NCBI RefSeq assembly: GCF_016097555.1
Contig: NC_054706.1
Coordinates: 52,053,590-52,117,589 of the forward strand
Source: Gigantopelta aegis
Lineage: Eukaryota; Mollusca; Gastropoda; Neomphalida; Peltospiridae
Direction of reading: 5' to 3'
DNA length: 64,000 bases
Of the stretch, positions 1 to 64,000 are shown piece by piece; position 1 is the stretch's first letter; the number at the start of each line of letters is the position of its first letter. The notes below the pieces were generated by a model. The model was given only the letters and a program-made list of their open reading frames with translations. It had not been told where the DNA came from and ran no database searches. The translations under genes and the position numbers were made by a program.

Positions 1-217
1 GGATTACGCTGTGAAATTACGGCCACATGGACGGGACCAACTCAAATGTCAGGAAATGGGTTTTGTTCGCCTCAGGCAGTTCTGGCCTCGCCTTCTCGTT
101 AGATGATTTCATTGCCCATCACATGTGAGTAACAAGGGATCATTGTATGTACCCTGCTCGCGTTTTCTGATCAATCGAGTTGGCTTGAAAGCACAGGAGC
201 TAGTATTACGGTTTAAT

Positions 218-268
218 ATGTCTACGGAGTTGTACCAATCGCAACTTTGGATACCTTGTTCACAACAG
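218..268 (+). CDS. possible alternative first coding exon of the ZASP-like gene
   Basis: An ATG at 218 opens a 17-codon reading (MSTELYQSQLWIPCSQQ) that ends exactly at a good donor, CAG|GTAAGG, in phase 0. The first confident exon at 3069 also begins in phase 0, so the join would stay in frame and give a PDZ-less protein. The frame is open upstream to a TGA at 104-106. There is no homology support, so this could be chance. Confidence 0.25.
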
Positions 269-590
269 GTAAGGTTATTTTGGGGTGGGTTTTTTAAAAT
301 TGATATATTTCATATAATAATTTTTATTTTATATTCTGTACGAATAAGATATACCATTTAATAAATCATTGTCATTACTATTTCACTGAAGCCTATAACT
401 GTGAGAAACGCTTTCGAATATATTTGTGAGGGGTAGTTGTATTCGTGGTGGAGACTTTTTTTGTACTTTTATTTTAATAAATCCTTTACTAATACTTTGC
501 GTAAAATAATATGAAAGTTATGTTAAAATTACTAGTATATAGACGACTTTCAGCCACATTGACCAATTACCAAGGGGAGTGGGGGGGGGG

Positions 591-591
<1 letters not shown>

Positions 592-659
<68 letters not shown>

Positions 660-740
660 AGATAGACGTATAGACAGACAAACAGATACAAACAGATACA
701 GACAGATAGATAGACAGACAGTCAGTCAGACAGACAGACA
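592..740. repeat. (GA)n followed by GACA/GATA-type microsatellite
   Basis: About 62 bp of GA after a 13-bp G run, then degenerate GACA/GATA units. It produces spurious Arg-Glu and Ser-Leu readings on the two strands. Confidence 0.95.
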
Positions 741-1358
741 AAGACAGGAAGCAACGGGGAGAAACATATATGGGAGACATCGGTGTCACTTGAACACAAT
801 TAACACCAACAGAGACAGACTGAGAGATAGAGAAACAAAGAATGAAAGAAAGCTAAAAGGAAGAGAACGGATACGATGGCTGGGGTGAACGTCCGAGAAT
901 ATTCAAAATGTTAATTTATTGTTTGACTTCGTCTTTTGCTGTTATGCTGGATGTAAAAGCTACTCTCGATCTACGAATCCACATCGCTTTGATCTTACCC
1001 ACACACATGGACTTTCCACTGTGTCTCGTTTTACGACCCCAGGTCGTACGCCTTGCCTTTTAAATACAGGCGTGTAAACATTATCACTTAGTGTCAAAAC
1101 CAGGAGCATGACTGGAATATGTTATAAATGTTGTGAGTTTTAAAGCTGTACTCAATGAACCATTATAAAAAAGAAAAGAAAAAAAGAAGGAAACTGATTT
1201 TGTTTTGGTTGTAATATCAAGGGGTAAAATCAAATGTTTTAGATCTATGTTGTCTTTATGTTCAAAAATTGGCAAAAAGCAGTTTGTTGACATGCACTCA
1301 TAAAATAGGACATGACATAGCTTTTATAAAGCTGTGTGAACACACCAAAACCGCTAAA

Positions 1359-1681
1359 CAGAAGGAAGGAAGGAAATGTTTTATTTAACGACGCGCTCAA
1401 CACATTTTATTTACGGTTATATGGCGTTAGACATATGGTTAAGGATAACACAGATATTGAGAGAGAAAACTCGTTGCCGCACTTCATGGGCTACTCTCTT
1501 CGATTAGCAGCAAGGGATCTTTTATATGCACCATCCCACAGACAGGACAGTACATATCACGGTCTTTGTTACACCAGTTGTGGAGCACTGGCTTGAATGA
1601 GAAATAGCCCAATGGGTTCAACGACGGGGATCGACCCTAGACCGACCGCTCATCAAGCGAAAGCTTTACCACTGGGCTACG

Positions 1682-1682
<1 letters not shown>
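1359..1682 (-). repeat. SINE family A, full copy
   Basis: Reading on the minus strand: a tRNA-like head (TAGCCCAGTGGTAAAGC box A region, GGGTCGATCCC box B region), a core with GTGCATATAAAAGATCCC, and a tail ending CGTCGTTAAATAAAACATTTCC with GGAAG repeats. A (CA)n tract adjoins the head. Confidence 0.8.

Positions 1683-1726
<44 letters not shown>
1683..1726. repeat. (CA)n microsatellite
   Basis: 44 bp uninterrupted, directly next to the SINE head. Confidence 0.95.
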
Positions 1727-1727
<1 letters not shown>

Positions 1728-2034
1728 CCGCTAAACAGAGATGCCTGATGTGAGCTCTTTTTTGGGGGACAAATTTGGCAACCGTTAACTCGTGTGCTCA
1801 ATCCGGGTTAAGAAAAAAAAGTAGTAATTCATAAGGTTACTTACTTTATTAGGTTACTATAATTAAGGAAATGGCAGCTAAATTTGTTTAATGTTAGTTA
1901 ATTTTTGTGTGTACATGCAATATTTAACATTTTGTTTATTACGCCAGATCAAATTGACAGTGTCAAGTTGGGAAGCCTCAGATCATTGCCTTACGTTGGT
2001 ACTATTCATATGAATCCACTGACATTAATTGGCT

Positions 2035-2173
2035 TATGGTTGGGGGAGGGGGCAACGTTGCTGCTAATTGAAAAATGTAGGGGGTTTCCTCTAAGACAAC
2101 ATGTCAGATTGGTCAGTAGCTGATGATTAATAAATCAGTGTGCTATAGTGGTGTCGTTGAACAAAACAAAGTT
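2035..2173 (+). repeat. SINE family B, 3' fragment
   Basis: Core remnant GCTGCTAATTGAAAAATG and tail GTGTCGTTGAACAAAACAAAG; the head is missing. Confidence 0.65.
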
Positions 2174-2177
2174 TAAT

Positions 2178-2230
<53 letters not shown>
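2178..2230. repeat. (CA)n microsatellite
   Basis: 53 bp with one interruption, immediately after a family-B tail. Confidence 0.95.
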
Positions 2231-2404
2231 TACCATCGAGTTATGTGTACACTCGTACAAATGAAAATAATTGTTAACTGCTCCTTTCTTCATTTATAAT
2301 ACTATTTATTTTTATGTCCCCCGGCACTAAAAAACAGTTGATACGTATTAGTATCGCTGTAGATTGATATGTCTCTTGTGTCGTGAAGTACATTCCTTCA
2401 GAAA

Positions 2405-2505
2405 AAAAAAAGGTGGACACACATTAAAATGTCTGTCAAGAATGACAACGGATTAAGAATGCCACCTTGGTGAACTCCCCTCATTATCTGTTCAGTTTTG
2501 ATTCG
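2405..2505 (-). pseudogene. possible reverse-transcriptase scrap
   Basis: The minus-strand reading contains IMRGVHQGGILNPLSFLTDI, like the GVxQGxxLSPLLF block of reverse transcriptases. Nothing else of an RT is recognisable on either side, so chance or a very small relic of a LINE is possible. Confidence 0.3.
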
Positions 2506-3014
2506 TCTTGTTTGCGTGTTGCATTCTTCATTTATTTGTCGATGAGATGTTTTCCGGATTCGTATTGTGATGGTATATGTGGTTAGGGATTTCCACCTGG
2601 TTTCTGGCCTGTACTGTTTGATATGCGGACCGCTGAAGTCTTTCCGTCTGTAGTGTTTCTTGGCCCTGTGTTTAAAGAAGAGATGGATAGGTGTATGTGT
2701 AGTTTCTTTTGTCTTTTGACACAACCGGACATGCGCTGAGATTGTAACAAACGACAACTGACCATTCAAACATAGGTAAAGACGAGCACGTCTTTTGTGA
2801 CAAATGATTTAATTTTTCAGAACTTGCCAGTTATATTTAAGTAGACCACTATCTTCTCAGTGTGTAAGATCCAGCTAATATCGGTTTGATGTTATTTCGG
2901 CATTTAACTATATATATACTTCTGTTTTGCATATAAATATCACTTTTGCTCTATTTAGCTATTTAGAACTTCTTGTATCTTGTTTTATGCAAATGTCTGT
3001 GGTTGTCCCTACCA

Positions 3015-3044
3015 GTGTGCGTGTGTGTGTGTGTGTGTGTGTGT
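3015..3044. repeat. (GT)n microsatellite
   Basis: Ends 24 bp before the exon acceptor at 3068, inside the region where the branch point and pyrimidine tract should lie. Confidence 0.9.
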
Positions 3045-3068
3045 ATTAACCGTGTTGTTTTGTCGCAG

Positions 3069-3202
3069 ACTCGGGATGACCATCATGAACAGCCGAGTGG
3101 TGGACAGAAGGTTCCAGACGGTATTTTGAGCGCCATGAACAAACCAGGAGCAAAGCCATTCTCCTACGGAATTGACCTGGCGGAACTCAAGGAGAAAACA
3201 CA
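3069..3202 (+). CDS. ZASP-like exon (phase 0 to 2)
   Basis: Acceptor TTTTGTCGCAG before 3069 and donor GTGAGTAT after 3202. It encodes a polar linker (TRDDHHEQPSGGQKVP...) ending in ELKEKTQ. The following exon completes the split CAG codon. Confidence 0.7.
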
Positions 3203-4543
3203 GTGAGTATAGCAGTATTTTATCCTGGCGATTTGTGCCACCTTCTCCATCAACCGTCCCTCACCGAGCTACTCTCGTCCCAGTAATATTCCAAACCTTT
3301 ACGTAGCTCAATAACGTTTTCTTTAGACCGACCGTTCAAAATTGCGCACAATTTCCTTCACAAAAACGCGCACCCATTTCCCTTTGACTCAATCCTACGG
3401 GATATTCCAAATTACATTGCACCATACCACCCTCCGCCTGTTACCGGTTGCTGCCGGACTGCTGGTGCTCCCTTGCACCTGCCAGTGCAGGCGGTCCCTC
3501 CTCCTCCCTCCCCAACCCTTTCCTGTCCTGGACGGAGGGGCCGACTGAGGCCGACACCTGTGCCTAGGACAGGCGTGCGCTACAACAGCTTGCTCTGAAT
3601 GTGAACGTTAAACACTTTGATCTTGGTCTTGATCAACCGTCCTTTGGTAGAATCAGTGTCACAAAATATCGTAAGCCTAGTTTTGCACGTAAACGCAAAT
3701 CTATGACTAAACCACAGTTCTTATTACTGTTAACAGTAGAACAAATATAGTTTGAAGTACATATCTTTCATTTTCTTTTGTCCTTATGATGCTCCATCTT
3801 CTTTAATTATGTAGTTTTCTGTGTAAAATAGATGTCAAACATACGTAAACGTATGACCGATATAACTGTTAGTCGCAGACGTAAACTTACGATGATTTGT
3901 GAAATTGACTCCAGAACCTCAAAGTCACAAAGGCAGAAGATGACGGCGACTGGGGAGGGTGAAGGCAGCTATATATTAATTTAAATTTCAACTGGGGGCC
4001 CAATACATTATGTTCAGATTTGGTCGGCTGTGCCTCCCGCCCACCCCATCGCTGCCGACTCCTGGGTTTTATTACTTTATAAATTGTATTTCTGTCTGAG
4101 TCTTGAGTCTCGCTAATGCATGCATTTGCAGAAATCTCTGACATCGATACAGGGTGTGGGGAGTATGGACAACCATCTCTTGTTTTGACTATCCGTGCTT
4201 ACGGAAACATAATACAAGTCTTTGTTGTTGGATATTTGTCTGACATTTAAAACGCCCCAGTCTGATTTGTTAGGAGTAGGAAGTAGTTCACAGATGTGCA
4301 TCTTAAATATTCAGATCAGGCTGGAACCTAAATGCCGCTAACTGGATGACTTGTACTTCGGGAGGTGTGATTAATGTACAGACAACAAAACTGATTTTAA
4401 ATGGCGTTAATGAAAAAAAAAAGAAAAAAGGAAAACCCCACTGGCAAATTAGATTAGGGGATCTATAGTGAGTCAGTCGTCATAAAATGTGTTTTGGTAT
4501 TACTGTGTTTGTGTATGGCATATCTTAAAACTCGTTTTAACAA

Positions 4544-4575
<32 letters not shown>

Positions 4576-7500
4576 AAAATTTTTTATCACGAAGTGTCAA
4601 GTTTATTGTAGTAAACAACTTTCTTTTAAGAAAATAATACAATAACACATTTTTCATAACTAAAATTTAATGTCAAGTTTATTGTACGATGTAAGACGTT
4701 GAGATGTGAATTTGCATAAACGCTTTGTCATCAGTCAAAATGTGTCACCTTCTTGCACTAGCACAGCATACAGCATACAAAAACGCGTCATAGCGCCCGA
4801 CACTGTTGTTTGTGATGCTTTACTGTAATTTCCACTTCTAGGAAACGAGCACCAGCTGTTGCCCCGAAGAAAAAGAAACAAATGGATACGCCACCCACAA
4901 ACGAAAACGTCGCGCCCAACAGACAGCAGTTCGTCGCTACAGGCCCGGTGGCAGCAAGGTTAGTTGATCAGCTCTATTACTGATTATTTCTTTGGAACAA
5001 AAACATCACAGCGATATGCAACGTACCAGGGGCGAATACACAATGCGTGTAGGAGGTGTGTGCAACATCAGGGAAGTGCATCTACAGTATTCCAAAGTTC
5101 ATTAACAGCAGACCTCTAAAAAAAAATATATATATATTTTCGATCGCGCATTAAATTTAGGACGTGCTTTAAATGGTTGTAACGTCTTACGCATTTAGTT
5201 AACTGATCCTAGCACTAAGATCATTTAAGGTGATCTTAGCGCTAAGATCGCTTCGTAAGACGAGATCCAGGGTCCCGTTCCACGAAGCGATCTTAGCCCT
5301 ACGATTACCTTAAGCGCATAGCTACCTTATGCACTTAAGTTGATCTTAGGGCTAAGATCGCTTCGTGAAATGGGGCCCACAGGATTATAAGTATTTTACT
5401 TGACATTTGTTTCCAATAACCCGTAAAAGGTTTAGGAAATTTGTTAATTCTCATAAGACTGCATTATATAAAAACAATATATCTTTGGAAACGTCTAGCT
5501 GACTAACAAATTACATCTGCCCACTAAAATGAAATAAAGTCATTACATTCATGTGATTTTCGGGGCATTTTGAAGTTCAGTGGATGGGTAGGCACCCCCA
5601 GCACCCTCCGTCTGGATCCACGTCTGATTATAAACAAACATTGATAATATGGCCTGTGTGGTGTAGTGCTTAATCCATCAGACTTAAGGCTGGTAGGTAC
5701 TGTGTTCGCCTCCCGGTACCGGCTCCCACCCAGGGCGAGTTTGACAACTTAATGGGTAGGTGTAAAGCCACTACACCGACATCTGTGTCAGTAGCCACCA
5801 ACCTACTGTCCAGCAGTGAGTCCAGGTAGCTGAAGAAGAAGAAGAGAAGAAGAAGCAGGACATTTTTGTGCCCGTATCTGTGATTCCAGTACACTATCTC
5901 AAGGGCGGAATTTAGCTCAGTCGGTAGAAGGAAGGAAGGAAGGAAACGTTTTATTTAACGACGCACTCAACACATTTTATTTACGGTTATATGGCGTCAG
6001 ACATATGTTTAAGAACCACACATATATTGAGAATGAAACCAGCTGTCGCCATTTCATGGGCTACTATTTTCGATTAGCAGCAAGCGATCTTTTATATGCA
6101 CCATCCCACAGACAGGATAGTAAATACCACGGCCTTTGATATACCAGTCGTGGTGCACTGGCTGGAACAAGAAATTGCCCAATGGGACCCAACGACGGGT
6201 ATCAATCCCAGACATCGAGCGGGCGCTTTACTACTGGGCTACGTCACGCACCTCCAGATAGCTGAGGTGTGTGTTCCCAGGACAGCGTGCTTTTAACTTA
6301 ATTGGATATAAACACGAAAATAACCATAAATCAAAAATATGCATACACGTCCATAGCCAGTTCTAGAAGCTCATCATTTCAGTAAGGAATTTACAGCAGT
6401 GGTATGTAAACGAAGGGGGGGGGGGGGGGGGGGGGGGGGTTCAGAGGGAAGACTGTGTAAAAACAAGTATGGGAGGGGTTGGGGCGTTAGGTCAGAAATG
6501 GGCTCAGAGTCAATATCCTCTGACATTACATCCACGACGTTGCTAAAAATTATTGTGGCGCTTTAGCCTGAGGTACAGTTTTGTTACATGATAAAAAAAA
6601 AAAAAACGAATCTTAGTCGTACCGAACGCCACTGTTTACGTTGCAGTCATAAATACATTGCAATTTTGATATTCCCGACTGCGAGTTATTTATGCAAAGA
6701 TTATGTGTGTGGTCTATTGATATGTAATTATGTGTAACAAATAAATGTAAAAATAGCGAAATAGGCACATGCCACTATGATAAACCACCTTTAAGTAAGT
6801 TGACCCTTATTGGCTTATTTCCCGTTCAAGCTAGTGGTCCATAACGAAGAATGTGTGTAAACAGAGTCCTTGCTTTTAATCAATAAAAGTAGTCAACTCG
6901 GCAACACCAAACTTCTTCTCATACGATTAAAGTTAATGACCCTTGTTCCTGAGGCGTGTGAGTTTTCATGCCTCGCATAAAATGCATTTGGAGCTATAAG
7001 TAACATAAGGGTGCCCAGAAACATTTTCCGTTGACCAAAATTGATCGCTTCTCCAGGATGTTGTAATTTTTAAAAATATGTAGTTTACTGGTAAAACAAA
7101 CAGTTATATACATCCAGGGATCTTTTATATATGCGCTCCCCCACAGAGAGCTCAGTTCAACACATACCACGGCTTTTGATATACCAATTGTGGGACACTT
7201 GTTCGGAATTGGCGATCCTATGACCCAAGCAAGTTCTCTACCGACTGCTAGGATCGATCCCCGTCGGTGGGCCCATTGGGCTATTTCTCGTTCCAACCAG
7301 TGCATCACAACTGGTATATCAAAGACCGTGGTATGTGTTATCATGTTTGTGGAATGGTGCATATGAAAGATCCTTTGTTGCTAATCGAAAAAGAGTAGCC
7401 CATGAAGTGGCAACAGTGGGTTTCCTCTCTCAGTATATGCGTTGTCCTTAACCATATTTCTGACGCCATATAACCGTAAATAAAATGTGTTGAGTGCGTC

Positions 7501-10500
7501 GTTAAATAAAACGTTTCCTTCCTTCCTTCCTTCCTTCTACCGACTGAGCTAAATTCCGCCCTTGAGATAGTGTACTGGAATCATAGATACGGGCACAAAA
7601 ATGTCGTGCTATCATCATCATAATTGGAATATGGCAGGTTTTTGATTGATGGGCGTGTATTTGCAGTTTTGGTTTACGTTAATAACTCAGAAACGTAACT
7701 CTTTTCTTAACATACCTATCTCAGAAACGTAACTCTTGTCTTAATATTCCTGTCTCAAAAGTAAGTTATTTTGTTAAAATAGCACGCGCAGTTCGTGGAT
7801 AATGATTAAAATTTAATTAATGATCCGTGTACATCTGTAACCAAATCCTATCTTGTGGGTAAGCCGTGCATACCAACGAGTTAACACCGGTATCTAATAG
7901 CCTTATTAATGTAAAAGCTAGAGATTTCGCTCTTTATATTTTATCATGTTTCCATTCTAAGAATTATTATCAGCTAACGGCCTGTTTCTGATCTCCAGTT
8001 ATCGCCATCTACCCTATTTATCTTCTTATTCCTTTCGCTTTAAACGCCTCCTCATTGGCCCGCTGCCAGGTCACGTGGTTCTAATGAGAATACCATTTTC
8101 CTTGCGTCTGACTGAAGCCAGTAAAATGTATACATAAATAGCTGGACAAAATGTTATCGAGGCAAGCGGAAAGCGACGGTAACCCAGGGCCTGCTACATT
8201 CTTCTGAGTGCACTCAGCGTCAGAGCTATCTTCGACGTGATGCTCATGCTCCTTTTAAATAGTCCTGTCTAAAATAGTATGTCAGTAAAATGCAGGAGTG
8301 TCTTCTTAGCTGTGTGTTAAAGGGACAGACCCATTTTATTAATCACTAAGACATATTTTTTGCCGAGACCATAATTTCAGCCTGTAAAAATGAACACTAA
8401 GTTTGGTTAATTTACAAACATGTTACTAATTTGGATTAAACTGAGTGAAACAAGAGTCTGTGAGGTTGAAATACCCTTAAATATAGATTAAAACGCGACT
8501 CCATAACCGTTACTTATCAGACGCACGGGCGGTTTTTTTTTTTTTTTTAATATCAAAAATGCATTGCGTGGTATTAGAAACACCAGGATGACCAGAAACA
8601 CTTCGGTTGTACGGAAATGGATAATCTAAAGAATAAAATATAAGTAATGTTTGATTTCAGTGATCATAAACGGCTCTAATAGTGAAAAATATGCCTTAGT
8701 GTTTAAAAACTAGGGTCTGTCCCTTTAAGCAAAGGAAAGCAATACTTGTTTTAACGCCGCCTTAGCACACGTCAGACCGCGGCGTCTTAACATATGATTT
8801 TTTTAGATTTGGTGAAACGCTGAGACTTAAATTTGTTATAAAAGTTGGATAGTATATCAGTATTTTTAATCGATCCAGCTCTCCGAAGCGCAAAAACGAG
8901 GGGCGACAAACCACGACGGCCCCCAATAGGCAAGGTTTCAGAAAGAGCTATAATTCGGCTAACTAATGCCTCGGTCACATATGATGCTGCCGCCGCACGG
9001 TTCTGCGGTCTGCGGTTTGTAGATGGGATTTTTTACAAATCGTACGGCTTTGCGGGCTGCGGAAGCAGTGTTCACAAATGTTACGGGGTCCGCACGGCAA
9101 TCGTAAAAGTCATGAAATCAAAATGCGTGAGGAGACCGCAAGGCGATAGTTAACAAACCGCGAGGCGCCCTCACGGCGACTGCAAGGCAATCGCAAGGCC
9201 ATCTTGACGATCTGGCTAGTGTCACAGCAGGCAATATATACCTCTTTAGAAAGATGATCGTACGGCGGCCGCCAACTCTACGGTTGCCGTTAGGCCATCG
9301 TACGGCAGCCCTAAAGTCACTGCACGGTTGCCGTACGATATTTAGAACATCGTACGGCCATCTCACGGAGGCCGCAAGACTACCGTGAGGTGACAGTAAG
9401 GAGGCTTCACGGTTGTTGCGGCTGCCGTACGATTTTCTAGGCACACCAGACAGGGTAAAAACCGTGAGGTACGGCCTTGCGATTTCCGAAAAAAAGTTTT
9501 AATGTCAAATTAAAAAAAAATCGTAAGCCCCTGCGACAAGCAAAAAACCTTGAGATCGCCTCACGGCTACTGTATTCTACCGTGCGGCCACCGCACGGTT
9601 ATGGCAATTTGGGGGACTTACGGCCGCCGCCAACACGCCGCAGGCCATTTGTGACCAAGGCATAAGTTAAAAATCAGGGCCGTACCCTCCGGGGGGGCAG
9701 GGGAGGCAGCTGCCCCCCCCCCCTGAGAATCTTGTCCTTTTTTCTTTTTTTTATATATCTCCAGTAATAGCAAAGAAATGTTTAATCTTTATAGTATGTT
9801 AAAAATTATTTATAAAATTTAGTGCCCCCGCATGGATTTTGGTCAGGGTACGGCCCTGAAAATTAATCAGATACCTCCTTAAGTTACTTTCGATGAACCG
9901 CTCCAAATTAGGCGCCAAATTACCATTTTTTTTTACATTTTTGACTTAATCCTACGGGACATTCAAAATTCAATAGTGCTCACCATAAATGCCCGCTCCC
10001 GCTGGACTCTCATGCAAAGAGTCTTTGGTTCGAAACCTCCTCAGTGCAGGATGATTTATTTATAATCTTAAATCTTTATTAGTATTATTATTACCATTGC
10101 GCTATTTCTCGCTCCAGCCAGTGCACCACGACTGGTACATCACAGGCCTTGGTATGTGCTATCCTGTCTATGGGATGGTGCATATAAAAGATCTCTTGCT
10201 GCTAATCGAAAAGAGTAGCCCATGAAGTGGCGACAGCGGGTTTCCTCCGTCAATATATGTGTGGTCCTTAACCATATGTCCGACGCCATATAACCGTAAA
10301 TAAAATGTGTTGAATGTGTTGTTAAATAAAACATTTTCTATTATGATTATATCTTAGCTACAACAAGCCTGTGGCCAAGCACATCATCGAGTCGGAGACG
10401 TATCGCATGATCCACGCCAACGAGAGCGCCAAACAGCCAGTCGTGGAGCACGAGCCGGTCTCGTACCAGCAGGGATCGAAACCCAACAAGCAGTCCATGT

Positions 10501-13500
10501 CGTTCCGGGTGCTGCAGTGGATGACGGACACGGAGAAAGAAGAGGCAGAGAGAGAACAACAGGAAGGTTGGTGGTCCGAAAGCGGATGCGTGTTCTGGGC
10601 GGCGCTCGCAAACAGTTCGACTGGTTTTCAGCCTAGTTTGTGCTGTGAGATTAATTTAAATATCAGGCATAAAAACCAGTCTAGCTAACGACTGCGAGCG
10701 CTCGGCCTCCAAAACGTGTGGAGTTGAAAAATTAATCTTCATCTAGATGTAGACTAAGATTTCATCTTTAAGCTCGTCATTCTTTAATACAGACTAAAAT
10801 ATATTGTACTACGTGTACTTTCGTCCTTTTTTAAAAATCTGGGGGTAGTTTTTTTCTATGTCGAACAAAATTAAAGTTATTGAAATAAGACAACCCCAAG
10901 TTCAGCCAGCAAACGGTTCGTTAACGCGAACTATTTGATTGGTTCCCAACGTAGCCATTTGGTTTACCGTGAAACGCATATATACCAGTCTAGCGAACGT
11001 TTTTTATCCGCTCGGTCTGGTTGAACGCAGTCCAGATGTCTTCCATTGTAGAGGTTGAGACTAGCAATAACTGCATAGATTTTTAATTTAATTTTAAAGT
11101 TAGAAAAGCCCATAAATTAATTATTAAATCTTTATACATTTCAAAACAGACTATATTATCAAAGTGACAGAATAGATAAATTACATTTATTCATAAACTG
11201 GGGGGGGGGGGGGGGGGGGGGGGTAGAGAAAAAGAATACGTCAAATAGATGCGTAATTCGAACTAGTCTTCAGTGAACAAAATCATATATAGGCCTACTA
11301 ACTTCATATATATTGCATATCAATCATTTACCCATAGATACAGTTGTTCATGTTTTCAAATAGCAGCTTTGAGTAACAGTCATATATGTACCTAATTTGT
11401 TGTAGTAAAGCACCTCTAGAGAATTTAGAAAATACCTTATATCCGTTGTGATTAGATATGGCAAAACGTTTTTCTTGCATGATGTTCAGAAAGAGTGTCG
11501 TTGAAATATTAAGTATCGCAATTGTTGCCAAAATACCCAAAATTTAAAAACATTTGTAACGCTTGAAGGACCCACCCCACCCCCTTCATTCCCCCAAAAA
11601 TCATTCTATTGGTGTAATATAATTTTAACTTGCTTTTATGTATTTATGAATAAACTGATTTGATTTGATTTGACAATAGCTATAACTTCCTACGTTAAAC
11701 ACTGTCGTCGTGAGAGTGTTTATGAAAAAGAAAACATTAAAAAAAAATCTAAATATTTTAGTAATAAAAGTGTTTTACGTAGCGCTGTTCAGAAACTTAC
11801 ACCCACCATTCACCGTAGCGCTACATAACGTTTGGGACCCCCCTTACCCCCCCCCCCAACACACACACACACACACACAAACAAACACACATACCCTAGA
11901 GCGTTACGTAATATTTAAATGGCCCTAAAGGTGTCGCTGGAGTGTTGGGGGTAAAAACTAAGAAAATATACCATCGACGTCCCAAACTGCGTTCACCTAA
12001 CGACAAAAACACGAATACGATATTTACGGAAATACTATTCTACATTTTTCAGCTACAATACGTGAAACAAAATAAATTGCAATCAAGTAACATAAAAAAT
12101 CAACAATGTGGACGTAAAACAAATCCATTCTAGTAAATAAAAGTGAAAAACCCTCCGTTAAAGAGGAAAGGGTGTGACGTTTCTAACTGCGTTCAGGCGC
12201 ATGCGTTTGCAAAAATAATCGTACTGCGCATGTGCGGTTCGTCATTTTCCATTTTTAAGGCAACTACATGAAAAAAATATATGTTTCTTAATTATGCACA
12301 GTTGCCGAACACTTAATTTATTAATTTTTTAAAAGGAAACATTCAATGTATCAAGCGTTCTGGTTCCGGTCCGCGTTTTACCAGCAGACATCGCTCACAC
12401 TTGATGTCAATACTGATAGGCATTACGTTCATACCTGCGAATAGTTTGTAAAAAAAATATTTTTTAATGAATTGATTCTAAATTAACACAATTTATATAC
12501 TCAAAATTATTTACAACTGTTATGAATGCATTATGAATACTATTCACTACAATAGAGACACAAAAATGTAGCATACCTTTTGCAGATCGAATATAATAAT
12601 TGAAAACAAATTCTAACAACAGGGGTCTTAAAAATCGTAAAAATTTAATTCTTTGGCCTTGTTGATCTGGCACGTGTGAAGTCATGTGACACGCACCGAA
12701 TGTTAATTCATCTTTCTCCATTTTAGGTCAATTTCTACGAGTCATGTAGACCCGATATCTGTAATTTTAAGGAATAAACAAAAACGACTTAGTAAAATTA
12801 ATGGTTTTAGGGCTTTGTAAAGTTTTGTATTTAGATACTTACTTTTCTCAACTTTATTGTTTATAAAAATGTTCCTGAACTGTGAAGAAAAACCTCATAA
12901 ATGAACGACATGCCGATGACAACAAATCTGATGTTGATTGCGCGAACCGTGCACGAGAAAACAAAATGAACGGAATTTGAAGCATAACGCAGTTAGGGAC
13001 GTTGACGATATATGTAAAAAGTATACATTTTGCTTTTTTGTGTTATTGTTTTGCGGGATTTAATTTATTTTTTGATACCTTTTTATGGTCATGGTCTTAA
13101 AAATTTATTTCAAAATTAGTATGTTCTTTCGTCCTTTGAAACAAAAACATCAGGCACGCGGGTTTTTTTATTTTTATTATTACTTATTGATCCTTGTACC
13201 CCGGGTAATCCATCCTTCTTCTGGCGTCTCCGCTCTTGTTCCATTGTGCTTGTACTAAATAGCGTGACAATGTTACAACATGCAATGCCATTGGAAGTAA
13301 TTAATTTGGAATATGCGCAAAAGCCACAGAATGAAACCACCATGAACCATATTGCAGAAAAACCACGGCGTCAGCGTAATCGACTGTTGCGTCATAACTC
13401 GGAGGATGACGAAATGAGGTTCTCTGGACTGCATCCGAAATCTCATATTCCATCAGGGTCGTTCCAAAAGCTGAAACGTTACACGGGATCGGACAGTGAT

Positions 13501-16500
13501 ACCTCAACAGGACAACGGACGGAGGAGAACCAAGAGTGTAATGAAGGTCAGGACTGCCTACATATATATCTACGAGTGACCTTTCTTTCTGGACAGTGAA
13601 ACAAACACTCTCGATACTATTATGCATGAAACTAACAAACGCTTAATTTTTTCAGTCGTGCTTGTATCACTTGCATAATATACATATCCACATATAACCA
13701 TTAAAAACCTTGAAAGTTCCTTATTACCATATGTTCCACATATATAATGTTATTAATAATATTATTATTTAACGGTGTCACTGTCTAATTGCATGTTTTG
13801 TTTAAACTTGTTTTCAGGGCTCACCCTGTGCATTGTCAAATTAGCCAGTTGCTAAAACTATACGAAGTGGCTACAATATTTAGTGTTTGGCTAATAAAAT
13901 ATTCCTTAAAATAACCACATTTTAATAATTTTCAAGGAAATACTCTATATATCTAATATATATATATAAAATTGGCTAAAGCAAAAATGTGTCCAGTGTG
14001 AGCTCTGCTTTTGTCCATAAATGAAATTTTAAAAAAAACGTTCATATTATTGCATTAAAAAAAGGTATGTTATAGAGTTTAATTTGTCATTGAAAATTTT
14101 AAAAACTAATAATACATGTTTTAAAGAGACTGTCTGATTTATTTATGAACAATATGTGCACTCATATATTTCGAAGTTCACTGATATGCTACAATGCATG
14201 ACCAAGCATCGTTGACATCATTAGTTGATCAGCATGCCAGTTGTATACATATATCCCTTCCATATTAGCGACAAAACGAAAATTATCTTCTACAGAAAAG
14301 AGTGATGGTGTCGGGCATTATGACGAGACTTCTATCAGATATATGGGCAAACACATTCCTTCTCCTTCCTTCCGGGTTCTGCAATCTTGGGCAGAGCTGG
14401 ACACCGCTGTCGACCGTACGTAACTAACATCATTTCGGATATGTGTACATAATTATAGTGAGATGATATTGAAAATGTCCATTATCGTGTTGACTGTATT
14501 TTTATTTGGTAAGTAGAAAAGTTAGGATTGCACCAACAATGGACTGAATAATACTAACCGAATTTACAAGCCTTTTTGTTTTTACTTAAACGCAGGTAAC
14601 TACATACGTGTGTTTAAGAATAACAGGCTACGTAAATTCGGTACTAGGTGTTTAAATACTATAAAATGTACATGTATGTTAAATAAAAAAAATAAAAATC
14701 ATTAAATGCTGTAGTTAGGAATAGTTTGTGTGTGGTTTGGAATGGGGGACTTAACCCTTCACCACGTTGTCAGTTATGGCATCAGTTTAGATGTCGAGGT
14801 ACACACGATTGCCACTGAAGGTGAACAAAAATAACAACCCAGAATAGTTTTACGTTTTGTTTATGAGATAATTAATATTATTATTGTTTTTTTAAACATA
14901 ATGCAAAGTAAAGAACTGACGTTGGCGTTGTACAACGCCACCTACACTAGAGTTATGTTATTCCCTTTGATTACACTTTCTTTCTACTATTTTAGTAGAA
15001 CAAACAAAAATTAGTTCTACATTGATTAACTGAAGACTCTTGACTTTAGCTTTCACCCAACTCCGTATTGGATGTTCTCGTTTAAAAACAAGAATTATTT
15101 CTAAGCATCTGTGAAAGGGACTCCTGAGTTTGTTGCCATTGTAAGATGTATCCTACTAAAATATTTTAACGACTATAAGTACATTTTAAATATAGCTTCT
15201 TCTTTTAGAATACTACTGTATACTCAATGTTTTTTCTAGTCGTCCTAATGTTTGTTAGTAGCCCAAACTGGATTTAGTCTCTCAATAATTTTGTACTTTC
15301 AAAAATAGGAAATAAAATAACGGTTGACCTAGTACAAAATCTAGAACGGTCATAAACACATTTAATATATAGCTACAAATATTTTATGCAAAACCTACAT
15401 ATATTTAATATATTTAGTCATTGAAACATCTCTGTTAGTCGGCAACGTCTTGATGGCAAGAAACTCAGGAGAGTCCCTTTAATATTGTGAGACGCACGAA
15501 GAATATACCTCGTACTCCTAATAAACCTTCGACACTGTGTAAAATGAATAATAAGTTTTGAGATTTTGTGAGTGATTATAAATATTAACATGCATCCTCC
15601 ACTCACTATGTTGAACAATCTTTCAACATATCTGTGTCACACTTCTTTAGATTTTAAAATCTGGCGTCCTGAAATATAGTTCCAATATTCATGATGCGAT
15701 CATGACTATAGTTGGGAAGATCAGGAGGTTTAAGGCACATTTCCATGATGTGCGTCGTGTCTATAATTTAAAAGTGAAGTAGTACTACAGGCTTTTTTTC
15801 AAAAGAAGTGTACTATTTTAACATATATATCAGCTGAAGTGTTGAATTTAAAATTAAGGATTCCAGTTTTTATGATAGATATGCGGACGACCCGATTGCA
15901 TTTTCTTGTTGGTGAACTTTAAACACACAAGTGCTTCCATCGTTGGACCTCGAAGAGCATGTACCCTCGATGTTGTTTTTCGATCGTGTCATTGAGTGGA
16001 CAGCAAAAAACTTCATATGTTGCTTATAACATTTAATTTAAATATAATTTCTTGTTTTCCGACACCTAATAGCCGATGTGTATTTTTGTGCTGGGGTGTC
16101 GTTAAACATTCATTCATTGATTTTTTGTTTGTGTGTTTCTGTAGTAAAAGAAAGAAGATTTTGCTGGGGTCTTTTTTTATATTTCAATTTAAACAAATGT
16201 TTTAAATATCTACACTTCTGTTTGCGGATAGATGGAATAGATGATGGATAGATAAAATAGACGATGATGTCACTAGTAAATGTAATACTGGAGAGTGTGT
16301 TTCTCTCACACAGAGCCGAGTACGAAGAAGAAGGATGAGGATTCCGAGGACGATGGTTTGCCAGACACACTGAGCAGCGACGAGGTGGTCGACGTCCGAT
16401 ACAAGGGGGGACACATACCCTCGAAAATATTTAAATCTCTCCAGAAAGCTGTTGGTGATGACACACCGGAAAATCCAGAAGGTAGTACAATCTTGGGGTT

Positions 16501-17362
16501 TTTTAAGTGGCTAGCAGAAAATATGTATTATGTTATCAGAACGTTTTTGTCGGTTAAGAAATCCATCCCACTACCCACAGCTACTAATAACACATCTTTC
16601 AACACAGCGATTACACATATTTGTGGCATTACGTATTACCAGGGCCCCGTTCCACAAAGCGATCTCAGCGATAAGACCACCTTAAGTGCACAACCAACTT
16701 ATGCATTTAAGGTGATCTTAACTCTAAGATCGCTTCGTGGAATGGGGCTCTGGTCTGAAATATTACACACAGTGTAATTTTAGTGCCGTCTCAGTCAGTA
16801 TGATGTGACAGCCACTGACATTTCGTATCGTTGACTTTTACATTTTAACTTAGTATTTATATGTATGCATGTTTTCAGTAGCCAAGTACATTTCGTGTTC
16901 AGTTGACATATATACGTTTTAATTTAGTAGTTGTGTGTATGAACGACTTTTCCTTGTCTTGTTTTGTATATAATTGTTTTGTCATAATTATTTGTATTTC
17001 ATTAATTTGTCTACGGGGTGGAAACGTCAAAGAGTATATGTATATGAAAAAGAAGCAGTTATTTGATATTGGAATAAGGACAGCGTTTTCTCGGTTTATT
17101 GATGTAATAAAGCCTAAATATTTCTCTTTATAAAGTAATGCACAACTATCGTTAATTGTTTTTAACTGATCAAACATACATATTTAAATTTTATTTCTAT
17201 AAAACAGATCTTCATTAGAAAGTTTTCTGATACGGTTTTTACTCTCTCGTTTCAGATAATCCACCAACAGTAGTAAATTCTCAAAATGGAGTTGAACATG
17301 TTGCTAAACCTACATCAAAACCAAGTGCTACAACATCGGAGAACATGACGACTGACTTCTAA
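3069..17362 (+). CDS. PDZ/LIM-family (ZASP/PDLIM-like) adaptor, 3' part, seven coding exons
   Basis: Coding exons are 3069-3202, 4842-4958, 10358-10566, 13358-13546, 14296-14415, 16314-16481 and 17256-17362 (stop TAA 17360-17362). All introns are GT-AG and every junction phase agrees (2,2,1,1,1,1). The third exon starts with YNKPVAKHIIE and ends near SMSFRVLQWMTDTE, which resembles the ZM/DUF4749 region that follows the PDZ domain in PDLIM and ZASP proteins; family members bind alpha-actinin and sit at Z-discs and stress fibres. The next three exons repeat an IPSxxFxxL(Q/K) motif. The reading ends in MTTDF without a LIM zinc finger, so this is a LIM-less protein or isoform, like Drosophila Zasp66/67 (inference). 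The PDZ exons are not seen and should lie left of the window. Family assignment is good; the exact orthologue is not settled. Confidence 0.75.
3385..3645 (+). repeat. dispersed repeat, SINE-like
   Basis: CAATCCTACGGGATATTCC at 3390 recurs near 9950, and the block GGACAGGCGTGCGCTACAAC (3569) with the following CAGCTTG..TCTGAATGTG recurs near 19370. No tRNA head was identified. Confidence 0.5.
4842..4958 (+). CDS. ZASP-like exon (phase 2 to 2), lysine-rich linker
   Basis: Polypyrimidine acceptor ending TTCTAG, donor AAG|GTTAGT. It encodes KRAPAVAPKKKKQMDTPP followed by a proline/asparagine-rich stretch ending PVAAR/S. The KKKK run could be a basic patch; no domain is recognised. Confidence 0.7.
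5270..5378. mobile_element. 109-bp MITE with GATCTTAG/CTAAGATC inverted repeats
   Basis: Starts GGGTCCCGTTCCACGAAGCG and ends CGCTTCGTGAAATGGGGCCC. A diverged half-copy precedes it at about 5190-5265. The same element recurs at 16642-16750 with the same length. Confidence 0.7.
5648..5835 (+). repeat. SINE family C, 5' part
   Basis: tRNA-like head (GGTGTAGTGCTTAATCCATC..., GTGTTCGCCTCCC) followed by GGTAGGTGTAAAGCCACTAC. The matching family-C tail lies at 6246-6325 beyond a family-A SINE, so the element looks interrupted. Confidence 0.65.
5927..6245 (-). repeat. SINE family A copy in left arm of an inverted repeat
   Basis: Full-length copy with GAAGG repeats at its tail; with the adjoining ~65 bp it is mirrored at 7240-7606. 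Confidence 0.75.
6246..6325 (+). repeat. SINE family C tail fragment
   Basis: GATAGCTGAGGTGTGTGTTC ... GGACAGCGTGCTTTTAAC, then GGATATAAACACG. Confidence 0.6.
6415..6439. repeat. poly-G tract (25 bp)
   Basis: An uninterrupted G run; its length may be unreliable in an assembly. Confidence 0.9.
7240..7538 (+). repeat. SINE family A copy in right arm of an inverted repeat
   Basis: Core and tail intact with (TTCC)n at the end. Upstream (7118-7240) is another partial, differently diverged core. Confidence 0.75.
8317..8728. mobile_element. TTAA-flanked MITE (about 410 bp)
   Basis: TTAA followed by AGGGACAGACCC at the left and GGGTCTGTCCCT followed by TTAA at the right; sub-terminal inverted sequence around CACTAAGACATATTTTT. 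TTAA target choice is typical of piggyBac-type elements. Relatives: 52015-52400, 49380-49535, 42430-42818 and 15110-15482. Confidence 0.7.
8966..9663. mobile_element. GC-rich TIR element with dense CGTACGGC-type motifs
   Basis: Ends are inverted copies: ATGCCTCGGTCACATATG at the left and, as reverse complement, ATGCCTTGGTCACAAATG at the right. Inside, dozens of short motifs such as CGTACGGC, GCACGGTTGCCG, CCGCAAGG and CCGTGAGG occur in both orientations. No coding potential is recognised. The 700-bp GC-rich block stands out sharply from the AT-rich surroundings. Confidence 0.6.
9675..9858. mobile_element. MITE with CAGGGCCGTACCCT ends
   Basis: Left end CAGGGCCGTACCCTCC, right end GGTCAGGGTACGGCCCTG. 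It contains G and C runs. It lies 12 bp from the preceding element. Confidence 0.65.
10097..10336 (+). repeat. SINE family A, head-truncated
   Basis: Core and tail only. Its tail ends about 20 bp before the acceptor of the ZM-like exon at 10358, so the SINE sits where that intron's branch region should be. Confidence 0.75.
10358..10566 (+). CDS. ZASP-like exon with ZM/DUF4749-like motif
   Basis: Acceptor ATCTTAG, donor AAG|GTTGGT, phase 2 to 1. It encodes SYNKPVAKHIIESETYRMI and later KQSMSFRVLQWMTDTEKEE. Both segments match the order seen in PDLIM/ZASP proteins after the PDZ domain. Its third codon positions are markedly GC-rich compared with the surrounding AT-rich introns and the later exons. 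Confidence 0.8.
11200..11223. repeat. poly-G tract (24 bp)
   Basis: Pure G run inside the intron between the exons at 10358 and 13358. Confidence 0.9.
11859..11890. repeat. (CA)n microsatellite after a poly-C run
   Basis: About 30 bp, preceded by a run of C at 11848-11857. Confidence 0.85.
12196..12237. promoter_or_regulatory. pair of NRF-1-like palindromes
   Basis: GGCGCATGCGTTT and CTGCGCATGTGCGG lie 15-20 bp apart in an otherwise AT-rich intron. They resemble the NRF-1 consensus (GCGCATGCGC), a common promoter motif. Internal promoter activity is only a possibility. Confidence 0.3.
13358..13546 (+). CDS. ZASP-like cassette exon 1 with IPSGSFQKLK motif
   Basis: 189 nt, phase 1 at both ends, so skipping keeps the frame. 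Acceptor ATATTGCAG, donor AAG|GTCAGG. The motif FSGLHPKSHIPSGSFQKLK is followed by an acidic Ser/Thr/Glu tail. The flanking basic segment PRRQRNRLLRHNSEDDE is a plausible phosphorylation region (inference). Confidence 0.7.
13815..14008. mobile_element. short MITE with CAGGGCTCAC ends
   Basis: Left CAGGGCTCACCCTGTG, right CAGTGTGAGCTCTG, AT-rich interior with AAATTAGCCAGTTGCTAA and AAATTGGCTAAAGC. It lies between cassette exons 1 and 2. Confidence 0.5.
14296..14415 (+). CDS. ZASP-like cassette exon 2 with IPSPSFRVLQ motif
   Basis: 120 nt, phase 1-1. Acceptor CTTCTACAG, donor C|GTACGT; a second GT four bases further on would break the frame. It encodes IRYMGKHIPSPSFRVLQ, the clearest relative of the third cassette and of the SMSFRVLQ in the ZM-like exon. 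Confidence 0.7.
15110..15482. mobile_element. TTAA-type MITE, diverged relative
   Basis: Left AAAGGGACTCCTGAGTTTG, right AAACTCAGGAGAGTCCCTTT then AATAT. Its ends also match those of 42430-42818. Confidence 0.55.
16055..16125 (+). repeat. SINE tail (GCTGGGGTGTCGTTAAAC type)
   Basis: CCTAATAGCCGATGTGTATT, then TGTGCTGGGGTGTCGTTAAA and CATTCATTCATTG. The same tail forms the centre of the palindrome at 23.8 kb. Confidence 0.6.
16314..16481 (+). CDS. ZASP-like cassette exon 3 with IPSKIFKSLQ motif
   Basis: 168 nt, phase 1-1. Acceptor TCTCACACAG, donor AAG|GTAGTA. An acidic lead (KKKDEDSEDDGLPD) precedes VDVRYKGGHIPSKIFKSLQ. The spacing of RYxGxHIPSxxFxxLQ is identical to cassette 2. Confidence 0.72.
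16642..16750. mobile_element. 109-bp MITE, second copy
   Basis: Same ends as 5270-5378 (GGGCCCCGTTCCACAAAGCG; CGCTTCGTGGAATGGGGCTC). It lies 160 bp downstream of cassette exon 3. Confidence 0.7.
17256..17362 (+). CDS. ZASP-like terminal coding exon
   Basis: Acceptor CTCTCGTTTCAG. It joins in phase 1 to any of the preceding cassettes and encodes a short Pro/Ser/Thr-rich C-terminus ending ENMTTDF, then TAA. The 3' UTR extends to the right; an AATAAA occurs at 17824-17829 but its use cannot be judged. Confidence 0.7.
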
Positions 17363-18336
17363 ACTTGTTAATGTATTGACATACTGTGTTTATTTATGTA
17401 TTATTGTGGTTAAATAGATGTCTTCGGTCCTATGTCGCCACGTCTATTTTCGTATGCGCAGGTCATGTTAAACTGTTATTTCAAGGCCAGACAGTAATAC
17501 TGGCTTCCATCACGACGAGAGTATCAAGGGAGAGAACTATGTGACTCTTTATTTGTGAACGACTAGCAGTAGACTACTGATTATAAGTTTGTTGAAGGAG
17601 AATTCTCGCTGCCACTCATTGTAGTAATACATTATGAAACAGATAAGAAACAATCATCCAAAAGGTTCAGTGCTACACAAAATGTGTTTGTCATGTTAAG
17701 TTGTGAGCACTGTTTATTCTAGTCAGTCAGTTCTAAAATCTGTCCGACGCCCAGTCCCTGGCCATGGCCAGAGACTGGACATGGGATGGACATGCCTGGA
17801 CCTCTTTTGGATATAGGCATGTTAATAAAATTAAAAGAAAGAAAGTTCTAAGAATATGGAATAGACATACTAGTCCTGCTTGATTATTGTTCGTGGCTAT
17901 CCAATCATAATTACAACTTACATTTCAAAACACTATATATGAATATAGTAAGTAGGTTTAACTATTGGTTACAAACCGCAACAGTCATTAAAAATACATG
18001 AGTATTCAAAATATTAGCAATCACACCACCAAACGTGTTAAATCTATATGGTAGGCAAGAATGTTTCGTGTAGCTGAAACAAAAGACAATAGTACATTGT
18101 TATATAACAGTAATTTCGTTTGAACTTTTAAATATGTTAATTATTTTAATCATGTGTTGTAACCCCAGGGTGGGCATGTTCTAATATTACTGTTGCTGAT
18201 AAATGTGTGTAAGGGTCACCCTGATATTACGAGTGTATTTTCAGTTATATACTCGTATAAAAAAAGAAACAGTGCAATGTTGGCATTGTCATTTAGGCGA
18301 TGTATCAGCAATAACCTTATTACTCTCAAAGATTTT

Positions 18337-18377
18337 TCTTCTCCTTCGTCTTCTTCCTCTTCTTCTTCTTCTTCTTC
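18337..18377. repeat. (TTC)n microsatellite
   Basis: About 41 bp of imperfect then perfect TTC. Confidence 0.85.
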
Positions 18378-19314
18378 AGATTTGTGACATTTTAATAAGA
18401 TACAATTACATATATATGCCTTTCGTATTTGCAAGACTAAGTTTGTCATTTTTACATATTATTTACATCAGTAACATTGTACTCTATTTGACCATGCAGT
18501 TTCTTTGTTCAGTGACTATACATTCATCTTGAATTGCTATAAAAACACACTGCACTCATCATAAATTCATAGTTTTAGGTATAATTAGTGTTGAGCAAAA
18601 CGAACTGCTGTCATGTGAGTTGATGTTAATATTGTACATACATTTTATGTTGTAGTTAGTTTTTGTGCTATAATGTTTGCAGTGGGGACAAAATTAAGAT
18701 TTAAAAAAACAATGCAAATACTGTACATAATAATATGAGTGAGTTTAGAGAATAGAGAAGTCCCAATTAAGTTATTTTCATTTCATCATCATTTGCGTAT
18801 GATATTCCTTGGAATGAAAGGGCGTGTTGGCAACAGGGAATATGTAATAACAAGAAGGTAATAAATACATTGTTAAATGTTAATGGTTTAACGAATAGTA
18901 GGCGGAAGGCGGAGCGTGTTGACTAGTTTTAACTAAGTTATGATTACTATCAATATTTGTACGATGGGTCTGCCCAAATGGTAAAATAAGGCTGGGAGCG
19001 TGCTAAGTCACTGTGTTTAAAATGGTTCGTTTTTAAGCGTCACGCCATAAGCTGACTTAATGGACTTAAATCGATATTAGGAGAAGACATGTAAATTGTA
19101 CAGATAAGTATACAAAATCGTATGCAATTCATTGTTTGTATCAGCTGAATATATGCTTTGTATTATAAGTTTGATAGCGTGTATTTTCGTGTGAACTGAG
19201 TCACCATTGTGTTTCATAATAAGTTTTCTGTGATGGTTTTTTAATGTGCCTTAACCACATCCGAATACATGTGTTTTGGGAATATAATGTCAATAGGCCT
19301 AACTAAAATTATAA

Positions 19315-19425
19315 CTTTCCTGTCTTGGACAAAGGGGCCGGCCAAGGCCGGCTCTTGTGCCCACGACAGGCGTGCGCTACAACAGCTTGTTCTGAATGTG
19401 CACGTAAAACCCTATGACCTGACCT
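19315..19425 (+). repeat. dispersed repeat shared with 3520-3645
   Basis: Shares GACAGGCGTGCGCTACAACA and the following GCTTG..TCTGAATGTG; a GGCCGGCCAAGGCCGGC palindrome precedes it. Confidence 0.5.
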
Positions 19426-20159
19426 GACCTAACTAAAATTATCGTTTTGTACTTAAACTGGATTATTATTTTCTCTGGGCAAAGAAAGTATCCCGCAAAA
19501 GGTTTTCGAAAAAGTACCTTCTTACGTGTGGATATTTTTAAATACTAAAATTGACATGGTTAAGATATATGTAAAAAAAATATATATATTTAAAAATGAC
19601 AAGTTATATAAAACCTGTAAAAACCAATTGTGGCTTTATTAGTGTCCAATTTGTTTTCTCGCAGTATATTCCTAGAACACATCTATGTACGTTTTAATAA
19701 TTTTATAACAGAAATAACTTGTAAATAAAACTAACGATGTCTGTTATATTTATTTATATATGACCGTGTATATAGTCCATAATACATGGCTGTAATAGTG
19801 GTTTTTCAGTGCATGAGTTTAAAAATAACCAATAGCATTTAAAAGCCACCATTTCAGGTTGTATTTCCTAGTGAGTGTGTATATGTATTAATAAATATTT
19901 GTTTATTCCAAGTATGTTATTGCCATACCTACTTGTGGTTCGTAGTATGTATCCATTAGCCCAATTGCTAAAAAATGTACTCGTTCTGGAATCCCAACAA
20001 TATCTGTTAAATACGTCTAATCGGCAACCTGTACACAAGGACCACTGCCTTAAGCGCACGATACTTCTGTGCGGTTTTGGTGAGACCTCTATGACCATTA
20101 AATTACAAACAGCATTCGTGCCTTCCCATAGGACTACAAAATAAGTTAAAAGTAAAACG

Positions 20160-20358
20160 TTTGTTTTGTTAAACAACACCACTAGAGCACAGTGATTTAT
20201 TAATCATCGGCTATTGGATGTCAAACATTTGGTAAGTTTGACATATTATAATCTTAGAGGGGAAACCTGCTATCTTTTCCCATCAGTAGCAAGGGATATT
20301 TTATATGCACCATCTCACAGACAGGATATACCAGTCGTGGTGCACTGGCTAGAACGAA
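20160..20358 (-). repeat. SINE family B, internally deleted
   Basis: Tail AAACAACACCACTAGAGCAC, core to ATACCAGTCGTGGTGCACTG; part of the core is missing. Confidence 0.65.
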
Positions 20359-20959
20359 CATAATAAGTAGATATTTACTGGTCGTTTAGGTATATTACAA
20401 CTTCGAATCCAAGAATTTACGAGAAAACCCGAATGTGCTTAAAACAAGAAAGATTATCTTATATACAAACTTCATTATTTTATTTTCAATTTTGTATTTT
20501 TTAAAAATCTTGTAGTAATAGTTTTGCAAATGTAATCACAATAATATATTGAATCTTGCTTAAAGGGCAAAATGCAATAGTCCTTTTTTGCGTAAATACA
20601 TAGCTTTAGTATATTGCTGAATGAACGAAATGAGATATACACGTAGATTTTGTTTAATGAATTGCTAATTTATTTGTGTTGTTTGAGCAAGCAGAAATAC
20701 CCGATTCGGGATTGTTATATATTTAATAACAGTGTGAGCTGACGCTCCTCACTTGGTGTTTTTCCAAGAAGGAATAAAGTATAAAAACTACCGCCATATT
20801 GTTTTTGTGTTGACTTTTCATTCGAATGCCTTTGTGTGTACCAAACTTGAACGGAAACTCGAGAAAAAGCACCCCCGCTCGACAGAATTATTTGAGAAAA
20901 TAGCATATAATAAATTATGATCATGGACATTTTTGGTTTTTATCCTTCTGCCTCCATTA

Positions 20960-21462
20960 GGTTGGACTATATCAATTAAAATCCCATAGGCGACCATGTT
21001 AACGTTTGTGTTTAAAAACACTATATGCAATATATCAACCAAACTATGACCCATAAATATAAGTACTACAACCCCTATCTCAAAGTATTAACTGCAAAAA
21101 ATGGTACCTTTCATGGCTCATTTTCGGTATAACCAGATGTTTCTACAACACCCCTAGTTTCGCACAAAATTTGTGTACCTTTTTTTACAGGTACCCCATA
21201 CATGTTCCAAGCACAAGGCTACTTGACACGGTGGTATATAAAATTGCATACATTTTTAGCCCAGATGAAACTAATTTTTTTTACAACCAACACACTCACA
21301 TTTATAACCAATCACAGGACTTGTGGTGTTAACTTCTCTATCAAAAGTTCGGTGCACCTCGAACTTCGACCCAGCCGGTGCACCTCGAACTTCGACCCAG
21401 CCGGTGCACCTCGAACTTCGACCCAGCCGGAAATTAATTGGTTTAGTGCAACCTATATACTA
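20960..21462 (+). mobile_element. 452-bp-type TA element, diverged copy
   Basis: Shares its last ~300 bp with 26434-26885 and 42896-43347. The left end is diverged and the right end (GTGCAACC, then TA) is intact. It carries a threefold 26-bp expansion. Confidence 0.65.
21351..21428. repeat. three tandem 26-bp units
   Basis: GGTGCACCTCGAACTTCGAC plus CCAGCC, repeated exactly three times; the other two copies of the element have one unit. Confidence 0.95.
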
Positions 21463-21689
21463 CCTGGGTCAATGACGGCCCTGGAATTCTTTATGTCCAT
21501 CTGCAATGCAGTTTCTTGACGTGTCGCCATCGTAAATTAAAAAAACATTCAGTTTCAGGCAGCCTACGTTCTTCTCACTTTCTTTTGTGATGATTTTCCA
21601 CTCTTGACAGACGACCTATTTGTGGTGTACCGATGCGCTTTTAACACCGTTAAGACAAAACACTAATTTCAAGGCCATTGGAAAAAAAG

Positions 21690-21858
21690 TTTGTTTTGTT
21701 TAATGACACCACTGGAGCACATTGATTGATTAATCATCGGTTATTGGATGTCAAACATTTGGTAATTTTGACACATAGTAGGAGGGATCTTTTATATGCA
21801 CCATCCCACAGACAGGATAGCACATACCACGGCCTTTGATATACCAGTCTTGGAGGTC
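21690..21858 (-). repeat. SINE family B fragment
   Basis: Tail GTTTAATGACACCACTGGAG and a shortened core ending ATACCAGTCTTGG. Confidence 0.65.
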
Positions 21859-23550
21859 ATTGGTAGGTTTGATGTGCGACTTGCATCTACGTGCGGGATT
21901 CCCTTCCCCAAGAACAAAGAGACCACTCCCTCCTCTTTGCTTCCTATTCACACACTAAATTACCGTTTGACATTTCTCCATTTCCGTTTATTATTATTGT
22001 AGAACAAATACGAACTTCATCTTCCAGGATAGAGGTCAACTGTTATTTGGACGGAGAGAAAAAGTCGATGTAGTTCCACAAAGCCCACTCCACCAAACAT
22101 CACACCCATCCCTCGAGCTATGCATTCATTTTGGGTTAAAGCAGTCCAGTACTGAGATACGAATCCACAGAGTACATACAAAGTGTAAACTCCAAAGAAA
22201 GGATAGGAATAAACGTAGAGTCAAAACTCTGTTCGATGCGCCAGATGCGGTCATATAGCAAAAAACTAAGACGGAAATGTTCTCAATTTTGGAGTGAAAA
22301 TAAATGTATATATAATTCATGTATGTTCGCAATGATGTATGTTTTTAGTGCCAACGAGAACTTGTTCTATTGGTAATCTTCATTTGAAGTTGGGCAGTTT
22401 AACATGGATTTCAATGGCAGATAACATCTGTGTAGTGAGACCTTTCTGTAAGAACAGTTTACATGGTTGCAGTCCACAACTAACTTACGTCAAAGCTATG
22501 ACACAACGCTGTCTCGTTCTCAACTTGCAAACTTATTTTCAATAACATTATCGTTTGAAAATCTTCCATAAAATTATAAAGATTGATAATGGGTAACTTT
22601 ATGAAGCTTGATAATGGGTAATAAATAGAAAAACAACTCGCTACTCAGAAATACCATTTCTCTTGCACTCGTAAATTTCACTGGTGCAAGATAAACGGTA
22701 TCGACTGGTAGCTCGTCTAGTATTCTCCAATGGATAAACGGAGACGTCAAGATGACCATGAATGTCATTATGACGTATATCCATTATGACGTATATTCAA
22801 CATTACCCTCAAATATCAACCAAGCTTCTAGACACATTTTTATATTAATTTCAAAACAAACTTCAAGATTTTTTTCTCTCGTTTATTTCACTATATACAC
22901 TACTGCTGCTAACTGTAATTACCTGCACACAATAATATACAGTCAAAAACAGTTAATTGGTTCATTTACATTCATATCATCCAATAATCAAAAACCTCAT
23001 AATTAATATACAGTAAATATATTTACTTGCGTATTCAGGGCGTGGGTTGCTGCTGGCACAGCCCCCACTTACTTTTGTAGATTATCCCAAAAATTTACCT
23101 TGTAAAAATTGTTCTCAATAAAAGAACGAATCTATAAAGCCTTCCCACCAGGGGTGGGGGAAAATAAAATTGTCAATCGGTCCCACTTGATGTCGTCACT
23201 ACCGGGGGGTGTGGGAGGAATTAAACAAAAAAAAACAAAAATTAAAAAACGATATTTGCCAAATAGTTTTTTTAAAAATCATAGTGATATTTCTATAGTT
23301 TTATCTTGAATCATGAACGCGAAACGATTGACATGAAAAAAAAAAAATTATAAAAAAAAATTAATCACATATGATCAGTGAAAACCCCCACAAATTGTAT
23401 ATATTTTACATAATAGAATAAATAATATAAAAAAGGAATAAAAGTTATGAATTTTAATTCCCATATATGTATAAAAAGTACGAGTATTCAGTACTGTATC
23501 TTGAAAATTAATAAAAGATGGCACCATTGAAGCGTTTGACAGCCTGAGCT

Positions 23551-24050
23551 TTGACTGTTCAATGTAGTGTATCCAATAATTATAAAGGATTTTAAAATTA
23601 ACAAAAGGTTTCCACCTTTTTTTTTTTTCTTTTTTTTTTTCTTTTTTTTTAACAAGTGGGAGTAAGCAGAACAGCTACATGTACTGTTATCTCAAGAGCC
23701 AGTAGAGGTCAAATTTCATCCAATCAGTGATGACGTTATTACTCTCTTTGTCTAAACATGTGCTAGCTCAGGCTGAATGAATGAATGTTTAACGACACCC
23801 CAGCACGATGTATTTTTCGTGCTGGGGTGTCGTTAAACATTTATTCATTCAGCCTGAGCTAGCACATGTTTAGACAAAGAGAGTAATAACGTCATCACTG
23901 ATTGGATGAAATTTGACCTCTACTGGCTCTTGAGATAACAGTACATGTAGCTGTTCTGCTTACTCCCACTTGTTAAAAAAAAAGGTGGAAACCTTTTGTT
24001 AATTTTAAAATCCTTTATAATTATTGGATACACTACACTGAACAGTCAAC
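23551..24050. repeat. near-perfect palindrome, ~250-bp arms, 8-nt loop
   Basis: Arms 23551-23808 and 23817-24050. The innermost stem is ...ACACCCCAGCACGA / TCGTGCTGGGGTGT..., loop TGTATTTT. The only large difference is a T tract (about 35 bp against 9). Nearly all other positions pair. Confidence 0.92.
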
Positions 24051-25272
24051 AATAAATACATTTATAGATTATTTCATTTTATTTTATGCTATTTTAAGCA
24101 GTTTGTATTGCACAAAAGCCTCTTGCTTCGGACTAGGACACTCGACCCGACAGAGCTCCGTACACAGGTGTTGACAGATGTTGATTGTAACCAGTTGCAA
24201 ATTCTGGGTCCTTTGTTTTAATTGGAGTGTAATACATTGATGGCTCTCTAAACCAAGAATGGTGCTATCGTTAATGTCTGTGTAATCTCTTGACCGACTC
24301 AGCGACTTTGACAAATGTCTAGCCTAGTGGCAGTCGATTGACACTACTGTAGGTCCGACTTCAGTGACTGGCGATATACTTAGGCAGACTTTAAAATCAC
24401 AAACGTCTGAAACACCAGACCACTATTGACCACTATTTATTTATTATTTTAAATCATGCACGAGATACCGATGTCTGGGCTGGCCGGTCCGCTTGACCGA
24501 TAGGAATTTGTTCCAATAATAGAAATGAACAGGTGCTTCGGACCGACAAGAATGACAAAAGTGGGACCGGCAAACGCGCGTTTTAAAAAAATAATTTCGG
24601 TCTCAGAGTTCGAGAATCGGTCCCAGACCGGGAAAAAAGGGCTTTTCCCCATCCCTGCAGTTCCCACACCTATTTTTCAAATTCCCTTGATCAACCAGTG
24701 ATACCAAACTTGAATGTTTAAAGACTATTAAAAATAAATACTGGACAACATCAAACAACGAATGGTAGAACTTCTATCTTGTGAAGGTTTAAATTTGAAC
24801 CATTCTTGAAAGTAGCAGTCTTGCAGCAGATATAAGTGATGATAATTATTTTCCTGGAATAAAATATTCCAGCTGCAGTGCAATTTCATTGTAGAAGAAA
24901 TACGGAGTCCTGATTATTTGTTCAAACTGATCATTAGGGTTAGGGTTAAAGTCAGTGTTAGTGTTAGATTTAGAATAAAAGGTCAGAAGTACCTTATATT
25001 CTTGTATATAGGATGCAGTGGAAGATATATTGATGGAAAGAAATAAGGGAATACATCTTATTTGAGACAAAATTTAATGCACTATTAGAGTGTTTAGGCC
25101 TGTATAAAACACAGAGATGTAACGTAAGACTGAATGTCAGTACTATGGGTTTGAATGTCCGTAACACAGTTAATGTCCTGATTCCTGACTACCTGTTCTG
25201 GTAGCAGTCAATATTTTCTGGGGCAGGACGTAGCGCAGTGGTAAAGCACTTGCCTGATGTGCAGTTGGTTTT

Positions 25273-25905
25273 CAATGATAGCACTCGTCACTTTGGTTAT
25301 ATTAGAATGTTTCTACATTATTACTTTAATCTCCAATGATAGCACTCAAGTCACTTTGGTTATATTAGAATGTTTCTACATTATTACTTTAATCTCCAAT
25401 GATAGCACTCAAGTCACTTTGGTTATATTAGAATGTTTCTACATTATTACTTTAATCTCCAATGATAGCACTCAAGTCACTTTGGTTATATTAGAATGTT
25501 TCTACATTATTACTTTAATCTCCAATGATAGCACTCAAGTCACTTTGGTTATATTAGAATGTTTCTACATTATTACTTTAATCTCCAATGATAGCACTCA
25601 TCACTTTGTTCATATTAGAATGTTTTTACACCATTACTTTAATCTCCAACAATAGCACTCGTCACTTTGTTTATATCAGAATGTTTTTACATCATTACTT
25701 TAATCTCCAACAATAGCACTTGTCACTTTGTTCATATTAGAATGTTTTTACATCATTACTTTAATCTCCAACAATAGCACTCGTCACTTTGTTTATATCA
25801 GAATGTTTTTACATCATTACTTTAATCTCCAATGATAGCACTTATCACTTTGTTCATATTAGAATGTTTTTACATCATTACTTTAATCTCCAGTGATAGC
25901 ACTTA
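25273..25905. repeat. minisatellite, ~10.5 units of 63 then 61 bp
   Basis: The first five units are almost identical 63-mers (CACTCAAGTCACTTTGG variant). The later units are 61-mers (CACTCGTCACTTTGTT variant) with more differences. The 63-bp part is a multiple of three and gives a spurious repeated 21-residue reading. Confidence 0.95.
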
Positions 25906-26010
25906 AATACTGTATAATACACACATACACACAGACAAAAACATGTCTACTGAATTTTTCTCTCTGATACAAAGCACAAATAAGAGATTTAATAAAATAT
26001 ACTATCATCA

Positions 26011-26144
26011 TCATCTATAATGATTGTTTATTGCCCTTGCTATAACAAGTTTCCTGATTTCTGTTGTCCCGGCTCCGATTTCGTACAGTTTCGCATCACG
26101 TAATAATCTTCCAGTTGGATAATCATTGATGTAACCATTTCCAC
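26011..26144 (-). CDS. IVD: IVD exon 12 (C-terminus and stop)
   Basis: Begins by completing the Gly codon of the glycine-rich signature [13 protein letters not shown] and continues [19 protein letters not shown] to INNHYR, then TGA at 26013-26011 on the minus strand. The minisatellite begins about 100 bp beyond the stop. Confidence 0.96.
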
Positions 26145-27050
26145 CTGAAAAATCAGGAGATATAAGTGTCAGTGAAACATTTTATTGCTTGACATTTTTG
26201 ATAGAAAGGAAGGAATATTTAACGACACTTGAGCACATTTTAAAAATAGACTCATTTCTATGCTTATTTCTAGTGGGACTTGTCACTTTGATATGTACCG
26301 GGATATTTTTGAACATACGGGTAAAAATAAATGTTTCGGTTTTGTGTTGTTTCCAAAACAGCTGGCTAATCATTTGAACAGCTGGTCCACAAATATCAAT
26401 ATATGAGTTCTTATATATGGGCTTATGGCCTTACAGGGTGTATACTACCAAATCAAATCCCATAGATGACAATAGTAACATATGTGGCTAAAACTCCTAC
26501 CTGCAACATATCAACCGACATAAACGCCACGGATATAAATACTACCACCCCTTACACTTAAAGTGAATCAGAAAAAAATGTGGGTCAAGCTGCTCGTTTC
26601 TGAGGTAACGGGTAGCGTCTATGACTACCCTAGTTTCGCACAAAATTCGAGTACTTTTTTTTACAGGTACCCCATACATGTTTCAAGCACAAGGCTACTT
26701 GACACATTGGTACTAGATGAAATAAAATTGCAAATTTTTTTTACCCAGATGAAACTATTATTTTTTACAACCAACACACTCTCATTTATAACCAATCACA
26801 GGACTTGTGGTGTTCACTTCTCTATCAAAAGTTGGGTGCACCTCGAACTTTGACCCAGCCGGAAGTTATTTGGTTTAGTACTACCTATAGACAACAAAAG
26901 AATTGAATTGAATATTTCACCACCAGGTTGAGAGAAATCAAGAGCGGAAACCCACTGCTGCCATATAGGCTATACCTACTGATGACAAAGCAGCAAGGGA
27001 TCTTTTAAATGCACTCTTCATTAGAAAGGACAGTACATACCACAACCTTT

Positions 27051-27112
<62 letters not shown>

Positions 27113-30100
27113 CTTTAACATGCCCCTATACCACTAAGGTTTCGGGCATGTCTGTCACATGCCAGGTCTCTGGATAGCCAGTGGTGTGGTCTGGGACAGA
27201 ACAGCCTTTGAAATACCAGTTATGGGACAACAAATAGGATGGGGAAAAAATTCAAGTCCATTGAGGAATATCGATCCTGCCACCCATCGCACCTCAGGTG
27301 AGTGCTCTACAATTGAGCTACATCCCTTTTTATAACAGAATTTCAAAACTAATAAACTTTTAAGACTGCATAGTAGTTGAGTGGTATTTTCTTGCACAAA
27401 ATAAATATGTTATAAAATATGTAATGGCATATCCAGTGACAGAAGCTATACAGTTTTCCAGTTCTCTCAAAATATAAAAAATATGTATGGGTTTCACAAA
27501 AAAACATTTCAATGTGGGTGCGTACTGACATGTGCCATATTTACCCACCTAATATTTGAATGGCATCAAGCGCCATTTTTGTTGCTGCTTCTGCTGTGTA
27601 TAAAATAACACCAGCACAATCCTGAAATTAAATAATAAATAGTCAAACGTACTGTGTTCTAACTTTATAAAAAAAAAAAAAATCTCAAATTCATGTGGAC
27701 TCTAGGAACAAAAAGTAAATGATACAACATAATTGAGAATAGGATGTCATTTTCTGATCAATATCAGATGACAGTAAGTAATCAATGGTTGATTAGTAAC
27801 TTATTACATGTGTATTGAGTTTGAGTCAAATTAAATTCATTTAAAACTTTACACAAAATATTTAACTTTAAAATATATACAGACTTGTATATATTCTGGT
27901 TCACAAGGTCTTCATTCCACAAATGGAGACAACTATTAGTACCATATATTACAACAACTATTAATACCATATATTACATGTATTTTTCCTTTAAAAGTCT
28001 AGTAATTAGTTTATTACATAAATTGTAAAAAGACATTCAAAGCCAGGCCTCTGAAAATTGCGAGAGCAATAGTTTCGTTTGCATGTTGCTCGCGTAAATA
28101 TAGTTTGCGTAACACATTTTTCATTTGCGCATTTAATTTATGACATCATTTACATGTTCATGATGGGTTACCTAAAACAAAATGGGTTATCTGAATTTGT
28201 TTTTGCATAACCCATAACGGGCGTACACAAATTTTTAATTCTCAGAAGCCTGAAAGCACAAACGATTTAAAACACTTTGTTAGATGATTACAAGTTGTAA
28301 TAGAACAAGTGAAAAAAAACGATCTTACACTTGGGTGTCTTTCTCCACGGTCAAGCGCCCGTGCAACGTTGTACACGTATGACCGACTGACGCTCATCTG
28401 GGTGTACATGTCCGCTAGCTTGGCTTGGATCATCTGCAGGATAAAACGAGGCATCTCAGTCTTACACTGAATATATTTTCTAACGTATGTTTTTATATTT
28501 TAAAACAATTCTTTTTGTTGTAAAATATTTTATCTTTTCAAGTGAGTACTATGGAGTGAGCGTGTAACATACTATTAATCAAAAGTAAAAAGAAACCCAC
28601 TGCTGCCACTGGTGTCAATAAAACAGCATGGCATTTCCCCGAACAGGACAGTACATGTCATGGCCTTTAATGTACTATAACATATTTAACAGTAAATATA
28701 TTTTTTTCTAAAGATTTACATTAAAATTATTTTTCTTCCAATTTAAAAAAAAACAATTGCCTGTTTTTTTTAAATCAGAAAGTAAAACTGAAGAAACATT
28801 CTCAGGGCTTGTAGAATTTTTATAAAATCCACTAGCCATGGGATCAGTGATTTAAAACATTTACTAGCCACGATTAAAAAATCACTAGCCCTACTCTAAG
28901 TTAATACAATTTTACTAAATAATAGTAATAATCAGATATGTCACCTAAAGAGGGAGAGAGCTTAAAAATACTAACACTAGGGGTGGGGGCAGGATATCCA
29001 TATCTACAAAGCAGACTTAACTGCAACATTTTAACAAAAAAATAAAATAATAATAATAATAATAATCACTAACCGTCGGGCATGGCAATAGTAGTTATTT
29101 ATTAGCCAAACATTGAAAATCACTAGCCATGGCAGTGGGGCTACCATAATCTAGAAGCCCTGATTCTGTTCCATTTCAAAGTGGGTTTCTTTTTTAGCCA
29201 TGTACAGGAAGCATACCACCATTCTACTCTCAAAGATCTCTCGTACAACTGGATACTCATTCAAACAAAATTGAGTCATTCGAAAAATACAAACTCACAC
29301 ACACACAAACAACTCACTTGAAAATTTCCTATTTTTGTGCCAAAGCATTCCCTGTGGTTAGCATACTCAAATGCTACATCACAACATGCTTGCATAATTC
29401 TGAAATGAAAATAATCCATAAATATATTTCTGTAGTACTGTAATTAAATAATAGTTACATTTAACAAAATATAAACATCACTCACATCTGTCTTAAATGT
29501 AAGTGGCCAGCTATGGGAGTCATCAAACATGATCATTTAAGACAAGTGGCCACAAATTACAGGTTACTTTGCCCTTTTTTAGTATCTTAATTTGTTCTCA
29601 TTTTTAAAACTGTCTGTAGTGGATATTAATGGATGTACTTTAAATTACGACAATCTTCGATATGTCACATTGCTACTGAATAATGAAATAACTGGACATT
29701 CATAAAGTTAAAGTTTGTTTTGTTTAACGACACCACTAGAGCACATTGATTAATTAATCATTGGTTATTGGTTGTCAATTCTGACAAGTAGTCATCAGAG
29801 GAAAATCACTACATTTTTCACAGACAGGAAAGCACATACCACAGCCTTTGACCAGTTGTGGTGCACTCATTGGAACGAGAAAAATACCGATCAGTTGAAA
29901 TGATACACAGAGGTGGTTCGATCATGAGATGGAGCACTCAACCGACTGAGCTAAATCCCACCTTTTGGAAATTCTTAATATGACAATTTGGAAATAATTG
30001 TTTTGTTGAAAGCTGCACAGTTGAAAGACTTTTATAGCAAAATTTTTTCATCAAATATGACAATTATTAAAATTATGTAAAGTTAAATGAAATTAGAAAC

Positions 30101-33100
30101 AAGAGTACAGGTAAGGTACATGATACGCCTGTCAGAAGTTTGATGGAAAACCATATTTATATTAATGAATATGTTACAGGTATGATTCAATTCTGATTAT
30201 GTGAAATGTTTGCAATGGTAAACAGTCCTGACTTTTTCAAAGGCTAAACAAGATTTTCCTATGATGTTCAGAATATAGACAAATTATTTCATTTATTTGT
30301 ATCACAGTGACCGTATAATTGTGTGCGACACACCATCATCCCAAGTTGTTCCTACATGTGAGGTTTGATGGTCCTGTATGCATCTGTATGCAAGATGTGA
30401 TCTGAACAAGGATTTACTGTAATGTGCAGTAGACCGTGAAGAATAGGTCACAGTGACCTAGTAATAGTACGCGACTCATTGCCACCCCAAGTTGTTCATA
30501 CATATGAGGTTTGATGGTCCTGTATGCATCTGTATGCAAGATATGTTCCAGACAAGAATAAGTTAACAGACGGACGGACATACAGACATATGGATGGACA
30601 ATGCCATACCATAATACAACCCATCAAAGATGGGCATATAAAAAGGATTTAGAAAAACTCTAATACAGTTCTAAATAATAATGACCTTTCCTTAGGGGAC
30701 ATTCAAAAGATGGAAGGAGTGTGCAGTTGAATGATTCACTTGGTGAACTGAAAGACATCCATTGAAGGATTCATGTGTTAAAAGTAATTGGAGATACTTT
30801 AACTTTCAGAACAAGACTTTGACAAAGGTTAAATAGATTTTTAGAAACTTGCAAATTCATCATAAAATATATCCAGGATGTAGCAAGATGATGTCTTTAA
30901 ATAATGGGACCAAGACACATGTGGAAATGTGATCCTCTATATTGAACAACAAAAAGGAAGAAGGAAGGAAGGAAATGTTTTATTTAACGATGCACTCAAC
31001 ACATTTTATTTATGGTTATATGGCGTCGGACATATGGTTAAGGACCACACAGATATTGAGAGAGGAAACCCGCTGTTGCCACTTCGTGGGCTACTCTTTC
31101 CGATTAGCAGCAAGTGATTTTTTATATGCACCATCCCAGAGACAAGGTAGTACATACCACAGCCTTTGTTACACCAGTCGTGGTGCACTGGATGGAACGA
31201 GAAATAGCCCAATGGGCCCACCGACGAAACAACAAAAAATATATATATATTTTACTATCTATTAGTTTCTTAACACTAATAATTTAGTAAATGGACTGTC
31301 AAAGTAGGCCTAAAATTTTCAAAAGACACTGAAAAAATTAAAACTAACAGGATTCAATCTGAATAATTTTAAATAAAGTAACAAAAAAATAAATAATAAT
31401 ATTTGCATTTTTTTTCTATTTAGTATAGAAAATTCAATCAAACATTAATCAGACTTTAACCACATTTTACAGCAATCCGATGGTTCGGCATAGAACTTCA
31501 TCCATCTGCCACTATAATGATGCACTGCACACAGGACAAACTTACCCAACACATCCAGCTGACAATACACATCGTTCAATATCCAGCCCCGACATCAACA
31601 CATAAACACCTTTGTTCTTTTTCCCCAACATGTTCTCCTCTATAATTAAATACAAACACAAGGGTTCCAGGAGTGTTGTGCAGTTTGGTACTCAAGCTTA
31701 TAGGACTTTTTTCAGCTCATACATTTTTGTGGGATTTATTAACTTTCTATTTTTTTAACATTATGACCAATGTTTTCAAAGCTGAAGACTGTAAATCATG
31801 GAATTAATGTGAGTAAGATATTAATGCAGAAAATGTGTCTGATGTACTATTTGACAGTGTATTGACACATATTTTTAACCAATAACACCACCAAAAGAAA
31901 AAGTCAACTAAATTAAAGACAAATAACAAACAAATGTTAACACAACTGATGTGTGTATCTATTAGAATGAAAGTATTATTTTAATGTAATAATGTAACTA
32001 ACAAGATTTAAAAAACACTTCAAGAAATGCATTCTGGACAAATGAAATCAAAAGACCATGAGTTGTTATTCACACTATAAGTAGATTTCCTATGTTGTTA
32101 GTTCCACCCCTTGTCAATTATGTGGTGCTCTGCATAAAAAATGGAGGAAATCACTATCAACTAATAAAACATGTTTCCAGAGGTCTGACTATTAAAAAAG
32201 TTTATTTGTTTTGTTTAACGACACCACTAGAGCACACTGATTGATTAATTAATTAATCATCAGCTACTGGATAACAAACATTTGGTAATTCTGACAAACA
32301 GTCATCAGAGGAAACCCATTACATTTTCTTAATGCAGCAAGGGATCTTTTATATGCATTTTCTCACAAACAGGAAAACACATACAGTTACCATGGCCTTT
32401 GACCAGTTGTGGTGCACTGACCAGATGTGGTGCACTGGTTGGATTCTGACTATTAAAACAAATGCCAACATTTTGTTTAATCGTTGTGAGATAAAACTGA
32501 AGTAAATTTATTGAAAACGGCTAAGCATTTCACGTTTGCATTTTAAAAAAAAAGTAAAAATAAAAGTTGCATTTACCAGACACATTAATAAAAATATACA
32601 TTTTAGTGTGTACCTGTCCCAATTCCCAATGCATTAATATCAGGACACATTATTTTCCTTATTTACAGTATAGTTGTTATTCTCAGGTTCCATTGTGCAG
32701 TGAACTGAAGTGGAGATTTGGATGTCATATAATTGTTGGAAAATGTGTAAAAGAATGGAAAAGGCGAGAATTCGATTAAAATTGGAGTTATTCACACAAC
32801 TCTGCATGGATAAGGATCATTTGGTTGGGAAACACTGATCTATGGGAACATGGGGCCATATTTTCTGTTTTCGAAGATATCTTAGCGCTACGATATCTTA
32901 AAACTGCCGTAGGTTAAGACATCACCATGATGTATATTGTAGTGGTTTTACAATATCGTAGCACTAAGACAGCTTTGGAAATCTGTAGCCAGAAAAGTTA
33001 GTTTGTTTTGTTTAACGACACCACTTGAGCACATTGATTAATCAATCATCGGCTATCGGATGTCAAACAGTTGATAATGCGGACATGTAGTCATCAGAGG

Positions 33101-36100
33101 AAACCCGCTACATTTTTCCTAATGCAGAAAGGGATCTTTTATATGCACTTTCCTACAGACAGGAAAGCACATACCACCGCCTTTGTCCAGTTGTGGTACA
33201 TTGGTTGGAATGAAAAAAAAAACCAATCAGTTAAATGCATCCACCAAGGAGGTTTGATTGTGTGATGCGAGCACTCAACAGACTGAGCTAAATCCCACCC
33301 CCTGTAGCCAAAAATCTTATAAACTAAATTGTCATCAAAATTGTTTTTGTAATGCCACAAATCAATGTTGCTTAAAAGGTGGATTTTAGGTGCAGTAGTA
33401 GGAATTTGTATATAGCGAGATACAGCAGAAAAATATGACAGAGAAACAAACAGCTGACCCAAGATGGGCATCCACAATGTTGAAAGGTGGATTTTAGGTG
33501 CAGTGGTAGGAATTTGTATATAGCCAGATTTAGCAGAAAAATATGACAGGAAAACAAAAGGCTCACCCAAGAGGGGCAGACGCACCAAGACCTCGTTCAA
33601 GGTCAAGTCCTGACATTAACACATACACACCACGATTTTCTTCCCCTAGAAGATTCTCCACTGCCAACAACAAAAATGGCATACCGTGTCATAAAATAAA
33701 TATTGGAGTATATATAGGAGATAATGGAACCTGAGAAATTCAACCATTACAAGCAACAACATATCTATTTCATAATTCAATTATAAACTGTGACAAACAA
33801 ATATTGTGTCCCATAAACATCAACCATAAATTATGAATAACAGAAATAGCATGTCATAAATAGGATTCTAAGTAGACAATAAAGTTAAAAAGTAGCTATT
33901 AATAAATAGTAACATCATAAAAAAGTTGATGTGTGCACATTTGAGCTTATTTTAATTGCTTACAGAAATATAACAGCAGCATTTATAGTAACCTATTATT
34001 GAGCATTAGCATTTATACTTTTTTGACAGTTAAATATTATTTGTAAATAGTTACATTTTGTAGAACTGTACACGATTTATAAAACCCTGTATGATTTACA
34101 CACCTGGAACTTCACAATCTTCAAAAATCAATTCTGATGTGTTGGATCCACGCATTCCAAGTTTATCCAACTTCTTGCCTTGTTGGAAGCCTGGCATTGA
34201 CTGCATCAATTAAACAAAACATTGTGTGTCTGTGTTTGTATTTAGTTATTTGTAATAATGTCACTAGGTTGAATTAACTATCGATGCATTGCTATCGAGG
34301 CAATGACTATCGCAATATATCGATAGTTCGATGTATTGTTACACTACTAATCACGACTGGTATATCAAAGGCCGTGGTTTGTGCTATCCTGTCTGTGGGA
34401 TGGTGCATATAAAAGATCCCTTGCTACTAATGGAAACAATGTACAGGGTTTCTTCTCTAAGACTATAATTAAAAAATGTTTGACATCCAATAGGCGACAA
34501 TTAATAAATCAATGTGCTCTAGTGGTGTCGTTAAACAAAACAAACTTTTCTTTTTAATACTACAGTAAAGTACGTTTAGAACGAACACGCTTATAACAAA
34601 CTACCGGTTAGAATGAACTGATTGTAAAGTCCCGATTTTCTCCCCTATATATTAGTAATACATTTTAATGTATAGAACGAACTATGTATAGCGAATTAAC
34701 TGTTAAAACGAACCAATTTTGTGGTCCCAAATAGTTAATTCCAGTGTAAATAAGTGTTTACATAACGAACCGTGAATACCGGAAGCATTACGTATCAAAC
34801 CAATCAGTGTAAAACGCTGCAAAGCCGTGGGATCGACCGCACGACCGCACTAAAACAACAGCCTAAATAACTTTTGTTTGTATGGACTTGGGAACAGGTA
34901 TCAATTAAGGGATTAAGTCACTAATTATACCGGAACCGTTACGTATCAAACCAATCAGTGTTAACGGACAGCTGAGCCGTGAGATCAACCGTACTCCAAA
35001 AACAGTCTGACACGTTCAACTCAATATATATATACAATGATATTAATCAGCGGTAATTAATGGGATTCTCTTTGTTTGTTATAAATCCGTGTCAGTTTTT
35101 CGTTCAGTATGCAATCATGACGGACACGAAAACATCACGCAAAAGAAAAGCGCTCGATCTAGATGTGAAATTTCAAATCGTTGCAGCTGTTGATCTCGGA
35201 CAAAAATCAAAGAAAGACATAGCAGCTGAGTTCGGGATTCCCAAATCCACTCTCAGTACCATCTTGAAACAGAGGGAAACGATTTTATCAAAATGTCAAT
35301 CTTCAGAATTCAACACAGCTAGAAAACGAATTCGCACGTCCGAATTTCAAGATGTCGACGATGCTCTCTTTTTGTGGTTTTGTGACGGGAGCATTGTTTA
35401 CAGAATGGGTGAAAGATCTAGACAAGAGCATGAAAAGGCAAAAAAGAAAAATCCTTTTACTAGTCGACAACTGTCCAGTGCATCCGAAAGTTTCCGGATT
35501 AACCAGTATAACACTGGCTTTTTTGCCCCCGAACACTACCTCGAAAATCCAGCCGATGGACCAGGGAATAATCCCAAACGTAAAAGAGAACTATCGACGA
35601 GAGATGATGAGTGACATCTTCAAGGCATTCGACAGTCAACAGGAGCACTCAGTTTCCATCTTGACGGCAATCAACACAGCCCATCGTGCTTGGCGTCACG
35701 TGACCTCATCGTGTATCGTGAACTGTTTTGCAAAGGGTGGGTTCAAAAGTGTTGCGTGTTCTGAGAGTTCTGACGACGAAGACGACAACACCCCGTTAGC
35801 AAATCTACAGACAGTGTGGAATGAACTCGTGAGAGCCATGCCAGTGCCAGATGGTTATCGGAAAACGAGACGGCCACAGTGATTCTGAACCAGAGGACGA
35901 TACACAGGAGCCACCCGAACAGCCAACGCCCACAGCAGTTGAAACGCACAAGGCACTCGAGACAGTCAGACTGTTTTTTCAGAGCAAAGGAGATATTCGA
36001 TTGCCAGTATTTGACAGCATTGCGGACATTGACTCGGCATTAGAAGTTATGCGTCCAACGCTAAGTAAACAAACCACGATTAGTGATTACGTGATGAAAC

Positions 36101-39100
36101 GTGATTAGGTACATGTAATTCACTAAACTCTTTTGATGTGATCTTTCAGTAATGTTTTGTTGTATTTATTGATTGTAATAAATGATATATTTTTTATAAA
36201 TGTCTTATAATCACCAAGGCATTTTTTATTTTTTTTACTATTATATTGAGTTCAAAATTCAAAATGGCCGACTTTCGGAATAAAAATTACCAACTTCTGC
36301 AAATGTGTACAACGAACTACTGTTATAACGAACCAATGAAGCTGGTCCCTTGCAGTTCGTTATAAGCGTACTTTACTGTAGTTCAAAAATTACAGCTGTT
36401 ACAATTTACTGGACAGATGAAACAATACTTCATGACAAAAGTCCTGTCTTATATGTCCATCTAATGGCAAGTGTGGAAGTATATACTGCTCTATCACTGA
36501 CTCAGGGAGATGACATTTGATACATTGCTACCTTCAGTGATAAAGTTACAATCCTTAATAAACAATCTTCACACTTAAGTAAAACAAATAATAAAAAATT
36601 ACCTTTTCTATCAAAAAAGCACTAATACTACGGGCTGGCTGGTCAGAAGACAATTCTGTTTTAGTGTACACAACCAACACATCTGCATCGGGTCCATTTG
36701 TAATCCAGAACTTGTTGCCATTTAATACATAATGATCTCCTAAAAATTTAAAAATAAAGAAAATTAAGCTATATCACATTGTACGTTTAAAAACAATTTC
36801 TTTTGGATGGCATTTATTTCAATTTCAATCATCAGAGGCATACAAATCATATTATCATGTATCGATTTTGTTCACCAAAACTTAACTCATCATTCTGACA
36901 GTGAACTTTATATTTTGATGTATACATACTGTACTGAAAAATAAAATAGTTATATGGCAGAAAAACGTCTTGGACTACAGCTAACATTTTTCTTGTATTA
37001 CTAAATAAAATATTTTCAGTTTCAGAGTCTTGGCAACGGTTTTCAAAATGACATACTTAATGATTCATACCCTTTTTCTCTGCCTTCAGTTTCATGGACA
37101 CAACATCAGAACCAGCATTAGCTTCACTCATTGCTAAAGCACCAATATGTTCTCCACTAATAAGCTGATAAAAAATAAAAAAATATTCACATTATCATTT
37201 TCCATATCTCATATACATCATATATGTGTGTATATATATTCATAAATTTCAGTGTTTAAAAAGCATTTTAATTAACCGTAGATAAAAAGGAAAAAAAGGA
37301 AATGGGTTTACTTTATTAGTTTTGTTCAGGACATTTTAATGGGTGAAAGTCGGAATGAGAAATACAACATCTAACTTTTATGGCCTAAGAAAAGATGTTT
37401 TATTGATGCAAGTTTCCAACTGTCAGTACTCAATTAAAACAAGTTATATATTACATGTATACATGTGTGTGTATATTTTTTCTTTCTGTATACAGAAGAA
37501 TGCAACTGATGTATTAATATGACCTCAGAATATTTAATAAAACATTTGCTTTAAACATCCCTAACAATAAATGTTTTGCTGTCTGGTCAGACCCACGCCA
37601 CTAACAACTTGCCGGTAGTATGGAAGTACAGTAGGTGGTTTTAAGCAGGGCTTTAGATTGCATCAAAGTCAAGGTGATTAATGTTGTGCCCAAAATATAT
37701 ATGCCCAAAATAATTACACCCAAATTAAGTACAAACATGCTGACCTCAAAATATTTCACCTCAAAACCACTGAAATATTAAGTTTAATTAGATTAAAATA
37801 ACTTGAAATGCATTTCTGAATATTGACAACTCTACAGCAGCTGTTAATGACAGTACTAAACTAAAACAACCTTCCTGCGCTCAGAAAAGACAAAAGTCCC
37901 TATTGTGTTGGATTTTTCGTTAGTATCATATTTCCATACACGCTGATATTTTGTTGTATTTTCTTATACATTTTTTGTTGACTCTGTGTACTGGCCAACC
38001 ATCTTCTCTTGGTAGTATTTAGAGGCTTAAAAGGTTGGCTAATACACAGCTATATATGGTAAAGCTGATGGGAAATGACAACAATGTGGCCATAAGAGAC
38101 AAACACCTGGGCCCATACTTATAAACCATTTAGAGTCACTCAAATCACTGATGATATTACACACATGCAATTTGTGTGACATTGTCATGATGTTAAAGTA
38201 TCAAACTTCAGAGTTTTATAAGCACCAGGCCTGTCACAGTTTGAGAGAACAGGACTAGGAGGTGGACAGTGAAAGAAGTGGAAAGTTAGGTGGAACTGCC
38301 AGTTTGGGAAAACTAAAATGAGATTCAACAGTGAGAAAGGAAAGTGGGCAGTGTAATTTAAAAAACAAAAACAATATTTTGCTGCAAAAAATGGAGCCAG
38401 ACCTTAGGAAGGTATTTTTCTTTCTGTTTCTCGTTCCCATTTCTGACGATCTGGTTGACACACAGGTTGGAATGAGCCCCGTAACTAAGGGCGATTGCCG
38501 CACTGGCCCTCGACATCTCTTCCATCACTAGCACATGGTCCAGGTACGCCATCTCTGATCCACCATATTTACCTAGCAATAGAGATTAAACAGTATCCAA
38601 CTTAGTTATAAAAATAACACAAATACAGGTATATAGGCCTACAGGAAAACAGCTGAAGAACAATCCATTATGCTTCAAGGTCCAGCAATCCATTATGCTT
38701 CAAGGTCGGACTATGGACTAGTTCTGGATGCAAAGAAAATTTGGTCAAATTAGCTTCTGAACTTCAAAAATTGCAGAAACCCAGTTATTTTCTAACAAAG
38801 TATCAACTATTACACACATGTAATTAACTATAATAAACTAGATATTTTAATTTCATAAAGCATCAAAAGATATTTAAGCTGTCATTCGCTGAATTGTCAA
38901 AGTTGAATATTAGCAAAAATAAAATGTCCACTGAATTCATGAAACAATAATAAAGTTGTATTAAATTACTAATTTTATTTGTTTAGTTTCACCGTTTATT
39001 AATAAAACATTGAAGTACATGTTTTATATGTATGTTTAAATGTTTATCTACAGAACACACCTATCCTAATGACAGTAACATTTATTTTGACTGAAATATT

Positions 39101-42100
39101 TGTTTTTAAAATTCAATTACCAAGTCAAACATGACGATGATTTTTTCAAACTGTTCAGTATGCAATTTTGTTTTTAGTTTGCAAAATGATTTGGAGGTGG
39201 TGGGGCATTTTTTGCTGTTGATTTTTTGGGGTCTTTTGTTGGGGGGGGGGGTTGGAAGGGGTAATATTACATGTATTAATCATTCTTACTTGGTGCCGTA
39301 ATACCATGGAAACCCATTTCACCACATTTTTTCCAAAATTCCTGAAAAAAATGGGAAAAAAGGACAATTTGTAATCCATTAAACCAAGACATAACTTAAC
39401 ATGCGTATACATGTACTTATTTTTTCAATCGCTCTAAAACAAATTACAAAAGTTTTTGGTGGATATCACTTAAAGGTAGAGTAAACTCAAACAAGAGATT
39501 TATGTGTTGGAAGATGCATACCCGGACCACCAACACATACTGACACTTTAACAAATGAAAAATGCGTAATTTTAGAGTTAATAAAAAACCATGATTATTC
39601 ATGCTAACTGGGGGCAGCCATTTTGTTTTGTTTTTGTGACGTTCGGTGCTATAGCTTGGGGCGAAGTGGCATCAGCTCCATCCATCTGCTCTATGCACAG
39701 TGTAAACAAACACTCTAATTTACGACAAGGCGCTTCGCTTTCATCAATCTGACTTGTAAAACAACATAAATGACTTGATAGTATATTAAACTATTTAACT
39801 AAATATATTTCAATTTGCATCAATAGAACGAAATGGAGTTATAGTATTTTTCTTTTTTTTTAAATCCGAAGAAAAAAATGCATATTATTAAGCCTATCGG
39901 TATGCTACGTTCGAGCAAAAACGACCATTCACTATACCCAAGTGATAATTTTCTTTTCTTTGGGACTACGTAATTGGTCAGTTTTGTGATTTTAGATGGG
40001 AAAGTCTACTTAATCAAGGGTTTTACAGAATTACTTACAATAATAAAGAAAGAAAGAAATGTTTTATTTAATGACGCACTCAACACATTTTATTTACGGT
40101 TATATGGCGTCAGACATATGGTTAAGGACCACACAGATTTTGAGAGGAAACCCGCTGTCGCCACTACATGGGCTACTCTTTCCAATTAGCAGCAAGTGAT
40201 CTTTTATTTGCGCTTCTCACAGGCAGGATAGCACAAACCATGGCCTTTGTTGAACCAGTTATGGATCACTGGTCTGTGTAAGTGGTTTACACCTACCCAT
40301 TGAGCCTTGCGGAGCACTCACTCAGGTTTTGGAGTCGGTATCTGGATTAAAAATCCCATGCCTCGACTGGGATCCGAACCCAGTACCTACCAGCCTGTTG
40401 ACCGATGGCCTAACCACGACACCACCGAGGCCGGTCTACAGTAATAAAGCAAGACAGCTGATCGATTACGATTTTTTAGTGTGTCTAGACACAGTGTCTG
40501 GGTACCGTCTAAATATACACCTGCCAATCAGGAACCACAGGCACAGGCCACGGAAAGAAAATACCAATTAACTAAGAAAACATATCAATTATCATTTCAG
40601 TACGTGGGCTAATTTATGTACAAACCATAATACAGTTATTTCAACACTTTGACAATGGTGGTTTATTTTGTATTAAAAGTAATATATAATTGTTGCTGGC
40701 TTACTGGGATGACTATTATTACAGAATATTGCAATGCATCCGCAAAAATCAGGGATGTTTTGTTTCTTCAGTTCGAAGACTAATTCCTGACGTGACACAT
40801 TAGGTATTACGTAACCACCAGCTCGCCAGAGGGCGTATTCACTGGGATGGTACAAAATGGCTGCGCCCATTATATATAATAGCCGTTACATTTAACCTTT
40901 TTATTAATTAACTATACGATTATACTTGTTGATATTAAGCAATAATATGCAATATATATCGTTGAATATGCATACCAGGTCAAATGCCCTGATTGTCCCC
41001 TCCTTTAAGGATTTATCCAGGAATTTTTGCCATGGTCCCATGTTTGATGAGATTCGGAAAAGTAGCGTGTGAGTATATCCTACTTGGGATATATATTTTT
41101 TAGTTCACTGAATGATCTTAATATGCAATACACCACTGGTAAATTAATTTATTACAAGAGACATACTTAAATATATATAATATAAATAAATATTGAGAAT
41201 TTTTATTACATAAATTTGGAATGTTCAGTTCCACTTTCTTTTGGGAAGGGGACTATGTTCGGATCCACGGAACGCCTAGATAAATCCATGTCACTAGCAC
41301 TTTCGTCAGTTAAGATATCTGAGAGTAGAGTAGATTTAAATTTAGACACTAAATTATACACAGTGAAAGTCCTCTAAACCGGACACTCTCGGGACCAAGT
41401 AAAAAGTCTGGTTTAAAGAGATATCTGGTTTAGAGAGGTTCTCTTCTCTTTAAAAGAGACCATGAAAAAATTTCCAGTTTACAGAGGATCCGGTTTTGAG
41501 AGGTTTCACTGTACATTTACACGTATGTACACTGTATAATGCTGGTAAAAGACAGTCTGTCGACACAACTATGACTGCAGTCCTCGAAATTCGTGGCGGC
41601 AATCGGCAATGCTGTCGCAAAAGCTATCGCAAAATTGATTTGCGACAGCATTTCAAGTTCTCCTCAATTAATATAAAGTGGTTTATTCCGGTATAGAAGC
41701 GTACTGAAGTAAAGATGAGATGTCATCTTTTAGCATATTATTACTGCAGTGGATCATAGATGAATAATTTTGACAGTATTAATCTTTTCTTTAAAATTGC
41801 CGCCATAATTTATTTGCGACGGCAAAAAAATGCTGTAGCAGACTTGTCCAAATTTCAAGCGCTGTGACTGGACACTTGTAACATATAATTTACCAAATAC
41901 TGTGCAAAAACAAGTTACATCGGCCAATTCTACTAAAATTAAGACATCTACAGACTGAGATTGACTTGTAAACTGGCCACTGTCATCCACTATGTCAATT
42001 CATTTGTAATTTGTTTCAACAATCATTGCAAGATTAGTTAAATTTTGCTCAGGAAGAATTAATTCAGTGCATGTAAACTGAAGCTTTTGACACAAACCCT

Positions 42101-45100
42101 TCGTTCTTTGAAATCATCGGTCTTGTCAATTTCTGCTGCCTTTGGAGCCAGCTCTTTCTGGACAAACTGAAATACACTCCGTCTCAGCTGGAAAATAAAT
42201 CAGACAACATGTTTGAAAATTCATAATCATTGTTACACTGAAAACTAATTATAAAGCCACATGATTCAGAACAGCTTACTTTCATAAATGGTTCTATACT
42301 CAATCATAAATTTGTTATTAATTTGTCATATCGTAGCATCAACCCAACATTTTTAGAATACATAAGATGATTATATAAATAAGTAATTGTAATAACAACT
42401 AACTGCATGCTCTAGTCATCATCTTATAAAGGGACAGTCCTGAGTTTGCTACAATTTTTAAGATGTTATCGACTAACAGACTTTTTAACAACTGTAATTA
42501 CATATCAGATATATTTTTCTGCATAACATATTAGTAGCTGTATATTAAACATGTTTCTGATCGTTCTTATATTTCTACTAGGTTCAATTTCATTTTATTT
42601 CCTAAAAAAAAATGTTTTTGTAAAATACAAAATTATTTCAAGACAAAATCCAGTTTGGGCTTCTTACAAATATTAATATGACCAGAAACAGATTAAATAT
42701 ACAGACACTGATATTTTAAACAGGAAAATATATTTAATGTGTATTTTTAGACATTAAAAAACAATTTCATTAGTCGAAAACATCTTACAATGCAGGAAAC
42801 TCAGGACAGTCCCTTAACATTGTTTACACGTTTAATAAATGTGTATTCCTTTGCTAAAACCGGCCTCGGTGGCGTCGTGATAGGCCATCGGTCTACAGGG
42901 TGTATACTACCAAATCAAATCCCATAGACGACAATAGTAACATATGTGGCTAAAACTCCTACCTGCAACGTATCAATCGACATAAACGCCACGGATATAA
43001 ATACTACCACCCCTCACCCTTAAAGTGAATCACAAAAAAGTGGGTGTCAAGCTGCTTATTTCTGAGATAACGGGTAGCGTCTATGACTACCCTAGTTCCG
43101 CACAAAATTTGAGTACTTTTTTTTACAGGTACCCCATACATGTTCCAAGCACAAGGCTACTTGACACAGTGGTACTAGATGAAATAAAATTGCATACATT
43201 TTTAGCCCAGATGAAACTAATTTTTTTTACAACCAACACACTCACATTTATAACCAATCACAGGACTTGTGGTGTTCACTTCTCTATCAAAAGTTCGGTG
43301 CACCTCGAACTTTGACCCAGCCGGAAGTTATTTGGTTTAGTACTACCTACAGGCTGGTAGGTACTGGGTTCGGATCCCAGTCGAGGCATGGGATTTTTAA
43401 TCCAGATACCGACTCCAAACCCTGAGTGAGTGCTCCGCAAGGCTCAGTGGGTAGGTGTAAACCACTTGGACCAACCAGTGATCCATAACTGGTTCAACAA
43501 AGGCCATGGTTTGTGCTATCCTGCCTGTGGGAAGCGCAAATAAAAGATCCCTTGCTGCTAATCGGAAGAGTAGCCCATGTAGTGGCGACAGCGGGTTTCC
43601 TCTCAAAAATCTGTGTGGTCCTTAACCATATGTCTGATGCCATATAACCATAAATAAAATGTGTTGAGTGCGTCGTTAAATAGAACATTTCTTTCTTTTC
43701 CTTTGCTAAGAAACATGAATAACATTGTAGATCAAAGTATTGATACAATTGACTGATGATTTCAGTATGCAAGTGTTCATGGATTATAGGTTGTGCCAAA
43801 AAGAAGTGTGCAATATGAACAATGCTCATTTTAGGGTGGGATGCTTCCTTTGAACAGGGTTCAAATTTCACCAAGGTACCGTCAGCAATTGCTGTAGTTG
43901 CCCTGCTTAATTGCTATTATGCTCCAAAAATATTAAGGCGTAGATGGCAAGAAAAATGCTGTGGTGCCTAATTACCTCATTTGCCCTTGCCCTTCCCATA
44001 CATTCCATGCTGTATATATGTATCCTTCCTTGTCCCATAGCATTGTTTTACTGGTCATGTCAAATAAAAAGTAAATTTTTTTAGACCTATATTTCTTGGA
44101 AGTTTTGGTTTAAAATTTATTTGCGCTACAACTTCTGTCAACAATAACCCAGGTGGCTACACTGCAGGAGACCACATCATGGACGTACTGGTCAGTATGT
44201 GTGATCATGTGACCATGGAACAAGGTCAAACCCCTCCTTACCTGCTCAAAGTGAACTTTTTTCAATATATTATACTGGGGAGAATGACTCGACCCACCCA
44301 TCCTACCAACACCCCTTGAAGAAGGTTCCGACTTTAAAGCCTTTTTTGTGCTACATCAAACCCATTACTGGTGGTTGTTGAAAAGTAACTTCCTTTTTTA
44401 AAAAATATAATAATATTTGTTGTTTTTCTAAAACCAGCATTTTATTATTTAGCAATGACACAAAATGTAACATGATGCTTGCTTGTTGACACATGAAGTG
44501 TCAGGTCGGTTATACTTGGATCTAAAACAAAATGTGCTAAAATGCCCATAAAAAATAACGTTATTTACATTGATTATAATACTATTATTTCAAGTGGATG
44601 CTATTCATTACTATACTGTACAGGTACATGTAGGTATAAAGTTTAAACACAACCGTCTATCACATTTCTACTTTTATTAAACAGCATCCATATCCAAAGG
44701 CCATGGTATATGCTATCCTGTTTATATAAAAGATCCCTTGAGCACTGCTAATTGAAAAAAGAGTAGTCCATGAAGTGGCGACAACAGGTTCCCTCCCTCA
44801 ATATCTGTGTTGAGCGCGTTGTTAAATAACACATTTCCCTCTTCCTTCTTTCCGTATCCAACAAATTGCATAGGCTAGAGTCCAATGCCATAAGGTGAAA
44901 TCATTTTTGTCCAAGAAACTTGATAGAAAATAAGTTGCCTTTATGCCTCTCTTTTGAAGGAAAAGTTTGCCTTGGTGCCCCTCCAACTTGCCTTGGTGCC
45001 CTAATTTTTGTTATTAAACCGAAGGCAACACTTGCTGTGACCCCCCCCCCCCCCCCCCCCCCCAATTGAAATTTGACCCCTGTTTGTACCTTGACAAAGA

Positions 45101-46562
45101 AATATAGATGATTGCATTTTCATAGATACAGGCCTCTGAACATTGCAAGAACGATCATTTCGTTCGCACATTGCTTGTGCAAATCTAACTTTGCATTACC
45201 AATTTTTTTGTTCCAATTTTTTTGTTCTCGCAAAATTTGGAGCACCATTTATTTGGATATAATGGGTTACACAAAAAGGAAATGGGTTAACTGGATTTAT
45301 TTCTGCGTAACCAATAAATGGGTCATGCAGATTTTCAATTCGCAGAGGCCTATAGATGCATGGAGTGCTTGTGTCAAAGCAAAACAATTCTGTGTTTTAC
45401 AAATGTATATATCAATGTATTTAATAGGTAATGAAAGTGATAAAGCAGGGTGCACAGCCACCAACTTTGAAAATAATGCCCACCCTCACATGTGTGAAGG
45501 CAAATTGATATAATATTGTCTCGGTATATATTATGGTGCAGTATGTATTTTGGCACCCTATCTTTAAATAGCAATTGTATGTCATCAAAGAAAAGCTATG
45601 ATGTCAAATACAGAAGTTTTTGTTGACAGAAGTATTTTTTATTGATAAAAATAAAGCAATGTTTATAATTTGCCAGTTTGCCATAAGTATAAACAATTTT
45701 TAAAAAATACCATGTAACAAAAAGTACAATTTTACGTAAGGCACTTTTTTAACATGCATAAACATCCCTGTATAACCAAATTCTGATCCGGAGCAGACTT
45801 CTGGCTATCCAGAGCTCAGCCCCGGGACAGATTATATTGGGTCAGGATTAAACGGCATTCAAGTGCATATTACATCTTAAAAGAATATATATTCAGTGTT
45901 CGAAATAAGCACTTAATTGTCCATTTGTCCTGACAAGTGAAAATTATTTAGACAAGAAAAATGTGCCTCCGTGGTTGTCCAGTGGACAAGTAAAACATTT
46001 CAGTGCAGTTTCATTTTAAGCAACCACGAACATCATCCTAGTACTTGAATAAAACAATCCATTTATTTGGACAAGTAAAAATATTGGCGGACAAACAGAT
46101 TTCTAAATGTATTTGTCCAGTAGACTAGTAAAAATGTTTGCTTATTTCTATCTCTGATATTTCACATGAAATGTACAGTGGACATTGTTTTGAATAATAG
46201 TAATAATAAACAAACAAAAACCTCAAAGGGCTGTCCAATTAACACACCCCTATCAATGTAGAAATAGTGACTATATTTGCACTGTACTTAGCTATATGTG
46301 ACAATATGGTTAAAATGTATTTTAATGGTGTTATTTTTTACGTGTATTATTAATATGGAATATATGGATCATGAATAACACATTGTTTCCAGTTGTTTGG
46401 AGTTATTTTTCTTGAATATTGGTCATTCAGAAGTTATCTGGATGTTCTGCTTCAAAATATATACCGCATCAAAGAGGTTAGAATATTACAGTATACACAA
46501 GTAAACTAAAACTAAAAATCTCGCTATAGGCCTATATTGAATTTAATGTTTATATTTTAATG

Positions 46563-46641
<79 letters not shown>

Positions 46642-47933
46642 ACACAACTGCGTTGCCCAAGTTGACAGATTCGGTAGAGGGAGTGTCATGATGTGGGGAG
46701 CCATCTCATACACCGGCAAAGTGAACTTGTGTTCGTACAAGGCAACCTGACAGCTGTACACTACCGGGATGAAATTCTTCACTGTCACATGCTTCCCATT
46801 TTGGATCGACAGAGAGAACTCTATCAGCAGGACAATGCAGGGCCGCATACGGCAAATGTAACAATGGATTTCCTACAGAATGAGAACATTAATGTGCTGC
46901 CATGGCCATCAAGATCACCAGATCTCAACCCCACTGAACATCTATGGGACAAACTGGACAGACGTGTACACCAGCGTGACCCGGAGCCTCAGACGCTTCC
47001 GCAACTGTAACATGCACTGCAGGAAGAATGGGCTAGGATTCCACATGCCCAGATTCAGACTCATTCAGTCTATGCCAAGGAGATGTCGCGCAGTGATTGC
47101 TGCTGCTGGTGGCCACAAAAGGTACTGATTTCAAAGCCCTCGTGCGACGTTGTTTGGTGATGAAAACGCCTCCACTGCCGTCAGTCCATAGCAAGAACAT
47201 TGTTACATACTCATGTCAAATTTGACTGTGATAACGAAATTATGCCACTTTGTATTAGGTTACGTCTCTGTCAATAATAACAAGAGAAACATCGTTATTT
47301 CCACACAACATGAGATCATTGCTTATCCACGCCAAAACCGATACCACGAGGATACTGGATTTTCCAGTTTCAAGTGGCATATTTGTTTGCATCTTCCCGT
47401 TGATGGATGCCAATAGAGAATGACAAGAGTTCTCAATATTCCTCAGATCTATATCAGTGCAGGCTTCTGAAAATTGTGAGAGCAATGGTTTCATTATAAT
47501 GTCGCTCACCTAGTATAGTTTTAGGAACCCATTTTTTTGTGTGAATTTATCACATCATAATCATTTGCATTGTCATGTCATTCTGAACCTAACCTGAAAT
47601 ATAGTGTATAGAATTGGGGGAAATTTTGAACTCCTACCAGAGAACATTATATTTTTATTATTTATTTTATTTATAATTATTATTTATGCAATATAATAAA
47701 CAGCGCTACGTTATTTGCCTTTGACTTCAGTTTGAGAAAGCCCCAGTTATAAAAATAATTTAGAGGTCAATAACTTTTGTTTAAATTTATACCTGCTTCT
47801 GTTCTTCATTCAGACCAAAGAGACTATCATCAATGGGAAAATAGGACAACGATCTCGTAGTTGTCACTTTGACATAATTAGTCAACTTTAAGTTTCGACC
47901 GAAAACTCGGGCTACTTTCCTCAGAGCTGCCAT
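26011..47933 (-). CDS. IVD: isovaleryl-CoA dehydrogenase, mitochondrial (complete)
   Basis: FAD-dependent dehydrogenase of leucine catabolism, oxidising isovaleryl-CoA to 3-methylcrotonyl-CoA in the mitochondrial matrix and passing electrons to ETF. Twelve coding positions (47793-47933, 42098-42187, 39290-39341, 38403-38572, 37071-37164, 36603-36739, 34104-34200, then 33567-33660 or 31546-31639, 29318-29399, 28329-28433, 27549-27621, 26011-26144) join in phase to 1269 nt, 422 residues plus stop, the usual family length. The first ~33 residues carry many Arg/Lys and no acidic residue, a mitochondrial presequence. The acyl-CoA dehydrogenase signatures are present: [10 protein letters not shown] (162-171) and the glycine-rich [15 protein letters not shown] (377-391). 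IVD hallmarks are the helix LD(I/L)ER near residue 282, holding the catalytic Glu reported for human IVD, and [20 protein letters not shown]. Introns are full of SINEs and MITEs. Confidence 0.96.
26434..26885 (+). mobile_element. 452-bp TA-flanked element, copy 2
   Basis: Starts CAGGGTGTATACTACCAAAT, ends GGTTTAGTACTACC, flanked by TA on both sides. Ends are partly inverted copies of one another. It lies in IVD intron 11. Confidence 0.75.
27054..27109. repeat. (GA)n microsatellite
   Basis: 56 bp, inside a degraded SINE core (26930-27330) in IVD intron 11. Confidence 0.9.
27549..27621 (-). CDS. IVD: IVD exon 11
   Basis: Encodes [20 protein letters not shown], then IQIL. Phase 0 to 1; acceptor TAATTTCAG, donor G|GTGGGT. 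Confidence 0.95.
28044..28252. mobile_element. MITE with CAGGCCTCTGAAAATTG ends
   Basis: Left CAGGCCTCTGAAAATTGCGA, right AATTCTCAGAAGCCTG. Relatives at 45129-45352 and, partial, 47458-47600. It ends 77 bp from IVD exon 10. Confidence 0.7.
28329..28433 (-). CDS. IVD: IVD exon 10
   Basis: 35 codons, [20 protein letters not shown] onward to DRGERHPS. Phase 0-0, acceptor TTTATCCTGCAG, donor AGT|GTAAGA. Confidence 0.95.
28802..29162. mobile_element. MITE with TCAGGGCTTGTAGA ends
   Basis: Left TCAGGGCTTGTAGA, right TCTAGAAGCCCTGA; interior has several CACTAGCCATGG units in both halves. Confidence 0.65.
29318..29399 (-). CDS. IVD: IVD exon 9
   Basis: Encodes [20 protein letters not shown], then TKIGNFQ; the leading base completes the Gly codon left by exon 8. 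Phase 2 to 0. Acceptor TTTCATTTCAG, donor CAA|GTGAGT. Confidence 0.94.
29708..29962 (-). repeat. SINE family B copy
   Basis: Tail GTTTAACGACACCACTAGAG; core; head with TTTAGCTCAGTCGG (reverse complement of CCGACTGAGCTAAA). Confidence 0.75.
30310..30640. repeat. dispersed repeat with two internal ~150-bp units
   Basis: The phrase CCCAAGTTGTTC, GAGGTTTGATGGTCCTGTAT and GCATCTGTATGCAAGAT occurs twice (30350 and 30487), followed by a GACGGACGGACATACAGACA-type tract. Confidence 0.6.
30958..31226 (-). repeat. SINE family A copy
   Basis: Tail with GAAGGAAGG at 30958 and core; the head is cut at CCAATGGGCCCACCGACG. Confidence 0.75.
31546..31639 (-). CDS. IVD: IVD exon 8, version A (distal, probably mutually exclusive)
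   Basis: 94 nt, same phases as version B, acceptor AATTATAG and donor TTGG|GTAAGT. It encodes [20 protein letters not shown], then [12 protein letters not shown]. The catalytic-position Glu is kept; the CVLSAG segment is closer to the usual LVLAGG than version B. The two versions match at 18 of 32 residues. Confidence 0.9.
32198..32446 (-). repeat. SINE family B copy with duplicated core end
   Basis: CCAGTTGTGGTGCACTG occurs twice at 32403-32438, a small internal duplication. Confidence 0.7.
32998..33298 (-). repeat. SINE family B, full copy
   Basis: Complete from tail to the head CAGACTGAGCTAAATCCCAC. It lies 270 bp downstream (gene direction) of IVD exon 8B. Confidence 0.75.
33376..33589. 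repeat. 107-bp tandem duplication covering the 3' end of IVD exon 8B
   Basis: Copies start at 33376 and 33483 (AAGGTGGATTTTAGGTGCAG). The second includes the donor and last exon bases; the first carries a decayed version with TTGG|GTCAGC instead of TTGG|GTGAGC. Confidence 0.85.
33567..33660 (-). CDS. IVD: IVD exon 8, version B (proximal, probably mutually exclusive)
   Basis: 94 nt with acceptor TTGTTGGCAG and donor TTGG|GTGAGC, phase 1 to 2. It encodes [20 protein letters not shown], then [12 protein letters not shown]. It keeps the LDLER motif with the catalytic-position Glu and the PLG ending usual in IVD, but has GLGASA where IVD usually has LVLAGG. It has no stop codon and no damaged splice site. 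Confidence 0.88.
34104..34200 (-). CDS. IVD: IVD exon 7
   Basis: Encodes [20 protein letters not shown] and then [12 protein letters not shown]. It ends in phase 1 and donates to either version of exon 8. Donor G|GTGTGT. Confidence 0.95.
34348..34553 (+). repeat. SINE family B (plus orientation)
   Basis: Core TATATCAAAGGCCGTGG to tail GTGTCGTTAAACAAAACAAA; its end lies 8 bp from the Tigger target site. Confidence 0.75.
34563..36378 (+). mobile_element. Tigger/pogo-type DNA transposon, internally deleted
   Basis: Terminal inverted repeats start CAGTAAAGTACG and end CGTACTTTACTG, flanked by TA at 34561-34562 and 36379-36380, the pogo/Tigger target. The element is 1816 bp. The 5' half has a CENP-B-like helix-turn-helix (from ATG 35117), the 3' half part of the DDE domain. 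It inserted just 3' of a family-B SINE inside IVD intron 6. Confidence 0.85.
35117..36108 (+). pseudogene. broken Tigger/pogo transposase
   Basis: The N-terminus carries a CENP-B/pogo helix-turn-helix ([20 protein letters not shown], then [13 protein letters not shown]). After [11 protein letters not shown] an internal deletion near 35384 joins directly to [14 protein letters not shown] in another frame, removing the CENP-B DNA-binding half and the first catalytic Asp. The second Asp motif [11 protein letters not shown] remains, with [14 protein letters not shown] following. A second frameshift near 35855 precedes the C-terminal [12 protein letters not shown]. It cannot make an active transposase. 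Confidence 0.85.
36603..36739 (-). CDS. IVD: IVD exon 6
   Basis: Encodes [20 protein letters not shown] and then the middle beta-domain to AFLIEK. Phase 1 to 0; acceptor TTTTTAG, donor AAG|GTAATT. Confidence 0.95.
37071..37164 (-). CDS. IVD: IVD exon 5 (FAD-binding signature)
   Basis: Encodes [20 protein letters not shown], then [11 protein letters not shown], which contains the first acyl-CoA dehydrogenase signature. Phase 0 to 1, donor G|GTATGA. Confidence 0.95.
38403..38572 (-). CDS. IVD: IVD exon 4
   Basis: Phase 1 to 0. It encodes [20 protein letters not shown], then the conserved [20 protein letters not shown] and KEKYLPK, residues 95-151. Donor AAG|GTCTGG. Confidence 0.94.
39290..39341 (-). 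CDS. IVD: IVD exon 3 (52 nt microexon)
   Basis: Phase 0 to 1, encoding [17 protein letters not shown]. Acceptor TTTTTTTCAG, donor A|GTAAGA. Confidence 0.92.
40050..40438 (-). repeat. chimeric SINE (family-C head, shared core, family-A tail)
   Basis: In minus-strand reading: head CCGGCCTCGGTGGTGTCGTG and CTGGGTTCGGATCCCAG, then AAAGGCCATGGTTTGTGC core, then family-A tail. Sister copies at 42863-43696 and 56145-56513. Confidence 0.75.
41361..41512. mobile_element. ~150-bp MITE with CAGTGAAA ends
   Basis: Left CAGTGAAAGTCCTCTAAACC, right GGTTTTGAGAGGTTTCACTG. Confidence 0.65.
42098..42187 (-). CDS. IVD: IVD exon 2
   Basis: 30 codons, phase 0-0, encoding [18 protein letters not shown] and [12 protein letters not shown]; the first helix of the acyl-CoA dehydrogenase N-terminal domain. 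Acceptor TTTTCCAG, donor AGG|GTTTGT. Confidence 0.93.
42430..42818. mobile_element. TTAA-type MITE relative
   Basis: AAAGGGACAGTCCTGAGTTTG at left, AAACTCAGGACAGTCCCTTAA at right (inverted). Confidence 0.65.
42863..43696 (+). repeat. chimeric SINE interrupted by the 452-bp TA element
   Basis: Head at 42863-42895, interruption 42896-43347, then the rest from the second TA to the family-A tail at 43696. Confidence 0.8.
42896..43347 (+). mobile_element. 452-bp TA-flanked element, copy 3 (nested)
   Basis: Same termini and length as copy 2. Removing it and one TA restores the continuous SINE sequence GTCTACAGGCTGG seen at 56168, which defines both element borders. Confidence 0.85.
44697..44836 (+). 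repeat. SINE family A fragment
   Basis: Truncated core and tail: AAAGGCCATGGTATATGC to GTTGTTAAATAACACATTTCC, with an internal deletion. Confidence 0.65.
45041..45063. repeat. poly-C tract (23 bp)
   Basis: Pure C run in IVD intron 1. Confidence 0.9.
45129..45352. mobile_element. MITE with CAGGCCTCTGAA ends, second copy
   Basis: Left CAGGCCTCTGAACATTGC, right TTCGCAGAGGCCT; shares AATGGGTTA units with 28044-28252. Confidence 0.65.
45893..46156. mobile_element. MITE with CAGTGTTCGAAATAAGC ends
   Basis: Left CAGTGTTCGAAATAAGCAC, right TGCTTATTTCTATCTCTG; interior repeats of GGACAAGTAAAA. Confidence 0.55.
46567..46636. repeat. (TA)n microsatellite, 70 bp
   Basis: Immediately abuts the truncated Tc1 fragment; Tc1 elements target TA. 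Confidence 0.95.
46640..47128 (+). pseudogene. truncated Tc1-like transposase fragment
   Basis: The C-terminal half of a Tc1/mariner DDE transposase. [13 protein letters not shown] is followed by a frameshift near 46727, then [29 protein letters not shown], an in-frame TAA at 47008 and a frame-shifted end [16 protein letters not shown]. The spacing between the second Asp and the Glu is 34 residues (DD34E). The 5' half is missing and is replaced by a (TA)n tract. Confidence 0.85.
47793..47933 (-). CDS. IVD: IVD exon 1 (start codon, mitochondrial presequence)
   Basis: ATG at 47931-47933 on the minus strand. Residues 1-47 begin [13 protein letters not shown] and end GLNEEQKQ, the family-conserved start of the mature enzyme. 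Donor CAG|GTATAA, phase 0. Confidence 0.93.
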
Positions 47934-48594
47934 GTCTTTTAATGATAGGGGAGATAACTATAATTGAATCGGTATATAATCAGATATAACAGACTTGCAT
48001 CAATGTAAATAAGTATTGTTTGTTTTAAGTTGAGGATTAAAAGCGCATTTTCTGTACAAAATATCTTAGATTTAAACTGATTTTATGCTAAAAAAAATAA
48101 CGGTGTCTGTAACGCTTCTGTATTTTGATGTAGCGACTGTCGGGTTGGTTCACCAAGTCAATGCAAAGTTGTTGGAGTTATTTCCCTTTACGATATAAGC
48201 AAAGTTCCTGAAGGGTAGAAAGGGGTTTTGTAGTAGACATCAGAAATATCGGTTTGTTTTGGGGTAATTACGTCAGTAGGAAAGAGTTCAGTCCACCACC
48301 ACACCACCCACACCCAGTTATTATATATATCTCGTAGTTGTTCGGTACAATTTATAATTTGTTATTAGGGGATATCTCAAAAGTTTCATTATGATTGAGA
48401 CAATAATCATTATAATTAGATTCTCACCTCCGTGACAGGTCTACAAAATGTTATGGCTGGAGGGGTCTGCAGAGGAGATTAGATCCTACAACCCAAGCAC
48501 CATGGGCAACCTTAATTCTACTGAGTTAAATATTGACCATCTACATTCTGAATGAATGTTTAACAACACCCCAGCACACACAAAAACCTTGGCT

Positions 48595-49175
48595 ATTGGT
48601 AGCCCAAGTAGGCCTACACTGATGGTAAAAGAGCTAGTCGGACATTTAGACAGTGATAACACTCATTACCATCACAGACCAATCTATACAAATTCTGAGC
48701 AATCTCTGCCTAATAAATGGTAGTCAGATTACCACTCTAATACAACAACAATCCTATGGTATGTTTGTGATACCTTTACATCAATCATTTTCAAGTTCCT
48801 TGATGAAAAAAAATTCACATATTAATTAGGCCCTTACTAATACACACACTACAGAAAGAAACCTGAGAGCACCCCCTTTCAATAATGTTCCGGTTAAATA
48901 CATATTTGCTGACATGTTTCTTCCTGTAATGTGTGTATTAGTTATTAATATGTGAATTTATTTTTATCAATGAACTCTAAAATGATCTATGTAAAGGTAT
49001 TTAACGTCAAACATAGGATTGTTGTTGCATTAGAGTGGTACTCTTTGACAGCCATTTGGTAGGCAGAGATTGAGCAGAATTTATATTGATTGGTTTCTGA
49101 CGGTACTGAGCATTACAATTGTCTAAAGTATGTCTGTCTTGCTCCCTTACCGTCAGAGTACTCAGGCTAGGCTAT
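48595..49175. repeat. imperfect inverted repeat, ~260-bp arms
   Basis: Left arm about 48595-48870 and right arm about 48908-49175. Best-matching stretches are CCACTCTAATACAACAACAATCCTA-like and CACATATTAAT..ACTAATACACACA. A CAGCAC SINE-type tail lies just left. Confidence 0.75.
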
Positions 49176-49379
49176 TGGGTGTTCATTTAAGGATTGTCTG
49201 TTATTTTGTGTACGTTCATTGGGGTATGAACAAAACAAAATCATCTGCAAACCGTGAATCAGTGAAGCCGTTTTCACATAAGTTTGCAGATTTATTTTGT
49301 TTCATATCCATATGAAAGTAAAAGAAACAACAGACTTAGAAAGTTGACTAGAGCTAGTCTGCGTTACTTCTGGTTGTGG

Positions 49380-49535
49380 TGCTACAAACACCAGGATGAT
49401 CAGAAACACTTGAATGTGCAGAAATGGATTATCTAAACAATAAAATGTAGCAAAGTCTGATTTCAGTTATCAAAAGAGGCGCTACTAGTGGAAAATATAC
49501 TGTATTGTTTAAAAACTAGGGTGTGTTCCTTTAAA
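49380..49535. mobile_element. TTAA-type MITE, right half
   Basis: ACACCAGGATGATCAGAAAC onward, ending AGGGTGTGTTCCTTTAA. Confidence 0.6.
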
Positions 49536-50311
49536 TAGGCCTAGATATATATTCCTTTCCTTTTGTTACTATTTTTATACTTTTTTGTGTTCTTTCTTAA
49601 GCTACATGTGCACGTATATAAGAGCTGCAATATGAAATGTGCTGATATAATCCTAGCTGCCAGCTGGATTAGGTTAATCCAAGGTTGAGTAGCACACTCA
49701 TTACAGATCTGTGTACTGACCCATTTCTCCATTAATCTGTTTGTTTCATGAAAAATATATATCAGTTGCAGTAAGTCTCATGGTTTCTTCCAGGTAGCTG
49801 TGTATACAAAGGAATCAATCATGCCTCCTAATTAACCAAGTGCTGCCGTGTGTAGCTGCAATCAACCTCTCAACACCTAGAAGCAAGAAAGTTCTCTTGT
49901 TCAGGAGTTGGGGGGAAAAACAAACATTTGTGTATTGGGCTATGGAATTCGGAAATACCTGTTCCAGTGTTACGCCAAGGGAGCAACATCTGTAGACAGT
50001 TCAGGTGGGAAAATATAATTTTTATTTTCATTAATTTTTATTATTAATTTTAATAAATTTTTATTTTCATGATTTGTTTAAATTTTATGCATCTATGACA
50101 TGTATATCCATTTAATTGTGTTATTTAGTGTCCATACACTTTGGGGGTTTTTAATTAACCAAATACAATGACTTTCAATGTCAATGACTTTTAAAGGCAT
50201 TTTTTATGGTTTTAATTTAAGGATTTTTGAAGATTTTGTAGCAGTGTTTTGAGGCAAATTATCGATACATGTATTATTATATTCAAGGGTGTAGCGTGGT
50301 CTGGATCAAGG

Positions 50312-50509
50312 CAGGGCTATCTCTGGCACTTACTAAATTTGCCAATTGCAAAAAAAAAAAAAAAAGCCGGCCGAATTTTAGTTTAATTTGGCAAAATAAT
50401 GTCATGTAATAATTGATCATTTGTTTTGAAAATAAATGGGTTTGTGCAATTTTTGAAGTAAAATTAAATAATTTGGCGAAATGCTTTGCTCACCCAAAGC
50501 TAGCCCTGC
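50312..50509. mobile_element. MITE with CAGGGCTA ends
   Basis: Left CAGGGCTATCTCTGGC, right CCAAAGCTAGCCCTG, with AAATTTGCCAATTGC and ATTTGGCGAAATGC as inner inverted parts. Confidence 0.55.
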
Positions 50510-51017
50510 TGGGGGAAGGGGTTCGAATATGAACCTATAGTCTGTCCCATCGTTCCATTGTTTTTTTGTAAATAATTTCAGTTCGGTTTGACTTAAGAAG
50601 AAAAGTAAAAGTGTTTTGGAAATAACAAAAAAATTGTATTTTTGTGTGGTATAAAAATATACAAATTTACAAAATAATTGGCTCACAAATAAATAGCTTG
50701 TAGTAAATTTCTTAATATGAAAAAAGGCATTCCCTGTTGGACGGACTGTAGCAGATTTTTTCGTCTACATTTTCTCTGGACATTTATATAAATAGCCTAC
50801 CGGTAATAGTAATATTGCACTGTAAAAACTTGTTTTAGCCTATAAGCTACAGGTTACCCAACTGCAAGCCAAGGTACCATTTCAAGACCAGTTTTTTTAA
50901 GCCATCTTGGCACCACTATATCTTAAAATCTTCATAATCTATGATGTCACTATGACACACGGCATAGCCTATGATGGTTTTACGTTATCGTAGCATTAAG
51001 ATAGTTTAAACATTTAC

Positions 51018-51246
51018 AGTTTGTTTTGAACAACAACTTAGAGTGGAAACACGCTACATTTTTCCATTAATAGCAAGAGATCTGTTATATGTACCATCCC
51101 ACTGACAGGATAGCACATACCTCGGCCTTTGATATACCAGTCATGGTGCACTGGTTAGAACGAGAAATAACCCAATGGGATGGGGATCGATTCTAGACCG
51201 ACTGCGCATCATGCGAGCACTTTACCACTGGGCTATGTCTCGCCCC
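51018..51246 (-). repeat. SINE (family-B/A core, family-A-type head)
   Basis: Tail diverged (GTTTGTTTTGAACAAC); head complete with ACATAGCCCAGTGGTAAAG on the minus strand. Confidence 0.65.
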
Positions 51247-52014
51247 TCCATTAAGATAGCTTTGAAAATTTGCATTTTTCGAAATGTAGTATACTATACA
51301 GAATGGTACCTTGGCTTGCGAAGATGTAGGTTATCAGACCCCTTAATTTATGGTAACCTGTACATGGGTTACCAGGCAATATACTTATTTCAATGCCTGT
51401 GGGGAAGGGTGTGTGGATGGTGGGGATGAGGCATATAGTATCCATCCTACAGTGCACAATCTCTAATTGCACAGGTGACCATGTTCAAACTGATATACAG
51501 TTGATGTAACTCATCATTATTAAATATACATGCCATAATTTAAACCAATGGCTGGTTCTGTTTAGTACAATTATAATATTACTATAATAGCAATTTTATG
51601 TAACATTTGTAAATATAAGATTGATTCAGGTGTAACTATTGTTTTCTATGAACAACACCCCCCAGCACTAACCACTAACAACTGACCATTAACTTCTATC
51701 CTGGACATATGTGTGCATAGACCCTGTGTTTATAAAACATATGGGACCGAATTTACAGATAGATAGATAGATAATTAGTTTAACATTCTCATATACCACT
51801 AGGGTTTCGAACACGTCCATCCCGAGTCTGACCGACGATAAGATCGGTGGCCTGACTCGGGACAGGACCGAATTTACAAAGCCTGTTTTGCAAATTCGGC
51901 CCTTAAAGTTTAGACTCACATCTTTAAAGGATAACTTTATAACAAAGTAAAGTTGAAACCAGACCAAAAATTGTTTTGCTAAGTTGTAGTCAAATATAAG
52001 GAGATTTGATGGCA

Positions 52015-52400
52015 TTAAAGGGACAGACCCTAGTTTTTAAACACTAAGACATATTTTTCACCTTGACCCTAGTTTCAACACATAAAAATGGACACTGAGT
52101 TTGGTTAATTAACAAATTTGGATACAACAGAGTGAAACAAGAGTCTGTGACATTGAAATACTCTTAAAACAGACTAAAACGCAATTCAATAATCATTACT
52201 TCTCACACATTGTGTTTTTAAAATATGAAAAATGTATTTTGTGATGTTAGAGACACTAGGATGACCAGAAACACTTTGGTTGTGAGGAAATGGATAATCT
52301 AAACAATAACTTGTAAATAATGTTTGATATCAATGATCATGAATGCCTCTAATAGTGAAAAATATGCTTTAGTGTTAAAAATTAGGATCTGTCTTTGTAA
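52015..52400. mobile_element. TTAA-type MITE
   Basis: Left TTAAAGGGACAGACCCTAG intact; right end decayed (AGGATCTGTCTTTGTAA). Confidence 0.65.
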
Positions 52401-53235
52401 GTATGTTTTCATTTCCAATAAAGGCAATTTCCACTTTAAAAAATTATTGAAAATCCCACATTAAAATGCTTTTTGGCTAAAAGGAAAAATTATTCTCAAC
52501 TGAGTTGTGACATAATATGTATGATTTGTTTTTCCCTACTGCAATTGTATAGTGATGTATGGAAAATTATCAAGAATGTGAAAAAGGATATGTCATATCT
52601 TTGTTTTCGAATAAAGTTTGTAACATTTAGCTTACATGAAAGCAAAAGTAGAAATAACACTTTTTATTTGTTATTGGGAGTACAACATATAATATAAAAA
52701 TAGATTTAAACTATACATTGTATAGTTAATAATTTTATTATAAAAAATTAAGTTAACTTTAAATCACATTTTAGATTTTATGTCAATGTAGTATGTATGT
52801 GATGTTATTAAAGATTTGAGTCTAGACTCTAAAGTTTGATAAGCATGGGTCCTGGGCAGCATGCTTCAACTTAAGTGTTATACGGTAAGTACAAAAATAC
52901 ATTTAAACTGAAAAAATACCCCAGAGCCGAGATTACATTTCCTGTGTGCAGATAGATTAATCATTATATTGGTGTTATGTAATTACTGAATTGCCACTAA
53001 TACGATTAACTGTACACAGCATTGTCATTTAACATGTTAAATAACACACGGTTGTCCTCACAGAACTTTACTGATTTGGTCACAGTCCGGATAATTTTTG
53101 ATTATCTGTTCTGTTATTAACTTACATGTGTAGAGTGAAAGTTAAAGTTTGTTGTTGTTTAACGACGATCAATCATCGATTATTGGATGACAACATTTGA
53201 TACTTCTGACATGTAGTCCTTGGAAGAAACGGTTT

Positions 53236-53508
53236 GGGATCGATCCCTGTCAGTGGTCCCATTGGGCTATATCATGCTCCAGTCAGTGCACCACAACTGG
53301 TACATCAAAGGCCATGGTATGTGCTATCCTGTCAGTTGGATGATGCATATAAAAGATCTCTTGCTGCGAATCGAAAAGAGTAGCCCATAAAGTGGTGACA
53401 GGAAGTTTCCTCCCTCAATATCTGTGTCATCCTTAACCATATGTCCGACACCATATAACCGTAAATGAAATGTGTTCAGTGCGTCGTTAAATAAAACATT
53501 TCCTTCCT
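53236..53508 (+). repeat. SINE family A inside a family-B SINE
   Basis: Family-B tail begins at about 53145; the family-A copy fills 53236-53508; family-B core resumes at GGAGGAAACATTCATCATTT, so the A copy looks inserted into B. Confidence 0.65.
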
Positions 53509-53610
53509 TGGAGGAAACATTCATCATTTTCCCATTAACAGAAAGGGATCTTTTATATACATTTTCCCATAGACAGGACACCACATACCTCCACCTTTGG
53601 TGTACCAGTA

Positions 53611-53866
53611 CCAGCCTCAGTGGTTAAGCTATCGGACATAAGGCTGGTAGGTACAGGGTTCACAGCCCGGTACCAGCTCCCACCCAGAGTGAGTTTTAAC
53701 AACTCATTGGGTAGGTGTAAGACCGCTATACCCTCTTCTCTCTCACTAACCACTAACGACTAACCCACTGTCCTGGACAGAAGCCCAGATAGCTGAGGTG
53801 TGTGTGTCCAGGACAGCGCGTTTGAACCTTAATTTGCTATAAGCATGCAAATAAGTTGAAATGAAA
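53611..53866 (+). repeat. SINE family C, full copy
   Basis: Head GCCTCAGTGGTTAAGC and GGGTTCACAGCCCGG, body with CCTCTTCTCTCTCACTAACC, tail ATAAGTTGAAATGAAAT. Confidence 0.75.
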
Positions 53867-54771
53867 TTAAAAGCTTGTTTCAGCTAAAATACATTTTGAA
53901 GGCCTATGTCAGTTATTTTCTCACAATAATATGTATCAGCAAAAAATGCTGACGTTAATCAATTTTGCTTCAGCTTTTACATCAACTGGCTAAATGCCAA
54001 CACAAATATATGTACATGTATGTTATTCTTTTATATAGTTGCATGTACATGTATATATATGAGCTGAAACAAATGAAAAGTTCTGAATTTCAGGAAAACA
54101 TGTTGGAATTTTATCTTTTTATCAAGAATTTTATTTATGTCTAAAAATCAGTTGTTGGGTTTGTATGGTGAACAATGGTGGGTATCAAATGTCAGCAACA
54201 ATAGAATATTGTTTGCCTTTATCATAACATAAATCAAGCAATTTCCATAACTATATACACCCTATGCTTTTGTTTATTTCCTTTCTTAAGAGGAAAAAAA
54301 AAATACATGTATACATCATGTCAACAAGTTCTGTTGCTGTTCTTGTTTAGAAATATATACAATTTTTATTGTTCTCAAACTAATAAAGGTTCTATTTCTT
54401 TTTTGAATTTACTAGAGTAGTTTATATTACAGATCAAGGTGTAGTATACATGAATTTATATTTTGAGGGTTCGGGGGTGGGGTTCTGTTAAGAGGGTGTT
54501 TACATAAATATTTCAACATGTCTAAAAAAAAAATATGAAGGGTCTACAGAAATAACCTGTGGTGTCACATTTTTAGTAAGATGATATTTTTTAGTTTTAA
54601 CGTTTACAACTTTGCAACCGTGGAATATTTATGCCTAAGAAAGCATAATTTACCAACTACTTTTAATGGCCTACCGGTACACATGGCCATTATAATACTG
54701 ACTATTTGTTTGGACATCATAGGTTATTGCCATGGACCCGTCATATAGGTGGATATTTTATAATAAGGAGA

Positions 54772-55135
54772 CAGGGTTCGTAGCGGTCTTTAAATTCCTT
54801 GAATGTCTTTGAATTTGAAAAAAATATTTTTAGGTCTTTGAAAGTCTGTGAATTGTAATAAAAGTCTTTAAATTCTCACAAATCACAGCCAAAGCAATGA
54901 TGATATTTTTACAGCTGCATGCATTTGATATTTTCCAGTTACAAGGTTTAACCTGTCATGATACATGTAAAAAAACAAACAATTTGTTGCCATGGACAGC
55001 AATGTAAACAAACTGATTTTGGTATTTTTATCACATTCTATTGTCTTTGACCGCTGTTTAAAAGTCTTTGAAAATGGTAGGTAAAAGTCTTTGAAAGTCT
55101 TTGAATTTGTTTGGTCTTTAAGGCTATGAACCCTG
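54772..55135. mobile_element. MITE, hAT-like ends CAGGGTTCGTAGC
   Basis: Left CAGGGTTCGTAGCGGTCTTT, right AAGGCTATGAACCCTG; GGAGA occurs at both flanks. Interior repeats GTCTTTGAAAGTCTTTGAA. Confidence 0.6.
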
Positions 55136-56144
55136 GGAGAATAACAAATTAATTACATTTTGGTTAATTTAATAATTTATTAACATATTTTATTTTATTT
55201 ATTTTTAAATACACATGTATATTAATGTATGCATGAATTATTTAAAATGTTTTACTTGTTAAAAATGTTGTACTACTTTGTAGCTTCTTATAGCAGAAAT
55301 AGGATATTATTTCTTGATTATATATAGAACTTTGGACATAGTTGAGTTAACATACTATTATTCATAAGATATCACTCACAGTGTTAGTGGATGTACAGGT
55401 ATAAATCTTTAATTTGTCATGGGTGATAGCTAGGTCGTCTCAAGATCATACTTGTTAGAAATATATTAAAATACCCAGGCATGGATGGTAACAGTATACC
55501 TACAGATTAATTTTAAATTGATTACTTAGTTCCTGAGTTACATACATGTACACGTTTCTTTGCTGTTTTTACATAAAACGTATTTGGAGCATGCTACACA
55601 GTAGTACATGCACAGACATCAGAATGGGTACAAAGATATCAACTTTACCAAAGTTGATCATTTAAGCCAGGAAGCTGTAAGCAATATGTAATTTAATTGT
55701 AAAAATGTTGCAATAGCGCGCCTTTAACAAAATCGTGATGTGAAATATATATCAGAATTATCCATGAAGGATGTTGATCAGCTTGATTGATTTGGATTTT
55801 TTCCATTAGATTTCAGGGTACAAATTTGGTTTAAAACATTTAAGTGTCATAAGGTCTCCTGTTTGCAAATCTTTAGAGCCCGCCATCAACCCAGCGAGTC
55901 CTGCCATGCGTCTCCAGTAGAACAGAAGACACTAAATGTTTTGCATGAAACCATGGAAAAGATCGCTATTCGAGACTGTGGTTTCCCAGGATTTTGAGAT
56001 ATATGTTGACTGTGTCATTTTGAGGAATCAATGTAATTTGTACAAATAAGTTTTATGTACCATGCGGTATCGTATGCTAGTCAATCTAGAGAGTCCTACA
56101 TGATTTTTGCGAGCCTCGGTCTCCCAGACTCTCTTCAAAATCGA

Positions 56145-56513
56145 CCGGCGTCGTAGTAGGCCATCGGTCTACAGGCTGGTAGGTACTGGGTTCGGATCCC
56201 AGTCGAGGCATGGGATTTTTAATCCAGATACAGACTCCAAACCCTGAGTGAGTGCTCCGCATGGCTCAATGGGTGGGTGTAAACCACTTGCACCGACCAG
56301 TGCTCCATAACTGGTTCAACAAAGGCCATGGTTTGTGCTATCCTGCCTGTGGGAAGTGCAAATAAAAGATCCCTTGCTGCTAATCCGAAGAGTAGCCCAT
56401 GTAGTGGCGACAGTGGGTTTCCTCTCAATATCTGTGTGGTCCTTAACCATATGTCTGACGCCATATAACCGTAAATAAAATGTGTTGAATGCGTCGTTAA
56501 ATAAAACATTTAT
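56145..56513 (+). repeat. chimeric SINE, uninterrupted copy
   Basis: Contains the intact GGTCTACAGGCTGGTAGG that serves as the empty site for the nested element at 42.9 kb. Confidence 0.78.
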
Positions 56514-56839
56514 TTCTTTCTCTTACAAATCGAGGATCAGCTTAAGTGGACATGGATTTTTCAAATCTCTACTAGTTCCCCATAACAAAGTACATCAAAT
56601 GCATTGGGATGTACTGTACTGTCCTGTCTGATGTAAACCAGAGATTATTTAGTGGTATTACATTGTAGATGACTTTTTAATTAATTTTTTTGACATTCTG
56701 GACCATTTTTCACAGTTGACGTCTTTCAACTCCTCTAGGATGTTAATTAAATTTACATTCCTTTTCTTTGAAAATGGTATTTAAGACCTTGTCATAGAGA
56801 ATGTTTGTTATAAAATTTCATTTTTGTTTTTTTGGTAGG

Positions 56840-63044
<6,205 letters not shown>

Positions 63045-63112
63045 GTAAGTTACATTTCTTAGCAATGTTTGTTTAACGATGTTTTGATGTCCTGTTTAAT
63101 CCATAACAACAA

Positions 63113-63480
63113 GCCTCGGTGGTGCAGTGGTTAAGCCATCGACTACAGGCTGGTAGGTACAGGGTTCGTAGCCCGGTAACAGCACCAACCCAGAGTGAGT
63201 TTTTCAGGGCTCAGTGGGTAGGTGTAAGGCCACTACACCCTCTTCTCTCTCACTAACCACTAACTAACTAACCCATTGTCCTGGACAGACAGCCCAGATA
63301 GCTGAGATGTGTGCCCAGGACAGCGTGCTTGAATCTCAGTTGGATATAAGCACAACAATAAGTTGAAATGAAATGAAATCTATAACAACTAACCACTAAC
63401 CCAATCTCCTGGACTAATAACCCTGATAGCTGAGGTTTGAACCTTATAAGCACAGAAATAAGTTGAAATGAAATGTAATG
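63113..63480 (+). repeat. SINE family C with extra tail copy
   Basis: Full copy to about 63378 followed by a second, diverged tail (CTAACCACTAACCCAATCTC to AGTTGAAATGAAATGTAATG). Confidence 0.75.
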
Positions 63481-63689
63481 TTTTATTCTTAGCTACATGT
63501 ATAATGTTTTAAATAAACAGTAACTGTGATGCTTCATCCACAGTGTTAAAGAAGAAACATACAGCTACTGCATATGTAGACAATTTTTTACTGATAAGCA
63601 GTTAGGAATCTTTATATGCAGACGAAATCTAGCTCAGTCGACAGAGGGCTCATAGCAGGCACATGTGCAAGAAATTATGCAGAAGGTGG

Positions 63690-63972
63690 TTTATTTATTT
63701 ATTTATTTCAACTTATTTCCGTGCTTATATCCAATTACAGTTCAAGCACGCTGTCCTAGGCACACACCTCAGCTGTCTGGGCTGTCTGTCCAGGACAGTG
63801 GGTTAGTTGTTAGTTGGTTAGTGGTTAGTGAGAGAGAAGATGGTATAGTGGCCTAACACCTACCCATTGAGCCCTTAAGAACTCACTCTGGGTTGGATCC
63901 GGTACCGGACTGCGAACCCTGTACCTACCAGCCTGTAGTCCGATGGCTTAACCACTGCGCCACCGAGACTGA
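63690..63972 (-). repeat. SINE family C, opposite orientation
   Basis: Begins with (TTTA)n at the tail and ends with the head GCCACCGAGACTGAGG (reverse complement). Confidence 0.75.
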
Positions 63973-64000
63973 GGCGGAGGATGGTTTAGTATACTTTTGA

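Follow-up and report, generated by a model that had tools for sequence, protein, structure and literature searches.

A putative ancient pair of mutually exclusive catalytic-base exons in the isovaleryl-CoA dehydrogenase gene of Gigantopelta aegis

The 64-kb window, by which we mean the whole stretch of Gigantopelta aegis DNA analyzed here, contains a complete isovaleryl-CoA dehydrogenase (IVD) gene with 12 coding exons on the minus strand (Table 1), the first of which appears to encode a transit peptide. Coding position 8 is present in two adjoining versions, 8A and 8B, and the 11 other exons form a 422-residue open reading frame with either of them, exon 8 supplying residues 261–292. A tblastn alignment with an approximate human IVD sequence recovers every coding position in order along the protein and finds exon 8 at 8A and 8B only (E values of 5e-8 and 7e-8). 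With either version, the 91-residue span of exons 7–9 has human IVD as its best match among solved structures (1.1e-34 and 3.7e-34), and the 8A product is IVD by descent. The IVD protein listed for Gigantopelta aegis, P0001, is the 8B product letter for letter; it carries no isoform label, and 8A is absent from it.

Table 1. Coding exons of the IVD gene, in order of transcription; positions are those of the window.
Feature	Position	Strand	Remarks
Coding exon 1	47793..47933	-	start codon
Coding exon 2	42098..42187	-	
Coding exon 3	39290..39341	-	
Coding exon 4	38403..38572	-	Leu equivalent to human L127; common to both isoforms
Coding exon 5	37071..37164	-	
Coding exon 6	36603..36739	-	
Coding exon 7	34104..34200	-	upstream partner of 8A and 8B; phase 1 at end
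Exon 8A	33567..33660	-	derived version; Gly at human L290
Exon 8B	31546..31639	-	canonical version; Leu at human L290; present in listed Gigantopelta protein P0001
Coding exon 9	29318..29399	-	downstream partner of 8A and 8B; phase 2 at start
Coding exon 10	28329..28433	-	
Coding exon 11	27549..27621	-	
Coding exon 12	26011..26144	-	stop codon

An earlier note made from the sequence had described the two copies of exon 8, and recomputation confirms their positions and structure: each is 94 nt long, enters in phase 1, leaves in phase 2, contains no stop, and is bounded by AG and GT splice sites. They share 60 of 94 nucleotides and, on direct reading, the 18 of 32 residues previously counted. 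Because of this length, double use and double omission both put the transcript out of frame, as the earlier note stated, and would be expected to eliminate the message, presumably through decay; premature stops do arise in both the double-inclusion and the double-skipping product. Open 94-nt segments between AG and GT in the right phases occur often by chance alone, with 39 on the minus strand and 36 on the plus strand, so a chance origin of the pair is rejected not on the open segment alone but on homology, position and orientation. A search of the 64 kb for a third copy, using seven exon-8 peptides (six molluscan and one from a beetle), found none, the best E value beyond 8A and 8B among the 30 best matches being 0.28. 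Between the two versions dN is 0.31 and dS is 1.55, a ratio of about 0.2 over 32 codons, and the low dN relative to dS suggests constraint since duplication.

Steric exclusion through a very short intervening intron is one known mechanism of mutually exclusive splicing. It is rejected here, as the intron between 8A and 8B (31640–33566) is 1927 nt long, and exclusion must come from the reading frame, regulation or RNA pairing. The donors, gtgagc for 8A and gtaagt for 8B, resemble the common spliceosome type. Examination of the repeats of the window gave nothing convincing for RNA pairing between introns. One 19-nt inverted match is seen among these repeats, for which no pairing is claimed.

Comparisons with other molluscs, made on protein isoforms, provide evidence consistent with alternative use of two such exons. 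The X1 and X2 isoforms of Crassostrea virginica IVD differ at 12 of 420 residues, all at 259–289, and those of Mya arenaria at 13 of 422, all at 261–291; in both species every difference lies inside exon 8, which lends comparative support to the earlier proposal of mutually exclusive isoforms. Further 8A-like isoforms are listed in Ruditapes, Mytilus and Dreissena, with looser ones in Haliotis and Ostrea; the X2 entries are of full length. The X1 and X2 isoforms of these other species are probably computed gene models, which may lean on homology. Among 351 accepted matches, the closest to 8A is Ruditapes X2 (88% over 40 residues, 31 of them within the exon), and in a search started from Ruditapes X2, with 628 accepted matches, Dreissena X2, C. 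virginica X2, Ostrea X3 and Haliotis asinina X2 take the next four places. The A exon of Ruditapes is identical to 8A at 27 of 32 residues, against 272 of 350 in the remainder of the protein, and the other eight A-type rows match 8A at 19 to 24 of 32. By plain identity over these 32 residues, five of the nine rows are closer to 8A, two tie, and two (M. galloprovincialis X2 and H. rufescens X2) are closer to 8B. The pattern described from one snail is found in part of its relatives: A-type forms appear in bivalves and, more loosely, in Haliotis, but only B-type protein was found in eight other gastropods (Patella, Physella, Pomacea, Littorina, Nucella, Babylonia, Aplysia and Lymnaea), in a database whose 90% clustering hides near-identical isoforms. 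An additional A-type open reading frame of 414 residues, P0046, sits on a long branch close to the molluscs. Its contig is no longer than 1481 nt and introns would not fit into it, so that P0046 probably derives from a spliced message, and it suggests that a spliced A-type message exists in some animal. For Gigantopelta, mutually exclusive use of 8A and 8B is a prediction, the evidence for both forms being the listed C. virginica and Mya isoforms.

The age of the duplication was assessed from 50 rows, consisting of 8A and 49 hand-picked from 181 proteins. In an exon tree of 39 of these, made after removal of Lymnaea, with its additional residue, and of ten rows that were near duplicates or had long branches, the ten A-type rows cluster with support of 98/85, and nine of them with 98/91; the A types are thereby grouped across molluscan classes at 98% ultrafast bootstrap. 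Topology tests used 27 hand-picked rows of the 50 (32 columns), comprising all A types except the near-duplicate M. edulis X2, together with B-type representatives. Three separate duplications are rejected by the AU test (p 0.004) but not by the SH test (p 0.0505), and a single clade of all bivalve exons is not rejected by either (AU 0.055, SH 0.19). Independent duplications in single species, each considered alone on the 39 rows, are likewise not rejected (p 0.108, 0.124 and 0.091). One duplication, before the split of bivalves and gastropods and kept since, is probably the history behind these rows. The alternative, in which bivalves and gastropods each duplicated the exon on their own and their A types came independently to have small residues behind the catalytic Glu, seems to us unlikely: it draws on the SH result for three separate duplications, on the unrejected bivalve clade, on a residue at the pocket gate that varies between Gly, Ala and Val, and on the four of nine A-type rows that are no closer to 8A than to 8B, but it sits poorly with the clustering across classes, with the AU rejection of separate duplications in three species, and with a clam isoform as the best listed match of 8A.

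The catalytic glutamate (human E286, in the helix with the LDLER motif), whose role in human IVD is described in passages of PMC12369846, is present in both versions, as stated in the earlier note for an LD(L/I)ER helix. D284, E286 and R287 are kept in all 18 rows compared, among them 8A, 8B and ten A-type database rows; 8A also retains M280 and S281, and the CoA-contacting residues of exon 8 are kept in both versions. After the Glu, the sequence reads Gly-Leu-Gly in 8A, Cys-Val-Leu in 8B and mostly Leu-Val-Leu in canonical proteins, which places Gly in 8A and Leu in 8B at the position of human L290. Passages of PMC12369846 describe L127 and L290 as the chain-length bottleneck of the human IVD pocket and state that ACADM, which acts on longer chains, has Val in place of L290, in line with the earlier claim that exon 8 carries acyl-pocket residues; the effect of L290 is worded inconsistently in these passages, once as a wider and elsewhere as a narrower space. 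The exon 4 equivalent of L127 was counted along the LSYGAHSNL motif. Counted from the Glu, the counterpart of L290 in LCAD is I295, which a passage of PMC10925408 names among the cavity residues. Among 254 retrieved proteins in which the residue was located by motif search, it is Leu in 223, Phe in 12, Ile in 7, Gly in 7, Ala in 4 and Val in 1. Six of the seven Gly proteins are bivalve X2 isoforms and the seventh is P0046; among named gastropods Gly occurs only in Gigantopelta 8A, Haliotis X2 has Ala, and the Val belongs to a bivalve, in Ostrea X3.

AlphaFold2 models of C. virginica X2 (A type) and X1 (B type) are alike overall, with helix 269–284 whole in the A form and broken at 275–276 in the B form. 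The models show that the fold can accommodate an A-type exon and do not speak to pocket size. It is conceivable, with odds as low as those of separate duplications, that the 8A isoform has little catalytic power of its own and enters mixed tetramers, where it would lower or redirect IVD activity; the helix might be loosened by its two glycines next to the catalytic Glu. Less probable still is that 8A has become a remnant in Gigantopelta, an exon that molluscs formerly used and that is now spliced in this species seldom or not at all. A relic would fit the listed Gigantopelta protein, which contains 8B and has no isoform label, and the Ala of 8A at human position 293, where nine of ten A-type database rows have Gly; against this, 8A is open with intact splice sites and phases, keeps the five residues named above, matches the Ruditapes A exon more closely than the rest of the protein does, and has the low dN/dS given above. 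That the pair serves mainly as an off switch, tuning IVD level rather than chemistry through frameshift and decay, fits the early stops of the double-inclusion and double-skip products but is very improbable, as a pure poison exon need not retain an active site, D284, E286 and R287 occur in ten of ten A-type rows, and the listed X2 isoforms are full length.

The interpretation we favor, with a probability of roughly 0.78, is an ancient mutually exclusive exon pair in IVD, in which 8B would be the canonical version and 8A a derived one with an opened acyl pocket. Each transcript would take 8A or 8B, as both or neither would break the frame. The canonical helix of 8B would yield ordinary IVD. 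With Gly at 290, 8A lacks one of the two leucine side chains that are described as constricting the pocket of human IVD at its bottom. As this side chain is lost and the Glu and CoA contacts are kept, the 8A enzyme is predicted to be catalytically competent and either to take acyl chains of greater length or bulk or to differ kinetically. The pair probably arose once, prior to the separation of bivalves and gastropods, and would have been retained since. A broader proposal is offered tentatively and is considerably more doubtful: the IVD gene of molluscs may provide two splice-chosen acyl-CoA dehydrogenases, a leucine enzyme with 8B and an open-bottomed 8A enzyme for longer or bulkier acyl-CoAs, the latter perhaps working in addition as an enoyl-CoA reductase under oxygen shortage, as part of an exon-switching program shared with COQ-2 and alternative oxidase that predates the bivalve/gastropod split.

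If the favored interpretation is correct, exchange of the exon for the catalytic base would let one gene equip an enzyme well known from human disease with either of two active sites, and this exchange would have been in place through most of molluscan history. It would also constitute a natural test of what determines chain length in acyl-CoA dehydrogenases, with Leu290 as the candidate, and would add IVD to the exon-switched mitochondrial enzymes of molluscs, COQ-2 and alternative oxidase, in animals that live through long oxygen shortage. The locus would then further suggest that a functional alternative exon can be overlooked when such genomes are annotated.

In agreement with the earlier note, no report of exon swapping in IVD was found among the papers listed by the literature searches, which covered few subscription journals, and the passages of PMC8659336 that were searched contain no mention of isovaleryl. 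The orthologous human IVD (PDB 1ivh, 8sgr and 9jq4) has the same catalytic Glu and CoA contacts but, unlike 8A, Leu at 290. Passages of PMC7434440 describe mutually exclusive COQ-2 exons, 6a and 6e, in C. elegans, parasitic helminths, annelids and molluscs. Like IVD, this is a mitochondrial-pathway enzyme whose two exons, a canonical and a derived one, are equally long, with a length not divisible by three (134 nt in C. elegans), and exchange residues beside the substrate. It differs in enzyme and chemistry; exon use and the effect on rhodoquinone were tested there, whereas IVD 8A is known from sequence, and exon 8 of IVD, unlike the COQ-2 exon, carries the catalytic base itself. In Crassostrea virginica, exon 10 of alternative oxidase is duplicated according to PMC5589949, again in a molluscan mitochondrial oxidoreductase and again as a conserved and a derived copy with changes around functional sites; that exon is the last one and responds to air exposure, whereas the IVD pair is internal. 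The OGDH exons 4a and 4b, as described in part of PMC7969005, are also mutually exclusive and retune a mitochondrial catabolic dehydrogenase, but there it is calcium sensitivity that changes and not the acyl pocket.

The window contains a complete isovaleryl-CoA dehydrogenase (IVD) gene on the minus strand, from 47933 to 26011. Human IVD, used as a tblastn query, matches in order along the window, and from the splice sites 12 coding positions can be read, separated by GT/AG introns in consistent phase. Exon 8, corresponding to residues 261–292 of the snail IVD, is present as a derived version, 8A, and a canonical version, 8B, and the coordinates, lengths, phases and open frames given for this doubled exon in the earlier note all stand. 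Either version completes a 422-residue protein; early stops arise when both are taken and likewise when both are left out, bearing out the prediction that both-or-neither use breaks the frame. The versions agree at 60/94 nucleotides and, by direct reading, at the 18/32 residues reported previously; dN is 0.31 and dS 1.55 over 32 codons, a sign of constraint, albeit from a small number of sites. The listed IVD of the vent snail Gigantopelta aegis, P0001, is identical to the 8B product over 422 residues. It carries no isoform label and forms a database cluster of one sequence, so 8A is not annotated for Gigantopelta in the sources examined.

Features of the IVD locus (positions within the window)
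Feature	Position	Strand	Remarks
IVD exon 8A	33567-33660	minus	94 nt, phase 1 in, phase 2 out, open
IVD exon 8B	31546-31639	minus	94 nt, phase 1 in, phase 2 out, open
ORF with CENP-B_N	35060-35614	plus	intron 6 insertion
ORF with DDE_1	35352-35882	plus	intron 6 insertion; overlaps CENP-B_N ORF in a different frame
ORF with DDE_3 match	46693-47010		intron 1; transposase remnant

Three protein searches covered the best 120 of 8000 scored, the best 120 of 351 accepted (389 candidates) and the best 120 of 628 accepted (687 candidates). Together the matches listed include 254 different proteins, a set skewed towards A types (counterparts of 8A) because each of the three queries contained an A exon. 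Crassostrea virginica and Mya arenaria have both exon forms listed, on equally long contigs. Isoforms X1 and X2 differ at 12/420 residues in C. virginica, all inside 259–289, and at 13/422 in Mya, all inside 261–291; thus, the isoforms listed for two bivalves vary exactly in the exon doubled in the snail. The A-type signature after the catalytic Glu-Arg is GLG, TLG or GAG. Among the matches listed, the A type is also isoform X2 in Ruditapes, Mytilus galloprovincialis, M. edulis (which has a B-type record, P0016, besides) and Dreissena, and looser A versions occur in Haliotis asinina X2 and H. rufescens X2 (CLA, GLA). Ostrea edulis isoform X3 (P0003) has a looser A-like exon, AVV, with Val at the L290 position, and its label suggests more isoforms in this oyster. 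The expectation that relatives carry both versions is supported by the C. virginica and Mya pairs. For eight gastropods (Patella, Physella, Pomacea, Littorina, Nucella, Babylonia, Aplysia and Lymnaea) the matches listed show the B type only; because the database is clustered at 90%, further isoforms from a single gene often go unseen in it, and such an absence carries little weight.

According to excerpts of PMC12369846, the catalytic base of human IVD is E286, CoA is contacted by M280, D284 and R287, and L127 and L290 together make up the bottleneck at the floor of the pocket, said to limit chains to C4–C6; ACADM, which takes C6–C12, has Val at the L290 position, and one sentence of the same source states the bottleneck effect in the opposite direction. 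Excerpts of PMC10925408 name I295 among the cavity residues of human LCAD, whose base position is that of IVD; I295 lies four residues after the Glu and, by counting, matches L290. Both 8A and 8B keep M280, S281, D284, E286 and R287, consistent with the earlier description of an active-site exon. D284, E286 and R287 are kept in 10/10 A-type database rows, the exceptions elsewhere being Leu at 280 (1/10) and Thr at 281 (1/10). Residue 290 is Leu in 8B and Gly in 8A; residue 288 is Cys in 8B, Gly in 8A and mostly Leu in canonical proteins. L127 is encoded in exon 4, common to both isoforms. Across the 254 retrieved proteins, a motif search found L (223), F (12), I (7), G (7), A (4) and V (1) at position 290, the seven Gly proteins being six bivalve X2 isoforms and P0046. 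The latter is an A-type protein of 414 residues whose ORF takes up almost all of a contig no longer than 1481 nt, which makes a spliced message its probable source; it falls with molluscs on a long branch, its placement unsure. The insect IVDs P0111 (Planococcus citri, a mealybug) and P0068 (Pyrocoelia pectoralis) have Ala at the L290 position, and since P0111 is labelled isoform X1, insects may have comparable variation.

A tree of IVD without exon 8 (49 rows) recovers family-level groups and not the deeper forks. The exon-8-only tree (39/50 rows, 32 columns) unites the ten A-type rows, bivalves and gastropods together, at 98/85, and nine of them at 98/91, separate from the B types found in those species. 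When A and B are constrained to be sisters within Gigantopelta, C. virginica and Mya, the cost is 42.6 log units (27/50 rows; AU p 0.004, KH 0.020, SH 0.0505 for the three jointly); single-species pairings, each alone, are not rejected (p 0.09 to 0.12). A constraint that unites all bivalve exons costs 26.9 log units (27/50 rows; AU 0.055, SH 0.19). By plain identity, 5/9 A-type rows are closer to 8A, 2/9 are tied and 2/9 are closer to 8B. The exon-8 tree, constraint tests and identity counts, over few columns (32), thus favour, without proving, a single duplication preceding the bivalve–gastropod split, which would go with loss or missing listing in several gastropods.

The data establish two exons, exclusive frames, conservation, retained catalytic residues and an altered gate residue. 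We propose that cells would choose one version per message, that messages with a wrong combination would decay, and that the 8A enzyme, judging from its sequence, may accept longer or bulkier acyl-CoAs. Steric exclusion through a very short intervening intron is ruled out, because the intron between 8A and 8B is 1927 nt; RNA pairing or splicing factors may make the choice. An AT-rich 19-nt inverted match (95%; 31642–31660 versus 34231–34249) joins the exon 8B polypyrimidine tract with a stretch 31–49 nt upstream of exon 7, and could reflect chance or a role in exon choice.

A 99-nt tandem repeat (33372–33578, 89%) has its copy nearer 8A at 33480–33578, covering the last 12 nt of that exon and the donor gtgagc, in place of which the second copy shows gtcagc, a sequence resembling a donor. 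An insertion in intron 6 (about 34560–36380) has, by eye, inverted-repeat-like ends, and we take it to be a pogo/Tigger-like element. The introns flanking exon 8 contain a dispersed repeat in three to four copies (29712–33219; families D1–D3, D6), the D2 copies having GTTTAACGACACCACT in common, and an ORF at 25257–25655 is built of units of roughly 21 residues repeated head to tail (VTLVILECFYIITLISNDSTQ).

At the level of sequence, the exon-pair finding stands, on firmer ground than the earlier note could give it. Tandem exons used in a mutually exclusive way are already known from other genes, and no IVD exon-swap case appears among the papers listed by literature searches on IVD/acyl-CoA dehydrogenase with exon duplication or mollusc exons, in keeping with the earlier remark that no such splicing was known to be described; the IVD pair would therefore be a new case. 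The pair is unusual in that the swapped exon holds the catalytic base, and also in its apparent age. Its nearest parallels are COQ-2 of worms and molluscs, in which, according to excerpts of PMC7434440, exons of equal length change the substrate through residues close to the active site, and the alternative oxidase of C. virginica, for which PMC5589949 describes a duplicated exon responsive to air exposure.
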